64,000 nucleotides of DNA from Candidatus Heimdallarchaeota archaeon LC_2 (GTDB taxonomy: Archaea > Asgardarchaeota > Heimdallarchaeia > Heimdallarchaeales > Kariarchaeaceae). Within the stretch, counting starts at the first letter, position 1; every line of letters begins with the position of its first letter. The translations under genes and the position numbers were made by a program. Where the stretch lies: the NCBI GenBank assembly GCA_001940725.1, contig MDVR01000013.1, positions 1 to 64,000 of the forward strand, written 5' to 3'. Below are positions 1-64,000 of the stretch, piece after piece. The notes under the pieces are model-generated. The model was given only the letters and a program-made list of their open reading frames with translations. It made no database searches and was not told where the DNA came from.

Positions 1-1
1 T

Positions 2-310
2 GACCAAACACTCCCATCTTTGTATCTTTGGGAATTCCCAATTGCAACTTTTATTATTGAATTCGCTATAATAATAGGTTCTTGGTGGCTTTATTGGAAG
101 GTTCTCAAATCAAAAGAGGAAATTATTTCCTCTACGAGACCATTACTAATGATTGGACTACTTTCTTTTCTGCATTTAATTAATTTCTTACCCTCTTTTA
201 ATGATGTGGAAGGTATGGAAGTGGATGCTATAACTGGTCTTGCAGGGTTTATTGGAATAGTTGTGATAGCCTCAATAATGACATGGATTCATCCTGAGAG
301 AAAAATATAG
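2..310 (+). CDS. Membrane protein, C-terminal fragment
   Basis: The reading frame is open to the left edge, so this is the end of a longer protein. The first in-frame start codon (TTG at 20) is probably internal. About three hydrophobic stretches are visible (around IATFIIEFAIIIG, LLMIGLLSFLHLI and AGFIGIVVIASIM), so it is an integral membrane protein. I do not recognise a family. The loop between the last two segments carries an acidic patch (NDVEGMEVD). It ends 165 bp before the FAU-1-like gene and shows no clear functional link to it. Sure about coding and membrane location, not about role. Confidence 0.55.
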   Translation, partial: DQTLPSLYLWEFPIATFIIEFAIIIGSWWLYWKVLKSKEEIISSTRPLLMIGLLSFLHLINFLPSFNDVEGMEVDAITGLAGFIGIVVIASIMTWIHPERKI

Positions 311-475
311 TTCTAATTTTTAATATTAAATATTAATTCAAACTTAATTGATTAATCATTGTTTCAATTTTATAAATCCATGATTTAATTCATCCTCATA
401 ATTACTAATGAATTTCAGACCAAGTAATATCACTAATAATATAAGATTGGATTCTAATTCTAATTTTGTATAAAC

Positions 476-1909
476 ATGAATAAAATATTGGTACGAGTGG
501 AATCTATCTACGATCTTGGTTTAGCAAAAATACTTCAAGATAACGGAAATTTTGATTTCGTTTCTCCAAGCAAGAATATGCAAGAAATCCTTAAAATTGA
601 AGGTATGGACCAACCACACCAAGTCAATATCTCAGATCTTGATCAGAGAATCGGAATTTTCATTAAAGGTAACGCAGATTCTGTAGCAAAAGTAGAAAAA
701 GCATTTCGAGCAGAATTGCCTGATAGTATTTTATTTACACATCAGGTCCAGCAAGATTCAATTTACCATGCAACTGTAACAAAATACATCTACAGAAAGA
801 AAATCGCAATAATCGATTTAGATGGCAGTAATAATGGAATACTTTTCAATGTTGAATGCAGAGTTGGAGATAGATTAGTTGTACAGGTAAAAGAACTTAC
901 TACGGATATAAACAAACTACCTGTTTGCTCCACAATTATTGCAATTCCAGGAAACTATTGTATTTTAGAACTGGGTGCTTCGTTTGTCAGGGTTTCTAAA
1001 AAAATACAAGGTGAAAACCGTAAACGTTTACATGTAATTGGTAAAGAGTTGCTTCCTGAAGGTTTTGGTATAATTATCCGTACCAGCGCTAAGGATTTTG
1101 TAGAGAAAGAACTTCGTGAAGAAATCAATAAGCTATTGGATTTTTGGAATAAAACACAAGAGGAATCTAATAATTCAGAAAATGCTAATAGAGTAATTAC
1201 AGGAGAAAAAGTATCTGAAATCGTTCTCGGATACTCTTCCAAAGAAAAATTAGATCAAGTCCTTCAAACTAAAATGACAATCGTGAAAGATTATCACTTA
1301 TTCAAATCATATTCAATGGCAAGTGGTTTTGTTTTAGAATTTGCTTCACATTTTTCAGATAAATTGCCTGTTGAAAAGGTTCATTCAACATTATATTCAA
1401 TGATTAAAGAACGTGATTTTAGAATCAATAACCATATTAAAGCAGAATTTCACTATTTTGACGGGACTCAAGAAGAAGTCAACATAGGTAATATAATTGA
1501 AAATAAAGATGAAATAATAACTCAAAGGGTTGTTGAACATAATACCATGGATTTCCCTTCTTTCAAAGTTACTCCAACTGATACCATGAAGGTTTCTTTC
1601 AAAACCGGTAGTTGGTCTATGCATTATCAGTTTTATTCACCCGAAGGAGTAAATCTTGGCCAATGGTTAAGAATTATTGCTCCGTTAGATATAGCATATA
1701 GAGGGCGAGTTCGAGTTTATGATATGGGTATGCATCTGTTCAAAGATGGAGAAGGAAATGTTACCCATCACGTTGATGACCGATCAAGAGAAAATTTGGT
1801 TGGTAGTGGGATAATTACCAAAGAATTAGATGAGAAACTTGCTACAGTACTTGTAAAAGCTAAAGATTCGTTACAAGCATCCTCTGAAAATATCTTAATT
1901 ATATTGTAA
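476..1909 (+). CDS. FAU-1-like RNase E/G-type RNA-binding protein (DUF402 C-terminus)
   Basis: Archaeal FAU-1 proteins bind AU-rich RNA and resemble the RNase E/G fold; they are thought to act in RNA processing. Length (477 aa) fits the family. The N-terminal half has the basic S1-like/RNase E-like region (motifs IYHATVTKYIYRKKIAIIDL and GFGIIIRTSAKD, the latter like the RNase E/G G-x-I-x-R-T-x-A motif). The C-terminal third looks like DUF402 (FKTGSWSMHYQFYSPEGVN, then VRVYDMGMHLFKDGEG). The ATG start at 476 follows a 165-bp intergenic stretch. It is monocistronic here, with the next gene 109 bp downstream. The family assignment is from remembered motifs; substrate and nuclease activity are not visible in the sequence. 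Confidence 0.82.
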   Translation: MNKILVRVESIYDLGLAKILQDNGNFDFVSPSKNMQEILKIEGMDQPHQVNISDLDQRIGIFIKGNADSVAKVEKAFRAELPDSILFTHQVQQDSIYHATVTKYIYRKKIAIIDLDGSNNGILFNVECRVGDRLVVQVKELTTDINKLPVCSTIIAIPGNYCILELGASFVRVSKKIQGENRKRLHVIGKELLPEGFGIIIRTSAKDFVEKELREEINKLLDFWNKTQEESNNSENANRVITGEKVSEIVLGYSSKEKLDQVLQTKMTIVKDYHLFKSYSMASGFVLEFASHFSDKLPVEKVHSTLYSMIKERDFRINNHIKAEFHYFDGTQEEVNIGNIIENKDEIITQRVVEHNTMDFPSFKVTPTDTMKVSFKTGSWSMHYQFYSPEGVNLGQWLRIIAPLDIAYRGRVRVYDMGMHLFKDGEGNVTHHVDDRSRENLVGSGIITKELDEKLATVLVKAKDSLQASSENILIIL

Positions 1910-2018
1910 ATTAATTTAATAAGTAAAATATTCTTTCTTAAATTGAGAATAGTGAAATAGAAGAATGACTTAAGCCCTAAAATTAAAAAGAAAGAATTTA
2001 ATAGAATATTAGATTAAA

Positions 2019-2384
2019 TTGTCAGAGGAACAAGATAAAGAGTTTCCAAATACACGACGATACTCACATGAAATAATAATTGATGAGAAGGTCATTACCC
2101 TCCAATTATTTGTTGTTGAATATCAAAATGCACTCCAAGTGGCAGTGTATGACCAGCAACCAACACTTGGATCCATGTCTTTTGGATATTTTGTTGGGGA
2201 TGTAACTCAACATCTAGAAATATTTACTGGCAATCATAATCAATTTTCCAATGTTCTAGCATCCGTTCTTGCAAATAAAACTAAAAAGCTAGTCTACGCC
2301 TCTGTGAACTTAAAAAATGAAATAGGTGTCGATATTAGTACCATGAAAAAATTGTTAGATAAATATTTAGAAGATACTAGTTAA
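2019..2384 (+). CDS. Small protein resembling proteasome assembly chaperone PAC3
   Basis: A 121-aa protein with a TTG start at 2019; the in-frame stop just upstream (2010-2012) leaves no earlier choice. I see a beta-rich N-terminal half and a C-terminal pattern TGNHNQFSNVLASVLANKTK followed by a hydrophobic strand (LVYASVNLK) and a helix (STMKKLLDKYL). That order resembles eukaryotic PSMG3/PAC3 (LG-x-D-E-P-x-x-x-x-x-A-x-x-L, strand, helix), which helps assemble the proteasome alpha ring. This is a pattern-level inference, not an established assignment. It ends exactly where the convergent UbiX-like gene ends, so the two share a convergent boundary with no spacer. It could instead be an unrelated small alpha/beta protein. 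Confidence 0.55.
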   Translation: MSEEQDKEFPNTRRYSHEIIIDEKVITLQLFVVEYQNALQVAVYDQQPTLGSMSFGYFVGDVTQHLEIFTGNHNQFSNVLASVLANKTKKLVYASVNLKNEIGVDISTMKKLLDKYLEDTS

Positions 2385-2960
2385 TCAGCTTGCTTTTTCG
2401 GGATCCCAAGGTTTGAAAAGTTCATGTGGGATCTTTAAAACATTTAATATTTTCCCAACCACGAAATCAATGAGATCTTCAACTGATTTTGGTTTATAGT
2501 AAAATCCGGGAGATGCAGGTAATATGGTAGCTCCAGCAGCTTTAACCGTTAACAAATTCTGAAGATGAATTTGACTTAGTGGTGTTTCTCGAGGCACTAA
2601 TATCAATGGTCGTCCCTCCTTGAGCATACATTCAGCAGCTCTGTGAATTAAATTCTGGGAAAAACCATTTGCAATTGCACCAAGAGTTTTTGTTGAGCAA
2701 GGTACAATAATCATTCCTTCACTAGGATGAGTACCTGAAGCAATTTTTGCTCCAATATCATTTATTTCATAAATTTGTGTTGCTCTATTGATAATAGGTT
2801 CGGGATCAAAATCCAATTCAAATCCCATAACTTTGTGTGCACCTTTAGATATGACTAGATCTACTTCCTTCCCTAGCTCTGTAAGAACTGTGAGAAGTTT
2901 CAAACCATATTGGACTCCTGACGCACCACTAATTGCAATTATTACTCTTTGGGACAACAA
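2385..2960 (-). CDS. ubiX: UbiX/Pad1-type flavin prenyltransferase
   Basis: Flavin prenyltransferases make prenylated FMN, the cofactor of UbiD-type decarboxylases. The 191-aa protein has the flavoprotein start RVIIAISGASGVQYGLKLL (residues 5-23), the GTHPSEGMIIVPCSTKTLG segment that corresponds to the FMN-binding and Ser/Cys region, the AAECMLKEGRPLILVPRETP block, and the LPASPGFYYKPKSVEDLIDF C-terminal signature. Length is typical. The start is TTG (2960-2958). No ubiD is visible in the window, so the partner decarboxylase must lie elsewhere. It is convergent with the PAC3-like gene and divergent from the Nob1 gene. Confidence 0.9.
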   Translation of the reverse strand: MLSQRVIIAISGASGVQYGLKLLTVLTELGKEVDLVISKGAHKVMGFELDFDPEPIINRATQIYEINDIGAKIASGTHPSEGMIIVPCSTKTLGAIANGFSQNLIHRAAECMLKEGRPLILVPRETPLSQIHLQNLLTVKAAGATILPASPGFYYKPKSVEDLIDFVVGKILNVLKIPHELFKPWDPEKAS

Positions 2961-3061
2961 TTATGATTAAAAATAGATGAATTATATTGATTGGGATAAT
3001 AGCAATTATTTGAGTTTACTTATCATTGATTTTATCTAAAAGTAATTCAAAATTAAATTAG

Positions 3062-3556
3062 ATGAAGATAATTATTGATTCTGGAATTCTGATGAATCTT
3101 AATTACCTACCTGAAATTGTTGGAGAGATTTACACTAGTAATTCTGCAGTATCAGAATTAAAAAGCCAAATTTCAAAAAATATATTTAATATGTTTAAAT
3201 CACAAAATAAATTGACGATTGTTGATCCTGAGGGAAAGGAACGTAAGATTGTAATTAATACAATTAATAAAATTGGCCAATTATCTCTCTCAGATCCAGA
3301 TATTGATATTTTGGCCATTGCTCTTAAACTAAATGAAATTGAGAACGTTTTGATTTATTCTGATGATTATGGATTAAGAAATGTAGCACATCAATTAAAG
3401 CTTCAATCGACAGGTGTCAAAACAACCGGGGGGGATACCTTACGCAAATTTAAATATATTTGTAAAGCCTGCTCGGCCTCATACAATCAAAAAATAGATG
3501 AATGCAATGTTTGTGGGCATACAAATTTTTTAAGACGAAGAAGAAGAAATAAATAA
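3062..3556 (+). CDS. nob1: Nob1-like rRNA maturation endonuclease (PIN domain plus zinc ribbon)
   Basis: Archaeal and eukaryotic Nob1 cuts the 3' end of precursor small-subunit rRNA. The 164-aa protein begins with a PIN domain (KIIIDSGILMN with the first catalytic Asp; acidic stretch SDPDIDILAIALKL; YSDDYGLRNVA with the distal acidic residues). It ends with a zinc ribbon, CKACSASYNQKIDECNVCG, and a very basic tail (RRRRRNK) suited to rRNA binding. Domain order and size match archaeal Nob1. The ATG start at 3062 is clear. The next gene, 110 bp downstream, encodes ribosomal protein eL30, in keeping with a ribosome-assembly role. Confidence 0.9.
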   Translation: MKIIIDSGILMNLNYLPEIVGEIYTSNSAVSELKSQISKNIFNMFKSQNKLTIVDPEGKERKIVINTINKIGQLSLSDPDIDILAIALKLNEIENVLIYSDDYGLRNVAHQLKLQSTGVKTTGGDTLRKFKYICKACSASYNQKIDECNVCGHTNFLRRRRRNK

Positions 3557-3624
3557 AATAAAATCTTTGTATATGATTTGTTAGAAAAAATTTAGTGGGT
3601 TGGTATTGATCTGTTTTAAAAAAT

Positions 3625-3637
3625 AATATTTATATCA
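3625..3637 (+). promoter_or_regulatory. Probable TATA box for eL30
   Basis: The stretch around TATTTATATC lies about 45-55 bp before the ATG at 3680, in an A/T-rich spacer after the Nob1 gene. It resembles an archaeal TATA element and suggests that eL30 has its own promoter. No purine-rich BRE is certain. Confidence 0.4.
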
Positions 3638-3679
3638 AATTTTTTTATCTACCAATTATAGAGAACAAGAGTGAATATT

Positions 3680-3979
3680 ATGGTAGATCTAGATAGAAGT
3701 ATTAATGTTGCCCGTAAGTCAGGAAAAACATCCATTGGTGCAAAGAGTGCCATCAAAGCCGCTAAACTGGGCAAGGCAAAAGCCATAATTGTTGCGGCAA
3801 ATGCTCCAGCAGATCAAATGGAAGATGTGTTATATTACGCAAAACTTTCTGGAGTCCCAATTATTGATTTTCCAAGAACATCACAAGATCTTGGTATTAT
3901 CTGTGGTAGACCACATTTAACTTCTTTTGTTACTGTTTTCAGTGCAGGGGATTCTGATATTTTAGAAGCTATAAATTAA
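3680..3979 (+). CDS. rpl30e: Ribosomal protein eL30
   Basis: Large-subunit protein of the L7Ae/L30e fold. The protein reads MVDLDRSINVARKSGKTSIG, then AKAIIVAANAPADQMEDVL, GVPIIDFPRTSQDLGIICG and a short C-terminus, matching archaeal eL30 over its full length (about 100 aa). I take the ATG at 3680; an in-frame GTG at 3671 would add three residues. In many archaea eL30 sits in the RNA polymerase/uS12/uS7 cluster, whereas here it stands alone between nob1 and an aminotransferase, with its own probable promoter. Confidence 0.95.
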   Translation: MVDLDRSINVARKSGKTSIGAKSAIKAAKLGKAKAIIVAANAPADQMEDVLYYAKLSGVPIIDFPRTSQDLGIICGRPHLTSFVTVFSAGDSDILEAIN

Positions 3980-4017
3980 TCGAAAATAGAAAATAATAAT
4001 TTGTATACTAATTTGTT

Positions 4018-5235
4018 CTATTTGTTCTCTTTTAGGAAATCTGCTAATCTGCTTAGGCCGTCCTCCAAAATATCTGGTTGCGGAAGATAAACCATTCGAA
4101 AATGTGAATTACCATATTCCTCTCCAAAACCCGAACCATGAACAAACAAGATTTTCTTCGATTCTAATAATTTCAATACAAATTCTTTATCGGTTTGGAA
4201 TTTGGTTTGGTCTAGGTGGATTTTGGGAAAAATGTAAAAAGCCGCTTTTGGTGGTATAACTGAAATTGCAGACATCTCATCAAATCGCTTTAAAACCAAA
4301 TCCCTTCTATCTTTTATTTTTTTTAACATTGGCTTAAGATGGGGAGGATTCAATTCTAATGCTTCTGTTGCAGCCAATGATATGGCTGTATTGGGAGATA
4401 ATCGTACTCTGCAAAGTTTTCTAATACCTTCATAAGGATCGGACATTTTATTCTCAGTATCGATACTGTACATATACGCAGCTCGCCATCCCGGGGCAAG
4501 ATAATTTTTTGAAAATCCATTTAAAATGATAGAGGGCACATCTTTAGTTAGGTTGGAGACTGAGTGAAAACTAACGTTATCATCTAAAATTTGCTTATCA
4601 TAAATTTCATCTGAAACTAAGGTAAGATCATGTTCTCCAATCACATCAATTAATCCCTTCAGAGTTTTCTCTGAATACACTGCCCCTGTCGGATTATTTG
4701 GATTTATTAATATTATTAGCTTTGTTTTATCTGTAATTTTATTCCGAATATCATCAAGGTCCGGAATCCAACCTTCTTCCTCTATACAGCGATATGCAAC
4801 AGTTTCAACTTGAGTGATCGCACCTGCGCTTTCATAAGCTGGATACGTTGGACCCGGTACTAAAACTCTATCACCTGGATTACAATATGATAAAAATAAA
4901 TATAATATACCCTCACTAACACCTTGAGTAAATATTACATCTTCAGGCGATACAGAAATATTGTACTTTGAATTTTCATAATTTGCAATATTTTGACGAA
5001 CACGAATTTCACCTACTGAATCAGAATAATGACCACTATTAACATATTTTTTTAAATTTTGTTGCATAGTTTCTGGCACATCAAAATCAAATTTATTGGG
5101 ATCCCCTATATTAAAATATAGAATATCATGTCCTTGGCTTTTCAATTTATTAGCAGCTTGTTGCACGTCTCTAATTGCATAGGTCATACTATCGATTCGA
5201 TTGCTGATTTCCATATTGAATTTTTTATCTGACAA
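4018..5235 (-). CDS. PLP-dependent aminotransferase, class I (alanine/aspartate type)
   Basis: A 405-aa fold-type I aminotransferase. Signatures in order: YFNIGDPNKFDF near the N-terminus, TQGVSEGILYLFLSYCNPGD and VPGPTYPAYES (cofactor phosphate and ring region), INPNNPTGAVYS, VSDEIYDKQI (Asp that pairs with the pyridine nitrogen), and NGFSKNYLAPGWRAAYMYS with the PLP lysine and downstream arginine; SGFGEEYGNSHFRMVYL supplies the substrate-carboxylate Arg. The overall look is that of the archaeal AlaT-like group. Substrate cannot be fixed from sequence. It is convergent with eL30 and has 312 bp of upstream spacer shared with the divergent reductase gene. Confidence 0.88.
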   Translation of the reverse strand: MSDKKFNMEISNRIDSMTYAIRDVQQAANKLKSQGHDILYFNIGDPNKFDFDVPETMQQNLKKYVNSGHYSDSVGEIRVRQNIANYENSKYNISVSPEDVIFTQGVSEGILYLFLSYCNPGDRVLVPGPTYPAYESAGAITQVETVAYRCIEEEGWIPDLDDIRNKITDKTKLIILINPNNPTGAVYSEKTLKGLIDVIGEHDLTLVSDEIYDKQILDDNVSFHSVSNLTKDVPSIILNGFSKNYLAPGWRAAYMYSIDTENKMSDPYEGIRKLCRVRLSPNTAISLAATEALELNPPHLKPMLKKIKDRRDLVLKRFDEMSAISVIPPKAAFYIFPKIHLDQTKFQTDKEFVLKLLESKKILFVHGSGFGEEYGNSHFRMVYLPQPDILEDGLSRLADFLKENK

Positions 5236-5547
5236 TTTTTAAAAAAGTAGGTTTAGCTTAATCATCTTTGGTAACTCAAATCTAATAATTATTGAGTTAA
5301 AGTTAATTATTCATAATGGACTTGATTTTCTTTCTTAAATTTGATAATGGATTATAAAACAAATTTGTGATACTTTTTGTGAAAAAATCCCCTCTTCGCT
5401 GATACAAAACTGTTAATATTTATAATTGATTTTACTCCGTTGACATGTGGAAGACAACAAAATTTGCTTTGCTTTTGATGTGTAAAAACAATTTTTGTTG
5501 TTTAAATGGTGAGATTTTTTAATCTTGCTGAAATTGGAGAATAAGAG
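5236..5547. other. Divergent intergenic region
   Basis: 312 bp between the aminotransferase (leftward) and the reductase (rightward). It is A/T-rich with candidate promoter elements on both strands, for example TTAATATTTATAATTG near 5413-5428. A short imperfect inverted repeat joins ACAACAAAATTTG (from about 5453) with CAATTTTTGTTGT (about 5490-5502). No open frame or RNA gene is recognised. Confidence 0.35.
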
Positions 5548-6312
5548 ATGACCGTCAATCCGGCACTTGAAGCGCGCAAACGAAGACCTAAATCAGTACC
5601 ATGGGAGGCTGAGTTAATTGAGGTTATTGATGAGAGCCCTGATGTGAAAACATTTAGGTTTGAAAAAACAAAAGATTGGACCTTTACTGCAGGTCAATAT
5701 CTTATGGTAAAATTTCCAGAAATTTTCGGAAAGAAAAACAGAGCCTATTCTATCGCTTCATCTCCAAATTCTGAATATATAGATTTAACGATTAAATTGT
5801 ATGGATTATTTACACACCATATGTTTACATTGAAACAGGGTAGTAGTTGGTCTGTTCGTGGCCCATATGGTCATTTCATGCTCGATACTGAATCCACTGA
5901 TGACATTGTGTTGTTAGGTGCCGGAGTAGGAGTAACTCCCCTCATGTCCATGGCAAGATACCTATCAGAATTAAAATCAGACAGAAGAATGTTATTGATT
6001 TATAGTAATAAAAAACCAAAAGACATCATATACCATAATGAATTACAGCTTCTTGAGAGAATGAATCCCAATCTGAAAATAGTTTATACCCTAACAAGAT
6101 TACAAGAAAAACTAAAGCATTCTTGGCCTGGGTTAACTGGAAGAATATCTTCAGATATGATTAAAGAAGAGATACAGATTTGGCAAGAAGAGACTGGTAA
6201 AGAACTTGTATCTTATTCATGCGGACCGGTCCCTATGCTGAACACAGTAGAAAAATGTCTAATGGAACTCGGATGGCCAAAAGAAAAAATACATTACGAG
6301 AAGTTCTGGTAG
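5548..6312 (+). CDS. Ferredoxin-NADP reductase-like FAD/NAD(P)-binding oxidoreductase
   Basis: A 254-aa FNR-superfamily flavoprotein. It has the FAD-binding motif NRAYSIASSP (R-x-Y-S), the pyrophosphate region SVRGPYGHFML, the NAD(P)-binding motif GAGVGVTPLMSMARYL and the C-terminal SCGPVPMLNTVEKCL with the conserved Cys-Gly-Pro. There is no attached [2Fe-2S] domain, so its electron partner must be a separate protein. The C-terminus ends in aromatic Trp, as in many bacterial-type FNRs. A good ribosome-binding site (GGAG) precedes the ATG at 5548. No redox partner gene is adjacent. Confidence 0.87.
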   Translation: MTVNPALEARKRRPKSVPWEAELIEVIDESPDVKTFRFEKTKDWTFTAGQYLMVKFPEIFGKKNRAYSIASSPNSEYIDLTIKLYGLFTHHMFTLKQGSSWSVRGPYGHFMLDTESTDDIVLLGAGVGVTPLMSMARYLSELKSDRRMLLIYSNKKPKDIIYHNELQLLERMNPNLKIVYTLTRLQEKLKHSWPGLTGRISSDMIKEEIQIWQEETGKELVSYSCGPVPMLNTVEKCLMELGWPKEKIHYEKFW

Positions 6313-6362
6313 TATTTAGATTATCGTTTTATCAAATCTTATTTTTCATATCTTATATTTTA

Positions 6363-7067
6363 TTACGAGATTAACAAAGCAAAGATTGTACAAAACAGAG
6401 GTATTGTAATATTATCTAGTCCTTTAGATGATATAATCTCTACGACAGTTGTAATCATTGAAATTGATAGTATAAGTCCTAGTAAAAATAAATAGCTAAA
6501 ATCAAATAGATCAATCAACTTATAACTCGTTAATACAAGACCTAGTATGATAAAAGTTGACAAGTAAGCAAAAATACTACCTTCAATCGATTTATCATTA
6601 AAATATTTCCACGGATGCTTTCCGTATTTTGATCCAAAGTAAGCTGCTGCTGCATCGCCAATGACTAGAGGTAAAAATCCCACTTGTAAAATCCAGGGAG
6701 TGTCAAAATAAAACAAGAGAAGAGAAGTCAATGAAATTGCATAATAAGTTGTTCCGAAGCTATGTCCTTCACGAGTTGAATCAATTTGTAACCTCTTTAT
6801 GGGGGATGCCGGGGAAGTGATAAAATTAATTAAAATAAATATAATCGCAATAAATACTGGAACTAGTTTTTTGGAGAACATCAATGGCATTCCAATGACA
6901 ATCAATCCGACGGTCACATGAATAAATTTCCTTGTAGTAGGACCAGACATCCTTCCAGTTTTTTTAAAATTAGAAGCGATTTTTAGAAGTATGAAAATAT
7001 AAGCAAAAGAAAAGGGAAGTAAAATCAGGTCAATTAAAAATCGGTCCATTATTAGTTGATCTATCAA
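6363..7067 (-). CDS. Dolichol/phytol kinase-like integral membrane CTP-dependent kinase
   Basis: A 234-aa polytopic membrane protein. The motif RKFIHVTVGLIVIG near residue 46, GDAAAAYFGSKYGKHPW and FNDKSIEGSIFAYLSTF are the marks of the SEC59/VTE5-like kinase family (phosphatidate cytidylyltransferase superfamily), which phosphorylates polyprenols, phytol or diacylglycerol with CTP. In archaea the natural substrate is likely dolichol or an archaeal lipid, which is inference. About seven hydrophobic helices are visible. The translated start may be the second Met (MDRFLID). It is convergent with the reductase gene, 50 bp away. Confidence 0.82.
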   Translation of the reverse strand: MIDQLIMDRFLIDLILLPFSFAYIFILLKIASNFKKTGRMSGPTTRKFIHVTVGLIVIGMPLMFSKKLVPVFIAIIFILINFITSPASPIKRLQIDSTREGHSFGTTYYAISLTSLLLFYFDTPWILQVGFLPLVIGDAAAAYFGSKYGKHPWKYFNDKSIEGSIFAYLSTFIILGLVLTSYKLIDLFDFSYLFLLGLILSISMITTVVEIISSKGLDNITIPLFCTIFALLIS

Positions 7068-7191
7068 TAATTCATAATTAATTCTTTTCTAAATTCAGTT
7101 TATTTCTGTTATAAAAATATCTAATAACTAGTATCTCCATATTTTTCAATCTTCACTATCTAAAATAATACATTCTTAATTAAGTATAATT

Positions 7192-8538
7192 TTACTTCAC
7201 AATTTTTCTTGTGATAACACTCTCAATCCTATTTCCGCTTAATTCTGTTATTTTAAATTCTAACTGATCATCTCTAATTGTGGTTTCCACAGAAGGTAAT
7301 TCACCTTTACAAAGTTCAATTATGTATCCAGCTAGGGTATTAGCAGAATCAGGTTGAATTTCTATTCCATATAATTGGCTCAGAGTAGAATTGAATACTT
7401 CGATAGTTATGAGACCATCTGAATGAATGGAATCATCAATTATTTCAATCTCAAATCTTGAGTCAGAGTCAAATTCATCTTCAATCGGTCCCACTATATA
7501 TTCCAAAATATCCTCTATTGTAACGATACCATCAATTGAGCCATATTCATTCACCACAATAGCAACTTGAGTTTTTAATAATTGCATTTCCTTAAGTAAG
7601 TCATCTAGCGGCTTATTTTCTGGTATTATTATTACAGATCTAAGAATGGTATTAATGTCAAATGTGGAGAGATCATTTTCTAAATTATATCCAATTAGAT
7701 CTTTTATGTGAACGAACCCCTTGATGTCGTCCAATGTTTCACCATATATTGGAATTCTACTAAAACCATAATTATTGGATAGTTCAAGGATCTCGATTGG
7801 TGTTGTATCAATAGGTAATGCCTTGACGTCGATTCTTGGAGTTAGAATAGATTTTGCACTTCTATCAGTAAAATTCAGAATATTGAAAATCAATCTCGAT
7901 TCGTAGGATTCAAGTTCGCCTTGTTCTATTGAATCAGCAATAATAGCTTTCAATTCATTCTCGGTGTATACTTGATGATGGGTCTCATCAGCCACAGGAA
8001 TATTTATTAGACGCAAAATAGAATTTGAGCTCCACACAAAAAATTTCAAAAGAGGATCTGTTAATACCATGAACCAATGCAAAGGTTCTGCAAGAATTAT
8101 TGCCGTCTTTTCTGCAAACTGTATTGAAATTGATTTTGGTGCCAATTCACCTATGGTTACATGAAGAAAAGTGATAATTAAATACCCGGTAATAAATGCG
8201 GAACTATCAATTATTGGATGTTCAGTGTTGATATCAAGCGTAGTTAGTCGACCAAATGTCTCAATAATTATAAGTAGTAATGCTTTAAAGAATTCTTCAC
8301 CTACAATTCCCAATGCGATTGAAGCTAATGTTATTCCTAACTGAGTTGATGAGAGTGATTTATCTAAATCATCAATTATTGATTTAACACGAACTGCACG
8401 TTTAGATCCTGCAGCAATTAGAGCATTAACTTGAGTTGGTCTCACTTTGACAAAAGCAAATTCAGATGCAACAAAAAATGCATTCAATAAGACAAGGAAT
8501 ATGATGAATAAGAATTGGTAGATAGAAATTTCAGACAT
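7192..8538 (-). CDS. CNNM/CorC-family transporter-like protein (DUF21-CBS-CorC/HlyC)
   Basis: A 448-aa protein with the order typical of the CNNM/CorC hemolysin-like family, linked to Mg2+ or other divalent cation transport. Residues 1-180 form the DUF21 membrane domain (FFVASEFAFVKVRPTQVNAL, STQLGITLASIALGIVGEEF). A pair of CBS domains follows (ILTPRIDVKALPID; GFSRIPIYGETLDDIKGFVH; VAIVVNEYGSIDGIVTIEDI). The C-terminal CorC/HlyC domain is from about 345 to the end (FEIEIIDDSIHSDGLITIEV). Length is normal and the start is ATG. It stands alone with spacers on both sides. Confidence 0.9.
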   Translation of the reverse strand: MSEISIYQFLFIIFLVLLNAFFVASEFAFVKVRPTQVNALIAAGSKRAVRVKSIIDDLDKSLSSTQLGITLASIALGIVGEEFFKALLLIIIETFGRLTTLDINTEHPIIDSSAFITGYLIITFLHVTIGELAPKSISIQFAEKTAIILAEPLHWFMVLTDPLLKFFVWSSNSILRLINIPVADETHHQVYTENELKAIIADSIEQGELESYESRLIFNILNFTDRSAKSILTPRIDVKALPIDTTPIEILELSNNYGFSRIPIYGETLDDIKGFVHIKDLIGYNLENDLSTFDINTILRSVIIIPENKPLDDLLKEMQLLKTQVAIVVNEYGSIDGIVTIEDILEYIVGPIEDEFDSDSRFEIEIIDDSIHSDGLITIEVFNSTLSQLYGIEIQPDSANTLAGYIIELCKGELPSVETTIRDDQLEFKITELSGNRIESVITRKIVK

Positions 8539-8787
8539 TTTTTCTGAGGTTCATTCCTTTAAATTAATATTGGGTAATATTACTTTACCAATTTGATTTC
8601 ATAAATTTAACTAAAAGAATCATAATTTAGGATGACAAATTAAGGAATATTAAGAAATATTAGCATTCATAATCGTAACTAATTGTTTATGTTATGATTT
8701 GAATTTCTACAGATCGAATATTCAAAAGATGTTTTCTTGTATATGCAATTATAATAAAATTCATCGACCTATATTCAACTTTTAAAA

Positions 8788-8810
8788 GCGATTAGAACGT
8801 TGAGAATCGC
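8788..8810 (+). promoter_or_regulatory. Perfect 6-bp inverted repeat just upstream of a start codon
   Basis: GCGATT (8788-8793) and AATCGC (8805-8810) are perfect inverted copies separated by 11 bp, and the ATG of the next gene is at 8814. The pair could be an operator or a translational hairpin masking the start. An A/T-rich TTTAAAAG element lies directly upstream. The function is inference. Confidence 0.3.
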
Positions 8811-8813
8811 GAT

Positions 8814-10250
8814 ATGACCCAAGAAGTAATCGTGAATAATAATAAATTAAAACTAGTTTTTCAGACCTTGAATACAAATTATGGTATGATTGGAATAATT
8901 ATAGCGATGGAATTTGCCATGGTTCTATTTCTTGGAAGTTTCTCAGAACCAATGGTCAAAATATTTGGTAAACCATTGTTACCAATTGATTTAGATAATT
9001 ATGAAATTTCAAGATCTGGTCGAATAATAATGTTATATCATGCTTTTGCAGTTCCATTTGTGGGGGCAGTTGCATTACTATTTTTAGAGATGTATGATAT
9101 ACGATACCCATTTAATTTACAAGCAAAATATTTAGTTTTTTCGGGCAGTTTGTTTTCAGGTATTGGTGGGATAGTTTTTGGTTATCTTATCCCTCATATG
9201 TTTATTCACACAGTTTTCCTTTTTGGATTAAGCTTGTCATTTTTTGGTGGTTTCATGTTAGTTTTAGGTTTATTCCCTTCAAAATCATATCAAACTCAAG
9301 ATCTGAGTGAGGAAAATACCATATTTGGTTATAATTTTGAATATATGAATTTATTTTTAACTATGTTATACTTCATTATATCCGCAGCAATAGGGGGTCT
9401 GGCCAGTTCTTTTTTAGGTGATGAACCTACCTTCCTTGCTGAGGATATTGTTAGAAACGAAACCCATTCACTACTCGAACGAATGGTTATATCTCATCTT
9501 CATGTCATGGTTGCATTACTTATTACGGGTATATTCTTGATGATGGTTACGTATTCAGAAATAAAAGGAATTGGATATAGAATAATTATGATCTTGGCAA
9601 TTCCTGGATCTCTCCTAATCAGTATTGGTGCTTGGTTAGTAATTGTCAAATTTGAACCAGCTCATAAGGTAATTAATGTCGGAGCTTTCATGTTGATTTT
9701 TGGAGGTTTTATACTATCATATCACGGCTTTAAGAAAATTCTAGCAGAAAGTAATGAAGATACTGTAGGAATAAAAAATAAATCCCGAGTTTTACTCAAA
9801 GATCCCGTGAAATTTACCTTGTACTTCGAATTGATTTGGGGTAATTTAGTAACTACAATCCCTGGAATTTATGTTGGGATTAATTTAGACACGTTTCGGG
9901 ATGTGAATGCAATAGGGGAACCATACCGACAGATTGAGCGTGATTTCAATGTTGCACACTGGCACATTCTCTCCGCATTAGCTGGCCTTACAGTATGTCT
10001 ACTCTTGTTAGAACATTATAAGATAAAAGGAAAATTTCGAGACTTAACGGGATGGTTCTTTCTTATTGGAAGTATCGTTGGTTTTGGGTTTGGTGCATTG
10101 TATATCACGCGAACCCCAGAAACCAGTTTAACAGATTTTTATTATATAATGATGAATATCGGAGTTATGACTGTATTTTTGGGTGTAGGTGCATTTTGCG
10201 TTGCTTATTTCAAACATTTTGCAGAAAAAATTAAAGATCATAATAGTTAA
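8814..10250 (+). CDS. Polytopic membrane protein with paired histidines (possible heme protein)
   Basis: A 478-aa protein with about twelve hydrophobic helices and no family I can name. Histidines fall in helices: H76 (MLYHAF), H128 and H132 (IPHMFIHT), H228/H230 (SHLHVMVALL) and H382/H384 (AHWHILSALA). The last two motifs are alike and sit about 154 residues apart, which suggests an internal duplication. Paired helix histidines often ligate heme or metal, as in heme-copper oxidase subunit I or cytochrome b proteins, but the classical oxidase motifs are not evident. An acidic loop (GDEPTFLAED) lies between helices. The gene is single, with an unusual inverted repeat at its start. Confidence 0.6.
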   Translation: MTQEVIVNNNKLKLVFQTLNTNYGMIGIIIAMEFAMVLFLGSFSEPMVKIFGKPLLPIDLDNYEISRSGRIIMLYHAFAVPFVGAVALLFLEMYDIRYPFNLQAKYLVFSGSLFSGIGGIVFGYLIPHMFIHTVFLFGLSLSFFGGFMLVLGLFPSKSYQTQDLSEENTIFGYNFEYMNLFLTMLYFIISAAIGGLASSFLGDEPTFLAEDIVRNETHSLLERMVISHLHVMVALLITGIFLMMVTYSEIKGIGYRIIMILAIPGSLLISIGAWLVIVKFEPAHKVINVGAFMLIFGGFILSYHGFKKILAESNEDTVGIKNKSRVLLKDPVKFTLYFELIWGNLVTTIPGIYVGINLDTFRDVNAIGEPYRQIERDFNVAHWHILSALAGLTVCLLLLEHYKIKGKFRDLTGWFFLIGSIVGFGFGALYITRTPETSLTDFYYIMMNIGVMTVFLGVGAFCVAYFKHFAEKIKDHNS

Positions 10251-10269
10251 TAACATTTTAATTTATAAT

Positions 10270-10746
10270 TTAATCCTTTGTTAAATATGTTATATTTTCA
10301 CCAAAAGTGAACTTCTGATCTTTTTTATGCCATACAAAAGTGATCCTTCTTTTTTTCAACCAACCACGTAACTTGTCATTCTTGGCCTGCCAATCTCTGT
10401 ATCTATCATTAGAAATTATCCAAGCATCTGAATCGATGGCATGTTTTAATGCAAAATAATCATCATCCCGAGAAGCAGGAGTTACAATCACTGAGCCATC
10501 TTTTTGCAAACTTTCAATAATATCGAGATTATCTATTTCATGTTTTAGTTTGGCACTAACAAATATCTCTACGTGATCAATATCATATTCTTCACAAAGT
10601 TGTTTTATTAAAACACAAAATCTCTTTGCTTCAGCTACCTCTCCTTTCACATTCTGGTCTTTGGATAAATTAGGTCCATCAACAATAATTTTAGGGGAAG
10701 ATTTACTATCGTGTTTCAATTTATCTCGACGAGAAAAAAACCTCAT
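10270..10746 (-). CDS. Zc3h12a/Regnase-like NYN-domain ribonuclease
   Basis: A 158-aa NYN (PIN-like) domain protein. The N-terminal strand IIVDGPNLSKDQ carries the first catalytic Asp, HVEIFVSAKLKHEIDN follows, and the block ASRDDDYFALKHAIDSDAWI - ISNDRYRDWQ closely matches the eukaryotic MCPIP1/Regnase signature (DDRF..K.A...DG..VSND.YRD). Such enzymes are Mg2+-dependent endoribonucleases that cut structured RNAs. There is no CCCH zinc finger here; only the catalytic domain plus a short basic N-terminus (RRDKLKHDSK). It is convergent with the histidine-rich membrane protein and divergent from the orphan 630-aa gene. The domain call is strong; the cellular RNA target is unknown. Confidence 0.78.
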   Translation of the reverse strand: MRFFSRRDKLKHDSKSSPKIIVDGPNLSKDQNVKGEVAEAKRFCVLIKQLCEEYDIDHVEIFVSAKLKHEIDNLDIIESLQKDGSVIVTPASRDDDYFALKHAIDSDAWIISNDRYRDWQAKNDKLRGWLKKRRITFVWHKKDQKFTFGENITYLTKD

Positions 10747-10805
10747 GGATAATATAGTAAGGATGTTAGTTAATATAAAAATGAGGTAACATCTAGATTA
10801 GTAGG

Positions 10806-10835
10806 ATTTTCGCTACTTGCTAAGAAGTAACGAAA
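10806..10835. promoter_or_regulatory. Inverted repeat upstream of the orphan 630-aa gene
   Basis: The arms around TTTCGCTACTT and AAGTAACGAAA, separated by GCTAAG, are inverted copies with one mismatch. They lie in the divergent region between the NYN RNase gene and the 630-aa gene. A second short palindrome, CTTGTAACAAG (10921-10931), abuts the start at 10942. Either could be a regulator-binding site; this is inference. Confidence 0.3.
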
Positions 10836-10941
10836 TACAGATGTACAAGTATCCAGGATAAGAATATTTTCAGTTTGCTACTGATATTATGTCTCCCCAA
10901 GATTCAAATACTTTCAATCCCTTGTAACAAGTAGGGAAAAT

Positions 10942-12834
10942 ATGAGTTCTACTGAAGTTAATGCGATCACAAGAGAAAATCAGACCCCAAGAGATAACGA
11001 AGAGATTGTTAGAGTAGTTACAATACTTCGAGATTTTTGCAATCTAGAACAATTACCTCTTTGTTGTGGTTTACCATCAGATAATGATCTTAACGTAAAA
11101 TTGGATGATCTCCCAATTGAGTTCCAAGCTGAAGTAATGGAGATACTGGAATATGGATTTCAACCTTTTGCAATGAAGGATTGGATGACAATAGGTATTC
11201 TATCAGAAATAACTGGACTTGATCCCAATTCTCTGCGGGATGAGAAATTTAGGAAATCAAAGTTTGATTTTAGGGAACCGAGTTCGTGGGGCGATATCCT
11301 AAAATTTAGTGGAAAATATTACACAGTATGGAAAGAAGGAAAATTTGCTCGACTTCATGAAATCTTCTTTTCTAAATTCCTCAATAAAGTTCTCACAGAA
11401 GCTGAAAATTATCTTCATCATTCATTTACGCGTAACCACCCTAAAATCAGGGATTACACCAGGGAGGTAATTGATTTTCTAGACAATAAATATGATCCAG
11501 AGGAAAACCATGGTCGGATTGTAGTTGATACTTCTGCCATAACTGAGATTTATGCTACAACTCAAATTGCCAAGCTCCAAGCATTTTTGTTATATCTAAC
11601 TCATAATCAGACTTTCGAAGAAGCGAGAGAACTTGTGAAAAATTCTACAACTTTGATTACTAAAAAGGGGGCATTAGGTAAGAGTTTTGATTATTTAATC
11701 ACGATTGATCGTAATAAATTAGGGTGTCCAATCAATGAAAATGAACCAAGATTTCAAATTATCTATGGAGAGGTAAAAGGTGTTACCGAAATAGTTAGTA
11801 AAGCAAAAGGTTCACAAGGTACTTATCGTGAGATTATTGTAGGAAGCCAAAATCTAAATAGAATTATGACCGGGGAAGATTTTCTCATAAAAATATCTGA
11901 AATTAGATACCATTTAAAGGATCGTTATAGTCAATTGAGCTGGGATTTTAATTCAATAATTAATCTTTACAAACAAATTTCAAATGACTATGCCTCAATG
12001 GTTCCAGTTGCTCAAATAACAAAAGGGAGATCTCGTTTTAAAGCGATGTTTAACAATCGAAATTCTAGTAGATCCCCATTTCATTTGTTTCAAATGCGAC
12101 AAGGGAATATGCAGATTAAACGAGTTGAGTATATCGAATTAAATGAATTATATTCTGATCCATTAGATATACCAAGAGTAAAGATTGTTCCGGACTATTC
12201 TAAACATATTAGAAATCAATTTGCTGTATATTTTGAGGGAAAAAATTTCGATAAGCAGATAGTAGATCCTTATAGTGCAATAGATTCTGACAAAATAAAA
12301 AATATGATAAATCAAGGATTTGGAAAGTTTAGTCGTAGATTTCTTACGTACTTTGGAACAAGCCAAAACGGCAAGCACACCTCGAAGAAATGTGGCTTTT
12401 CTGGTAGACTAGAGGGTGTGAAAGATGATTATTTAACAGTAGTCTACACAGTAGAATCTATATTAAATTCTAAGAGCTCTGTCTCATATAGTTCATCTCA
12501 CCTCAAAGGGAATACTCACAATAATCAATGGGGAAAGCTTGGAGTTAATTCTATGGTCGCAGGAAAATATGCAGATCCTGAAATAGCAATTAAAAATGGA
12601 ATAATTCAATTTTATCAACAGTTATATGATAAGGACACTACTAAAGCTACTAATTTTCGACGATCGAGAAGAACAAATTGGAAAAAATCTATTGGGATTC
12701 TGATAAAGAAGGGATTACTCGAAGAAGCACAGAGATATCAAAATTTTGCTAATACTGTACTATCTGAATTTCATGCAAAGATTACCTCCCAAAATACTAA
12801 AATACAAAGATTCAGACCAATTAACGATAGATAA
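10942..12834 (+). CDS. Orphan 630-aa protein of unknown function next to tRNA-Pro
   Basis: I do not recognise a family. The ATG at 10942 follows a purine-rich GTAGGGAAAAT. Visible features: an N-terminal region with a conserved-looking pair of cysteines (LPLCCGLPSD), a central strand-like RIVVDTSAITEIY that could hold an acidic active-site residue, another strand IIYGEVKGVTEIV, a lysine/serine-rich segment SQNGKHTSKKCGFSGR, and a basic C-terminus (FRRSRRTNWKK). Basic patches suggest nucleic-acid binding. A divergent DDE-type transposase is one possibility, since the VVDTSA strand sits mid-protein, but no full triad can be defended. It lies 192 bp before the intact tRNA-Pro that begins the repeat array, so it borders the accessory region. 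Confidence 0.6.
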   Translation: MSSTEVNAITRENQTPRDNEEIVRVVTILRDFCNLEQLPLCCGLPSDNDLNVKLDDLPIEFQAEVMEILEYGFQPFAMKDWMTIGILSEITGLDPNSLRDEKFRKSKFDFREPSSWGDILKFSGKYYTVWKEGKFARLHEIFFSKFLNKVLTEAENYLHHSFTRNHPKIRDYTREVIDFLDNKYDPEENHGRIVVDTSAITEIYATTQIAKLQAFLLYLTHNQTFEEARELVKNSTTLITKKGALGKSFDYLITIDRNKLGCPINENEPRFQIIYGEVKGVTEIVSKAKGSQGTYREIIVGSQNLNRIMTGEDFLIKISEIRYHLKDRYSQLSWDFNSIINLYKQISNDYASMVPVAQITKGRSRFKAMFNNRNSSRSPFHLFQMRQGNMQIKRVEYIELNELYSDPLDIPRVKIVPDYSKHIRNQFAVYFEGKNFDKQIVDPYSAIDSDKIKNMINQGFGKFSRRFLTYFGTSQNGKHTSKKCGFSGRLEGVKDDYLTVVYTVESILNSKSSVSYSSSHLKGNTHNNQWGKLGVNSMVAGKYADPEIAIKNGIIQFYQQLYDKDTTKATNFRRSRRTNWKKSIGILIKKGLLEEAQRYQNFANTVLSEFHAKITSQNTKIQRFRPINDR

Positions 12835-13026
12835 TAGATTGAAGCACTGATTTTTTTTCTCTATAAAGTAAGATATAGAATGCACACTCTTTTTATGTAA
12901 AATCGAAGTGTAACATCATTAAATTAAAATTAAATTAAATTCAACAAAGATTATAGATGCGGTTTCCATACCCATCTAATATCTATGTTTGTCCGAAATT
13001 GGAATTTCATAGAAAACGTCTGAAAT

Positions 13027-13100
13027 GGACTCGTAGTGTAGTTTGGAAACATGCGTGCTTGGGGTGTACGTGATCGAGGGTTCAAATCCCCCCGAGTCCA
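13027..13100 (+). tRNA. tRNA-Pro (anticodon GGG)
   Basis: A complete cloverleaf can be drawn. The acceptor stem GGACTCG pairs fully with CGAGTCC (13093-13099), with discriminator A at 13100 and no encoded CCA. The D arm is GTGT with ACAT. The anticodon stem CGTGC/GTACG holds loop TTGGGGT, so the anticodon is GGG and the identity proline. The T loop is TTCAAAT. One irregularity: the T stem GAGGG/CCCCC has an A-C mismatch at its second pair. No intron is seen. Three further copies of its 3' half lie downstream. Confidence 0.9.
13051..13100 (+). repeat. tRNA-Pro 3'-half repeat, copy 1 (within the intact gene)
   Basis: The segment from the 5' side of the anticodon stem to the discriminator base recurs at 13202, 13988 and 15467 in the same orientation. 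That span is what archaeal tRNA-targeting (SSV-type) integrases commonly use as attachment core. Similarity continues past the gene into a T-rich tail (TTTTTCAGTTTT). Confidence 0.75.
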
Positions 13101-13201
13101 TTTTTCAGTTTTATAATGTATTATTTTGACCTATAATCTGTCGAATTAGTAATCTCAGGAATCCATTTCAAATGAAATCCCATGAACTTAGGCATGTGGA
13201 A

Positions 13202-13251
13202 ATGCGTGCTTGGGGTGTACGTAATCGGGGGTTCAAATCCCTCCGATCTCA
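13202..13251 (+). repeat. tRNA-Pro 3'-half repeat, copy 2 (no 5' half)
   Basis: Nearly identical to the tRNA from ATGCGTGCTTGGGGTGTACG through the T arm, ending CCGATCTCA instead of CCGAGTCCA. The sequence upstream cannot form the matching acceptor 5' strand or a D arm, so this is not a full tRNA. It keeps a GGG anticodon loop. It starts exactly 151 bp after copy 1. Interpretation as an attachment-site remnant is inference. Confidence 0.75.
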
Positions 13252-13268
13252 TTCTTTTTTCTTTTTTT

Positions 13269-13907
13269 CTAATTATTTTGAGACTGTTTTGTGTAATCAA
13301 CATCGAGTCCAAATTTATTTATTATTAGAGTATTTACTCGATGTTTTAAAGTTGGGTAGATATATGCAACACCAGTTTGACCTTTGTACTTCTCGATTCT
13401 AACAAGAAATTCTTCATAATCGGTATACCAATGTCTAATGAATGAACAAATTGCATTATCAGTTAATTCTCCATTGAAATCAATATAACGATAAGAATAA
13501 TATGTATTTGCTTCTTGCAATACCGACTCAGTTAATTCATCTAGATAAAGCTCTGGTGCCCATTCACTTATCTCCTGTCGTAATTTTTCTCGCCTTTTTT
13601 TATGAGCTTGTTTTTGAATTTTACTGAGCTTCTGCCTTCTTAACATCACTTTTTCAACCAAATCAGAATTCTTAGCGATCCAGTTTTCTAATCTTTCAAT
13701 TAGATAGAGCTTCATAGGTGCTACAGATTTATAATGGGGATTTGGTCTTATTAAATCAGGTTCACCAATCTCTTTAAACATTTTATCAGTCAAGAAATAT
13801 TGAGATTTAGCTCTTGAGAAAGTCATATACAAACTCTTTTTGGTCTTCTTTTCTCGTTCTTCGCCTTTATTTTCAATTACCTCATCTGGTTCTTTCACAA
13901 TTATCAT
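13269..13907 (-). CDS. XPA C-terminal-domain-like protein
   Basis: A 212-aa basic protein with no name in my memory but a striking motif set at residues about 33-70: SQYFLTDKMFKEI, then PNPHYKSVAPMKLYLIERLE, followed by a long basic helix with KKRREKLRQE. This is the layout of the DNA-binding C-terminal part of eukaryotic repair protein XPA (Y-L-L-x-D-x-D-L, N-P-H-H, M-K-L-Y-L, then a charged helix). The XPA zinc finger is absent. The C-terminal half (from ISEWAPELYLDEL) is unrelated to anything I know. It is the only gene between tRNA-Pro 3'-half copies 2 and 3, so it may be cargo of an integrated segment. DNA binding is inference. Confidence 0.6.
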   Translation of the reverse strand: MIIVKEPDEVIENKGEEREKKTKKSLYMTFSRAKSQYFLTDKMFKEIGEPDLIRPNPHYKSVAPMKLYLIERLENWIAKNSDLVEKVMLRRQKLSKIQKQAHKKRREKLRQEISEWAPELYLDELTESVLQEANTYYSYRYIDFNGELTDNAICSFIRHWYTDYEEFLVRIEKYKGQTGVAYIYPTLKHRVNTLIINKFGLDVDYTKQSQNN

Positions 13908-13987
13908 TCATAATATATGATAAAAATTATTTAAAGTAAAATCTGAAATGCTGCTTTAAGATTGATCGAAAAATGCTTTTATATTAA

Positions 13988-14034
13988 CGTGCTTGGGTTG
14001 TACGTGAAAGGGGGTTCAAATCCCCCCGAGTCCA
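13988..14034 (+). repeat. tRNA-Pro 3'-half repeat, copy 3 (no 5' half)
   Basis: CGTGCTTGGGTTGTACG (anticodon arm, GGG loop) continues through a perfect T arm GGGGG-TTCAAAT-CCCCC to CGAGTCCA. The upstream side shows no D arm or acceptor strand. The shared tail CATTTTTCA continues beyond the repeat. It closes the segment that carries the XPA-like gene. Confidence 0.75.
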
Positions 14035-14116
14035 TTTTTCATTTTTATTTTGAATTCTCAAATCCGTAGTTGATGAAATCAGACATTTCAGGTATGCAAT
14101 TTAAGTTTAAAAATCA

Positions 14117-15304
14117 TTAATTATATCTATCTGTATATTCTTTTAACTTTACAGCTTGATTTAATAAATCAATTGAGAGATTTGAAATTTGTGCCATGCT
14201 TGTGGTAACATGTTCCATGGTTGCTGCGACTTCTTCTGAAGATGCACTGGTTTCCTCGGAAAATGCTGCAACATTTTCAATATTTGTTTTGATTCCACCA
14301 AACTCATTCATTAACTCCATCAGATTTTCTGAAGTTATTTCTTCTATTTCTTTTGCAGCTAGTGAGGTCTCATCAGATAACTTTCTAACATTTTCAGCCA
14401 CTACTGAGAAACCTCTTCCATAATCACCTGCACGAGACGCTTCAATACCTGCATTTAAGGCTAAAATGTTTGTTTGTAACACAATCTGACTGATTGTTGC
14501 AGAATTTCCTTGAATTCTTTTTAGAACCTTTTCCAAAGTATCACTTGTAAAATTTAATTTATCTACCACAAGTGATATCATCGCCGACTGTGATGATGCC
14601 CCCTGAGCCATGGATTGTGACGTTTGTGCTACTTCTTCGGTAGAAGCATTGATCTCCTCGCTACTGCCAGATAATTCTTCTGAGGTAGAATTCATGATGT
14701 TACTGATAGTAATAATTTGTTGTAGATTTAGATCCACTGTGGATACTATTTCGTTTAGAAAACCTGCAATTTTCCCATAAGTATTATCAGCTAATACCAT
14801 TGGGCTTGTTATTCTGCTTTTGATATCTCCATGTAAGTATGCTTTAGTAACTCTGTCAAACTCTTCCACATAAGGATCACTTATATTATACAGCTCCCCA
14901 AAAACAACGATTATGTAAAGCAACATAATCGGAACAGTCCACAGTCTCAGTTCATTTTGAATACTGTTGGTATTAATGTTCATGGTTTCATAAGTTCCAG
15001 TCACTGTACCCATTCGTGATGAAAAAAGAAGGAGTCCCATACAAAGAGGGATTAGATGTGCAGTTAACTTTGTTCTGTAATCATTGGTTCCTAATTTGGA
15101 TCTTGTGTAAAATAGAACTAGAGCAATTGAACTTGGTAATACCATCAATTGAAACAACATATCTGATCTGGTTAGTGGATTTAATTCGTGAAAAATGTTA
15201 TTTGCCCAAAATTGAAATGAAATTGTATAGAAGAAAAGAATAATTTCAATTATAGTTAAATCAAACAACCTGTACGATTTTAAATTGCTTAGAGACACGA
15301 ACAT
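14117..15304 (-). CDS. Methyl-accepting chemotaxis-type signalling protein
   Basis: A 395-aa chemoreceptor-like protein. The N-terminal 150 residues hold about four membrane helices ([55 protein letters not shown]) with almost no external sensor domain. A HAMP-like linker follows, then the cytoplasmic hairpin with the MCP tip signature [20 protein letters not shown] - [16 protein letters not shown]. The Ser/Glu-rich segments on both sides ([34 protein letters not shown]) fit methylation regions. No cheA, cheW or other che gene is in the window. It is the only gene between tRNA-Pro 3'-half copies 3 and 4. Confidence 0.88.
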
Positions 15305-15331
15305 ATTATTATGGAGTAATCATTCTTAATG

Positions 15332-15343
15332 CTTTATATATGG
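15332..15343 (-). promoter_or_regulatory. Probable TATA box of the chemoreceptor gene
   Basis: On the minus strand the stretch CATATATAAAGC lies about 30-40 bp before the ATG at 15304, at the usual archaeal TATA position for a near-leaderless transcript. Confidence 0.5.
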
Positions 15344-15466
15344 TCGGTCAAACATTGTAATTGGAGACTACAAAGAATGCAATAAATTGTATACTTTTTT
15401 AATGATTATGATTTTCAAAATTGGAAAAACATAATTAGATTAATTTTTAATTCTAAGTTGAAAATA

Positions 15467-15517
15467 ATGCGTGCATGGGTTGTACGTAATCGGGGGTTCA
15501 AATCCCCCCCGAGTCCA
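15467..15517 (+). repeat. tRNA-Pro 3'-half repeat, copy 4 (no 5' half)
   Basis: ATGCGTGCATGGGTTGTACG, then a perfect GGGGG-TTCAAAT-CCCCC T arm and CCGAGTCCA, with one extra C compared with the intact gene. It is followed by the same TTTTTCAGTTTT tail. There is no 5' half. It closes the segment carrying the chemoreceptor. Confidence 0.75.
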
Positions 15518-15615
15518 TTTTTCAGTTTTTTAAGTGAAAATTAATCTTCTATCAGATATTATCTTATCACAAAAACAATGTTAATAATCTTTAATCTTCA
15601 AATCACAACTTGAGG

Positions 15616-16056
15616 ATGAAAAGGAATTATTACGAGGTACTCGAAATATCTAAATCAGCATCTCAAGCTGATATAAAGAAAGCTTTTCGTCGTCTTGCTA
15701 AAAAATATCATCCTGATTCTGCAGTTAATCTTACTCAAGAAGATGCGGAAGAGGCATTCAAAGAAATTAATGAAGCTTATTCGATACTATCTGATTCCAG
15801 GAAGAGAAGAGCTTTTGATCACGGTGGCTTTAGAGGAAATTACAGCAACTTCCATTCAGGCTTTACAACAAATTCAGCAAGTTCAAAACGAGATCTGATA
15901 CGTAATAAACTTGCAGAAAATCAATCATTTTCACTTAATCAATTTGCATTTGAACTGCGGGTGGAAGTAAGTAACCTGACCAAATTATTAATGATTATGA
16001 TCAAAAAGGGATTTGTAAAAGGGATGATACGCCAAGGACAATTCATTCATAATTAA
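15616..16056 (+). CDS. J-domain protein with a winged-helix-like C-terminus
   Basis: A 146-aa protein. Residues 4-70 form a complete J domain ([20 protein letters not shown], then KYHPD with the HPD motif, [23 protein letters not shown]), which would stimulate an Hsp70 ATPase. There is no Gly/Phe-rich plus zinc-finger region of DnaJ. The C-terminal about 55 residues ([20 protein letters not shown] through [13 protein letters not shown]) look like a small winged helix: helix, helix, recognition helix, basic wing. I chose the ATG at 15616 with GAGG just upstream; an in-frame TTG at 15610 is possible. It begins about 100 bp after tRNA repeat copy 4 and ends 9 bp before the fold-back element. No dnaK is in the window. 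Confidence 0.82.
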
Positions 16057-16064
16057 TTGGTTTC

Positions 16065-16120
16065 ATTGATCTGTTGTTAACCTCAGTTTCAACAAAGTTT
16101 TCGTCCCTCAAATCACAAAC
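16065..16120 (+). repeat. Outer inverted repeat, left arm
   Basis: Starts ATTGATCTGTTGTTAACC and contains TTTCAACAAAGTTTT and CCCTCAAATCACAAAC. It pairs with 17482-17537 in reverse complement (about 49/56). Confidence 0.7.
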
Positions 16121-16189
16121 TAATTACAAAATGTGAATCACAACCCCTATTGTTTAAACGATTTGTGGAACCAAAGGACAATAAATTGA

Positions 16190-16247
16190 ACTTTGTTATT
16201 TGAGGTTCAAAAAGTATGCCAAAAGTGAGGGATGGCGCAGATCGATC
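16190..16247 (+). repeat. Inner inverted repeat, left arm
   Basis: Contains TTATTTGAGGTTCAAAAAGT, CCAAAAGTGAGGG and GCAGATCGATC. It pairs with 17355-17412 in reverse complement (about 49/58). It ends about 10 bp before the stop codon of the cargo gene. Confidence 0.65.
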
Positions 16248-16258
16248 CAGTAAGTGTC

Positions 16259-17224
16259 TCAAATTTGGATCTTTGTAGCACAAGGTGGATAAACCAAGAC
16301 AACTAGAGTGACGACGATATCAGCGACTAGTAATAAAATAAATCTAAGTCTATATTTACCAGCCTCTGGGATTAGATAACGGCCAAAGTGATCCCTCGAC
16401 CGATTGTAGGCATATAATCTAGATCCGTTTGATGTTAGAAGAGCGAACCACAGAATTGGAAAAGCGAGAAATGGGATTCCCCACTCAAGAACCAAAACAG
16501 TTCCAGTATATTCAAAATAACCCCCTCTAGAGTACCAAATATATCTAACCAAATTAGCATAGCTAAAAATGATTATTATTATGGAAATCCGCACCAAATT
16601 TAATTTTTTGTAGTTTAATCGTTCTGCAGAATTAGATTCTGATCCCCGATCTGGTGCAACCATATCGACTCCTTTAGAGGCTCTGTACATTCTATATGCC
16701 AAAGCTACAAGGACACTACTGCTCTTCCATAGCATGTAACCCAAAAAATTTGGTTGAAAATATGTACAATCGTATTGGTTAAGTGTTAGGTTGTCCATTG
16801 ATATTCGAGAATTCGAAACCCAAAATAATGACTCTGATGCATTTGGAAAGCGAAATTGAAAATTTATGAGATCCACTAAGAAATAAATGTAAAACAATAT
16901 GGTGATGGAAATATATACCCAAAATTCCATTTGAAAACCAAAATAAGTCGCTGATGGTGATGACTGATCGATCGACCGATGGGGGGGTGGTTGCCCAAAA
17001 TCAATTGATTGTGGAACAGAATCGTTATAATATTGAGATGAATTTTGTTGAAAAGATTCTTGGGATGGTTGTCTGGTTTCAGAAGGTGGTTGGTCGTCCT
17101 TGGTACCTATTTCAGTATCTGGTCTCACCACTCTTGATACACTAATTGGATTACCACATTTAGAACAAAACTTTGCATTCTTTTCGTTTCGATTTCCACA
17201 TGTTGTACAAAATTTCGAATCCAT
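16259..17224 (-). CDS. Zinc-ribbon membrane protein (cargo of the fold-back element)
   Basis: A 321-aa protein. The N-terminus is a zinc ribbon of the double CxxC kind (FCTTCGNRNEKNAKFCSKCG), followed by a disordered Gln/Ser/Pro-rich linker to about residue 95. The rest holds about five membrane helices (VYISITILFYIYFLVDL; SSVLVALAYRMYRA; ISIIIIIFSYANLV; LEWGIPFLAFPILWFALL; FILLLVADIVVTLVVLV). The layout resembles DUF4328-type or other zinc-ribbon-plus-membrane proteins of unknown role. The gene fills the space between the two inverted-repeat ends, with only about 10 bp between its stop and the left inner arm and about 130 bp on the right. I do not know its function. Confidence 0.65.
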   Translation of the reverse strand: MDSKFCTTCGNRNEKNAKFCSKCGNPISVSRVVRPDTEIGTKDDQPPSETRQPSQESFQQNSSQYYNDSVPQSIDFGQPPPHRSIDQSSPSATYFGFQMEFWVYISITILFYIYFLVDLINFQFRFPNASESLFWVSNSRISMDNLTLNQYDCTYFQPNFLGYMLWKSSSVLVALAYRMYRASKGVDMVAPDRGSESNSAERLNYKKLNLVRISIIIIIFSYANLVRYIWYSRGGYFEYTGTVLVLEWGIPFLAFPILWFALLTSNGSRLYAYNRSRDHFGRYLIPEAGKYRLRFILLLVADIVVTLVVLVYPPCATKIQI

Positions 17225-17354
17225 TGTAATTATAATCCACTAATTGCAAATCAACATTTAATATTTTATTTTTATTGTTTGGGTTCGGCATTCTGATCGT
17301 AATTTGGATTCACAAATGAAAACAATCGATCCAGTACTTACACGATGAATTTGC

Positions 17355-17412
17355 GATCGATCTGCTTTGACCCTCACTTTTGACAAACTTCTTGAACCTC
17401 AAATCACAAAGT
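17355..17412 (-). repeat. Inner inverted repeat, right arm
   Basis: Reverse complement partner of 16190-16247; contains GATCGATCTGC, CCCTCACTTTTG and GAACCTCAAATCACAAAGT. Confidence 0.65.
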
Positions 17413-17481
17413 AATGATTTTGAATTTATGAATGTATATCTTTCTTCAATAAATACATCTTAATTGCAATTTTTGGTTGAG

Positions 17482-17537
17482 TTTGTCATTTGAGGGTCAA
17501 AAACTTTGTTGAAACGCAGGTTCATAACAGATCAATT
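17482..17537 (-). repeat. Outer inverted repeat, right arm
   Basis: Reverse complement partner of 16065-16120; contains GTTTGTCATTTGAGGGTC, AACTTTGTTGAAACG and CAGATCAAT. Confidence 0.7.
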
Positions 17538-17642
17538 GAGGGTAAATTTATCTCACAAAATTTTGTTGAATAACATGGTGGAAATTGTATATACATTTTA
17601 AAATATTGATTTACAATCAATGAAGTTTGATTTCATCACAGT

Positions 17643-20600
17643 TTATTGATTTTTCTCATTCAGAAAGGCAACATCCAAAATTTCATACAATTCCTCATAG
17701 TTCTCTGAATTTTCTCCAAATTCCTCTTTGATTTCATCTAGCACTTCATCTGCCAAACTGCAAAATTCAACATGTAAATTATTGATCAAACTTTTATCTT
17801 GTGGATAAATTAGATCAAATTCACTATTAATCGATGATAAGAAGTCTTCATGACTAAGGTTTTCTAAAATTCGCTTAATTTCACCACCTATATCGCTCAA
17901 ATCGACTTCATTCATATTATAAGAAGTCAAGGGTTCTGTATCTTTAGTATCAGCAGTTCTTTCTACATGAAGAATTACTGAATACATAGATTCTTCTTTG
18001 ATCAGTTCGAAGCTCTTTGCTTCGACAAATGTAAATTCATCAGTTCCCATTTCATGAATACTATCATCACATGTAGCTCGATGGTCTTTACATATTTTCA
18101 TCCAATTTTGGTAATGTATACTTTCACTTATATCTAGATTTCCCATACTGTCATCTTCAACCCATTCAGCTTGAAGTTCTTTCAAATTGCTTTCAAAATT
18201 ATCATTTGCCACACAGCTATTGGCATCTCCAAGTATATTCTTAGTATCGTTATATCCGGTTATCATATTTTGATAATGTAATTCTAAATAATTCCCATTT
18301 GGAGAATTAATAATTTTTGTTACAATGTAATCGCTACCTAATCGATAACTTCCCGGAGGCCGTCTTTTCAGATATGTCTGATAATAATCATTCAATAATA
18401 TCCGAATTAACATATCTTCCTGGATTATTTCTTCATCTATAAGTTCAAGATTAATTAAATATTCAGTCATTACACCATTTTCATCCTCAATATATTGAAT
18501 AGCCGGTGAAAGTAGTTTCAATATTTCTCCACCACTAAATCTTCCCACATATTTTTGGTTAAATCTTCTCCTAGCATTTTCACTAAATCCTTCCAAATTT
18601 TCAACAACAGATATCTCAAAACAGTTTTGATGCTGAATTGTTTTATACAATTTCATATCATATTTTCTCTGACTACCTAATCTTTTCACTTTAGTTCTAA
18701 CATCATCCATACTTATTTCTTGAATAACACAATAATCTATATTGTGAGATATTTCTAAATATATAATTTCAAGATCATCTGGTGAAACAAACAATAAATT
18801 GCCATAGTCTTGAATAAATTCCAGCCCATTTCTTTTCGCAACATATTTTGTCAAGTCTACTTTCGATTGGACAAGGGCTTTAATCTTCAACCATCCCATC
18901 CATTGAGTATTTTCAATTGGGTCGAATCGATATGTTTCATCTCCAAATGTAACGGTCTTTTCATTATTTAGCTCACGTAAATATTGTATCATTTTATGAC
19001 TATCAGAAAAATATACTCCATCTATTGCTGAAATCTTAGTAAATTGGTATTTTGAAGCTATTACATCATCCTTCAAATAAAAGTCTAAATCAATATATCC
19101 AATTTTTCTATCTCTTTCCAGGCTAAAATTCAAGTACAAATCTTGACCGATTATGAATTCAACCTTACCCAAGACTTCCTCCACATCTATCTCATACGGC
19201 TCATCTTCGGGTTTTGGTGGATAATTAATTGCTTCTGTTATTTCAAATGAAAGAATTGAATTCAAAGTTGATGTGGTATGTAATTCTAATTTACCTACAA
19301 GTATCCAATTATCATTTATATGGACCCAAATATAATCATCTCTCATATATCGATTAACAGATATCCTATTAGGCATCAAATTTGTGGAAACCTCAATTAT
19401 CTCAGAAACTAAATCTTCATCATTGACGGTATAAAACAAACCTTGATTGACAAGATCTAAAAGACCATATTTTCCACTATAAAATAATATAGGAGGATAA
19501 TTCTCAATATACAACCAAGTGTAACCCCTATTTGTTTGTAACATAAAACCGTCTCTTCGTTTGTATAGAATTTGGTCAAGATTTCTATTACTTAGATAAT
19601 TAGCTCGTTTATTTAGATAATACCAAGTTGACTTTGAATTAAATTGTGTCTTCAAAAGATTGTCATATTTTGGTTGGAAGCCGATCATGTCTAGAGTAAA
19701 AGGGAGGAGATCATCCCACATTTTCTCCAGTTGGAAGTCTGTGAGCTCTGGATATATATGGAATAATGTCAATAACAGTAGAAAATTAGAATTCCCAATT
19801 TCCAAGAAAAAATCTACATTCCCTTTTATATTGCTAGGGCTTGTTTTGGAATATACTATGTGTCTGTAATATGCTCGTATTCTTCTATCCTGAATGATAT
19901 ATGATAATTTATCAGTAAAAGTTAACTCCCATTCTATAATTAATTTCTTCAATTCTTGGAGAGATTTATTAGTTTCAATTGATTTCTTAATTATTTTAAA
20001 TAAGCTCTTTAAATCCTCAAATTCTTCTGACTTAAATTTATTTAATACTGTATTTTTTAACATAGCAATTGTATCAAGCAACCTCTTTCTCTCTCTACGT
20101 TCGATGTCATCAATTCTGTATCCTGGAGTTAATAAATTTCTGTGGATTGGAAATGCTTGCGTTATTTTCGGTAATATGGAATAATCAATTGGGGGATTAA
20201 TACGAATTTTTGTATTGATTTGTGATTTATCAACATATCTCTTGGATCGGGATATCCAATCTCTTTCAACAAATTTTAGATTCAGTAATTTAAGTTGTAT
20301 ACTGGAATATTTGGAATATTGAGCTTCATATATTTCGATAGCATCCGAGTTCGTTTCAATTTCTTCTTTTAACCCTTGACCATCGATATCTTCACTATTA
20401 TTGTCTCTCAACCAAGGTACTAGATCATATGCTTTTGAGATTTCTATTTCCTGTAATTCCTTGTTTGAATGGATTTTTGAAAATCTTGATAATTTACTTC
20501 TCAGTTTTCGATTTGCAAATTTATTTGTATGTCCTCTTAAAGCAATTGTTGGTTTCAAGTAATGCTTAATCTGATAATTCTTTTTCCGATTGTTCTTGTT

Positions 20601-22931
20601 CCACTCAATTATCACACGGTAGTCTGGATATTGTGGATTCTTATCAGATGGTTTTTTCGGAGCAATTGGAAGGTTAAAAATGATTTTACTTCTAAGACTA
20701 GGTAAATGTTTATCTACAGATATTGATCTTTGATGATATAATTTAGATGTGTACTCTCCACGATTGGCTTCATCAACCCAATAAATAGTTGAGGACCCAT
20801 GAATTTTCCTTACAATCTCGTTTTCAACTAATTTCAAATCTTGATGTGATATTATTGATTTATATGACTCCCAGCCTGCAAAAATGTAAACATCGAATCC
20901 TTCTGGTAACTCATCTGTTAATCTATCAAGTGAGGTTGTTAAGTCCCAATTAATAATTTCAATTTTATGTAATGATTTTTCCAGTGATTTCGATTTATCA
21001 GTTCTCAATCGATTCTTAGTAAATTTAGATAGAGTTCCAATTAAATCAACTAATGCAATTTTTTCATTTTTGTGTTTTTTGACCACATGGGGAATGAGAT
21101 GAGAATAGGTTGCAATCCATGCAGTCGAGTATCCTGCAGGAGTATTGGATTTGGCAAATAGATACAAAATATTGTTTCTAAATGCCGTTGTCCCAATTTG
21201 TGGTTTCTGAATTGAAGCAGAGCTTGATTTGGTATTATTGTAGTTCATACCGAGATCTAGTGTTGTTGGTGATTTATCCAAGACTAACGATATTTTTTTG
21301 TCTGAATTTGTGTTATGAAAGACGAGTTGATCTGATTCGAAATCATTATCCGAATCATTAAGATTAGAAAATGTAGATATAATCAGATTCAACATATCGG
21401 CTTGATATTTATTCCATTCATTTTTATTGGTAGATGGTGCGATTCTGATAATTCCTATGATCAAAGAGAGATCCGTATCACTAATCTTGTGAAAAGCTTG
21501 TTTTACTAAAATTTCTAATTCATTTAATTGAGTTTTTTCTCTTGGTCGTAAACGAGTATTTCCAAAGTATTGCCAATTCTCATAAGAAAGTTCAACAGTC
21601 TTTAAGCAAACATTGGGTTGAATAATATCCCAATTATTCTTTTTCCTTTTACCCCGAATGAAACAATTATAGTCAAACTGTGTTTTAACATCCAGTATTG
21701 CAATCGGTTGCCACCCTCGATCATATATCCTGGCAAATACCATCAGATCGGGGCGTCGGGTAGAAATATAATCTGTAAGTGTAATTTCTGCAACAATTAA
21801 TATTGGAAGTCCAAAAATATTGTAGTTCTCTCCCTGTTCAATCACTTTTTCAAGTGAAAATGGTTGTGGTAACCCATATAATAATATTTTATGGAATTTA
21901 TCCCCATTTAGTCTTGCAAGAGTATTTTTATTCTTCAGGAATTTATCTATTGATGAGATGGTAAAATAATTGTTTACGGTCTCTTTACTATTCTCAGATA
22001 TTTTGTCATGTATAATTAAATCTTCAGGAGATATATTTTGGGACTTATTGCGATTCTTAAGTTGTTCCATTTTGTTTGGTGTGATATATCTTCCAATCTG
22101 GAAATTTTCATTAATTATCATCCTTTTGAAATCTCGAAGAACACTATCAATATACTTGGGGAATCGAAAATTTTTCTTGATATATTTAGGTGAATCGCTG
22201 TGAGAATTCACACCTGCTCTTCCACCTGCATAGATCCAATCAGCCAAGTCTCTGCAAGCATGGAAAAATGAAACGAAATATTTGTTTACACGATTAACTG
22301 TTACATTTCGAATGAAAAGTGTGAATGCAAGCTCTTGCATGTGTGTTCTGAATATTTCGGCAAGATCCAAAGAAGGTAGATATGGATGATCAGGTCTTAC
22401 ATTCTCTTTTGATATAGTTCGATATTCATATTCCTCCGCAGTGGGTAAAGGATATCTTGTAACGAAAAAATCTCTTAATATTGCACCTCCAGCATTTAAT
22501 ATGCGATTGAAATCATCCATTTCTCCTTCCTTTTCATTGTGAACCCGTTTGTTTATTGGATAACCGTAGCGATTCAACCTGATCCAAAATAACCTTAAGT
22601 ATTGCTTTCTGACAATCACTTCAGCCATTTTAATTGGACTAATATCTGGTTCACCCAAAACGATTGATTCCCAGTAAGCTTCTAGGGCCTTTTTACACTG
22701 TGTTTCAATTATTTTCACAATATGCTTATTCCATCGATTCTTCTGTTTCTTTGCTAATCGATAAATTATACTTATGGAAGTATTTGCTGCAGATTTAATG
22801 ATTATATATGGTTCAGCTCTTTCAAGAGATTGATCAAAAGATTGATCAAGTTTATCTTTTGCTGATACCGGTGGTTTGAGGTCGTGAGTGTGAGAATTTT
22901 CTAAATCAGTTTTAACACCCACATCAGCCAC
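17643..22931 (-). CDS. Giant protein with PD-(D/E)XK nuclease signature and degenerate NTPase-like region
   Basis: A 1762-aa protein that I cannot place in a family. Seen: at about residues 380-420 an upstream Glu (VAEITLTD, E382), RPDLMVFARIYDRG (D395) and AILDVKTQFD (D414, K416), spaced as in PD-(D/E)XK restriction-type nucleases. At 588-605, LYLFAKSNTPAGYSTAWIA resembles a P-loop strand-loop-helix but lacks the Lys of a Walker A. At 716-722, IYWVDEA resembles a Walker B. The stretch 690-730 and the arginines nearby would fit a defective or unusual NTPase core. Residues 800-1100 are basic and helical; about 1150-1600 are beta-rich with repeated hydrophobic strands; the last 100 residues are strongly acidic. 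The start is an ATG with no obvious strong SD. It sits alone between the fold-back element and a TnpB. A role in defence or in mobile-element biology is inference from domain type, size and setting. Confidence 0.7.
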   Translation of the reverse strand: MADVGVKTDLENSHTHDLKPPVSAKDKLDQSFDQSLERAEPYIIIKSAANTSISIIYRLAKKQKNRWNKHIVKIIETQCKKALEAYWESIVLGEPDISPIKMAEVIVRKQYLRLFWIRLNRYGYPINKRVHNEKEGEMDDFNRILNAGGAILRDFFVTRYPLPTAEEYEYRTISKENVRPDHPYLPSLDLAEIFRTHMQELAFTLFIRNVTVNRVNKYFVSFFHACRDLADWIYAGGRAGVNSHSDSPKYIKKNFRFPKYIDSVLRDFKRMIINENFQIGRYITPNKMEQLKNRNKSQNISPEDLIIHDKISENSKETVNNYFTISSIDKFLKNKNTLARLNGDKFHKILLYGLPQPFSLEKVIEQGENYNIFGLPILIVAEITLTDYISTRRPDLMVFARIYDRGWQPIAILDVKTQFDYNCFIRGKRKKNNWDIIQPNVCLKTVELSYENWQYFGNTRLRPREKTQLNELEILVKQAFHKISDTDLSLIIGIIRIAPSTNKNEWNKYQADMLNLIISTFSNLNDSDNDFESDQLVFHNTNSDKKISLVLDKSPTTLDLGMNYNNTKSSSASIQKPQIGTTAFRNNILYLFAKSNTPAGYSTAWIATYSHLIPHVVKKHKNEKIALVDLIGTLSKFTKNRLRTDKSKSLEKSLHKIEIINWDLTTSLDRLTDELPEGFDVYIFAGWESYKSIISHQDLKLVENEIVRKIHGSSTIYWVDEANRGEYTSKLYHQRSISVDKHLPSLRSKIIFNLPIAPKKPSDKNPQYPDYRVIIEWNKNNRKKNYQIKHYLKPTIALRGHTNKFANRKLRSKLSRFSKIHSNKELQEIEISKAYDLVPWLRDNNSEDIDGQGLKEEIETNSDAIEIYEAQYSKYSSIQLKLLNLKFVERDWISRSKRYVDKSQINTKIRINPPIDYSILPKITQAFPIHRNLLTPGYRIDDIERRERKRLLDTIAMLKNTVLNKFKSEEFEDLKSLFKIIKKSIETNKSLQELKKLIIEWELTFTDKLSYIIQDRRIRAYYRHIVYSKTSPSNIKGNVDFFLEIGNSNFLLLLTLFHIYPELTDFQLEKMWDDLLPFTLDMIGFQPKYDNLLKTQFNSKSTWYYLNKRANYLSNRNLDQILYKRRDGFMLQTNRGYTWLYIENYPPILFYSGKYGLLDLVNQGLFYTVNDEDLVSEIIEVSTNLMPNRISVNRYMRDDYIWVHINDNWILVGKLELHTTSTLNSILSFEITEAINYPPKPEDEPYEIDVEEVLGKVEFIIGQDLYLNFSLERDRKIGYIDLDFYLKDDVIASKYQFTKISAIDGVYFSDSHKMIQYLRELNNEKTVTFGDETYRFDPIENTQWMGWLKIKALVQSKVDLTKYVAKRNGLEFIQDYGNLLFVSPDDLEIIYLEISHNIDYCVIQEISMDDVRTKVKRLGSQRKYDMKLYKTIQHQNCFEISVVENLEGFSENARRRFNQKYVGRFSGGEILKLLSPAIQYIEDENGVMTEYLINLELIDEEIIQEDMLIRILLNDYYQTYLKRRPPGSYRLGSDYIVTKIINSPNGNYLELHYQNMITGYNDTKNILGDANSCVANDNFESNLKELQAEWVEDDSMGNLDISESIHYQNWMKICKDHRATCDDSIHEMGTDEFTFVEAKSFELIKEESMYSVILHVERTADTKDTEPLTSYNMNEVDLSDIGGEIKRILENLSHEDFLSSINSEFDLIYPQDKSLINNLHVEFCSLADEVLDEIKEEFGENSENYEELYEILDVAFLNEKNQ

Positions 22932-23070
22932 CTCAACACCAATTTAACTTGTACAATTTATATTCATTGGGTTTTATGAATAACATTTTGAACTATGTCT
23001 CTATTAATTTGATAATTATTTGATTAAAATATAAATATTTAATAAAATTAGAAGATTATAGTTTTTTTTA

Positions 23071-23093
23071 ATCATAGTTTAATTATATTATAG
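23071..23093 (+). repeat. 23-bp direct repeat, copy 1, upstream of tnpB
   Basis: ATCATAGTTTAATTATATTA plus TAG is repeated exactly at 23184-23206, 113 bp on. The second copy ends at the ribosome-binding site of tnpB. It may be a duplicated promoter element or a trace of element insertion. Confidence 0.65.
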
Positions 23094-23151
23094 AGATTTA
23101 TTCCCAATTAACTCTACATTACTTTAAATAGGATACTCATAAAATAAATAA

Positions 23152-23174
23152 TGTTGCGAAAAGAACTTGCAACA
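23152..23174 (+). repeat. Hairpin in the putative left end of the TnpB element
   Basis: TGTTGC (23152-23157) and GCAACA (23169-23174) are perfect inverted copies with an 11-nt loop. IS200/IS605-type elements carry subterminal hairpins that TnpA binds; this could be one, but no tnpA is present here. Confidence 0.35.
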
Positions 23175-23183
23175 ATGATTTCG

Positions 23184-23206
23184 ATCATAGTTTAATTATA
23201 TTATAG
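23184..23206 (+). repeat. 23-bp direct repeat, copy 2, upstream of tnpB
   Basis: Exact second copy of the repeat at 23071-23093. Its end overlaps the ribosome-binding site of tnpB. Confidence 0.65.
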
Positions 23207-23218
23207 GAGTAAAATCTC

Positions 23219-25333
23219 ATGGCAAGAAAAGGTGTTATCACTTCAACTACAGTCCCTATCAGCTATTCTGAGATTGGGGAATTTGAATTGAGGAGAATAA
23301 CACAAATAGTCAAGAGAGATACTCATGTAATTAATAAATATCTAGGCATAATTCAATATAATCAAAAATATCTATTGGAATTTAAGAAAGGTCAATATTC
23401 TGGGAAATTGGATGAATTAACGCTTTCAACACGTCATGGTAGAAAACCTAAGCATGATTTGAAAGTTAAATTTCCACGAATTTCTCATAATGAATTATTG
23501 GAATGTAGGGATGGTGCACTTGGTCTATTCAAGAGTCATCTTGAATTATCCAAAGACGAGGGTAATGTTAATACTGGTTTTCCAAGAATTAGGAATCTAA
23601 CAGGAAGACAGATTAATTCAAGAAGATGGAAATTTGATTCAAAGAACCGTACTATAACAATCATAGATAGTATGGAGAGCAATCCAAAAATGATAAAGAA
23701 TGGAAAAAATGTAACCCGTCACGAATGGATAACAATCCCACTCAAATTAAGTCAATATCATTTAGAGCAGATGAATCTTGGTAAACTCAGAACAATTCAA
23801 ATTGTAGTGACTGATAATCTTGAAAGGGAGAATCAATTCTCGATTAAATTTTCAATCCTTCATGATGTAGTTCAATTATCAAAGAAGATGAAAAATGACC
23901 TCAAAACAAAACCTGTTGGAGTTATTGGTGTAGATCTTGGTATTAATATAGATATAACTACTGCTTTGATAACAGGTAAAGGAGTTATTGATTACAAGAC
24001 ATTCAAAGTTGATGAGGAAATAAAAAATTCTATTCGAAAAACAGAAAATACTTTGAAATATCTCCAAAGATCTTCTCAAATTAGACAATTCAGTAATTTT
24101 GTTGATACCTATGTTGATCGTAGAAACAAGTTAATTCAATTCCTTTTATCAAATTCATTTAATCTACATTTAGATAAAATGTCATCACATCAATTGTATG
24201 TAATAAATGACAAATTAATTCAAATTAGAAATGCATTCAAATATGATAATTTAGAGTCATTTGATCTCAAATCAAAAGCTGAGATAATTCATAATAATAG
24301 AATTCCACTATTTGCTTATTTGGAAGATAAACTTAAAGTTATCAAATCAATATTTGATACAAATTATGATAATATGTCAAAGGATGAAAAATCCGAGTTA
24401 AAGAAAATCCGTAAATCAATTTACAAAATAATAGATTCTCTAGAAACCATGGGTCTTTTACTCAATCCTCAAAAATTGTACAATACTGATGGTATCTTTC
24501 AGAAATTAAGAAAGTTAAAAAGTAAAAGAAAGAGATTATCAATTGATGCTGATAGAAAATTAGCACTTCAATTCACTGAGTATATAGAAGAAATATCCAA
24601 AGATTACGATATTTATATTTCAATTGGAAAACTCAAGGGAATTAGAAATCGTGCTCGAAGAGGTAATGGAAATAAATATCTAAGAAGATTGGTTAACCGC
24701 TGGACATTTTTCAGAATTACTAATATGATTGAATTAAAAATGGCTAAACTTGGATTGAAAAAACGAGTATTAGTTATTTCAGAAGCCTGGACATCAAAAA
24801 CCTGCTGGAAATGTAACACCAGAGGTAATAGAATACGTCAGAATTTATTTCACTGTATTAATAAAAAATGTGAGTGGAGAGGCAATGCTGATGTAAACGG
24901 AGCAATTAATATTGCTAAAAGATTAATTGCATCATTCAAACTTACATCCTTTAGAAATAGAGGAGTAAGAGGACTAGGTATGTATCTACCTGTCATTTCT
25001 TCTAAAAAGAGGAAGTACGGAAAAGCTAGAAGCGTACCGAAAAGCCATAATGGCAGTCCTACCCCGTTATTAAATAATATTAATAATAATAAAAATAACG
25101 GGAACGCTGGTACTCAGAGTACTCATTCATCACTGGATGAGTTCTTTGAAAATGATCAATCAGCGGTTAAAAATCACGGAAAAACTGACTTTGTAGAAAC
25201 TAGTAAGAAGAGAAGCAGAATGAAGCACCGTTCCAATGGAACAAAACCTATTTCAACAGAAGCTATTTTGGCTAAAACTAAGAAAGTGAAAGTGATGGTG
25301 ACATCAGATATAGGGTTGCTGAACGTGAAGTAA
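23219..25333 (+). CDS. tnpB: TnpB-family RNA-guided nuclease with rearranged (Fanzor-like) catalytic site
   Basis: 704 aa, long for TnpB (usually about 400). RuvC-I is VIGVDLGIN with D239. At the usual RuvC-II position the sequence is IYISIGKLKGIR, with Gly470 in place of the catalytic Glu. A Glu occurs 52 residues later (VISEAWTSKTC, E522), the alternative position known in Fanzors and their TnpB relatives. The zinc finger is C529, C532, C546 and C551, and RuvC-III is GNADVNGAINIAKR (D558). The RuvC-I to RuvC-II spacing is enlarged by a helical insert (about 265-455). After RuvC-III there is an unusual tail of some 135 residues, partly N-rich, encoded by DNA that can fold strongly. No TnpA is adjacent. 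The likely role is RNA-guided DNA cleavage that helps element retention; activity is inferred. Confidence 0.88.
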   Translation: MARKGVITSTTVPISYSEIGEFELRRITQIVKRDTHVINKYLGIIQYNQKYLLEFKKGQYSGKLDELTLSTRHGRKPKHDLKVKFPRISHNELLECRDGALGLFKSHLELSKDEGNVNTGFPRIRNLTGRQINSRRWKFDSKNRTITIIDSMESNPKMIKNGKNVTRHEWITIPLKLSQYHLEQMNLGKLRTIQIVVTDNLERENQFSIKFSILHDVVQLSKKMKNDLKTKPVGVIGVDLGINIDITTALITGKGVIDYKTFKVDEEIKNSIRKTENTLKYLQRSSQIRQFSNFVDTYVDRRNKLIQFLLSNSFNLHLDKMSSHQLYVINDKLIQIRNAFKYDNLESFDLKSKAEIIHNNRIPLFAYLEDKLKVIKSIFDTNYDNMSKDEKSELKKIRKSIYKIIDSLETMGLLLNPQKLYNTDGIFQKLRKLKSKRKRLSIDADRKLALQFTEYIEEISKDYDIYISIGKLKGIRNRARRGNGNKYLRRLVNRWTFFRITNMIELKMAKLGLKKRVLVISEAWTSKTCWKCNTRGNRIRQNLFHCINKKCEWRGNADVNGAINIAKRLIASFKLTSFRNRGVRGLGMYLPVISSKKRKYGKARSVPKSHNGSPTPLLNNINNNKNNGNAGTQSTHSSLDEFFENDQSAVKNHGKTDFVETSKKRSRMKHRSNGTKPISTEAILAKTKKVKVMVTSDIGLLNVK
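25031..25141 (+). ncRNA. Candidate omega-RNA (reRNA) scaffold overlapping the 3' end of tnpB
   Basis: A stretch inside the tnpB tail has dense base-pairing. CCCGTTATT (25063-25071) pairs with AATAACGGG (25094-25102). AGCG (25031-25034) can pair with CGCT (25105-25108) and TACC (25035-25038) with GGTA (25109-25112), a pseudoknot-like order. GCC-ATAAT-GGC and CTCAT...ATGAG hairpins lie nearby. TnpB guide RNAs are known to come from the 3' end of the gene. The protein tail read from this region is low complexity, which fits selection on RNA rather than protein. Boundaries are estimates. Confidence 0.4.
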
Positions 25334-26133
25334 TCATTTTTTATGAAATTAGAAAATGTATATACAAAAATGATCATAAAGAAATTGCATTAAAAGCTTT
25401 AAATTTAAATAAACATGTTATCTGCGAAAAACCGATTGCTTACAATAACCTTGAAGCTCAAGAGATGGTTGAAGCTGAAAAAACTAGTGATAAAATAATT
25501 TGTATAAATTTACCTTTTTGTTGGACACCCGCTGTTATTGAATTCAAAAGGCAATTAGAATTAGGTTATGTTGGAAAAATAAAAAAAATTATTTTGAGAT
25601 TTCGGTTTCCTCAATGGCCCAGAAGTTGGCAGTCCACAGATTGGTTAAAATACAAGGAACAAGGAGGTGGACTACGAGAAGTTGGAACTCATTTCTTTTT
25701 TGTTTTAGGTGAATTTTCTAAATGGATTGGGGATGTAAAACAAATTTGGGCAAAGATAGATTATGGTGAAAATGATTTGGCTGAATGGAATGCAGATGGG
25801 ATAATAAAACTCACCTCGGGATTAACAGTTTCAATAGATTATCTTGTCGGATCCGCAGAGGAAGAAGAAAATTCCATAACAATAATTGGTGATAATGGAT
25901 ATTTATCACTTCAAAAATGGTCAATATTGCTTGGATCTCAAAATGAGAGTGAGTTGGCTGAGTTGAAAACCAATGGAAAAAATGAAGAAGATATGGTTTC
26001 GGCATTCTTAAAATCATTAAAGGGTATTGTACCGAATAACCCTCTTGTAACATTTAAAGATGCAGCTAATGCACAAAAAATACTTCAAGCAATTCATGAA
26101 TCAAACGGAGAATGGATTGCATTAATAAATTAA
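25330..26133 (+). pseudogene. Gfo/Idh/MocA-family oxidoreductase lacking its N-terminus
   Basis: Homology to the family begins abruptly with HKEIALKALNLNKHVICEKP and AYNNLEAQEMVE, the EKP motif of the family, and continues through the C-terminal sheet domain (GGGLREVGTHFFFVLGEFSK; GLTVSIDYLVGSAEEEEN; ITIIGDNGYLSLQ) to a normal end. The N-terminal Rossmann part with GxGxxG (about 60-80 residues) is missing. The frame is open only from 25282 and overlaps the last codons of tnpB, which lies in another frame. The simplest reading is that the TnpB element or an associated deletion removed the 5' part. The first ATG (25465) is internal to the fold, so an intact NAD(P)-dependent enzyme is not expected. 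Confidence 0.75.
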
Positions 26134-26445
26134 AATATAGAAGCTTTTCAAAATCGAAATTTATTGAAGGAATATAATTCATTTCGTCGATGATGTTTTT
26201 GGTTGAGCGGATTTATGTCAGTTAATCGAGTTATTATCTCTTACATTATTCCAAGAATTAGTAGTATAAGTAAGATTAATACAAATAATTTGAGGCAAGT
26301 GACATTTCTTTTCACATAATATTTGGTAGATTATAATATAAGGATTCCTTCGAATTAAGTTCTTTATATCCCATATTATTGATTTCTCGAACCATTCTAA
26401 TTGAAGACAGCCTTAGAGATTAAATAAAATAAGTAAATAAGATTA
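26134..26445. other. Intergenic region
   Basis: 312 bp between two convergent genes. It is A/T-rich. A weak inverted pair CGAAAT (about 26155) and ATTTCG (about 26181) could be a terminator-like hairpin after the oxidoreductase remnant. No RNA gene or open frame is supported. Confidence 0.3.
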
Positions 26446-27396
26446 TTATCTGCCTAAGGAAAAATTCCGAAAGAATGTTCGTTTAGACGTCTCACTTTTT
26501 ACAATAAAGAGATAATGGCTAAAAATATGAATAAGGATTGCCAAAACACTTGGAATTACTATCAGGGGGGCGGACTGATATAATTTGAGTGCAAAAAATG
26601 CCATTAGAAAGAAAATATGAAAGCTATAATATGCAACCAACTCAATTCGCATCAGATTGTCGGATTGATGAGTTACATTCTTGTTTTCATGATTTTGTAA
26701 ACTTGTAAATACTTGATTTACAGCATAATAAATTAAAATAATAACAACGATCATAAAGTAAGGGCTATAATTGAAAATTCGTTTTCCTTGTTGAATAATA
26801 TCAAATATGATATAAAAAGGAATAAGGCCAAGTAATGGGATCATTGATAAATATCCGGAATAAGCATATTCATTATTCTGATATTTTCCCCTTCCATAAC
26901 GTATCAGAACACTATAGATCAGGACTATAAAATACCACCCAATAAAATTCCCATATCTCACTCCTATGAACGAATCAAATGTTATTGAGTTTGATATTCC
27001 AATCTTCCAATTCCAAAGCCCAGCATCTATACGGATTGCGATTACATCCATTGAGAGATCAATTGTTAGTGCAAGAAGTGTATCTAGAAACGGCTTTGTT
27101 TTATTACTAACATTAGAGATATCGGAAATTTTCATACTAGTTCCAATTATTATTGCCCATGCAAAAGCAATAACTACTGGGACATTATCTGGTATATTAC
27201 CAAATTGAAATATAAAATCGGGTGAATATTGGTAGGCATCATAAGTCTTAATTGACAAATATTCCAAAATTAAGGCAAAAAAGGTTATTGAAAATAGTTC
27301 AATCACTGTTCTGTAGTGTTTTCTTGTGTAATTTGAATAAATTATCAGTACAAAGAAAATAATGTAAATGATTTCAAAAAATCGAGTGACTATCAA
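26446..27396 (-). CDS. CruF/DUF422-like carotenoid hydratase-family membrane protein
   Basis: A 316-aa protein with seven to eight membrane helices. The layout resembles the CruF/DUF422 family: an early Glu in a helix (FALILEYLSIKTYDAYQYS), GNIPDNVPVVIAFAWAIIIG, an acidic helix pair LDTLLALTIDLSMDVIAIRI, then GLWNWKIGIS and GVRYGNFIGWYFIVL. In haloarchaea the family member is bisanhydrobacterioruberin hydratase; in bacteria CruF is a 1',2'-hydratase. No other carotenoid gene (crtB, crtI) is in the window, so substrate is unknown. It stands alone, transcribed leftward, with 411 bp upstream shared with the divergent MFS gene. Confidence 0.68.
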   Translation of the reverse strand: MIVTRFFEIIYIIFFVLIIYSNYTRKHYRTVIELFSITFFALILEYLSIKTYDAYQYSPDFIFQFGNIPDNVPVVIAFAWAIIIGTSMKISDISNVSNKTKPFLDTLLALTIDLSMDVIAIRIDAGLWNWKIGISNSITFDSFIGVRYGNFIGWYFIVLIYSVLIRYGRGKYQNNEYAYSGYLSMIPLLGLIPFYIIFDIIQQGKRIFNYSPYFMIVVIILIYYAVNQVFTSLQNHENKNVTHQSDNLMRIELVAYYSFHIFFLMAFFALKLYQSAPLIVIPSVLAILIHIFSHYLFIVKSETSKRTFFRNFSLGR

Positions 27397-27807
27397 ATTG
27401 AAATTTCACAATCCTGTGTGAACTACTAACTTAACTCAAAAAATTGAGTGTTGATTATTATTAATAATTCATTATAAAAACGAATATAAGTTTTTAATCT
27501 GAAATTCATTTTCACCAATTTTTAGGATTTTTTTCAATGGTAAACATGCGTATAGTCTCCGCTATAAGACAATTGTTAAATTTATGAGTTTTATTTTTCT
27601 GAAATATATAATACAATTTTAGAATTACAAGTAAGTTGATTCCCAAGGAGGAAAAATTTAGTTTAATATATTTAAGATACAAATTTGATGTTTTATCAAT
27701 TCAAATAATTAAAAAATGGCAAATAGAACTAGATACATATTTAAAAGTACAAATTCGATGGTTCTAAAAATTACTTTAAATGAAATACTGTTTTCTCACT
27801 GATTTTA
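27397..27807. other. Divergent intergenic region
   Basis: 411 bp between the CruF-like gene and the MFS gene. It contains several A/T-rich candidate TATA elements, for example ATATATTTAAAAGT-like sequence near 27738-27750 upstream of the MFS start, and a GGAGGAAAAA stretch near 27646 that resembles a ribosome-binding site but has no open frame after it. No RNA gene is recognised. Confidence 0.35.
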
Positions 27808-29079
27808 TTGCTTGGGAGTTACAGAAATCCAAATGTTCGATGGATATTAATTGTTGGGATTTTCAATTCTATCGGCCTAAGCATTTCTTGGTTTTCCATA
27901 ACATGGTTAATTTATGGATTTGGTGGATCTAATAGTGATCTTGGTCAAATATTAGGGGTAGCATCTCTTATTGGTTTGATTGGTTCACTTTTTGGATCTA
28001 GTCTTGCTGACAAATTCAGACGAGATGCCCTTATTTGGATAGGTGGATTATTTTTAGTAATTGGAAGTTATTTATTAGCAACAAGTAATAATTTGAACGA
28101 TATTTTTGTAGGACAGGTTTTTATAAGTATCGGAGGTTCTTCATTATTCCCAATCATCGGTGCATTATTTGCTGATTCTATACCAGCAAAAAATCGGAAT
28201 AGAGTTTTTGGTACTCAATTCTTGTTGACTAATTCTGCAAGCGCAATTGGTAATCTAGTTGGATACTTCATTTTTCGAGGAATGGATTCAGAAGATATTG
28301 AAACACTTGATGTGGAGTTAATAAAATACTCAATATTTTTTGCAGCTGCGACTCAATTTATTGCTTTTATTTTCATGTTATTTCTGAGGGATAAGAACAC
28401 CGTATCAGAGGCTGAGGAGGGTACAATTGCATCAAATTTTGTTCAAGAGAAAAATACCAATCAAAAATTTAAGAGTAAATGGTATAAAGGTGAGTTATTT
28501 GATAGATCTGAATTTGCTCCGGGATCACTTCAAATTATAACCTTGACTCTCATTAGTTCATACATTATTGGCATGGGTGCTGGGATCTCCATTCCTTACT
28601 TCCCTAGGTTTTTCTTTGACATATATGCGATTGATCTTGCTAATTTGAGTATTCTGTTCGCTTTTGTAACACTGATTACTGCTGTTTGGGGAAAAATAAA
28701 TGCAAATCTTGCTGATAGATACGGAAGGGTTGAGTTAATAGTTGCAAATCAATTTGTTTCTGTTACATTATTGGTACTACTCGCAACCTATCCACCATTG
28801 ATATTTGCAATGTTAACTTTAATTGTTCGCAATGCTGCAATGAATGGTGTTGGTCCTGTATCAGCCGCTATTCAAATGGAGCATTCTCCTCGTGCTTATC
28901 GTAGTAAAGTAAATGCACTAAACCAGATGGCATGGGTGGTGTTATTTGCAATTGGTCAAATGATTGGAGGTCATCTTGTTGATAATTTCGGCTTTAGATT
29001 ACCAATTTTAATCACCGCATCACTATATCTATTGGCAACATTTTCATATTGGAGAATAATGAAAATTTCTCCAACTTAG
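27808..29079 (+). CDS. Major facilitator superfamily transporter
   Basis: A 423-aa protein with 12 hydrophobic helices in two halves and a long charged central loop (about residues 198-235). The first half has the MFS signature after helix 2, GSSLADKFRRDALIWIGG (G-x-x-x-D-R-x-x-R/K-like); the second half repeats it as NLADRYGRVELIVANQ. It resembles drug or sugar efflux carriers but the substrate cannot be read. The start is TTG at 27808; the first helix begins about ten residues later, so the start is well placed. Downstream, 29080-29195 separates it from the small GTPase gene. Confidence 0.9.
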   Translation: MLGSYRNPNVRWILIVGIFNSIGLSISWFSITWLIYGFGGSNSDLGQILGVASLIGLIGSLFGSSLADKFRRDALIWIGGLFLVIGSYLLATSNNLNDIFVGQVFISIGGSSLFPIIGALFADSIPAKNRNRVFGTQFLLTNSASAIGNLVGYFIFRGMDSEDIETLDVELIKYSIFFAAATQFIAFIFMLFLRDKNTVSEAEEGTIASNFVQEKNTNQKFKSKWYKGELFDRSEFAPGSLQIITLTLISSYIIGMGAGISIPYFPRFFFDIYAIDLANLSILFAFVTLITAVWGKINANLADRYGRVELIVANQFVSVTLLVLLATYPPLIFAMLTLIVRNAAMNGVGPVSAAIQMEHSPRAYRSKVNALNQMAWVVLFAIGQMIGGHLVDNFGFRLPILITASLYLLATFSYWRIMKISPT

Positions 29080-29201
29080 AAAGCAAATAATGACAGTCTG
29101 AATAATTACTGAAATGGATGAATTTTCACAATGTATAATAAAAAATGCAAGTGTTTTTATTTTAATTAGGTAAAATAAAATTAAAGGTGAATTAATTACC
29201 T

Positions 29202-29735
29202 GTCTATAAAATAACTCTTCTGGGAGATGCCTCGGTTGGTAAAACATCCCTTAGGAAAAAATTCATGGGTGAAGGATTTAAAAAGTCCTATGGAATGACT
29301 ATAGGTGCCGATTTTTCAGTTTACAAAATCGATGATTATATCCTACATATTTGGGATCTTGCGGGTCAGGTTAGATTTAGTCAAATATTGAAGGCATATT
29401 ATATTGGCACAGTTGGATGTTTAATTGTGTTTGATATTACAAATCCAGATAGTTTTCAAAATGTACCTACTTGGATTGAACAGCTAGTTAAAAACAATGA
29501 GAACAAAATAGTGCCAATTATTATCGTGGGAAATAAAGCCGATTTAAGAGAGAGTGGGAAGAGTTCGATATCTAACGAAAAAGCAAGAGAATATGTAAAA
29601 AAACTAAGTGATTGGACTAGATTTGATGTTCCTTATATTGAAACTTCTGCCCTTTTGGGATTGAATGTTGAACAAACATTTAGGAATTTAATTAATAAGA
29701 TTGACATTGAACAAGCTCAATTACAAAATCAGTAA
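29202..29735 (+). CDS. Ras/Rab-type small GTPase with no canonical start codon
   Basis: Full small GTPase domain: P-loop LLGDASVGKTSL (about 29217-29252), switch I with MTIGADF, switch II WDLAGQVRFSQ, NKAD (base recognition) and ETSAL. The first ATG (29265) lies after the P-loop, so it cannot be the real start. Upstream, the frame is open only from 29196 and offers no ATG, GTG or TTG; GTC at 29202 (protein V-Y-K-I-T-L-L) is where the fold should begin. A Shine-Dalgarno-like AGGTGA sits at 29185-29190. Either a non-standard start is used or a base is wrong. There is no prenylation motif at the C-terminus. Family members regulate trafficking-type or cytoskeletal processes in eukaryotes and are abundant in Asgard archaea. 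Confidence 0.85.
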   Translation, partial: VYKITLLGDASVGKTSLRKKFMGEGFKKSYGMTIGADFSVYKIDDYILHIWDLAGQVRFSQILKAYYIGTVGCLIVFDITNPDSFQNVPTWIEQLVKNNENKIVPIIIVGNKADLRESGKSSISNEKAREYVKKLSDWTRFDVPYIETSALLGLNVEQTFRNLINKIDIEQAQLQNQ

Positions 29736-29752
29736 TTTCTTCAAGAAAAACT

Positions 29753-30622
29753 TTATCGAAGTACATTTTCTTGTATTTCTTTTGCTAGGTGATCTGTAAG
29801 TTGTGGATCTGACGATGCAACGATTGAATATCCTGTCTTAAAATCGTTTAATGGGATTTTTTCTGCTTGTTTATATTTTGGCGGGACAACAAAAGTAAAT
29901 TTTCCACCTAATTCTTCCAATATCAATTTTACAGCGCAAAAATCATGCGCCTTCAAAACACCACGAATGTCAATATAAGCATCGCTTTTCCCGAGGGCTA
30001 CCAGAGCTAATTCCCATGCAGAACTACCTAGTGATCTAGTAGAATAATGTCTTGTGAATCCATTGTTTTGATTGATGCGTTTTGTGTAAAAATAATAACT
30101 TATTATCAAAGGATTGATCTTATTTGTAAGAGAAATTTCAGTCTTTTGAATTCTATTCCCATTATAATAGCTACCGTCGCCTAATTTACCAAACAGTACT
30201 TCATCTTTGTAGAGATTCATAACCATTGCTGAACTTAAATCACCCAATGTTGCATTATCTTTGTAACTACCATAACCAACAGACATGCAACCAATAGGTA
30301 AACCTTTCACGTAATTCTGACTTCCATCAAGCGGGTCTAACATTAGTACAATGGAATTTTCTTTATTTTCGCTAGGGTGACCAAATTCCAAAACCCCACT
30401 TTCTTCCGAATATAAAACTCCATGTAGCTTTTCGTTTATTAAAGTGTTAAGAAATATTTTCTCTGAAATTAGATCAGCATCAATCGAAGTTTGACCTGCT
30501 GCATTTATCGTAGACTTACTCCGCATATTCTGAGTAACCCTTTCTGTAATTTCCCGTTTTGCTCTAATCATGGCTTTGTTAATTTTTAAATCAGTTTCAA
30601 TAAACGATTCATTTAACCACAT
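29753..30622 (-). CDS. Inositol monophosphatase-family phosphatase
   Basis: A 289-aa member of the IMPase/FBPase superfamily of Mg2+-dependent, Li+-sensitive phosphatases. Metal-site motifs: EESG (YSEESGVLEFG), MLDPLDGSQNYVKGLPIGCM (D-P-x-D-G) and KAHDFCAVKLILEELGG near the C-terminus. SLGSSAWELALVALGKSDAY is the usual second-half helix. Archaeal members often act on both inositol-1-phosphate and fructose-1,6-bisphosphate; the substrate here is open. It is convergent with the GTPase gene with 17 bp between. Confidence 0.88.
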   Translation of the reverse strand: MWLNESFIETDLKINKAMIRAKREITERVTQNMRSKSTINAAGQTSIDADLISEKIFLNTLINEKLHGVLYSEESGVLEFGHPSENKENSIVLMLDPLDGSQNYVKGLPIGCMSVGYGSYKDNATLGDLSSAMVMNLYKDEVLFGKLGDGSYYNGNRIQKTEISLTNKINPLIISYYFYTKRINQNNGFTRHYSTRSLGSSAWELALVALGKSDAYIDIRGVLKAHDFCAVKLILEELGGKFTFVVPPKYKQAEKIPLNDFKTGYSIVASSDPQLTDHLAKEIQENVLR

Positions 30623-30818
30623 AGCATGAAACTCCTAATAACTGCATTCGGTTTATATGATCACAGGAATTGTAGTTATCTTGTTTTCAACATTCTCGAA
30701 ATAATATATTAATTCTCACTAAATTTATCGTACATGATAACCATAATCTGCAAATACCATACGAATTAGTTAGTATTGTTAAATTAATATAAAATATAGT
30801 TTGTAGTTAGTTTTATTT

Positions 30819-31385
30819 TTATTCGGGTGTAATTTGATTTGCTTTATGGTAGAGAAATACTCCATCCATAAATGTTTTCGGACTTTGTCTGCGTTTACCC
30901 CTTTGTCGGGTTAATTCTTGAATATTAGCTGCAGTTTGGCCTACTGCTTCTTTATCAATTCCTTGAACAATTACGTCCTCGTCATCAACTTTCACAGATA
31001 CGCCAGGTAAAATTTTAGCATATCTTGGTTTTCTTCCACCATAAAGATTCTCAATTTTTACTTGTAATTTTTTCATTTCTGGGTTAATACGTATTGGAAA
31101 ATGTGAAAATACAATTTTCAAAGAATATTTATAACCATAAGTTGTTCCTTCAATCATATTGCCAATATGAGCACCTACCGTACCAATTGATGATTTTTCC
31201 TTCTTTCTGGGAAAGTAGGTTGAAAGTATTAATTCACTATTTACGTGTTCTATTTGAATACCTGAATGAGTAAAATCTCTTTCTATCTCACCTAAATTTC
31301 CTTTGACGAATACCTTTGAATTATCAATTTTAATGGTAATGTTATCTGGAATTTCAATGGTTTTTTGTAATCTACCTATTTTCAT
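30819..31385 (-). CDS. rpl6: Ribosomal protein uL6
   Basis: A 188-aa uL6, with two alpha/beta repeats. Motifs include IEIPDNITIKIDNSKVFVKG, GTVGAHIGNMIEGTTYGYKY, FPIRINPEMKKLQVKIENL and, in the second repeat, SVKVDDEDVIVQGIDKEAVG and QLT-like ELTRQRGKRRQSPKTFMDGV. It ends an operon read leftward: uS17-uL14-uL24-eS4-uL5-uS14-uS8-uL6. Genes that often follow in archaea (eL32, eL19, uL18, uS5, uL30, uL15) are absent; an IMPase gene comes next, so the spc-like string stops here. Confidence 0.95.
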   Translation of the reverse strand: MKIGRLQKTIEIPDNITIKIDNSKVFVKGNLGEIERDFTHSGIQIEHVNSELILSTYFPRKKEKSSIGTVGAHIGNMIEGTTYGYKYSLKIVFSHFPIRINPEMKKLQVKIENLYGGRKPRYAKILPGVSVKVDDEDVIVQGIDKEAVGQTAANIQELTRQRGKRRQSPKTFMDGVFLYHKANQITPE

Positions 31386-31396
31386 TTCTACTCCAC

Positions 31397-31786
31397 CTAA
31401 TATACATACGCAAGTAGTCTTCCGCCGATACCTTTTTCATGAGCATCTGTTTGTGACATTACACCTTCGGGTGTTGATAGCACTAGTATCCCAAAATTGG
31501 CTGCTGGAAGATACTGTTTTTCGAATTTTGTAAATTCTTTATTTTTAATCGGATAACGAGGACGAATCACTGCACATTTATTTATTCTCCCTAATAATTG
31601 TACTTTGAATTTTCCACCACGTCCGTCTTCAATTCTTTCTACTTCTCCAACATAACTAGCTTTCTGCAATGTAGCTAATACGTTTTCAATCACATTTGAT
31701 GTGGGTGCAAGAATTACTTCTTTTTTTCCTCTCTCTTCATAAGATCGGATTTTTGATAGTGCATCTGCTAAGGGGTCCATTTGCAT
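31397..31786 (-). CDS. rps8: Ribosomal protein uS8
   Basis: A 129-aa uS8. It starts MQMDPLADALSKIRSYEERG (normal N-terminus) and ends LSTPEGVMSQTDAHEKGIGG - RLLAYVY, the conserved rRNA-binding C-terminus. It binds helix 21 of 16S rRNA early in assembly. It lies 6 bp after uS14 and 11 bp before uL6, so the three are co-transcribed. Confidence 0.95.
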   Translation of the reverse strand: MQMDPLADALSKIRSYEERGKKEVILAPTSNVIENVLATLQKASYVGEVERIEDGRGGKFKVQLLGRINKCAVIRPRYPIKNKEFTKFEKQYLPAANFGILVLSTPEGVMSQTDAHEKGIGGRLLAYVY

Positions 31787-31792
31787 ATTAAA

Positions 31793-31966
31793 TTATCCTC
31801 CTCTTGCTCCAGTTTTCTTGAAGCCTAATGGTCCTGCGATCTCTCGCATACATCTTCTACAAATTATTAGATCTGCTCTTCGAATTATCCCTTTGTGGGT
31901 CCCACAACGTCTACAGGAACGTGTGCCACGACCGATACTACGGGTTTTTTTCTCTTGTGTTCTCAT
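31793..31966 (-). CDS. rps14: Ribosomal protein uS14 (zinc-binding, 57 aa)
   Basis: A short gene between uL5 and uS8. The ATG (31966-31964) is preceded by a strong Shine-Dalgarno (GGAGGT on the minus strand). The protein starts MRTQEKKTRSIGRGTRSCRR, has CRRCGTHKGIIRR and then LIICRRCMRE (two CxxC pairs for zinc), and ends FKKTGARGG. Size and zinc ribbon match archaeal uS14. About 200 bp separate it from uL5 upstream, with A/T-rich TATA-like sequence (around 32085-32125, minus strand), so uS14-uS8-uL6 may have an extra promoter. Confidence 0.93.
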   Translation of the reverse strand: MRTQEKKTRSIGRGTRSCRRCGTHKGIIRRADLIICRRCMREIAGPLGFKKTGARGG

Positions 31967-32167
31967 AATATACCTCCTTACCTTGATTGAGTTTACTTTG
32001 ATTCACTTGAATCTCAACTCAGTGCAGGAGCAAATTATTGAGTTTTTTACCTTTTAAAGACATTCATTTTGTGACAACGCGACAAATCTGAATTTTATAA
32101 TTTGAAATATGTTTGGTATAATTAAAATAGCTTGTTTAATTCAATTCAGTTGAATGATAGTATTAAT

Positions 32168-32728
32168 TTAGATAAATTCAACATCATAATTTTCTTTTAA
32201 GAAAATTTTTGTTTCTACTTGAGTGAGGAAGTGACTTTTAGCAATTTTATTCTTTTTATAGCTGCGTCGTTTAACTCTATATCCAGCTCGTTCCATTTGA
32301 ATTATTACATCCATTCCAATAATTCCTAGATTTGGATCATAACCCATTCCGGGTATGTCAATATGTTCTTTAATGCCAAAGCCAAAATTTCCAGAACGAT
32401 CGATTGATCTTTCTTTTATTTTGTATTCTTTTGCATGTAGTAAACGCATTAACAATTCATATGCTCTTTGTCCTCTAACTGTCACCGTTATACCAACTGG
32501 TTGATGTTTTCTTATTCCCCAGCTACGCCATGTATTTTTGGCTAAAGTTTCAGTAGGTTCTTGTCCTTCTCCAACTAGGGTTGAAATAATAGTTTTTGCT
32601 CGTTCTAATGGTTGGCCAGCCATTCCTAAAGAAACATTAATTTTAATAGCTCCAATTAATGGCCTAAGCATAGGTTGGACATCCCATTTTTCGTTATAAT
32701 CTTTTATCGGTAGTTCTGTTACACTCAT
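32168..32728 (-). CDS. rpl5: Ribosomal protein uL5
   Basis: A 186-aa uL5, which contacts 5S rRNA and the P-site tRNA. Typical parts: MLRPLIGAIKINVSLGMAGQ, RAKTIISTLVGEGQEPTETL, VGITVTVRGQRAYELLMRLL and NFGFGIKEHIDIPGMGYDP with GIIGMDVIIQMERAGYRVKR. It sits 6 bp after eS4. The 200-bp gap to uS14 downstream is the largest in this half of the operon. Confidence 0.95.
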   Translation of the reverse strand: MSVTELPIKDYNEKWDVQPMLRPLIGAIKINVSLGMAGQPLERAKTIISTLVGEGQEPTETLAKNTWRSWGIRKHQPVGITVTVRGQRAYELLMRLLHAKEYKIKERSIDRSGNFGFGIKEHIDIPGMGYDPNLGIIGMDVIIQMERAGYRVKRRSYKKNKIAKSHFLTQVETKIFLKENYDVEFI

Positions 32729-32733
32729 TTTGA

Positions 32734-33474
32734 TTACCTCTCGATTTTGAGATCTGGACCAACAACAAATACATAGTCCAAAGCAGTTCTAAATTCTGCA
32801 TCATCACCACCAGTTTCATCGATAAAGGTTACTTCAGATGCTTTGGGTCCATATCTTTGGGAAATGGCGATAATTTTTCCTACCCTTCCTTGGTGTCTCC
32901 CTTCAGTAACCATAGCTCTTGCTTCCTCTTCTAATGGATAAACTTCCATTATTTCTTGACTTGGAATTTTAATTTTTATTGAGAACATTCCTTTAATTTG
33001 AGCTATTTTTTCATCACCTGCCTCTAATAAGATATTTCTTCCATCGTGAAGTGAAATTTGGGTCTTACCACCTCGAATATTTCTCTTCCCAATGACTTTA
33101 CAAACTTTGGTTCCTTTATCTTTTTTAAGAATTTTAACTGGTATTAATTTATTAGACACATGTAATTGAATTCTATAATATGCTTTACTTGCTGGTAGTT
33201 CAACAATATCCATATGTCCAACTGGAAATCTGTCATTTGATCTTGCACGTCCATCAACTAGTATTTGTTGAGTTGATACAATTTCCTTAATCTCTTTTCG
33301 TGTCTGACCAACATTAAGAACATCTCTTAATAATACCATTAATGGCATCCCATATTCTTTCGAATGTGGTCCTGGTGAAATTTTAGGAACAAAAGTAGAT
33401 CCTTTTTTATGTATTGGCCAAGTGGAAGGTGCTGAAATTCGTTTTTGATGTTGTTGTTTTCCTGCTTTGGTCAT
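32734..33474 (-). CDS. rps4e: Ribosomal protein eS4
   Basis: A 246-aa eS4 with an S4-like RNA-binding domain (PLMVLLRDVLNVGQTRKEIK; TQQILVDGRARSNDRFPVG), a central beta domain and a C-terminal KOW motif (TEGRHQGRVGKIIAIS). Sizes and order match archaeal and eukaryotic eS4. The start codon overlaps the end of uL24 by 4 bp, showing translational coupling. Confidence 0.95.
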   Translation of the reverse strand: MTKAGKQQHQKRISAPSTWPIHKKGSTFVPKISPGPHSKEYGMPLMVLLRDVLNVGQTRKEIKEIVSTQQILVDGRARSNDRFPVGHMDIVELPASKAYYRIQLHVSNKLIPVKILKKDKGTKVCKVIGKRNIRGGKTQISLHDGRNILLEAGDEKIAQIKGMFSIKIKIPSQEIMEVYPLEEEARAMVTEGRHQGRVGKIIAISQRYGPKASEVTFIDETGGDDAEFRTALDYVFVVGPDLKIER

Positions 33475-34058
33475 TGTTGGTCGTCCTCTTTTTCTGTTGA
33501 TTCTTCTGTTATTGTATCTTCTTCAGATGTATTATTAGCATCTTCAATTAAATCATCAGTAGTGTCTTCTTCCAAAAGTTCAATATCATCATCATCTAAT
33601 GGAGCAATTAAATCTTCATCTTCTAATTCAATGATATCTTCATCTTCCTCAGTTTCAGCGAGTACTGCATCAATATCAATTTTGTCTTCTTCTTTCTTAA
33701 TTCGACGATTGATAAGTTCTAATCTCTTACGATCTTTTTCAATAATATTTGTAATAACGAGATTGGAAGCGTGAATAGGAAAAGGAATTTCAGTATTATC
33801 TGTTTTCCTTTTTACAATTTTATCAACGTAAACTCTTTGTTTCGAAAGATCAACTTTCATGACTTTACCAGATTTACCCTTCATATCTCCCCTTGTAATA
33901 GTTACTGTATCACCTTTTCTAAGGGGTAATGATCGAAATCCTTTGGTTTCACGAAGACTAATACTAAGATTTGCAGATAACAACTTATGTGTTTCATGTC
34001 TTGGGGGATTAAATTGAAACAATCTTTGTTTTTTCGGTTTTTTACTTTGTGTTCTCAA
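33471..34058 (-). CDS. rpl24: Ribosomal protein uL24 with a long acidic C-terminal tail
   Basis: A 195-aa protein. The first 120 residues are a standard archaeal uL24: basic N-terminus (KKPKKQRLFQFN), the KOW motif LRKGDTVTITRGDMKGKSGK, and IPFPIHASNLVIT. The remaining about 70 residues are a highly acidic Asp/Glu tail (EDEDIIELEDEDLI, then LDDDDIELLEED), absent from the compact family members. The tail could act as an acidic interaction surface or charge shield; this is inference. The stop of uL24 overlaps the start of eS4, and uL14 is directly upstream with no gap. Confidence 0.93.
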   Translation of the reverse strand: MRTQSKKPKKQRLFQFNPPRHETHKLLSANLSISLRETKGFRSLPLRKGDTVTITRGDMKGKSGKVMKVDLSKQRVYVDKIVKRKTDNTEIPFPIHASNLVITNIIEKDRKRLELINRRIKKEEDKIDIDAVLAETEEDEDIIELEDEDLIAPLDDDDIELLEEDTTDDLIEDANNTSEEDTITEESTEKEDDQQ

Positions 34059-34475
34059 TTATACCACCGTACTTGCTATGGTCCCAATACGAGGCCATCT
34101 GTTGATTGCTTCTCTTGCTACTGGTCCTTTTGCCTCATTTGAACGAGGATCACCTTGCGGATTAACAAGAACAACTGCATTATCCTCAAAAGAAATCATT
34201 TCACCACTTTCACGAGTAAAAGGTCTTCTTTGTCTAATTATTATTGCTCGAACAATAGTTCTTCTTAGTTTTGCATTACCTTTTTTTACGGATGCGATTA
34301 CCATATCTCCAACAGATGCTCTAGGATATCTGTTTAATCTACCTCTATAACCTGCAACTGATATAACTTGAATAATTCTTGCACCAGAATTATCAGCCAC
34401 TCTAATTTTAGTGCCTACTTGAATTCCTGCTGCGGATTTTACTCTTGGAGTTCCCGCTGCTTTACGTTTTGCCAT
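34059..34475 (-). CDS. rpl14: Ribosomal protein uL14
   Basis: A 138-aa uL14. Signature GTKIRVADNSGARIIQVISV, then ASVGDMVIASVKKGNAKLRR and TIVRAIIIRQRRPFTRESG, with ISFEDNAVVLVNPQGDPRSN and GPVAREA near the end. It has a good Shine-Dalgarno (AGGAGG) before the ATG. It lies 12 bp after uS17 and abuts uL24. Confidence 0.96.
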   Translation of the reverse strand: MAKRKAAGTPRVKSAAGIQVGTKIRVADNSGARIIQVISVAGYRGRLNRYPRASVGDMVIASVKKGNAKLRRTIVRAIIIRQRRPFTRESGEMISFEDNAVVLVNPQGDPRSNEAKGPVAREAINRWPRIGTIASTVV

Positions 34476-34487
34476 TTTCTTTTCCTC

Positions 34488-34826
34488 CTAATTTGCTATT
34501 GCAAGTTTTTCGATTACAACAAAACTTACATGTTTGGCAATGTGACGACATTCCATAACTTTTACAACGTCTCCACTTTTAGCATCAATACAACTTGGAT
34601 TGCGTGCTGAAAGTGATCCGTGTCTCTTCTCATACCGATTGTATTTCTTAACAAGATGTAAGAAATCCCTTCGAATTACAAGTGTTTTATTCATTTTTGT
34701 AGATTCTACCTTTCCTTCAACTATTCTGCCTCTAACTGGCAAAGTACCATGCCAGGGACATAATGAATCGTCACATTCCTTGGAAGGTGGATTAGCTTCT
34801 ATACCTATATTTCTAACTTTGGACAT
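34488..34826 (-). CDS. rps17: Ribosomal protein uS17
   Basis: A 112-aa uS17. I take the ATG at 34826 (MSKVRNIGIEANPPSKECDD); 24 upstream in-frame residues (from 34898) do not look ribosomal. The protein has the archaeal CPWHGTLPVRGRIVEGKVES, then KTLVIRRDFLHLVKKYNRYE, HGSLSARNPSCID and GDVVKVMECR. It heads the leftward operon. In most archaea the gene before it is the RNase P subunit Rpp29; here that gene lies 3.5 kb away on the other strand. A TATA-like CTATTTAAATG lies near 35016-35027 on the minus strand. Confidence 0.94.
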   Translation of the reverse strand: MSKVRNIGIEANPPSKECDDSLCPWHGTLPVRGRIVEGKVESTKMNKTLVIRRDFLHLVKKYNRYEKRHGSLSARNPSCIDAKSGDVVKVMECRHIAKHVSFVVIEKLAIAN

Positions 34827-35086
34827 ATTTTTTACCCCAATACTGATCGCATTATTCAAATTTGTGCATAACCAAAAATACCTCGTTAAAGTGATCAATT
34901 GGGTAACGATTGACCGAGTAGAGCCTGTTTCTCCAGAAGGGTATTCTTGTTAGTCCGAAAACTATTCAGGTTGTAGAACAATACGATGTCTTACATAATT
35001 ACGATTCTGATTAAACATTTAAATAGAGTGATACAAATCAGTTACTGAAAACAATGTTATCTCCTTTTTAATTTTAAAATAATAAT

Positions 35087-36013
35087 TTAAGAATTGAAAT
35101 GTTGCCACCCCTTGTTATCAATTATTTTATTCAAATATCTTACTTCTTTTCTTTCTACTACTTTACCCAGTAGAATCAAATCCTTGGATTCTTCATATAC
35201 TAAATGTGAGGTAAATAGAATACCTAATTCTTCCCCTCCATAAAAGATTAGATCCATAATATCAATTCCATTGATATCAGCGATCTCTTCCGTCCACTTA
35301 TTTACATTAATAAGGTTTATTTCAAACCCAACATCAGACATTATAGACAAATGGTATAAGCTCGATGCAACTCCATCGCTACAATCAATTGCTGAAGAGG
35401 CATCATATTGAAGAAAATCAACATATAATTTTGGTATTCCATAAATTTTTATAGCCTTAGAACTATCACCTCTCCAATTGTTTGTGAGGATGCCTAATGC
35501 CGAACTCATCATACCCATACTAGGACCAATCCAATAAATAAATTCACCGACCTTCGCCCCATCCCTTCGAATTAATTTATCATTAGAGTAACCCCACGTT
35601 GTTACATCAATTACTAAATCATTTGCTGAATTTAAGTCTCCACCTAAATATGAAATATTATATTTATTACAAGCAAATGCAACACCTTTCAATACTTCTT
35701 TAACATTATTCACATCCACTTTAGGAATTGATAAAGAGATAACTGCATATTTAGGATTTACGCCTTTGGCAATAATATCGGATGCTGAATTTATTAATGC
35801 CCTATATCCACAATTAAAAAATGATAACCCGTCCGGTCGATCTGTAGAGGCTACCCATGTATCAGAGTTTAACACAATATATCCTTCCTCAACAGGAACT
35901 GCGACTGCATCTTCATTCCAACCTAGGAGGTTTTGATTCTTGACATCCACGAGTTCTTTAATTGATCTTAAGATTGCTTGTTCCTTCGATTCATCTAGTA
36001 CAATCTTATCCAT
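35087..36013 (-). CDS. thiL: Thiamine-monophosphate kinase (ThiL)-like protein
   Basis: A 308-aa protein of the PurM/ThiL ATP-binding fold. Motifs: LLGWNEDAVAVPVEEGYIVL (ATP/Mg Asp), NSDTWVASTDRPDGLSFFNC, INSASDIIAKGVNPKYAVIS, YLGGDLNSANDLVIDVTTWG and SAIDCSDGVASSLYHLSIMS, as in ThiL, which makes thiamine diphosphate from the monophosphate. The C-terminal part contains YGGEELGILFT, the usual G-G-E-D-Y/E motif. It is transcribed leftward behind uS19 and sits at the breakpoint between the two ribosomal gene blocks. Confidence 0.85.
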   Translation of the reverse strand: MDKIVLDESKEQAILRSIKELVDVKNQNLLGWNEDAVAVPVEEGYIVLNSDTWVASTDRPDGLSFFNCGYRALINSASDIIAKGVNPKYAVISLSIPKVDVNNVKEVLKGVAFACNKYNISYLGGDLNSANDLVIDVTTWGYSNDKLIRRDGAKVGEFIYWIGPSMGMMSSALGILTNNWRGDSSKAIKIYGIPKLYVDFLQYDASSAIDCSDGVASSLYHLSIMSDVGFEINLINVNKWTEEIADINGIDIMDLIFYGGEELGILFTSHLVYEESKDLILLGKVVERKEVRYLNKIIDNKGWQHFNS

Positions 36014-36210
36014 TATTTCTCTAAATAATCAGTCAACTTATTATTTAAATTTCATATTTACCAGTAGTTAGTAAATGAAACATTTTTCTGATTTTCTTAT
36101 ATTAATCGCCTTCAAATATTGGAACTGATAAATTGATTTGTAATAAAATTGTTTGCTCATTATCTTAAGCCTTTTATGTGCTTATCTTAGTGGAATTGTG
36201 AGTTAAACGA

Positions 36211-36627
36211 ATGTCATCTAGACGTCAAACGCACTATCGTGGTAAAACATTAAATGAATTACAATCACTAACATTAGATGAGTTAGTTGAGTTATTACCA
36301 TCGAGGCAAAGAAGATCATTAACACGCCAAGAGTATTGGAACCATGAAAGATCTAAATTGTTAGGTAAATTAAGAAATGCAAAAGAAGCTATGGATAAAG
36401 GAAAAGAAGTCATTGTTAAAACACATATTCGAGACTTCGTTGTACTTCCCGAATTTGTAGGTTTAACTGTTGAAATTTATAATGGTAAGGAATACACCCC
36501 AATAAAACTTACATTCGATAAGGTCGGAGATTATTTCGCACAATATTCACATGCACGTAAGCTTGTACGACACAGTGCCCCAGGTATTGGAGCTACTCGA
36601 TCTTCAATGTATGTACCTCTCAAGTAA
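36211..36627 (+). CDS. rps19: Ribosomal protein uS19
   Basis: A 138-aa uS19. Motifs: SRRQTHYRGKTLNELQSLTL, LPSRQRRSLTR, then VIVKTHIRDFVVLPEFVGLT, VEIYNGKEYTPI and the C-terminus SHARKLVRHSAPGIGATRSS. It starts the rightward block uS19-uL22-uS3-uL29-Rpp29. The usual preceding genes (uL2, uL23, uL4, uL3) are not here. The 164-bp gap to uL22 is large for this operon and has TATA-like sequence, so uL22 may have its own promoter. Confidence 0.95.
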   Translation: MSSRRQTHYRGKTLNELQSLTLDELVELLPSRQRRSLTRQEYWNHERSKLLGKLRNAKEAMDKGKEVIVKTHIRDFVVLPEFVGLTVEIYNGKEYTPIKLTFDKVGDYFAQYSHARKLVRHSAPGIGATRSSMYVPLK

Positions 36628-36791
36628 TATTATCAATTAAGAAAAAACTTAAAATTGTTAGTTATCACAATTGCTTCGAAATTAAAATAGACATTCAAAT
36701 CCCCCATTTGAAACTTTGAAAAATTACAAAATTTATGAAGATAAAAATTGATCATCTAGCGCGAGATATCTTAAGGCTTTAATTATAGTAA

Positions 36792-37283
36792 TTGAAAATC
36801 GGTTTTGAAGTAACATTGTCAAGATTTAAGTATTCAACTGTGGGTTTGGATATCGATCCAGATAAGACTGTATTTGCAAGTGGAAGGGAAATTAATTGTT
36901 CTACTAAGCATTCACGAGAAATTTGTAAACAAATAAAAGGTATGCTAGTAGATGATGCAAAGACCTATTTAGAAAATGTAATTGATATGAAGAAATCAGT
37001 TCCATTTAAAAGATATAATAAAAAGATAGGTCATCGAAGTGATTTAGTAGGTTGGGATACTGGAAGATACCCCGTTAAAGCTGCAGGTAAAATTCTAGAT
37101 GTTTTAAATAATCTAGAAAAGAATGCAGAAAATAAAGGACTTGAAGTCGATCGATTATATATTTTCCATTCAGCTACTCAAAGAGGTAGAAAGATAAAAA
37201 GAATTTTCGCACGAGCGTTTGGTTCAAGTTCACCAAAGGTGAATACACTCACACATATTGAACTCGCTGCAGAAGAGGTTTAG
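36792..37283 (+). CDS. rpl22: Ribosomal protein uL22
   Basis: A 163-aa archaeal/eukaryotic-type uL22 that lines the peptide exit tunnel. It has STKHSREICKQIKGMLVDDA, VPFKRYNKKIGHRSDL, GRYPVKAAGKILDVLNNLE and the C-terminal hook GRKIKRIFARAFGSSSPKVN with THIELAAEE. The start is TTG at 36792. uS3 begins 2 bp after the stop. Confidence 0.95.
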   Translation: MKIGFEVTLSRFKYSTVGLDIDPDKTVFASGREINCSTKHSREICKQIKGMLVDDAKTYLENVIDMKKSVPFKRYNKKIGHRSDLVGWDTGRYPVKAAGKILDVLNNLEKNAENKGLEVDRLYIFHSATQRGRKIKRIFARAFGSSSPKVNTLTHIELAAEEV

Positions 37284-37285
37284 TT

Positions 37286-38086
37286 ATGCCAAATAGTATT
37301 AAAAATTTTACTGAACGAAGATTACATACCACGTTTCTTGATGAATATTTTAAAGAGAAACTAGCTTCCGCAGAATACGGATATATGATTTATCAACCTT
37401 CGTCAACTATTACTAAAATAACACTAAAAGTTGGACGAGTAGGTCTTGCAATTGGAAGAAGAGGGAAGACAATTAAGCAATTATCAATAGATGCTAAAAA
37501 AATTCTTGGTCATGAACGAGTTCAAATTGAAGTAGAACCATTAGATGATCCTGAAAGTTATCCACAAGTAATGGCACAAAGATTAGCATCTTCACTTGAA
37601 AGAGGTAGGCATTTTCGAAGAAGTGCTTATGGTACAATGAGAAGAATAATGAGTACTGGTGCTCTTGGGTGTGAAATCACAGTTGCTGGTAAAATCACAT
37701 CACAAAGAGCAAGAGTAGAGAATTTCAGAGAAGGATTTGTTGCAAAAACTGGAGAGCCTGCTGAAGAGTTTGTGAAGGTCGGTCGAGCATATGCAAAAAT
37801 TAAACGAGGTACTCTTGGCATAACGGTATTAATTATGGTCCCAGATGCAGTACTACCAGATGCAGTCGAGATCATCGCAGAACCAACTCATACATCTAGG
37901 GAAATTACAAGAGAGGCAGATGAAGAATTATCTGAAGATCTCGAAACTTCAACAGAAAAAATACCAATGGATGACGAATTCGGAGATTTAGAGGAATTAG
38001 ATGCCTCAGATAGTGATATTCCAGAAGATGCAGTTAAAGCCTTAGAAGAAGAAGAGGAATTAGAAGAACTAGAGGATGTAGAATAA
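37286..38086 (+). CDS. rps3: Ribosomal protein uS3 with an acidic C-terminal tail
   Basis: A 266-aa uS3. The N-terminal KH domain has GRVGLAIGRRGKTIKQLSID and the C-terminal domain GCEITVAGKITSQRARVENF, EFVKVGRAYAKIKRGTLGIT. The last 60 or so residues are Asp/Glu-rich (EEEEELEELEDVE at the end), like the tail on uL24. It is tightly coupled to uL22 upstream and uL29 downstream. uS3 has a role in mRNA entry and, in some systems, DNA repair. Confidence 0.95.
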   Translation: MPNSIKNFTERRLHTTFLDEYFKEKLASAEYGYMIYQPSSTITKITLKVGRVGLAIGRRGKTIKQLSIDAKKILGHERVQIEVEPLDDPESYPQVMAQRLASSLERGRHFRRSAYGTMRRIMSTGALGCEITVAGKITSQRARVENFREGFVAKTGEPAEEFVKVGRAYAKIKRGTLGITVLIMVPDAVLPDAVEIIAEPTHTSREITREADEELSEDLETSTEKIPMDDEFGDLEELDASDSDIPEDAVKALEEEEELEELEDVE

Positions 38087-38087
38087 A

Positions 38088-38291
38088 ATGGCAATTTTGA
38101 GAATGAGTGAGATCAGAAAATATAGGCCCGAACAGAGAGAGACAAGATTACTACAATATCGAAAAGAATTAATGGATGTTTATTCACAACTTTCTGCTGG
38201 TGGAAGTATTGAAGATCCAAGCAAAATAAAGCAATTGAAAAAAACTATTGCAAGATTATTAACCGTTGGTAACGAAAAAGATTCTTCTTAA
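38088..38291 (+). CDS. rpl29: Ribosomal protein uL29
   Basis: A 67-aa uL29. Two long helices with the signatures MSEIRKYRPEQRETRLLQYR, and KIKQLKKTIARLLTVGNEK. It begins one base after the uS3 stop. The gene for SUI1/eIF1, often next in archaea, is absent. Confidence 0.92.
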   Translation: MAILRMSEIRKYRPEQRETRLLQYRKELMDVYSQLSAGGSIEDPSKIKQLKKTIARLLTVGNEKDSS

Positions 38292-38311
38292 TTCTAATAT
38301 CGCAATAAGTT

Positions 38312-38608
38312 ATGAACCTAATAAATTATCGAAAAATGGTTACATCAATACTTGTAAATCCATTAGATAATCTAATCATCTTTATTGAAGATCATCACAA
38401 TAAATCAATGAAGTCTGTTAAAGGCAAAATTATCAACGAGACTAAATATATGATTCACCTTATGACAGATACCCATAATTTAATTTCAATTCCAAAAAAA
38501 GGTGGAAAATTCATTATATTGTCTGAAAATATTAAAATTATTATAACTGGAGATTTATTGTTAGGGAATGCAAAATCTAGATCGAAAAAGAAATATCGTA
38601 AATGGTAA
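38312..38608 (+). CDS. rnp1: RNase P protein component 1 (Rpp29/Pop4 family)
   Basis: A 98-aa protein of the Rpp29/Rnp1 family, part of archaeal RNase P, which trims the 5' leader of tRNAs. The Sm-like beta core reads SMKSVKGKIINETKYMIHLM, then LISIPKKGGKFIILSENIKI and ITGDLLLGNAKSRSKKK with a basic tail. Its position after uL29 in a ribosomal operon is the usual archaeal one. In the standard arrangement uS17 would follow; here the operon ends and a pilin-like gene converges from the other strand. Confidence 0.88.
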   Translation: MNLINYRKMVTSILVNPLDNLIIFIEDHHNKSMKSVKGKIINETKYMIHLMTDTHNLISIPKKGGKFIILSENIKIIITGDLLLGNAKSRSKKKYRKW

Positions 38609-38634
38609 GAAACTGTTTGGTAAAATCAAAATAA

Positions 38635-39435
38635 CTAAATTGTTAACAAAATAGGTACTTCAATAAATTTAATATTTACAATTTCTCCAGATAAACTACT
38701 TGTAAGATAGGTCCCATCTGGTTTTGCAATTCCATTAATCGAATGTAAGATTGTTAAATCACCCGTAATCAATTGAGAAGGAAATTCAGTGATGTTTGAT
38801 GCTCGTCTTCTTAAACGCAAGGTCCATTCATCCAAATCAATTGGAAAATCAACAAAATCTGGATTAAATTCTAATTTAATTACAATGATGGTAATATCAT
38901 ATTGACCATTCGGAAGTTGTTCTGAAATTTCAATTCTAGATCTAAAATAAAGTGAAAATCTAGCTTCATCATTCACGTATTCAACCTTGGAAACAAAATT
39001 GTCTGATGTTGTGGTGTTCCAATTAACAAAACTATTTTCTTGAGTGTTCCTACCAAAATAACTTATTCCCGATCTACCTTGAAATTCTGCAGTTACATTT
39101 CCGGTGAATGAACCAATCTGGGAATTAAATAGAATAGGCCCTGGGGTACCAGTAATATTAAAATCAAGAAGATAACCAGAGTTGATTGAATAAATGGCTC
39201 CTTTCGAAATTATTTTCGCTCGGTTCTGAGCATCTTCAGCTGATGAAACAAGATCCGTAACGGCATTTGCGATTGAATACATTACAAATTCCTGATTATT
39301 TGCCTGAGTTGTGGCTTCAAATCCAAAAATTGTGGGAGAGATCCGACTGTAAAGAACCCCCATCGATGCAATCATAATGATAAAAATCAACATCGTGGCA
39401 ATAACATTAGTTGTTCCTTTTCGCGATTTAAGCAC
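38635..39435 (-). CDS. Type IV pilin/archaellin-like surface protein
   Basis: A 266-aa protein. The N-terminus MLKSRKGTTNVIATMLIFII has the look of an archaeal class III signal peptide: basic residues, a Gly before the cut site (K-G-T), then a hydrophobic helix that would form the filament core. The rest is beta-rich with potential N-glycosylation sequons (NITG, NVTA, NTTT, NITE). No pilus or archaellum assembly genes (PilB, PilC, FlaI, PibD) are in the window. It could be a minor pilin or a DUF1628-like surface protein. It is convergent with the Rpp29 gene. Confidence 0.65.
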   Translation of the reverse strand: MLKSRKGTTNVIATMLIFIIMIASMGVLYSRISPTIFGFEATTQANNQEFVMYSIANAVTDLVSSAEDAQNRAKIISKGAIYSINSGYLLDFNITGTPGPILFNSQIGSFTGNVTAEFQGRSGISYFGRNTQENSFVNWNTTTSDNFVSKVEYVNDEARFSLYFRSRIEISEQLPNGQYDITIIVIKLEFNPDFVDFPIDLDEWTLRLRRRASNITEFPSQLITGDLTILHSINGIAKPDGTYLTSSLSGEIVNIKFIEVPILLTI

Positions 39436-39548
39436 TATACTATCTTGAATATTTTAGCAAATTAATATTATTATTTTTTAATTGATTATTGTTAAATATT
39501 TTATTTGAATTGATTATTTATTTATGGTATTGTAATTTGAAGTGAAAA

Positions 39549-39866
39549 TTATCCGAAGAGAGAGCCGAGACCTTCATCATCGTCTTCTATTTCTTCGCCT
39601 TCTTCTTCTTCTTCTTCTTCGACAGCATCTTCAGCGGTGGCAGAGCTTTTAGCTCCAGCTGCGGCTGCAGGTGCAGCTGCAGGAGCGGCCATAACTGCAG
39701 AAACCAATGCTTCATTGATGTCAACTTCTCCAAGAGCGGCTACGAGTGCTTTTACTCTTGACTTATCAGCAGTAACGCCTGCTGCTTTTAGGACTTTTGT
39801 AATTCCTTCTTCTGTTATTTCTTGTTCGCTTTTGTGTAATACGAGTGCGGTATATAAATATTGCAT
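39549..39866 (-). CDS. rpl12: Ribosomal stalk protein P1 (archaeal L12)
   Basis: A 105-aa acidic stalk protein. I take the ATG at 39866 (MQYLYTALVLHKSEQEITEE); 17 upstream in-frame residues are extra. The N-terminal dimerisation helices lead to an Ala/Pro-rich hinge (APAAAPAAAAG), a Glu stretch and the C-terminus DDEGLGSLFG, which binds translation GTPases. It is the last gene of the uL1-P0-P1 operon, 16 bp after P0. Confidence 0.94.
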   Translation of the reverse strand: MQYLYTALVLHKSEQEITEEGITKVLKAAGVTADKSRVKALVAALGEVDINEALVSAVMAAPAAAPAAAAGAKSSATAEDAVEEEEEEEGEEIEDDDEGLGSLFG

Positions 39867-39882
39867 TTTTTGTTTCTCCTTT

Positions 39883-40767
39883 TTATAATAGTTCAGCAGG
39901 AACTGCTGATGCATCAACTGCTGATGCGGCTCTAGCTAGTGCTAAAGCATGAGCATGAGCTCTACCAAGTACCATGGATGCTGTTTCTTCATTAATATAT
40001 CCAATAGATGCTGCTAGTGCAAATGCATTACGTTTGGCTTTGGAAATTAGTAGTGGGGCGGTATCACTATTAAGGATACCTGCTTCCACAGCCAAATTCA
40101 TAGCTGATTGATGTGCAAAAATTAAATCATTTCTGTACGATTCAAAGTCAACAATGAGATTTTCATGGTCAATGATTTCTCCGTTCTCAAGGACGACATC
40201 TAATGACAGTCCTACCAAGAAGGGTTCAATTTCCAACCTCGTCAAAATACTTGCCAACGTTGCACTTACTCTTTCACCAGGTGCCAATACTTGGGTATCT
40301 GATGGAATTGCGACCGTACCATCTTCAATTCTGGTAGGTAAACCTATTGAATTTAACTCACTTATTACTCCACCTGGCAAGAACCCTGTGTTCATTTTGC
40401 TTACAGTGACAGTTATTGGTGATATTTGACCTGCTTTTGCTGGAGCTTTTACCTTGTTCTTATCAAGATAATTAGCAATTTGATAAGGACTATCATTTGT
40501 AAATAGAAAGACTGCTGGCCCTTTGATATATTCTGATAATAAATCAGACCCATCAATTTTCGAATCTGCCAAAGCTCGTCGCATCAAAGTATTTTTGGCT
40601 GCGACAATTGTTGCCCTATTTCTGAGATCGGCTCTTAGTTTTTGAACTGTTTTTGCTCCGATGGATTCCATTTGAACAATTCCAATTGTTTGGTGCTTTT
40701 GAATGAGATTTTTTAACTTAGAAACAGTTTCTATTTTTCTAGGTGCTATTGATCTTTTGCTACTCAT
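39883..40767 (-). CDS. rpl10: Ribosomal protein uL10 (P0)
   Basis: A 294-aa P0. The N-terminal rRNA-binding part has VQMESIGAKTVQKLRADLRN, NTLMRRAL and an insert domain with TGFLPGGVISELNSIGLPTR. The C-terminal helices (FALAASIGYINEETASMVLG; HALALARAASAVDASAVPAE) bind P1 dimers. It lacks the acidic C-terminal SLFG tail found in many P0 proteins and ends at AVPAELL. The start lies just one base after the uL1 stop. Confidence 0.93.
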   Translation of the reverse strand: MSSKRSIAPRKIETVSKLKNLIQKHQTIGIVQMESIGAKTVQKLRADLRNRATIVAAKNTLMRRALADSKIDGSDLLSEYIKGPAVFLFTNDSPYQIANYLDKNKVKAPAKAGQISPITVTVSKMNTGFLPGGVISELNSIGLPTRIEDGTVAIPSDTQVLAPGERVSATLASILTRLEIEPFLVGLSLDVVLENGEIIDHENLIVDFESYRNDLIFAHQSAMNLAVEAGILNSDTAPLLISKAKRNAFALAASIGYINEETASMVLGRAHAHALALARAASAVDASAVPAELL

Positions 40768-40768
40768 T

Positions 40769-41416
40769 TCATTTTGCTCCTAGTACGATAGCAGGACCCA
40801 TAGTTGTTTTTATATGAGTTCTATAAATATTGTTAGGCCCCTGTTCAAGTTTGCTTTCAACCTCATTAAGAACAGTTCGGATATTTGAAGCAAGTTCATT
40901 ATCTTCCATTGTCTCATATCCAACTCTACAATGAATAACTGGATTTTGTTTCAAATTAATTTTACATGTTCGTGTATATCTTGCAACAAAATCTTCTAAA
41001 TTGGCATTAGGTGATAAAACAGTTGGCATTTTACCTGTTGGACCTAAGTATCGTCCCAAATTCTTACCAACAAGAGCCATCAGTTGTGGTATTGCAAGAA
41101 AATAATCAACTGTCGCTATTAATTCTTTTGCATCTTTGGGATTTTTTCCTAAACTTTCAATCTCCTCTTCATTAAGAGTATATTCAATGTTGTTTTCTTT
41201 TGCTTTACCAATGATTGCTGCATCGCCTATAACGCATAATTTGATATCTGGAGAGATGACATGAGGTAGTAAAACTTCGGTTCGAAATCTTTTACTTGGA
41301 TCTTTCAAATTCACATCTTTAATAGCAATTGCGATATCAATAGATTGAACAAACTTTCGTTTCTTCGATTTTGATTTGGCCTTGCGTACAGCATCTGTTA
41401 TAACTTCTAGTGACAT
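40769..41416 (-). CDS. rpl1: Ribosomal protein uL1
   Basis: A 215-aa uL1. I take the ATG at 41416 (MSLEVITDAVRKAKSKSKKR), which follows a strong AGGAGGT; 16 upstream in-frame residues are not part of the family. Motifs: PHVISPDIKLCVIGDAA, FLAIPQLMALVGKNLGRYLG - PTGKMPTVL and GPNNIYRTHIKTTMGPAIVL. uL11, which commonly precedes it, is absent. The leader has a TATA-like TTTATTTTTATATTG (around 41535-41549, minus strand), giving a 5' leader of roughly 100 bp that could hold a uL1 autoregulatory site (inference). Confidence 0.95.
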   Translation of the reverse strand: MSLEVITDAVRKAKSKSKKRKFVQSIDIAIAIKDVNLKDPSKRFRTEVLLPHVISPDIKLCVIGDAAIIGKAKENNIEYTLNEEEIESLGKNPKDAKELIATVDYFLAIPQLMALVGKNLGRYLGPTGKMPTVLSPNANLEDFVARYTRTCKINLKQNPVIHCRVGYETMEDNELASNIRTVLNEVESKLEQGPNNIYRTHIKTTMGPAIVLGAK

Positions 41417-41671
41417 TATTGTGTTGTACCTCCTGCTACTGAACTTTTCAGTTTGATAAATCAAAGCCTGTCAGTCAACGCAGGGTAAAAGAAGACATCA
41501 TTCGATGCTTCTAATCATTGTTTTTCATCATACAATATAAAAATAAAGATAGTTCGCGATAGAAATTGAATTTAATAATTCAGAAATTCCATAATAAGAT
41601 TGGAAATTTTACGATATATATTGACCTTGGTGTTGAGTTTTAAAATTGTTTTAAAAATGAAATAATTAACA

Positions 41672-42151
41672 GTGGAAAATCTGCCTAATTTCAATTATTT
41701 AACTGAAGTACCGGATTCTAAAACAGTTTTGAATATTCTAACTAAGCCAGTTCGAGATTGGATTCAAATACATCTCGGTAAGTTAAATCAAGTACAATTA
41801 GTCGCCATCCCACAAATAATTAAAAAGGTCTCAACATTAGTGATGTCACCTACTGGATCGGGTAAGACACTTTCTGCATTTCTCGGTATAATATCTGAAT
41901 TGCTTATTATGGAAAATAAAAACGAACTTACAGATAATATTTATTGTTTATACATATCACCATTAAGAGCCCTTGGGAATGATATTCATAAGAATTTAGA
42001 AATTCCATTAAATAATATAAAAGAGAAAACTGGTACAAAAATACGAATTGCTAAAAGAACAGGCGATACTCCCACAAGCGAAAGAATTAAACTTTTACGC
42101 AAACCACCACATATACTCATTACAACCCCTGAATCTTTTGCATTAATGTAA
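41672..42151 (+). pseudogene. Truncated Lhr helicase N-terminus, tandem copy 1
   Basis: 159 codons identical to the start of the intact helicase, including the Q-like motif and Walker A (SPTGSGKTLSAF), ending at SFALM and a TAA created by the repeat junction. It lacks DEIH and all later motifs. If the duplication is real, a short ATP-binding peptide could still be made; catalytic activity is not possible. Confidence 0.85.
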
Positions 42152-42225
42152 GATTGGAAATTTTACGATATATATTGACCTTGGTGTTGAGTTTTAAAAT
42201 TGTTTTAAAAATGAAATAATTAACA

Positions 42226-42705
42226 GTGGAAAATCTGCCTAATTTCAATTATTTAACTGAAGTACCGGATTCTAAAACAGTTTTGAATATTCTAACTAAG
42301 CCAGTTCGAGATTGGATTCAAATACATCTCGGTAAGTTAAATCAAGTACAATTAGTCGCCATCCCACAAATAATTAAAAAGGTCTCAACATTAGTGATGT
42401 CACCTACTGGATCGGGTAAGACACTTTCTGCATTTCTCGGTATAATATCTGAATTGCTTATTATGGAAAATAAAAACGAACTTACAGATAATATTTATTG
42501 TTTATACATATCACCATTAAGAGCCCTTGGGAATGATATTCATAAGAATTTAGAAATTCCATTAAATAATATAAAAGAGAAAACTGGTACAAAAATACGA
42601 ATTGCTAAAAGAACAGGCGATACTCCCACAAGCGAAAGAATTAAACTTTTACGCAAACCACCACATATACTCATTACAACCCCTGAATCTTTTGCATTAA
42701 TGTAA
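42226..42705 (+). pseudogene. Truncated Lhr helicase N-terminus, tandem copy 2
   Basis: Identical to copy 1 in sequence and in the junction stop. It is preceded by its own copy of the promoter and followed by the promoter of the intact gene. Confidence 0.85.
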
Positions 42706-42779
42706 GATTGGAAATTTTACGATATATATTGACCTTGGTGTTGAGTTTTAAAATTGTTTTAAAAATGAAATAATTAACA

Positions 42780-45700
42780 GTGGAAAATCTGCCTAATTTC
42801 AATTATTTAACTGAAGTACCGGATTCTAAAACAGTTTTGAATATTCTAACTAAGCCAGTTCGAGATTGGATTCAAATACATCTCGGTAAGTTAAATCAAG
42901 TACAATTAGTCGCCATCCCACAAATAATTAAAAAGGTCTCAACATTAGTGATGTCACCTACTGGATCGGGTAAGACACTTTCTGCATTTCTCGGTATAAT
43001 ATCTGAATTGCTTATTATGGAAAATAAAAACGAACTTACAGATAATATTTATTGTTTATACATATCACCATTAAGAGCCCTTGGGAATGATATTCATAAG
43101 AATTTAGAAATTCCATTAAATAATATAAAAGAGAAAACTGGTACAAAAATACGAATTGCTAAAAGAACAGGCGATACTCCCACAAGCGAAAGAATTAAAC
43201 TTTTACGCAAACCACCACATATACTCATTACAACCCCTGAATCTTTTGCATTAATGCTTACAGCACCTAAATTCAAAATGAAATTACGCACAATTAAATG
43301 GGTAATTGTTGATGAGATACATTCGATTGCAGAAAATAAGCGTGGAACAATGTTATCGCTTTGTTTGGAAAGATTGGAACATAGAATGGACAATCCAATA
43401 ACAAGAATCGCATTATCAGCAACAATTGAACCCCCGGAGCTGATTGCTAATTTCTTGATTGGTAATAGAAATTGCGAGATAAATATTATTGATTTCGGTC
43501 GAAAAAGAAGACTTGAATTAGATATAATCTTACCAATCAACCAAATTGATCTTGCCCCATTTTCTATGCTTCATAAAAGGCAACTAGAGATCATTAAATC
43601 TGAAGTTGAAAAAAATAGAACTACTCTAATTTTTACAAATACAAGACATCTTTCCGAAAGGATGGTTTATGAGCTCCGTGAGGCATTTAATGGAACATTG
43701 AACGATGAAATTGGTGTTCATCATGGTTCTTTAGATAAAAAATTACGTTTATCAGTAGAAGATGCATTAAAAAAAGGTAAAATGAAAGCTGTATTCACCA
43801 GTACTAGTCTAGAAATGGGAATAGATATCGGTTCTATTGACTTCATCTTTCAGCTTGGTTCATCAAAGACAACGAGAGCACTTCTACAACGAATTGGTAG
43901 ATCAGGTCATCAAAAAAATGAAATATCACGAGGGAAAATTTTATCTTTTAGTATGGATGATTTTATCGAATCCATTGCTACTGCAAACTTAGCACTTAAA
44001 GGAGAAATAGATCAAATTAGAATACCACAAGGTCCTGTCGATGTACTGATTCAAATATTAGTTGGAATGTCAATTGAACAGAGGTGGACCTTGGAAGAAG
44101 CATATTCGATAATTGGTCTAGCTTATCCTTTCAGAAATCTTACAAAATCTCAATTCAAAGAAATACTAATGACCGCTGCAAACCCCTCAATGGATGAAAA
44201 CGGATGGAAATACTCAAATCTCTGGTTTGACGAGGATTTAGAAGAATTTGGAAAACGAAAACGTTCACGTCAGGCCTATATGCAAAATGTAGGAACTATA
44301 CCATCATCATCGTTAATGGATGTTGTTTTAGAGGGATATAGAACCAGAATTGGTAAAATCTCGGAAAAATTTGCTGAAAGACTTAATGAATCAGATGTGT
44401 TCATCCTTCAGGCAAGAACTTTTAAATTTTTAAGATCAATTGGTTCAAAAATTTTAGTCAGAGAGGTTCATGGAGAAATACCTACCATTCCTTCATGGGT
44501 GGGTGAAGGACAAAGTAGAACTTGGGAGATTTCCGAACAAATTTCCAATCTTTATACATCACTAGAAAAATTATTGGAAACTGAAGAAGGGACTGAGATC
44601 GCACATAAATGGTTGATGGAAAATTATGGAGTCTCATCAGAAAGTACAAGTGAAGTAATTAATTATATTTCATTACAGAAGTCCTTTGGTAAGCTTCCCA
44701 ATCGTTATCAAATTGTGATTGAGAAATATATTGATACAACAGGATCCGAAAACATCCTTGTGCTGGCAATCTATGGAAAGGAAACTAACACAATCTTGGC
44801 TCATGCTCTAGCAAAGGCATTAACTGATAAATTTAATGTCAATATTGCTTCAATAACTACTGATAATGGTTTTCTTCTTCGTCTACCAGTCGGGATTGAA
44901 TTTAATCATCAGGATTTATTCACTTTAATTTCTGTAACAAATTTTGAAGAGCTAATCACAAGAGCAATTAGGGAATCTGAATTATTTAAAAACCGGTTCC
45001 GATATGCTATTAATAGATCTTTAATGATCCTCCAAAATTATGGAAAACGTAAAATATCTGTTGATCAACAACAAAAAATCACTAGATGGTTGTTGAAAAT
45101 TATGCCTAAAGATTTCCTGATAATAAAAGAAGCTATACGTGAAATATTGTATGATACTTATAATTATGAAAAAGCAAATCTAGTGTTACAAGAAGTTCAA
45201 TCTGGAAAAATTACCATTTCTACTGTCCCACTTAGTGATATACCGTCACCATTTACTCATAACATACTCCTAAATGATCATTTAGACTTGTTCTTCATTG
45301 AAGACAAAAAAAGTCTCTTACTTCGTCTTCATCAACAAGTATTGAGCAGATATGTTCAGGATCAAGGAAGAAATACTTCGCTCTTTTCAAAAGAGAATGT
45401 AGAAAACTATTACAAATTGAAACTAGAAAAAGCAAGAAATAATTCAAATGAAATGTTGATAAAATTATTTTTTACGTATCCAAGAAAGAAATCAGAACTT
45501 CATGAACTATTATCCTATCTTGACTATGATCTTAGTGAGGATGAATTTATATTGGAATTGTTATCCTTAAATCTTGTATTTAGTCTCAGTAATAATTTTA
45601 TTATCTCTCTGGAACATCTTCCTTTCTACCTTAGTTGTAAAACAAAATCTTTCACAAATAAGCAAGATTATTCGACAATCACTAATACCGATGATATACT

Positions 45701-48104
45701 ACATCTGCGCGAAACTATTGGTCCTGAAACTGGATTTTCATTGCTCGTCGAAGAATATCTCAGAATTAAAGGTCCAAGGAACCAAAATGAAATTTCTACT
45801 GCACTTGGATTTCCATCTAAAAAAATCCAACCAATAATAGATAAATTACAAAGGGAGCAAATTATACTTGTAGGATCTTTTGTTTCTATTTCTCAACAAT
45901 ATATTTTAAGAGAAGATAGAGATCTTCTTCAAAGTCAAAATAAACAAGGCCATAGTATGGCGATTGACGAGGATCAGCTAGTTCAACTCAGATTAAATCG
46001 ACAATCATTGATAAGGGAACGACAGAGTGAAAAAGTTGATCTAGTCACATTATTCCAAGAATATGGGGCAATTAAAGATGTAATCGGGTTATACTCTCGA
46101 CTTCCTAGATTCAAGCTTTTCGAACTGAGAAGAGCTTTGATTTCGGAAACTGTATATTATGGACGATTTTTGGGTTCTCGATTGGTATTTATGCACAAAG
46201 ATCATGTGAAATGGTTTCAAATAGTATCTCAATTTGATGCCGAGCTTGGTCCCTTCCATGCAATTGTTTATGAGATAATCAAATCATTTCCTGGGATTTC
46301 AATTTCGAAAATCAAAAACCATTTGAGGGAAAGTATTCGAAATATTCATGAAGCAGTGAATTATTTAGAAATAAATTTGTATGTCTGTAGGACTGATTGG
46401 TATTCTTTGATTAATTATACAAATCGAGGTTATATATCATTAAAAGAAGTGAAACCTAGCAGAGATGAATATATCAGAGCAGTCGAGGAAGTAATCTCCT
46501 TAATTCTAAAATGGTTTGGTATTTTGACTCTTAATGACTTACTAAGAATCTTACGAATCAAATATGAAGACATCGAAATGGCATTAACTGGACTAAGGAA
46601 AAAAGTGGGGAATATGACTGTTTATTCTTACCTTTACTACGTTCTTAAAACCGATTTACCCAATATTCAAATGAACATCAGCGAACAAGATAAATCTCAA
46701 AAAATTACGATATTATCTCCAAATGATTTATTTTTCCTAGTTCAGTCAACAACTTTCTCTAGATTTCAAACACCTCGTCTTTCAGAATTAAATATACAGA
46801 TTAACGGTAAAACACGCGGAAATATTGAAATCGCCTTACCAGATCGAGATATTCTTCAAGTATTAAATCTACACATTCTGAAGAAATTTAGGAATAATCA
46901 AGAATTGATCTCACAAGTCGGTCTAGAAATCAGATCAATCACCAAGAATGTATATGGTCTGAATATGGTGATAATTGAGGATATAAATTTTAAATCTATA
47001 AATCACGAAGACAATAAATTTGTAACTTATGTACTAACTAGAACTGGATTTACTAAAAAATTAGATCATCTCTTAGGAAGTATAAATCCCATTTATGATC
47101 ATAATTTTGCTGCAATTAATGAAACTAGATTATTATATTCAAAACTATTTCCAAAATTACAAAATCTTGATCCAAAAGAGATTTTAAATAATATCCCTTA
47201 TATTCATAAAAATCAAATATTTCTTTTTTCAAATTCTAATAATGAAGAAACTAGATTAATTATTTCAAACTTAGTTCGAAATGCTGAAATTCATTATTAT
47301 AACGATTATCTATTCAACAAAGAATTCTGGCCATATATGAATGGGCAGATTAACACAAAAAATGAGATTGTGGATATTTTCGTTTATAATGAAATTTTGA
47401 CAGTCTCGAAAATTTTAGAGAGGAGCAACCTAGATGAAAATTTAATTTTAAGTCTATTGCGTGAAGGTGTTGAACATCAATTGATTGAAAATATATCCCC
47501 TTTTTCGGGAATGATAGAATACCGATTGGTTTTGAAAAAGAGAAATTATCTCCCTAATAAACAAAAATTAAAATTGATATCTTATATTGTAGAACGGTTT
47601 GGACCTATTGAATTTCGAACTCTACTTGAACGATGTCAAGAATACTTTCCTTTTGCAAGAATCGAATTATTATTATTATTGAGTGATTCAATAAAAGAAA
47701 CTAATATGTTTACATCATTGGTCTTTGAAAATAACTCAAAAACAATATTTTATTTCAACAAGAGGCAAAAATCGATACTTGAAGATTCATTAAGAAAAAA
47801 TCAATTCGATAAATGGGATATAATTGAAGATTACCAAACTATTTTTCCTCATATTTCCATACGTGGAACACATCTACTATTATTTCAGGGCACGCCACTA
47901 TTTATTTTCAAAATGACTCGAAAAATAGATTTTGCTGAAATAGCATCGATTAATTTTATATTTGATCCGAGTGAAATTGATATTACCCCATTATTTGAAG
48001 AAATATTTAGCTTTATTGAAAATTATATATTTTCAAAAGGATTACGGGGGTTAACAATTGGTGAAATAGAAGGAAATTCGCCTGAAAATTGGGTAAAAAT
48101 GTAG
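42780..48104 (+). CDS. lhr: Very large Lhr-family SF2 helicase
   Basis: 1774 aa, about twice the length of typical archaeal Lhr. The GTG start at 42780 lies in repeat copy 3. Motifs: VQLVAIPQI (Q-like), SPTGSGKT (Walker A, K65), VIVDEIHSIAENKRGT (DEIH, about 178-181), ALSATIEPPE (motif III), TLIFTNTRHLSE (IV), STSLEMGIDIGSIDFIFQLG (V) and RALLQRIGRSGHQ (VI). Lhr-specific WH and beta-barrel parts follow to about residue 850. The remaining 900 residues show repeated winged-helix-like segments (for example KGPRNQNEISTALGF; TLNDLLRILRIKYEDIEMAL; TVSKILERSNLDENLILSLL), as in the C-terminus of bacterial Lhr. Lhr translocates 3'-5' on single-stranded DNA and acts in DNA repair. The next gene begins 10 bp after its stop and looks like a partner. 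Confidence 0.9.
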   Translation: MENLPNFNYLTEVPDSKTVLNILTKPVRDWIQIHLGKLNQVQLVAIPQIIKKVSTLVMSPTGSGKTLSAFLGIISELLIMENKNELTDNIYCLYISPLRALGNDIHKNLEIPLNNIKEKTGTKIRIAKRTGDTPTSERIKLLRKPPHILITTPESFALMLTAPKFKMKLRTIKWVIVDEIHSIAENKRGTMLSLCLERLEHRMDNPITRIALSATIEPPELIANFLIGNRNCEINIIDFGRKRRLELDIILPINQIDLAPFSMLHKRQLEIIKSEVEKNRTTLIFTNTRHLSERMVYELREAFNGTLNDEIGVHHGSLDKKLRLSVEDALKKGKMKAVFTSTSLEMGIDIGSIDFIFQLGSSKTTRALLQRIGRSGHQKNEISRGKILSFSMDDFIESIATANLALKGEIDQIRIPQGPVDVLIQILVGMSIEQRWTLEEAYSIIGLAYPFRNLTKSQFKEILMTAANPSMDENGWKYSNLWFDEDLEEFGKRKRSRQAYMQNVGTIPSSSLMDVVLEGYRTRIGKISEKFAERLNESDVFILQARTFKFLRSIGSKILVREVHGEIPTIPSWVGEGQSRTWEISEQISNLYTSLEKLLETEEGTEIAHKWLMENYGVSSESTSEVINYISLQKSFGKLPNRYQIVIEKYIDTTGSENILVLAIYGKETNTILAHALAKALTDKFNVNIASITTDNGFLLRLPVGIEFNHQDLFTLISVTNFEELITRAIRESELFKNRFRYAINRSLMILQNYGKRKISVDQQQKITRWLLKIMPKDFLIIKEAIREILYDTYNYEKANLVLQEVQSGKITISTVPLSDIPSPFTHNILLNDHLDLFFIEDKKSLLLRLHQQVLSRYVQDQGRNTSLFSKENVENYYKLKLEKARNNSNEMLIKLFFTYPRKKSELHELLSYLDYDLSEDEFILELLSLNLVFSLSNNFIISLEHLPFYLSCKTKSFTNKQDYSTITNTDDILHLRETIGPETGFSLLVEEYLRIKGPRNQNEISTALGFPSKKIQPIIDKLQREQIILVGSFVSISQQYILREDRDLLQSQNKQGHSMAIDEDQLVQLRLNRQSLIRERQSEKVDLVTLFQEYGAIKDVIGLYSRLPRFKLFELRRALISETVYYGRFLGSRLVFMHKDHVKWFQIVSQFDAELGPFHAIVYEIIKSFPGISISKIKNHLRESIRNIHEAVNYLEINLYVCRTDWYSLINYTNRGYISLKEVKPSRDEYIRAVEEVISLILKWFGILTLNDLLRILRIKYEDIEMALTGLRKKVGNMTVYSYLYYVLKTDLPNIQMNISEQDKSQKITILSPNDLFFLVQSTTFSRFQTPRLSELNIQINGKTRGNIEIALPDRDILQVLNLHILKKFRNNQELISQVGLEIRSITKNVYGLNMVIIEDINFKSINHEDNKFVTYVLTRTGFTKKLDHLLGSINPIYDHNFAAINETRLLYSKLFPKLQNLDPKEILNNIPYIHKNQIFLFSNSNNEETRLIISNLVRNAEIHYYNDYLFNKEFWPYMNGQINTKNEIVDIFVYNEILTVSKILERSNLDENLILSLLREGVEHQLIENISPFSGMIEYRLVLKKRNYLPNKQKLKLISYIVERFGPIEFRTLLERCQEYFPFARIELLLLLSDSIKETNMFTSLVFENNSKTIFYFNKRQKSILEDSLRKNQFDKWDIIEDYQTIFPHISIRGTHLLLFQGTPLFIFKMTRKIDFAEIASINFIFDPSEIDITPLFEEIFSFIENYIFSKGLRGLTIGEIEGNSPENWVKM

Positions 48105-48113
48105 GTTTCTGAT

Positions 48114-50360
48114 ATGTATGATCTCTTCTATTTAATCCGCTCCAAAGTGCTTGCGCAATCTTTACATTTGCCAAAAAAGGCTACTTTTTCACGAACACGT
48201 CAAGAGATTTTATCTAGAAGTTGGTGGATATATTCAGATCATGATTTTCAATCACGCATTTCAAATCAAACACGCTCTCCAAAAAGAAGATTAATTCAAG
48301 ATGGAGCCATGACTATTCCAATTAATGGTGTTAGACGTATCATAAGTCAGTCAACCTTTCAATTCCTGCTTTCTGGATTTAGAAGAGAGATAGAGATGAA
48401 TGAAATTATTAAGTTTATCAAAGATGAAGAATCAACAACTCTTCTAAAGATTTCTAAAGCTCTAGATTTACAAATTAAGGTCGTTGAAAAATCGATTAGC
48501 AAAGCTCTGAAATCGTGGAATGTAATCAAATATAAAGATAATTTATATTATTGGGAAAAATTTGTTCATAAAAAAAATTTGTTCCATTTCGAATCAGACG
48601 AATTGAAGTTTAATGAAGACCTTGTATCAACAATTTTGGATCGATATCCATTTCTCACAGTAAATCAGTTAGCTATGCTTTCAGGTTATACCAAATCCCA
48701 AGTTGAAAACCATATTTATGAAATTGTTCAGAATTCAAGCATCTCAAGAGGGATAATGCGTAATGACTCAAATGAAGAGTACTTCAGTATTTCACAGAAA
48801 AATCTAGTAATTGATATAATTTGGGAAGAGACAGCTCCGTTTGTTCTTGAAAAAAGAGATGCGTTGGTCGAGGTAATAAGACTTGAAAGAAATTTTAAAT
48901 TTACTGAAGCTAATTGGTGGTTTTTCTTAGATGGAATACCACAAGCTCAATTTAATTTAACTAGAGAAGGAAAATCTAATCATTATATAGTTAGCGGATT
49001 TAACCGATTATTAAAAACCAAAAGAGATCTCACAGAAATTGAGCTTGGAATTAAAGAATGGGGAAGGACGAATCATCTTTCTTTATCCATCGATTTTACA
49101 GAGAGCCCGTATGCCAACCTTACTAAAAAATTAATAGGATCACTTGAAAACAGGGGGTATATTTTCCAAAATGGTGGGTTAAGTCTGCAACTGGATAGGA
49201 AACAACCTTCTAGTTACAATCCCTTTTCTACAAAAAAAATGAAAACGTGGTATTTAGACAAACAGATGTTTGGTTCAGTTCTCTCTGCAGGTGAAGTCCT
49301 TCATGAATTAATTCAATTGGATAATTTCAAATCAATAATTGTTAGATTAAGAACTGAAAAATCAAAAATTGATTTTACTAACATAATTTATACTTCCGGT
49401 GTAAATTATAGGTTGGGTTTTGTTCACAAGGATATATTACCAATTATTATAAGAGGATGGCCGAGGGAAGCCAGATTAAACCATATAGACCGATTGATTA
49501 CAAAATTGCTTCAACATGATCCTCATTCAACTTCTCAGATTCTAGCAAAAATCAATCAACCAAGAAATAAAATCCTGGCCAGAATTCGCTATCTTGAGCA
49601 GGTTCGAGCGATTCACAGAGATTTATCCAAAGGATTCATTACTCAATCACCAACTTGGAAAATTTTGGGATTAGAATCCAATTTCACAAGTTTAAAATCA
49701 TTAAGCGACATTGGAAAAATATTTCAACAAATTCTTTCAAACCATCCTCCACTTACAATAAGTCAATTGTCAAGATATTTAGGATTATCATTTTTAGAAA
49801 TAAATCAGATAAAGCAGGAGTTGATAAAATCAGATCAGATCATTGAAGGATATTTTTTTGATTTATATCAAGAAATTCAAATGAGTACGCCTTCAGTAAT
49901 AAATAATCTTCAGGAGATAATGAAAAATTATAAGCAGAAAAAAGATGATGAAGACTTTATTGAACAAGAGATATGTTTAATACCACAATCCGACCCTCTT
50001 GCAATTTTACATATGTCCTATCTTATCCTTGGAAATAAATCTTTAGAGATTAAAACAAGGATTGATCCTAAGAGTGAAATTTGGATGATTATGTGGAATA
50101 GCTCACCTTCAGGCTATGTGCTTAAAATTCCAACATCAAGACCCTCTATTGATTTTGAAATTGAAATTCGAATAGTTCCTGATTTAGCTGAAATTTCGAT
50201 CCTCTCTCTAATCATTGACAATCTTTCCTTCTTGAATCAATTTTGGAATAATTCTAATCTTTACCTGACTCGGATAAATAATTTTTCTTTATCCGAAAGA
50301 AAATTTGAACAATTACATTTCATTCTAGATAGCATGGGTATACAATACCAATTAAACTGA
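48114..50360 (+). CDS. Winged-helix protein coupled to Lhr (Lhr-CTD/YcaQ-like)
   Basis: A 748-aa protein with ATG at 48114. The N-terminus (DLFYLIRSKVLAQSLHLPKK) and several winged-helix-like modules (TTLLKISKALDLQIKVVEKS; PFLTVNQLAMLSGYTKSQVE; HSTSQILAKINQPRNKILAR; PPLTISQLSRYLGLSFLEIN) resemble the AlkZ/YcaQ-like winged-helix region in the C-terminus of bacterial Lhr, which has DNA glycosylase activity in E. coli. Similar module spacing in the upstream helicase suggests common ancestry or split parts of one machine. It overlaps no other gene and is surely in an operon with the helicase. The family link is a pattern-level inference; catalytic residues for glycosylase activity cannot be named here. 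Confidence 0.6.
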   Translation: MYDLFYLIRSKVLAQSLHLPKKATFSRTRQEILSRSWWIYSDHDFQSRISNQTRSPKRRLIQDGAMTIPINGVRRIISQSTFQFLLSGFRREIEMNEIIKFIKDEESTTLLKISKALDLQIKVVEKSISKALKSWNVIKYKDNLYYWEKFVHKKNLFHFESDELKFNEDLVSTILDRYPFLTVNQLAMLSGYTKSQVENHIYEIVQNSSISRGIMRNDSNEEYFSISQKNLVIDIIWEETAPFVLEKRDALVEVIRLERNFKFTEANWWFFLDGIPQAQFNLTREGKSNHYIVSGFNRLLKTKRDLTEIELGIKEWGRTNHLSLSIDFTESPYANLTKKLIGSLENRGYIFQNGGLSLQLDRKQPSSYNPFSTKKMKTWYLDKQMFGSVLSAGEVLHELIQLDNFKSIIVRLRTEKSKIDFTNIIYTSGVNYRLGFVHKDILPIIIRGWPREARLNHIDRLITKLLQHDPHSTSQILAKINQPRNKILARIRYLEQVRAIHRDLSKGFITQSPTWKILGLESNFTSLKSLSDIGKIFQQILSNHPPLTISQLSRYLGLSFLEINQIKQELIKSDQIIEGYFFDLYQEIQMSTPSVINNLQEIMKNYKQKKDDEDFIEQEICLIPQSDPLAILHMSYLILGNKSLEIKTRIDPKSEIWMIMWNSSPSGYVLKIPTSRPSIDFEIEIRIVPDLAEISILSLIIDNLSFLNQFWNNSNLYLTRINNFSLSERKFEQLHFILDSMGIQYQLN

Positions 50361-50485
50361 TTTATGGTTTTTTGATGATAAAAAAGAGAGGATAAGTTTT
50401 TCAGAAAAGTTATTTGACTGAAACGCCTATTCATTTATGCAAGTAAACATTCCCATGGAATGTGCACTAAGTAAAATGTGATCCT

Positions 50486-50839
50486 ATGAAACTTGAGATA
50501 TTGGCTACTGAAGTAATTAAACTATTGAAAAAAAGTGGTGAGGGTGGCATAACTAATGCAAATTTATCAGAAATCCTAAAAGTGCCGAAAAGGAGAATTT
50601 ATGATGTTGTAGCAATTCTAAAGGCATCGAGGTTAATAAGCACCACTCGAAATCGCGAAGGTACGCATTTGTATTGGTTGGATTCATCTTTGGATAACGG
50701 TAATGGAACTACGAAAAAGATAAGGTCCAATAAAATCAGAGTAAGTACAACTGGATATTTTACCAGTGTCTCAAATCGGGGAACTGAAGTAATTGTAGAA
50801 TCAACAAGTCCATCTATTTCAATAGAAAGTGCTGTATGA
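50486..50839 (+). CDS. E2F/DP-like winged-helix protein
   Basis: A 117-aa protein. Residues 1-68 match the DNA-binding domain of eukaryotic E2F/DP factors: LATEVIKLLKKSGEGGITNA, LSEILKVPKRRIYDVVAILK, ASRLISTTRNREGTHLYWLD. The R-R-x-Y-D-V/I core and the L-x-W end are the hallmark of the family (E2F1 has A-E-V-L-K-V-Q-K-R-R-I-Y-D-I). No dimerisation or transactivation domain follows; the C-terminal 49 residues are Ser/Thr-rich and probably disordered. A role as a DNA-binding regulator is inference from the domain. It is followed 107 bp later by the RAM-domain gene and is otherwise unlinked to cell-cycle genes here. Confidence 0.8.
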   Translation: MKLEILATEVIKLLKKSGEGGITNANLSEILKVPKRRIYDVVAILKASRLISTTRNREGTHLYWLDSSLDNGNGTTKKIRSNKIRVSTTGYFTSVSNRGTEVIVESTSPSISIESAV

Positions 50840-50946
50840 ATTATTGAATAACTAAGTTAAATAGTTAATAGGATTTTATTTTGCTTTGATTCCAAAATCC
50901 TTTAATCATGGATTCTTTTGATTCATATTAGATTGGATAGATTTCA

Positions 50947-51201
50947 ATGATTAGTGCTTACCTTTTTATTAGCCTTAGTACGGATAATTCAGATAACACA
51001 ATATTAGATTCTCTGAATAGTATTCCTGAGGTTAAATCTGCACATCGCGTATACGGAACTTATGATGTTGTAATTTTTATCGTCGCTGAAAATACAAAAA
51101 TATTACGAGAAATTACCTTGAAATCTATTAGACAGTTAGGATTCGTCCACAGTACTATGACTCTTCTTTCTCTTTCTTCTTTTGAGAGAGATGCATCTTA
51201 A
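50947..51201 (+). CDS. Stand-alone RAM (AsnC/Lrp ligand-binding) domain protein
   Basis: An 84-aa protein consisting only of the Lrp/AsnC effector-binding domain (ISAYLFISLSTDNSD; ALSSLNSIPEVKSAH-like LDSLNSIPEVKSAHRVYGTY; DVVIFIVAENTKILREI; VHSTMTLLSLSSF). The helix-turn-helix is missing, which is normal for the short stand-alone group that binds amino acids and modulates partner regulators. It overlaps the convergent aminotransferase by 4 bp. A functional link with amino-acid metabolism is suggested by that neighbour. Confidence 0.88.
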   Translation: MISAYLFISLSTDNSDNTILDSLNSIPEVKSAHRVYGTYDVVIFIVAENTKILREITLKSIRQLGFVHSTMTLLSLSSFERDAS

Positions 51202-52355
51202 TTTCGACTAAGAAATTTTCCTATTCGAGTTATTCCTTCCTCCAACATGTCATCTTTAACTGCAAATGAAATACGTAAATAGCCCTCTCCATCGGGTCCA
51301 AATGCACGACCTGGAGTAGTAGCAACTCCAACTGATGTTAATAATTCTTCGCACCATTTAATTGAATTACTCATTGTTGGAATCCCTATCCAACCATATA
51401 TCGCTCCTTTTGGAGGAAAATAGTCTACCGGCAATTCTGATAGAAGTTTAGTCATTAAATCTCTTCGTCTTGGCATCAATTCATTGATTTTTTTTCGCAT
51501 TAAATCAATTTTCTTGAATGCCTCAATTGCACCATATTGAGCAAATTTAGTTGCACATGAAGAAGTTAATTGATTTACTTTGTTTATTTCACTGATCAAA
51601 CTTTCTTGTGACATAACGTATCCAATTCTAAATCCTGTCATCGAGAAGGTTTTTGACAAACTTTGATTTACAATTCCATGATCTTGCCAATTTTTAATTT
51701 CTAATAATGAATGATGTTTATCAGATCCATATACGAATTCACTATACATTTCTTCACTAATAAGAGTTATATTATTCTCAGAAGCAATATCATATAAAAC
51801 TTGTAAATTTTTTTGACTAATTAAAGCCCCCGTTGGATTAGAAGGACTGTTGACAATAATTGCTTTAGTTTTAGGATCAATACTATCTCGAATTAATTCC
51901 TCGTCAAATCCAAAATTTGCATCAACAGGAATAAACCTAGGTTCGCCCCCTAAAGACAATATGATATCGTTATAGCTTACCCAACTAGGATTTAAAACGA
52001 TAACATTGTCTCCAATATCAAGGAGAGCCCATAAAGATCCAAATAATCCAAGTTTACCACCAGAAGTAATGATAATCTCTCGATTCTCATCGACATCAAC
52101 TCCATTCATAGACTTGTGATAGAGAGAAATTTCCTTTCTTAAAGATTCAATACCCCTACTTATTGTGTATTGTGTTTTTCCTTCTAAAACGGCTCTCGAT
52201 GTTGCTTGAAGTATATCATCCAATGGGAGAAAGTCTGGTTGGCCAATTTCAAGATGAATTACATCTTTACCTTGTTTTGCCATAGATGTAGCTTTCGCAA
52301 ATATTTGGGCAGTAGCTGACCCTTGAACTTTTTGTAAATAGTGAGAGAAGTCCAT
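51198..52355 (-). CDS. PLP-dependent aminotransferase, class I (aspartate aminotransferase type)
   Basis: A 385-aa fold-type I aminotransferase. Motifs: VIHLEIGQPDFLPL, TQYTISRGIESLRKEI, IIITSGGKLGLFGSLWALLD, NSPSNPTGALISQKNL, ISEEMYSEFVYG (in place of the usual D-E-x-Y, here E-E-M-Y), NQSLSKTFSMTGFRIGYVMS (PLP Lys and the second Arg), and GEGYLRISFAV (substrate Arg). Such enzymes serve aspartate, aromatic or branched amino acids. The partner gene on the other strand is a RAM-domain protein, fitting amino-acid metabolism. Confidence 0.88.
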   Translation of the reverse strand: MDFSHYLQKVQGSATAQIFAKATSMAKQGKDVIHLEIGQPDFLPLDDILQATSRAVLEGKTQYTISRGIESLRKEISLYHKSMNGVDVDENREIIITSGGKLGLFGSLWALLDIGDNVIVLNPSWVSYNDIILSLGGEPRFIPVDANFGFDEELIRDSIDPKTKAIIVNSPSNPTGALISQKNLQVLYDIASENNITLISEEMYSEFVYGSDKHHSLLEIKNWQDHGIVNQSLSKTFSMTGFRIGYVMSQESLISEINKVNQLTSSCATKFAQYGAIEAFKKIDLMRKKINELMPRRRDLMTKLLSELPVDYFPPKGAIYGWIGIPTMSNSIKWCEELLTSVGVATTPGRAFGPDGEGYLRISFAVKDDMLEEGITRIGKFLSRN

Positions 52356-52424
52356 TATTATTACTCGTCCTGTAACTAAGAAATACTTGTTTATATAGAA
52401 AGAAAAAATTGTTGATAATTTGGT

Positions 52425-53534
52425 TTATTCTATTCTGAATCGATTTACTGTTTCTTCAAGTTTTGAAGCTAATAAGGCTAATTCTTGGGTCGCAGCTGTC
52501 ATTTCCTGCAAAGTTGCGGATTGTTCTTCAGCAGAAGCCGATACTTCCTCTGATGATGCAGCCACATCCTCTGAAACAACACGAATATCAGAAATAATAT
52601 CTGCGATATTTCCTTGATTATCTTTTATTTTTGATTCTATCTGATTAAGTACACTTAAAATTTCATCTGCATAGGTTCTCGAATCATCTGATAATCGACG
52701 TACATTTTGAGCAACGATTGAGAAGCCTTTTCCGGCCTCTCCGGCTCTTTGAGCCTCGATAGCAGCATTCAGTGACAGTAGATTTGTTTCCTCTGAAATT
52801 TCTTGAACTAATTCTAAACTTTCGAATATTTCATCAAAACTTTCTTGAATTGTAATTCCAAGTTCTTTTTCGGCATTTGCTGCTTTTTGAATTTGGTCCA
52901 CCTGCTCAGTTGCACCTTGACTTATTTTTTCCATAATTGAACTGATGGTTGAACTGCTTGTACTGACTTCTGAAGATGATGCTGCGATCTCTTCAGCCGT
53001 TCCAGCTACTCTTGTGGCTGCAGTCATGATCTCCCTAACTAAATTTTCCAATTCACTTAACATTTTGACAAATGATCTGTAAAATTGTGAAAAAATATCT
53101 TTGGAGCTAGCTTCCAAAAATTCCTTGGGTGGCCTTAAATCTCCATGAGAAACAACCAATGCTGCTTCGTTAAGACCAACAATATGATTTTCTAATTGTC
53201 GACTTAAACTACTCAGCACACCTATCGTAATACTCAAAGTAATGACGGCAGTTACTATTAAATTTGTTAATATATAGCCATCTAGTTCAAGGATCTTGGA
53301 TGTACTATTGATGTTAGAGCCGATGCTTAATCCTATCCAAGAAATCGGGATAAATAGTGCTAAGAGATGTAGTATTAATTTAAATGTAAGAGATTCTATA
53401 CCTTCTCTTCGCATGAAAAATAATCCTACTAGAAATGCAACTATCGCACCTGAAAAGATAAACAAGAATAAAACATTAAATGATGTACCTAAAAATTGAT
53501 TTCCATCAAGGATTGGAGGATCATTAGCAGCCAT
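52425..53534 (-). CDS. Methyl-accepting chemotaxis-type signalling protein (second copy type)
   Basis: About 369 aa from the ATG at 53534 ([16 protein letters not shown]); a TTG at 53603 would add 23 residues. Three membrane helices lie near the N-terminus ([57 protein letters not shown]), then a HAMP-like region and the signalling hairpin with [20 protein letters not shown] - [20 protein letters not shown]. Methylation-like Glu/Ser runs flank it ([37 protein letters not shown]). It differs in sequence from the receptor at 14.1-15.3 kb but has the same small-sensor layout. No che genes are in the window. Confidence 0.88.
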
Positions 53535-53642
53535 TAAATTGTTACATAAGTCTGCTTTAATCAAAGTTGTGTGTGTGAAAAGAATAATTTCGTGAGCTAT
53601 CAAATTTAATCACGCAAAACGTAAATAGAGCTGTTTTTTGAA

Positions 53643-55085
53643 TTAATTTACTGAATCCCTTACAAATTGGATAAGTGCTCTGACTGGAATTCCAGGAATC
53701 CCCTCTGGCTTGTATCCTGCTCTTTTCATGTTTGCCATTGATCCTGCGATATCCAAATGTGCCCATCGCTTAAGTTCAATGAATTCACCTAAGAACATAG
53801 CAGCGATACTGGCTCCACCAAATACTCCGCCAACATTTTTTAAGTCAGCCAAATTTGATTTTAATTTCTTTTTATACACTTTATCAAGTGGCATTCTCCA
53901 AAATCGTTCATGAGTGGTTATTCCTGCAGTTTCAAGCTCTGCCCATAATTCATCTGATCTTGTAAAAGCACCTGTGTATGCCTCACCCAATGCCCTCATC
54001 ATTGCACCAGTTAGTGTAGCTATGTCAATAACTGTTTCAGGATTAAATGTTTCAGCATAAACCAATCCATCTGAAAGAACTAAACGCCCTTCAGCATCAG
54101 TATTATCAATTTCTATTGATTTACCATTGCTTGCAAATACAACATCTGATGGTTTGGTGGCTTTGCCAGATGGCATGTTTTCAGTTAGTGGAGTTAACCC
54201 AATAACATTTTTCTTTAATCCCAATTTAGAAACTGCAAATAACACACCTATAACACTTGCTGCACCTGTACAATCAGCTCGCATTAATCCCATACCTGTA
54301 GAAGGCTTGATTGATATTCCCCCTGTATCAAATGTTATTCCTTTACCAACAAATACGATCGGTTTTTCCCCTTCTTGTCCGCCTTTATAATGAATTTCCA
54401 TGAATTTAGCCGGTTCGTCTGTTCCAGCAGTCACTGATAAATATGCATTCATTTTTTTCTGTTTTGCCCATTCTTCATCTCGACTGATCACTGTTATGTT
54501 ATTAACATCTTTAAGTATTGTTTTAGTATGATCAACAAAGTAGGTTGGAGTTCCAATATTTGCTGGAAGCTCAGCCAATCTTCTGGCTATATTTTGACCT
54601 TTTGAAATAATTGTTCCATTTTGCCAATCAATAATTTCCACTTCGTCACCTGTAAAAGTAATCTTTTCTATCTTTGTTGCGTCTTCTTTTTGAGATTTTA
54701 ATTCATCAAATACGTAAAGTGATAGCAAAACACCTTCAGAAGTGGCTTGTGCATCATTATTAACTGCATTCACTGCAATATGTATTGATTTTAATTTCTG
54801 TAATTCCCTAACGGCATTACCAACTGAATTTCTGACTATCTCACTATTTGCATCATCTTTTTTACCCAATCCAATAACAATGATTTTTGGAGCTTTGATT
54901 ATGTCAACATTAAATAAAGTGAATTGTTGATTTTTCTTTCCTTGAAAGTTTGCAGATTCGAAATATTTTGAAAATGAATCACCAAATTTATCCAATATGG
55001 AGGAATTTTGATCTTCATAAGTCCAAATAATTACTCCATCGCACTCAATGTCATCTAAAGGAGATGAGGTTGTATTAATTTCCAT
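53643..55085 (-). CDS. pepA: Leucyl aminopeptidase (M17 family, PepA-type)
   Basis: A 480-aa M17 metallopeptidase. The catalytic domain has VFVGKGITFDTGGISIKPST, GMGLMRADCTGAASVIGVLF, and the signature NTDAEGRLVLSDGLVYAE; also DIATLTGAMMRALGEAYTG and HLDIAGSMANMKR at the end. The N-terminal third is the macro-like domain. The enzyme removes N-terminal amino acids in the cytoplasm with two metal ions. The start is ATG at 55085. It is flanked by the second chemoreceptor and the divergent MTA phosphorylase gene. Confidence 0.93.
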   Translation of the reverse strand: MEINTTSSPLDDIECDGVIIWTYEDQNSSILDKFGDSFSKYFESANFQGKKNQQFTLFNVDIIKAPKIIVIGLGKKDDANSEIVRNSVGNAVRELQKLKSIHIAVNAVNNDAQATSEGVLLSLYVFDELKSQKEDATKIEKITFTGDEVEIIDWQNGTIISKGQNIARRLAELPANIGTPTYFVDHTKTILKDVNNITVISRDEEWAKQKKMNAYLSVTAGTDEPAKFMEIHYKGGQEGEKPIVFVGKGITFDTGGISIKPSTGMGLMRADCTGAASVIGVLFAVSKLGLKKNVIGLTPLTENMPSGKATKPSDVVFASNGKSIEIDNTDAEGRLVLSDGLVYAETFNPETVIDIATLTGAMMRALGEAYTGAFTRSDELWAELETAGITTHERFWRMPLDKVYKKKLKSNLADLKNVGGVFGGASIAAMFLGEFIELKRWAHLDIAGSMANMKRAGYKPEGIPGIPVRALIQFVRDSVN

Positions 55086-55222
55086 GCAATGATTTCAAAA
55101 TTGCTTTAAATTTGAAATCATTGATTCTATTCAAATAGAAATGATTTTTTATTTTGAAAATCAATGATTTCGCCTTTGTTATTTCCAAAATGAATTAAGA
55201 AAATAATATTTTACTAAATAAT

Positions 55223-55975
55223 ATGATCGGAATAATAGGTGGGTCTGGATTTTATTCATTTTTAGAAAATCCAAAAGTGGAGAAAATACAAACTCCTTTT
55301 GGTGAAATATCAATTTATTTAGATCAAAAAGATGGGAAAGACATATTATTTATTCCTAGACATGGATCGGGACATTCTATTTTACCAAGTAGAATCAATT
55401 ACAGGGCAAATATATACGCTGCTCATCTTAAAAATGTGGAACGTATATATGCAACTAATGCAGTAGGTACGAGTAATCAAAAAATAAATCCTGGAGTCAT
55501 TGTAATTCTTGATCAGATTATTGATGTAACAAATGGAAGAGACACTTCCTTTTTCACAGGCGATGATTTTTCGATTATTACTAGATCTGGAAGAAAATTG
55601 TCAGGAGTTGTTCATACTGATGTGTCGGAACCTTTTGATAACAATGTTAGGAGAGATCTTCTAAATGCATGCAAGCATTATAATCAAGAAACCGTTGATG
55701 GAGGTACAGTTGCAGTATTTAATGGTCCAAGATATGAAACACCAGCCGAAGTAAGAGCTTATACAACACTTGGTGCAAGGTATTTTGGAATGACATCTGC
55801 ACCTGAAGCTTTTTTGGCAAAAGAAATTGAAATACCATATGCTACGTTGGCAGTTGTTACAAATTATGCAGCAGGGTTACAAAGTACTGTTACTCATGAT
55901 GAAGTAGATTCATTATTTAAAAATCGAATAACTGATGTAAAAAATATCCTGAATTATGCTATTAAGAATTATTAA
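55223..55975 (+). CDS. mtnP: S-methyl-5'-thioadenosine phosphorylase-type nucleoside phosphorylase
   Basis: A 250-aa member of the PNP/MTAP family. It starts MIGIIGGSGFYSFLENPKVE and has DILFIPRHGSGHSILPSRIN, then YRANIYAAHLKNVERIYATN with the phosphate-site residues, DQIIDVTNGRDTSFF, GGTVAVFNGPRYETPAEVRA and YFGMTSAPEAFLAKEIEIPY. Such enzymes cleave MTA (or inosine/guanosine) with phosphate in purine and methionine salvage. The exact nucleoside is uncertain, since the residues that separate MTA from purine nucleoside specificity were not resolved. Confidence 0.88.
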   Translation: MIGIIGGSGFYSFLENPKVEKIQTPFGEISIYLDQKDGKDILFIPRHGSGHSILPSRINYRANIYAAHLKNVERIYATNAVGTSNQKINPGVIVILDQIIDVTNGRDTSFFTGDDFSIITRSGRKLSGVVHTDVSEPFDNNVRRDLLNACKHYNQETVDGGTVAVFNGPRYETPAEVRAYTTLGARYFGMTSAPEAFLAKEIEIPYATLAVVTNYAAGLQSTVTHDEVDSLFKNRITDVKNILNYAIKNY

Positions 55976-56035
55976 CTAATAAGGTACAAAAGAAAGTAGT
56001 TTATCATTCAGTTATAAAACAACAAGGTGAATGTC

Positions 56036-56896
56036 ATGGTCCGAATAGTAACTGATAGTTCAGCAGATTTACCAGAAGCAATAGCAAATGAATTGAATAT
56101 CACTGTTGTTAAAAGTAGAATTCTTTTTGGAAGAGAGGTATATCTTGATGGAATAGATATTTCAACAAACGAATTTTATAACAAAGTTCGTTCACATAGA
56201 TATTTTCCCCAAACAACCCCAGGGTCCCCACTTGTTGTATATCAAAGAATCAAACATATTGAAGAAATGGGTGAAGATATTTTAATGATTACTCTTCCTG
56301 AAAGTTTATCAAAATGGCAGGATACCGCGAAAATTACCCTTTCAAACATTACCAAAGTTGACACACATATTTACGATTCAACAGGGGTATCTATGTATCA
56401 AGGATTACTCACAATTCAAGCCGCAAGATTAGCAAGGGAAGGTTATTTACTGAATGAAATTATTTCCAAATTGGATGAAATTAATGATCGAACTATTGCT
56501 TATGCAATAATCGGTAATCTAGATTTTTTGATACGAGGTGGTAGATTACCCGTTGCAAAAGGAGCAATTGGGAATTTACTGGGAAAAACGCCTATTCTTG
56601 AAGTAACAAATAGCGAATTAAAACCAGTCGAATCTCCTCGAGGAATAGATAAGGGAATTAATATTGTAATTGATAAATTAAGAAATAGATTTACAAAAGA
56701 AGAACCAATAATTGCAGGTATAATGCATTCAGAAAACCCTGTGAAAGCGACAGAAATGGCGAATTTGGTTTTGGAGAATTTTAATGTTCAACATTTGTAT
56801 CATTCAAAGTTTGGACCAACAATTGGCGCAAATGTTGGACCTGGTTCAGTTGGAGTCTCCTTTTCACCCCTGCTACCTGAGTTAATTGAAACTTAA
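56036..56896 (+). CDS. DegV-family fatty-acid-binding protein
   Basis: A 286-aa DegV protein. I take the ATG at 56036 (MVRIVTDSSADLPEAIANEL), six bases after an AAGGTG; a GTG at 56027 would add three residues. Motifs: VYLDGIDISTNEFYNKV, QTTPGSPLVVYQRI, ILMITLPESLSKWQDTA, HIYDSTGVSMYQGLLTIQAA and LIRGGRLPVAKGAIGNLL, GKTPILEV. DegV proteins bind fatty acids, and some supply FakB-type fatty acid kinases. It may be co-transcribed with the MTA phosphorylase gene 60 bp upstream. Confidence 0.9.
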   Translation: MVRIVTDSSADLPEAIANELNITVVKSRILFGREVYLDGIDISTNEFYNKVRSHRYFPQTTPGSPLVVYQRIKHIEEMGEDILMITLPESLSKWQDTAKITLSNITKVDTHIYDSTGVSMYQGLLTIQAARLAREGYLLNEIISKLDEINDRTIAYAIIGNLDFLIRGGRLPVAKGAIGNLLGKTPILEVTNSELKPVESPRGIDKGINIVIDKLRNRFTKEEPIIAGIMHSENPVKATEMANLVLENFNVQHLYHSKFGPTIGANVGPGSVGVSFSPLLPELIET

Positions 56897-56944
56897 GGAA
56901 GGATCAATATTTCAAAAAATAATAACCGTTTATCCATACAAATC

Positions 56945-57271
56945 ATGGATATTGGAGACTTTCCATTATTAATTTTTGGTAATCATTGCCCTAGAACATT
57001 TGATGCAATAATTAATGAATTACCTATAAAATCTCGTGGGTTAAAAAAATCTGGAAAATTTATAATAACAACTCAAATAAAAACTAAAATGGAAAATGAA
57101 AAATCAAGTTTTCTTGAAGGTGATGTCAGTTTAGATCCTAGTTCCGGAAATATTAGTGTCCATCTAACTAATAATGATATTAGCAAAAATGAAAATTATA
57201 TTGGTAAAATAGATGATTTGGATGGATTTGAAAAGATTAAATTGGGTAAAGGGGTTGTATTGAGTAATTAA
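56945..57271 (+). CDS. Small conserved-looking protein of unknown function
   Basis: A 108-aa protein with ATG at 56945, 49 bp after the DegV gene. The N-terminus is IGDFPLLIFGNHCPRTFDAI, with a single Cys next to a His, followed by a basic segment (KSRGLKKSGKF) and beta-rich acidic sequence. There is no signal peptide or membrane helix. I do not recognise the family. Its last four bases overlap the convergent gene at 57268. Confidence 0.5.
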   Translation: MDIGDFPLLIFGNHCPRTFDAIINELPIKSRGLKKSGKFIITTQIKTKMENEKSSFLEGDVSLDPSSGNISVHLTNNDISKNENYIGKIDDLDGFEKIKLGKGVVLSN

Positions 57272-57504
57272 ACAAACTTTGAAAGAAGATGATCTATTTC
57301 TAAAATTAAATCAGTATTGATAGATTTTACAAGAACAAACGAATCTCCTTTTTGAGAAAGATGACAAGAAATTGTAATTTCATCATTTTCGCATTTAAGA
57401 TACTCTTCTATTTCTTTAATCTCAATTTTTGTTAATATCGAGACTTCTTGCATAAATTTTTTGCCGGTATCCCATGTTTTCAATTTTTTCTTTAATTTTT
57501 CCAA
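57268..57504 (-). CDS. Small helical protein coupled to the secreted phospholipase D-like gene
   Basis: A 78-aa protein by my start choice: TTG at 57504, with AAGGAGA about 10 bp upstream, immediately after the stop of the phospholipase D-like gene (57506). A longer frame back to 57543 would overlap that gene. The sequence starts LEKLKKKLKTWDTGKKFMQE, then a basic helix and two beta segments (DEITISCHLSQKGDSFVLVK). I do not recognise it. Tight coupling to a membrane-anchored surface protein suggests it is made with it, but it has no export signal itself. Confidence 0.5.
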   Translation of the reverse strand: MEKLKKKLKTWDTGKKFMQEVSILTKIEIKEIEEYLKCENDEITISCHLSQKGDSFVLVKSINTDLILEIDHLLSKFV

Positions 57505-57505
57505 T

Positions 57506-59683
57506 CTAATCTCTCCTTCTTCGTCTACCAGTATAAACAGCAAATATAATTGAAGAAAGGAATATCATATATGAAAAACCACTTGCTTCTTGGGTGTCTG
57601 TCGAACCCACCAAAAGAAGCTCAATAATAGGTACTGCTCCTTTTGGATTTGGTGAATCAAAAGTGAAGTCATTAGGTGAGTTCGTATCAATATGAAGCGG
57701 AAATCTATGAATTGATTGTTCAGCAGTAGGAGCATCTACAGAATCAGATCCATCTGTAGAGATCCCATCTCCATAAGCAATACTATCTATGACTTCATCT
57801 TTGTGATTAATCAAACTAATTACATCACCATCGTTGGTTAATGACATACTTAATTGATAATCTGCTGTTTTACCATATCCTGCATTGAATCCATCTGTAT
57901 TTCTTGCAATTATCCAAGATGTATAAGCAGATATCCTTGTATTCTTAGTGAATTCAATGCTATTACTATCATCGCCAACTCTCCACCCTCCTATTAATAG
58001 ATCAAAGGGAAAACTATTTGTGATTTCAAAGAATTCACCTTTAGTATCAGAAACTACTGACGGGTTCGGTAGCACTTCAGTTATAAGAAATCTCCAATTT
58101 TCAGTCGAATCATAGTTTGCTACATTTACTTGGACTTTATCCGTAAAAATTTGAGAATTGAGTTCTGCTTTTACTTCGAATGTTGTAATACCATTAGGTA
58201 TAGTTGTTGTATCCAAAATTACACTAAATTCATTATTCTTTAGGATTATTGGAATGAATTCATTATTTCCAAATCTATATGATGCAGTGGCACCTTCTAT
58301 CCCATTTATAACCAATGATAGATTAACATCACCAAATATTACATCAGTTTCATCAAAACTTAATTGTTTAACGCCAATTGATAGTTCCCAAGCCTCAGCC
58401 ACACCAACATCTTTGTCCCAAACTTCATTTTTGACAAATGACGCTATATCGGTGGCATCATGCACCGCAATACCCATGTCTCTATTTGTTTCACCACTAA
58501 CATAAGAAATATCTCCCTCCACAAGTTGAGGTGTAGTACTTCTAGGTGACCAATTACCAGAGTAAATGAATGTGTGTTTACCATCAATAATCCAGTATTT
58601 ATTATGATAGAAATTATCAACCTTATCATCATCCTTTGTAGAATTATAGACTGGGATTTGGTTATCTACTAACGATTTTGCAGCAGCATGTGTATCTTCA
58701 TTTTCTTCATCTCCAACTCTTCTGTTTGAAATCAAAACTTGAATATCTATCAACGGATTTGCTTTTTTAAGAGCGATAAGTGTATTGTTAAAATCAGGTC
58801 GACTAATAGTATACATACTAACATATATTGATTCTTTTGCATTCTTTAAATATTTGAAAATTACTTTATCTGCATTATCGGGGTTTGCGAATGCGGTTAC
58901 ATTATACAAACCAGTAAAATTGGTTTTTGGAATATTCGTGTGACTTGTATAAGTTGATTGATACTGAATATCTGATATCTTCTTAGGAAGTTTTGTTAAT
59001 CGGAGTACATTTGGAGGCATCTCGCCATCCGACCAATCAGATTCAAAAATTGATTTGTAATAATTTGTAACAGATGAGCTTTGAATAACCATACCGGCTT
59101 CTCGGTTAGTTGTAAATGCACCCTCCCCAAAGTTAATACTTGAAATTAGACTAACCTTATCATCTATTAAGATCATTTTGTTGTGAGTTGCACTCAGAAA
59201 GCCATCACCATCATCACTTACTTGACTTCCCATCCATCGTACTTGTATTCCCTCATTTAGAAGATAAGTAGTGACATCGTCATCGTCAGCATCCTCACGT
59301 ACTTGAACACGAATTGCTACACCCCTATTCTGTGCGTTAACTAATTCTCTAACAATTGGTGAAGGGTTATCAACCCAGGTGTCAGTCCCACTCCACATTC
59401 TAATGTATTGATTCTGTAAATCTATAGTTGTGTTCGCCTGTTTCAACCAACCTGCGTACAAATCAATTGCATTATCAGGAGTAAACAGAGGAGATAATTT
59501 CATTTGTTCTTTTACATTAAAAGCACTGAACTTCGGTGTATACAAATTTGGAGTAATTGGTATTAAAGAATCAGATTTGATCGTTTCAACATTTGCTGAT
59601 TTCAGAGTAGCTTGTGAATTCAGAAGCAGGTTTGGCGATAATAAAATTAGTATCAAGAATAATTTGGGTTTAATTCTCATCAT
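57506..59683 (-). CDS. Secreted phospholipase D-family protein with lamin-tail domain and C-terminal anchor
   Basis: A 725-aa exported protein. Signal peptide at residues 1-26 (KPKLFLILILLSPNLLLNSQ). Two HKD motifs, THNKMILIDDKVSLISSINF and FYHNKYWIIDGKHTFIYSGN, give a full pair of phospholipase D half-sites (about residues 60-430). A beta-sandwich region follows (DVNLSLVINGIEGATASYRF), then a lamin-tail domain (ITEVLPNPSVVSDTKGEFFE; LTNDGDVISLINHKDEVIDS) and a C-terminal hydrophobic helix with Arg-rich end (SYMIFLSSIIFAVYTGRRRR), which looks like a sorting or anchoring signal of the archaeosortase-substrate kind. Lamin-tail domains occur in secreted nucleases. Likely a cell-surface nuclease or phospholipase; substrate unknown. 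Confidence 0.85.
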   Translation of the reverse strand: MMRIKPKLFLILILLSPNLLLNSQATLKSANVETIKSDSLIPITPNLYTPKFSAFNVKEQMKLSPLFTPDNAIDLYAGWLKQANTTIDLQNQYIRMWSGTDTWVDNPSPIVRELVNAQNRGVAIRVQVREDADDDDVTTYLLNEGIQVRWMGSQVSDDGDGFLSATHNKMILIDDKVSLISSINFGEGAFTTNREAGMVIQSSSVTNYYKSIFESDWSDGEMPPNVLRLTKLPKKISDIQYQSTYTSHTNIPKTNFTGLYNVTAFANPDNADKVIFKYLKNAKESIYVSMYTISRPDFNNTLIALKKANPLIDIQVLISNRRVGDEENEDTHAAAKSLVDNQIPVYNSTKDDDKVDNFYHNKYWIIDGKHTFIYSGNWSPRSTTPQLVEGDISYVSGETNRDMGIAVHDATDIASFVKNEVWDKDVGVAEAWELSIGVKQLSFDETDVIFGDVNLSLVINGIEGATASYRFGNNEFIPIILKNNEFSVILDTTTIPNGITTFEVKAELNSQIFTDKVQVNVANYDSTENWRFLITEVLPNPSVVSDTKGEFFEITNSFPFDLLIGGWRVGDDSNSIEFTKNTRISAYTSWIIARNTDGFNAGYGKTADYQLSMSLTNDGDVISLINHKDEVIDSIAYGDGISTDGSDSVDAPTAEQSIHRFPLHIDTNSPNDFTFDSPNPKGAVPIIELLLVGSTDTQEASGFSYMIFLSSIIFAVYTGRRRRRD

Positions 59684-59799
59684 TTCCCTAGAAAATTACT
59701 TAATTAATAAATTATCCGATGAGGATTGAATTCTTTTATATTAGATTATTATTTGTATTATTTAGATAATAATATTATCCAATACACAGTGAGAAAAAA

Positions 59800-60573
59800 T
59801 TGACTCAAACTAGTCAGGCAGATTCGACAGAAGATGAGGAGAGAAATGTAAAATACAGAGTTTTAAATGAATTGGGCCTGAATGAATATGAATCTAGGGC
59901 TTATCTTACTGTACTTGATGCAGGAATCGTAGTAGCAAGGGAAATCAGTGATAGAACAGGTATTCCTTACGCAAAAGTATACCAGGTATTGGACAACTTA
60001 ATTTTAAAGCAATTACTAATTGGAGATGAAAGTCGCCCAAAGAAATTTAGGAGTAGAGATCCATCTGAAGCATTTAATGACAGATTAAATTATTTAAAGG
60101 CCGAATGGACTAAAATACACAAAAGAAGAGTTGATCTAGTTAAAAAGGAAATTGCAGGATTTGAAGAGTTATTTAATCATAATAAAAATAATTTTGAAGA
60201 AGAACAAGGGGTTTGGACCGTTATCGGACTAACTAATATTCTTTCACGAATTCAAAAATTGCTCACGAAAACCAATAATAAATTAAGAATTGTAACAAAT
60301 GAGCCAGAAGTTATTATTCCAAAATTACCAAAAATTAAGAAATCTATTACGGTTGAAATAAAAACAGATATTGAGAGTGAAATGATTAGCAAAATAGCGG
60401 ATAAAGTGTACACAGTTTCTCATATAGGGGATGCTAATCTTTTGATATTTGATGATTTTGCACACTTTAATATTGTAATTCGGAACAAAGGTAAATTCTC
60501 CAAAGGAGAATATATTGGAGTGCTTACTCAAATTAAAGAGATAGTACAATCCTCAATAATTGAATTTTATTAA
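59800..60573 (+). CDS. TrmB-family transcriptional regulator
   Basis: A 257-aa protein with TTG start at 59800. The winged-helix domain reads LNELGLNEYESRAYLTVLDA, GIVVAREISDRTGIPYAKVY - QVLDNLILKQLLI and KKFRSRDPSEAFNDRLNYLK, the hallmark of archaeal TrmB (sugar-responsive) regulators. A coiled helix and a C-terminal alpha/beta effector region follow. The KaiC-like ATPase begins 6 bp downstream, so they form an operon. The C-terminal 257 bp of this gene are repeated further on as part of a tandem duplication. Confidence 0.88.
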   Translation: MTQTSQADSTEDEERNVKYRVLNELGLNEYESRAYLTVLDAGIVVAREISDRTGIPYAKVYQVLDNLILKQLLIGDESRPKKFRSRDPSEAFNDRLNYLKAEWTKIHKRRVDLVKKEIAGFEELFNHNKNNFEEEQGVWTVIGLTNILSRIQKLLTKTNNKLRIVTNEPEVIIPKLPKIKKSITVEIKTDIESEMISKIADKVYTVSHIGDANLLIFDDFAHFNIVIRNKGKFSKGEYIGVLTQIKEIVQSSIIEFY

Positions 60574-60579
60574 AAAAGG

Positions 60580-60822
60580 ATGAGTTTCATGGGAAAAAAA
60601 ATAATTTCAACTGGAATTGAAGGCTTAGATAGTTTATTAGATGGCGGATTTATACAAAACAGAGCAATAATAGTTCAAGGTAATGCTGGTACAGGTAAAA
60701 GTACTCTCGGGATGCAATATTTGGTAAATGGAGCTTGGAAATTAGATGAACCAGGAGTTTTACTTACAACTGAGTACTTCCAAAATTACCAAAAATTAAG
60801 AAATCTATTACGGTTGAAATAA
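60580..60822 (+). pseudogene. Truncated KaiC-like ATPase (first tandem copy)
   Basis: It carries the true start (MGKKIISTGIEGLDSLLDGG), Walker A (GNAGTGKST) and LTTEY, then passes into TrmB sequence read in another frame and ends after 80 codons (tail NYQKLRNLLRLK). It lacks Walker B and everything after; it cannot be a working ATPase. It arises from the 461-bp duplication. Confidence 0.85.
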
Positions 60823-60842
60823 AAACAGATATTGAGAGTGAA

Positions 60843-61034
60843 ATGATTAGCAAAATAGCGGATAAAGTGTACACAGTTTCTCATATAGGGGATGCTAATC
60901 TTTTGATATTTGATGATTTTGCACACTTTAATATTGTAATTCGGAACAAAGGTAAATTCTCCAAAGGAGAATATATTGGAGTGCTTACTCAAATTAAAGA
61001 GATAGTACAATCCTCAATAATTGAATTTTATTAA
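60843..61034 (+). pseudogene. TrmB C-terminal fragment (second tandem copy)
   Basis: 64 codons identical to the end of the TrmB gene (MISKIADKVYTVSHIGDANL to IEFY). It is a leftover of the 461-bp duplication lying between the truncated and intact ATPase genes. An in-frame ATG exists, but no DNA-binding domain precedes it. Confidence 0.85.
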
Positions 61035-61040
61035 AAAAGG

Positions 61041-61754
61041 ATGAGTTTCATGGGAAAAAAAATAATTTCAACTGGAATTGAAGGCTTAGATAGTTTATTA
61101 GATGGCGGATTTATACAAAACAGAGCAATAATAGTTCAAGGTAATGCTGGTACAGGTAAAAGTACTCTCGGGATGCAATATTTGGTAAATGGAGCTTGGA
61201 AATTAGATGAACCAGGAGTTTTACTTACAACTGAGTACGATGTTAAGGACATGATTGCTGACATGGAAAGTTTTAACTGGCCAATAAAAAAGCTGATAGA
61301 CAATAACCAAATTAGAATAATAACACCCCCTGGTGGATTTGAGCGATCAACTGAGCTTGAAATTGATGAAATTATCAATTTAATACACAAAGAAGTAACA
61401 AGTATCAATGCCAAACGAATTGTAATTGACTCCCTAAATTCATTAGAAGTAATGCTAAAGAAATCCTCTGATATAAGGAAAGAGTTATTACGGTTCATCA
61501 CTTTATTACGAGAATTAGATTGCACAACTCTTCTTCTAAGCGAAAGTTATGAAAATGAGATATCCGAGGTTTATAAATATATTTCACACGGTGTTATTCA
61601 ACTTTACAATCACAAGGTGGGATCCAATAGAATACGAGCCATTGAAATAATTAAAATGAGAGGAATAAATCATTCAACCCTTACCCATTCTATGAATTTA
61701 GTTCCAAAACAAGGTATTGTGGTCCACCCACATGAAATTGATCTTTCCCAATAA
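61041..61754 (+). CDS. KaiC/RadA-like RecA-fold ATPase
   Basis: A 237-aa single-domain KaiC-like ATPase. Start MSFMGKKIISTGIEGLDSLL; Walker A is GNAGTGKSTLGMQYLVNGA, an EPGVLLTTEYD segment follows, and Walker B is AKRIVIDSLNSLE, with the C-terminal signal-relay pattern GVIQLYNHKVGSNRIRAIEI - IKMRGINHSTLTHSM. The family covers circadian-clock-like, gas-vesicle-regulatory and other signalling ATPases in archaea. It forms an operon with the TrmB-type regulator and is convergent with a second, RAD55-like ATPase; together they suggest a signalling or transcription-control module. Confidence 0.88.
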   Translation: MSFMGKKIISTGIEGLDSLLDGGFIQNRAIIVQGNAGTGKSTLGMQYLVNGAWKLDEPGVLLTTEYDVKDMIADMESFNWPIKKLIDNNQIRIITPPGGFERSTELEIDEIINLIHKEVTSINAKRIVIDSLNSLEVMLKKSSDIRKELLRFITLLRELDCTTLLLSESYENEISEVYKYISHGVIQLYNHKVGSNRIRAIEIIKMRGINHSTLTHSMNLVPKQGIVVHPHEIDLSQ

Positions 61755-61768
61755 TTCCAAATTATCAA

Positions 61769-62443
61769 TTACCATTCTAGAAATGAATTTGTACTATTTG
61801 TATATTGAACAAAAATTGCCTTGACTAACCGACTTCCATTCGAGCTATCATGCTTAAATTCAATCACTCCATCAGATAGAAAATGAAGGCCACTTATTGT
61901 ACTTTCCAAATGAAGATTTTTTTCGATGGTAAAAATGAATGTAATTTGATTCTTTCTGGTAAATGCAATTAACAATTCGAAAAATCTAATAACCTGTTCT
62001 ACTCCCGGTGTTGAATACATTAATAAATTGGAAAGTGAGTCGAATACTATTCGAGTTATGTCGGTGTTATCTTTATATGCTTGAATTATCATAGCAAGTA
62101 AGGCGTTCAAATCTGTAAGATCTGATACTTCATATTTTGAATAACTGGCTGACGTACGATCAATCCTTTTAGTCCTCCAATTCGCAGCATCGACCCATGT
62201 AATGGGTTCTAAGTCAAGATTAATTAATTTTCCTAATGTTTTCAATGAAGGAATATTATGGTGAGCAGTAATCATAAGGGTTGTATCTTTGTTTTTAAGA
62301 CCTACTTGAAGAAATTTTAAACTTGCAAATGTTTTTCCTGATCCTGTTTCTCCGAAATATGATATTACAGAACCTGTCGGGAAACCACCATCAGTTATGT
62401 GATCAATACTTGGAATTCCTGAAGACACTCTATTAATTTGCAT
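61769..62443 (-). CDS. RAD55/KaiC-like RecA-fold ATPase
   Basis: A 224-aa protein. N-terminus MQINRVSSGIPSIDHITDGG, Walker A GETGSGKTFASLKFLQVG, TTLMITAHHN, Walker B TRIVFDSLSNLLM, and a C-terminal GVIEFKHDSSNGSRLVKAIF. It is related to but distinct from the ATPase at 61.0-61.8 kb, with which it converges (14 bp between stops). No recombination or clock partner genes are nearby. Confidence 0.85.
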   Translation of the reverse strand: MQINRVSSGIPSIDHITDGGFPTGSVISYFGETGSGKTFASLKFLQVGLKNKDTTLMITAHHNIPSLKTLGKLINLDLEPITWVDAANWRTKRIDRTSASYSKYEVSDLTDLNALLAMIIQAYKDNTDITRIVFDSLSNLLMYSTPGVEQVIRFFELLIAFTRKNQITFIFTIEKNLHLESTISGLHFLSDGVIEFKHDSSNGSRLVKAIFVQYTNSTNSFLEW

Positions 62444-62608
62444 TTAACGTATAAATAAGTAGAATTAATTATTTTAACAATGTTGTGAGTTTAATCAATC
62501 TTAATGATAAATAATATTTAAATTCATCAAATATTACTATCCGTATATTTAACGATTAATCAATTAGAAAGGGAATGAAATTTATGGTCACTAAAAACTG
62601 ATCATTGT

Positions 62609-63517
62609 TTGTCATCAACTCTTTTCGTCATTAATCCACATTCAAGAGGTGGAAAAACAAAATCCAGTTGGCCTAAGTATTTAAGACATATCGAACAAAA
62701 TTATAGTCATACATTTGATTTTAAGATGGCAGATGGAATTGGTAGCGGTTATGATATCACTAGAAATGCCATAGATGATGGGTATACAACTTTAATTGGT
62801 GTCGGAGGGGAAGGGACAATAAATGAACTTGTAAATGGGATATATTTTTCTCAAAAAACAAATTTAAATCTCGGATTCATTCAATCTGGGACTGTGAATG
62901 ACTATCAGCAAGTAATTGAATGGCCTAAACAAATTGAAGAACAAATTAAAGCACTAAATGTAGCACAGACAAAAATAACTCCTTTAACATTTGTCTCTGG
63001 CGATAAAGAAAGAGTAGCACTCAATATTGCAGATACAGGAATAGGAGCAACAATAGCGTATATGGCTTCAATTGAAAGGAGATTAAAATGGATTAAATCA
63101 GGTTTTAGATACACTTTATTATCTTTAAGAGCTATAAGAAAATGGAAGAATATTGGAGCGAAAATTAGAATAGATGATCGATATATAGAAGGAGATCTAA
63201 CATTGTTAATGGCTGGCTTTTCTACCCAAACAGGAGAATATAAAATTCTCCCTCATGCAAATATTTGGGGAGATCAAATGGCATATACTGTTGCTATTGG
63301 ATTCAGTAAGCTATCAATGTTAAAATTACTTGGTGTACTCAAAAAAGGTGAACATACGGAAGAGATAAGTGGTGTTTACATGGGACATGCTAATAAAATA
63401 TCTATTGAAACTGAAAAACCATTAATATTTGAAACAGATGGTGAGCCATTTTCTTATGAATCAACTGAAATAATTGTTAAAGCAATACCAAAGGCAATTA
63501 ATGTGATTCAAGCTTGA
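62609..63517 (+). CDS. Diacylglycerol kinase/sphingosine kinase-type lipid kinase (YegS/DagK family)
   Basis: A 302-aa protein. Motifs: VINPHSRGGKTKSSWPKYLR, then GVGGEGTINELVNGIYFSQ (GGDGT-like, here GGEGT), LGFIQSGTVNDYQQVIEWPK (G-T-x-N-D) and LNIADTGIGATIAYMA, with the C-terminal beta domain ending LIFETDGEPFSYESTEI. In the nucleotide loop the usual Asp of GGDGT is Glu. Members phosphorylate diacylglycerol or related lipids with ATP; in archaea the lipid would be archaeol-like. The start is TTG at 62609; no other start fits the first strand. Confidence 0.87.
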   Translation: MSSTLFVINPHSRGGKTKSSWPKYLRHIEQNYSHTFDFKMADGIGSGYDITRNAIDDGYTTLIGVGGEGTINELVNGIYFSQKTNLNLGFIQSGTVNDYQQVIEWPKQIEEQIKALNVAQTKITPLTFVSGDKERVALNIADTGIGATIAYMASIERRLKWIKSGFRYTLLSLRAIRKWKNIGAKIRIDDRYIEGDLTLLMAGFSTQTGEYKILPHANIWGDQMAYTVAIGFSKLSMLKLLGVLKKGEHTEEISGVYMGHANKISIETEKPLIFETDGEPFSYESTEIIVKAIPKAINVIQA

Positions 63518-63663
63518 TTAAGAATGACTCATCTCAGTCCTCCAGATTATCATCAATTAAATTCAGAAAAGCAAAATAACATCATCGAATGAGCCGTTTT
63601 AAGGAATAAAATTAAGGTTCTAATAATTTTGCATTATATCATCAACCAATCCAAAAATCTTTT

Positions 63664-64000
63664 TTGAATATTCTAAATGTCGAATTATTGACATCATCTG
63701 ATTTTATTCATCCAAGTAAGAAAATATTTGCTAGTTATTCAAATCGGTTGGAAGGGAAAAAGATTGCTCTAGGTATCACTGCAAGTATTGCATCATATCT
63801 TTCTCCGAAAATTGCACGAGAATTAATGAGGCATGGTGCGGACGTAATTCCAATTATGACTGAAAATTCTCTGTCTATGATTGGTAAAGATTTAATGTGG
63901 TGGGCAACTGGAAATGAACCGATAATTAATGTAAGTGGAAATCTTGAGCATATACAATATGCGGGGATTATGAACAATCCAATTGATTTAATGTTAATTG
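63664..64000 (+). CDS. coaBC: CoaBC-type phosphopantothenoylcysteine decarboxylase/synthase, N-terminal part
   Basis: Cut by the right edge. From TTG at 63664 the frame reads LNILNVELLTSSDFIHPSKK, then LEGKKIALGITASIASYLSP, KIARELMRHGADVIPIMTEN and LMWWATGNEPIINVSGNLEH, which is the flavoprotein (CoaC) start of the archaeal bifunctional coenzyme A enzyme. The H in NLEH and the ITASIA glycine/serine turn fit the HFCD family. The upstream in-frame stops (63607, 63613) leave no ATG start, so TTG is inferred. Downstream parts are outside the window. Confidence 0.82.
   Translation, partial: MNILNVELLTSSDFIHPSKKIFASYSNRLEGKKIALGITASIASYLSPKIARELMRHGADVIPIMTENSLSMIGKDLMWWATGNEPIINVSGNLEHIQYAGIMNNPIDLMLI

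Follow-up and report, generated by a model that had tools for sequence, protein, structure and literature searches.

Archaeal tyrosine recombinases show a preference for the 3′ ends of tRNA genes and can integrate in tandem at one locus, and integrated archaeal elements that have lost their integrase are also known, according to the sections available of one source (PMC8371274). In the same sections, strand exchange by IntSSV1 is placed at the anticodon loop, and the att site of SSV2 overlaps both the anticodon and the T stem-loops.

Here we describe an array at a tRNA-Pro(GGG) gene within a 64-kb stretch of DNA (referred to, at its full length, as the window), which belongs to the chromosome of an Asgard archaeon of Heimdallarchaeia type and encodes ribosomal proteins, a Ras-like GTPase, and two chemoreceptors. 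The tandem tRNA-integrated arrays of SSV/pNOB8-type recombinases, as described in the available parts of PMC8371274 and PMC6563490, share with it an intact tRNA, displaced direct 3′ parts, a core running from the anticodon stem-loop to the 3′ end, reuse of one site, and reported elements without integrase; however, the elements here measure 0.1 to 1.5 kb, hold at most one host-type gene, and contain no recognised integrase or replication gene. The Heimdallarchaeum elements HeimV1, HeimV2, HeimM2, and the aloposons belong to the same broad host group and also integrate at tRNA genes, and HeimV2 and HeimM2 were reported at one site, which is a further likeness to the array; those with a size given in the accessible text are large (44 kb for HeimV2), and aloposons carry genes for proteins of 3,000 to 6,000 aa (PMC8813620). 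Archaeal integrons and CALINs, which are enriched in Asgard genomes, are likewise built of single-gene modules in one orientation with related sites between them, often without an integrase, whereas the sites here are plain tRNA-Pro 3′ parts beside an intact gene rather than attC, and no IntI was found (PMC9668308, in its available sections). In the tRNA-Thr disruption of Caldiarchaeum, too, one tRNA locus has a recombinase-coding segment along with a tRNA fragment and differences in introns, but that case involves a 5′ fragment and intron gain, in contrast to the 3′ parts and absent intron here (PMC3293823, in part).

RESULTS

Three partial copies follow an intact tRNA-Pro(GGG)

The array consists of the tRNA gene, three 3′-part copies (c2 to c4, located by sequence comparison and a 30-base core search), and the segments between them:

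13027-13100, + strand: intact tRNA-Pro(GGG) without intron (ARAGORN; Rfam RF00005, 53.8 bits)
13101-13202, no strand: first segment (102 bp), from the tRNA to c2, without a recognised gene
13202/13203-13251, + strand: c2, 3′-part copy to the discriminator, acceptor strand degraded
13269-13907, − strand: XPA_C-domain protein of 212 aa in the second segment (Pfam PF05181, 28.1 bits, cut-off 25)
13988-14034, + strand: c3, 3′-part copy starting at nt 27, with 7 nt of shared tail after it
14117-15304, − strand: methyl-accepting chemoreceptor of 395 aa in the third segment (Pfam PF00015, E 1.1e-25)
15467/15468-15517, + strand: c4, 3′-part copy with one extra C in the T-arm, followed by a 12-nt tail

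The tRNA gene is the sole one found in the window by ARAGORN and Rfam, and its T-stem, with pairing read from the sequence, is GAGGG/CCCCC with an A50·C64 mismatch. All three copies lie downstream of it in direct orientation, and all of them start at the anticodon-stem base, no more than three bases apart (nt 24 to 27, counted from the ARAGORN anticodon position); by BLAST, c2 and c4 match from nt 24/25 and c3 from nt 27. These limits agree with the original prediction that the copies correspond to the known archaeal attachment core, from the anticodon stem-loop to the 3′ end (PMC8371274, available sections). Exact matches between copies reach at most 30 bases. Allowing up to three mismatches, the 30-base core matched exactly four times in 64 kb, each time with 0 mismatches, and 0 times in 100 dinucleotide shuffles of the window, which, together with ARAGORN and Rfam, bears out the predicted succession of an intact tRNA-Pro(GGG) and three direct 3′-half copies. 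The copies had been taken for exact 3′ halves, which they are not: in addition to the extra base of c4 and the degraded acceptor strand of c2, each is 89.6 to 91.5% identical to the intact gene from nt 27 to the discriminator. The T-rich tail said to be shared is indeed common to the intact gene and c4 (12 nt, identical) and c3 (7 nt), but that of c2 is T-rich with no more in common. As anticipated, no 5′ half accompanies the copies; BLAST found no 5′ half, further copy, or other-strand copy in the 64-kb window, where the remaining matches were of 10 to 20 bases with E values of at least 0.08.

Read from the sequences, the anticodon stem is identical in all copies, and T-stem pairing is kept in c3. 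Sites 50/64 are A/C in the intact gene, G/T in c2, G/C in c3 and c4, and A/T in two relatives (G003 and G007); these base identities hint that a crossover may have taken place at the T loop, with nt 50 on one side of the exchange and nt 64 on the other, and one repeated mutation would account for them equally well. The 60-nt flanks of the gene and copies show no clear likeness beyond the tail (pairwise p values of 0.03 to 0.74, uncorrected), and the two lowest values, for the downstream flanks of the gene versus c4 and of the gene versus c3, both include the shared tail. The motif TTATTTTGA is found 3′ of the tRNA, c2, and c3 at differing distances, and occurs five times on the + strand and four times on the − strand of the window. 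At 36694-36705, 67 nt past the S19 gene, 12 bases match the T-arm, which is within chance (E 0.33); in G003, tRNA-Pro is located shortly after S19.

Repeats of other kinds were observed elsewhere in the window. An Lhr-type helicase gene opens with a repeated 554-bp unit (41600-43260), with ORFs at 41672-42151, 42226-42705, and then 42780-48104; two 600-base comparisons at that offset gave 100% and 87.8% identity, the second possibly lying partly outside the repeat, and the unit is either a recent duplication or an assembly fault. At 16065-17537, imperfect inverted arms of about 183 bp (82 to 84% in their best parts) surround a single gene (16259-17224, − strand) whose zinc-ribbon product is probably a membrane protein; the unit may be a terminal-inverted-repeat element with one gene. 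It is followed at 17643-25333 by a 1762-aa ORF without Pfam match that adjoins a 704-aa TnpB/Cas12f-like protein.

Two segments each carry one intact host-type gene

The segment contents proposed earlier (no gene, an XPA-like gene, and a chemoreceptor gene) were recovered by Pfam. Both genes are intact and open, lie on the same strand, and are directed towards the tRNA, with gene-to-copy gaps of 17, 78, 82, and 163 bp. The sequences between copies are unrelated to one another, and G+C content is 0.32 in the window and in the array. No recognised phage or plasmid gene was found in the segments, and IMG/VR scans with the XPA alignment and with the chemoreceptor gave no match; the cargo has the look of host rather than phage genes.

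A profile of the eight-member XPA-like family matched XPA chains in the PDB (E 1.9e-4). The AlphaFold model of the window protein has a mean pLDDT of 79.7, and its nine best Foldseek matches are XPA/Rad14 DNA-binding domains with probabilities of 0.94 to 1.00, although the same matches are weak by E value (at least 0.016) and TM-score (0.25 to 0.47). The family is small, with seven other members found among 5.8 billion proteins, and its distribution is patchy: the gene is present in 1 of the 58 genomes of the class, at a different place, on a 3.4-kb contig between RecA-like and HMG-CoA-synthase-like genes (names read from translations), and no tRNA half was seen on that contig. Chemoreceptor relatives occur in 21 of the 58 genomes at E values of 1e-10 or below, the top-scoring one being 37% identical.

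Search for an integrase

The absence of an integrase from the window, noted in the original prediction, was supported with Pfam: 49 of the 56 ORFs of at least 110 aa were scanned and none matched the tyrosine recombinase family PF00589, so that an IntI integrase was not detected among them either. In the reading frames tried across the copies, neither an integrase gene nor a fragment of one was seen. All nine relatives tested have PF00589 proteins, a count that may include chromosomal XerA; archaea carry XerA resolvases (PMC8371274, available sections), and some of the recombinases in these relatives may be such housekeeping enzymes. In one relative (G001, locus L048, 1237-3002), roughly 0.8 kb separates a tyrosine-recombinase ORF from the 3′ end of a tRNA-Arg(TCT), and the tRNA is flanked on its other side by an ORF read as TFB-like. 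This is likely a tRNA-integrated element in that relative, on a contig that ends before any far end of the element.

The tRNA-Pro locus in relatives

The L10 protein encoded in the window has closest matches of up to 89% identity, among them P0002 and P0003 at 87 to 89%, and the nearest named one, from a Kariarchaeaceae record, is at 77%; identities in the nearest genomes compared are 65% (G001), 64% (G007), 62% (G002), 58% (G003), and 57% (G032). An L10 alignment search of the relatives' contigs gave nine loci, and a search of the same contigs with the window neighbour at 8814-10250 gave none. In G032, G003, and G007, tRNA-Pro(GGG) adjoins ribosomal-protein genes and/or a homologue of the window gene at 6363-7067, and in G001 it is on the L10 contig, about 14 kb away; it was not found in G002. 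In the window, the distances from the tRNA to these landmarks are 6 kb upstream and about 27 kb downstream. Judged from these gene orders, one ancestral tRNA-Pro(GGG) locus with loose synteny is suggested. The 630-aa ORF just upstream of the tRNA (10942-12834) has no homologue but itself among 5.8 billion proteins and none in the 58 class genomes.

Comparison of related loci had been proposed as a check on the array. It yielded four relatives (G001, G003, G007, and G032) that possess tRNA-Pro(GGG) with no tRNA half in the 3.5 to 9 kb downstream; at 57 to 65% L10 identity, these genomes are too distant for the exact empty-site junctions that had been sought.

Rarity of the array

We surveyed stretches around the tRNA genes listed for five relatives (G001, G007, G033, G035, and G046), with some near contig ends skipped, and five stretches of G001, G003, and G007. 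ARAGORN made 150 tRNA calls in 126 sequences including the window, corresponding to 147 distinct genes, 146 of them from relatives. At a threshold of 29 of 40 matching bases, no free 3′ half was found near these 146 genes, among those listed; free 3′-end copies were seen for the window tRNA-Pro alone (three copies), and the other six matches lay inside intact tRNA genes. At least 2.5 kb of downstream sequence was available for 124 of the 150 calls and at least 8 kb for 94, a range in which distant halves of larger elements would be missed. A search of 227 Asgard genomes for the core, allowing up to three mismatches, gave one match, with three mismatches, which is an intact tRNA-Pro(GGG), and three exact patterns of the core matched no IMG/VR contig; intron-bearing tRNA-Pro genes escape such core-pattern searches. 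A literature search found no report of archaeal arrays of partial tRNA genes. None of the relatives examined showed the array, in keeping with the initial view of it as unusual.

An intron interrupts most related tRNA-Pro(GGG) genes

The tRNA-Pro(GGG) gene could be read in 33 relatives, of which 25 have an intron in the anticodon loop, including all four of the nearest readable ones (G001, G003, G007, and G032); the window gene and all three halves have none. The distribution is as follows:

Anticodon-loop intron: G001, G003, G005-G010, G013, G014, G020, G027, G028, G031-G035
Anticodon-loop intron, rest of the 25: G048, G050, G051, G053, G055-G057
Second insert, in the T loop, besides the anticodon-loop intron: G034, G050, G053, G056, G057
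Insert elsewhere: G039 (T loop), G047 (variable arm), G016 (5′ part)
No insert: G004, G011, G015, G045, G046

By locus, the T-loop insert was observed in tRNA-Pro(GGG) of six Heimdallarchaeia genomes (L213, L215, L217, L219, L220, and L221), five of which also have the anticodon-loop intron. The intron difference at this tRNA-Pro gene is new here. Introns have been proposed to protect tRNA genes from integration, an idea attributed to Randau and Soll (PMC3293823, available part). The missing intron in the window gene and its halves, compared with its presence in most relatives, suits this idea, because without the intron the anticodon loop and the 3′ part form one uninterrupted core. It is equally possible that the order was the reverse and that integration swapped an intron-bearing 3′ part for an intronless one. 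Moreover, no half was found in the roughly 9 to 19 kb read downstream of tRNA-Pro(GGG) in the five intronless relatives; their lack of an array argues against a simple intron-loss rule, and one case is no proof.

DISCUSSION

We consider it probable that the array represents stacked attachment-site scars from successive integrations at tRNA-Pro(GGG), and this integration part of the original prediction is retained. Successive integration is favoured because the shared 5′ limit at the anticodon-stem base in three diverged copies fits such a core. Two copies also continue past the tRNA end into the same tail, and direct downstream copies are the arrangement expected of displaced attR sites. Also on its side are the PF00589 proteins of all nine relatives tested, the four nearer relatives whose tRNA-Pro(GGG) has no half next to it, and the lack of free halves near the 146 listed tRNA genes and, by the core search, in 227 Asgard genomes. 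Elements with an attP copying the 3′ part of tRNA-Pro(GGG) would have integrated one after another via a tyrosine integrase, and each integration would have restored the tRNA and pushed the previous 3′ part downstream, which would make c4 the oldest end of the array and c2 its most recent. We infer that deletions within the elements later removed the integrase, unless it worked in trans, and that the rest of each element disappeared, which would leave at most one host-type gene per element, each with its own upstream gap. Several features speak against such scars: the segments, at 0.1 to 1.5 kb, are far below the integrating elements described in the literature compared, the first of them spans 102 bp, two hold precisely one whole host-type gene apiece with little sequence on either side, an outcome that random deletion would not have to produce, and neither the 49 ORFs scanned in the window nor the frames tried across the copies yielded an integrase gene or a fragment of one.

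Recombination or copy errors, such as template switching or ectopic duplication of tRNA fragments, would dispense with a site-specific enzyme, and would fit the imperfect copies, the decayed acceptor strand of c2, and the failure to find an enzyme. Undirected duplication, however, would not predict a shared 5′ limit at the anticodon-stem base, and here three such limits fall within three bases, with all copies direct and all downstream; the flank homology expected of tandem duplication is not clear either. We regard this origin as unlikely.

A tRNA-keyed cassette array would consist of one-gene circles bearing the tRNA-Pro 3′ half, captured and released in an integron-like manner by an integrase encoded elsewhere. 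The two compact modules with one intact gene each on the same strand, the unrelated inter-copy sequences, the invariant anticodon stem, and the T-stem pairing kept in c3 are all in its favour. Such a cassette-collecting system, the other half of the original proposal, is hardly likely, since nothing like it stands beside the 146 distinct tRNA genes of relatives, among those listed, the core search gave no free half in 227 Asgard genomes, and the core is absent from IMG/VR by the three exact patterns; there are just two gene-bearing modules, and no mobile form is known. By the spacing of the copies, such circles would measure about 151, 783, and 1,482 bp. Slightly more doubtful is a variant in which loss of the intron made tRNA-Pro(GGG) an open docking site, where an integrase acting in trans would stack half-tagged one-gene circles with the XPA-like and chemoreceptor genes as cargo, so that the tRNA gene would serve as an integron-like platform for capturing genes.

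It is very improbable that short repeats caused unrelated metagenome pieces to be joined in assembly. The longest exact inter-copy match of 30 bases would allow it, and faulty assembly could explain the exact 554-bp repeat in another part of the window, but the copies differ from one another in a way that a repeat-driven misjoin would not make, the composition is even, and both intervening genes are open. Archaea do have split and disrupted tRNAs (PMC3293823, available part), yet split or permuted tRNA parts or functional tRNA-half RNA genes are barely credible here, since the intact gene is present, the window has no separate 5′ half, and Rfam gave no tRNA match at the three halves, where its matches were to tmRNA and sub-threshold.

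Integration scars at this gene would also bear on the proposal that introns guard tRNA genes, for which the locus provides a natural case: an intronless lineage with four copies of the core, compared with an intron in most relatives. In some relatives, introns occupy both the T loop and the anticodon loop, two of the tRNA regions said to be used by integrases. If the scars are true integration products, an Asgard chromosome has been gaining single chromosomal-type genes at one tRNA, and one of the genes gained is related to the eukaryotic repair protein XPA.
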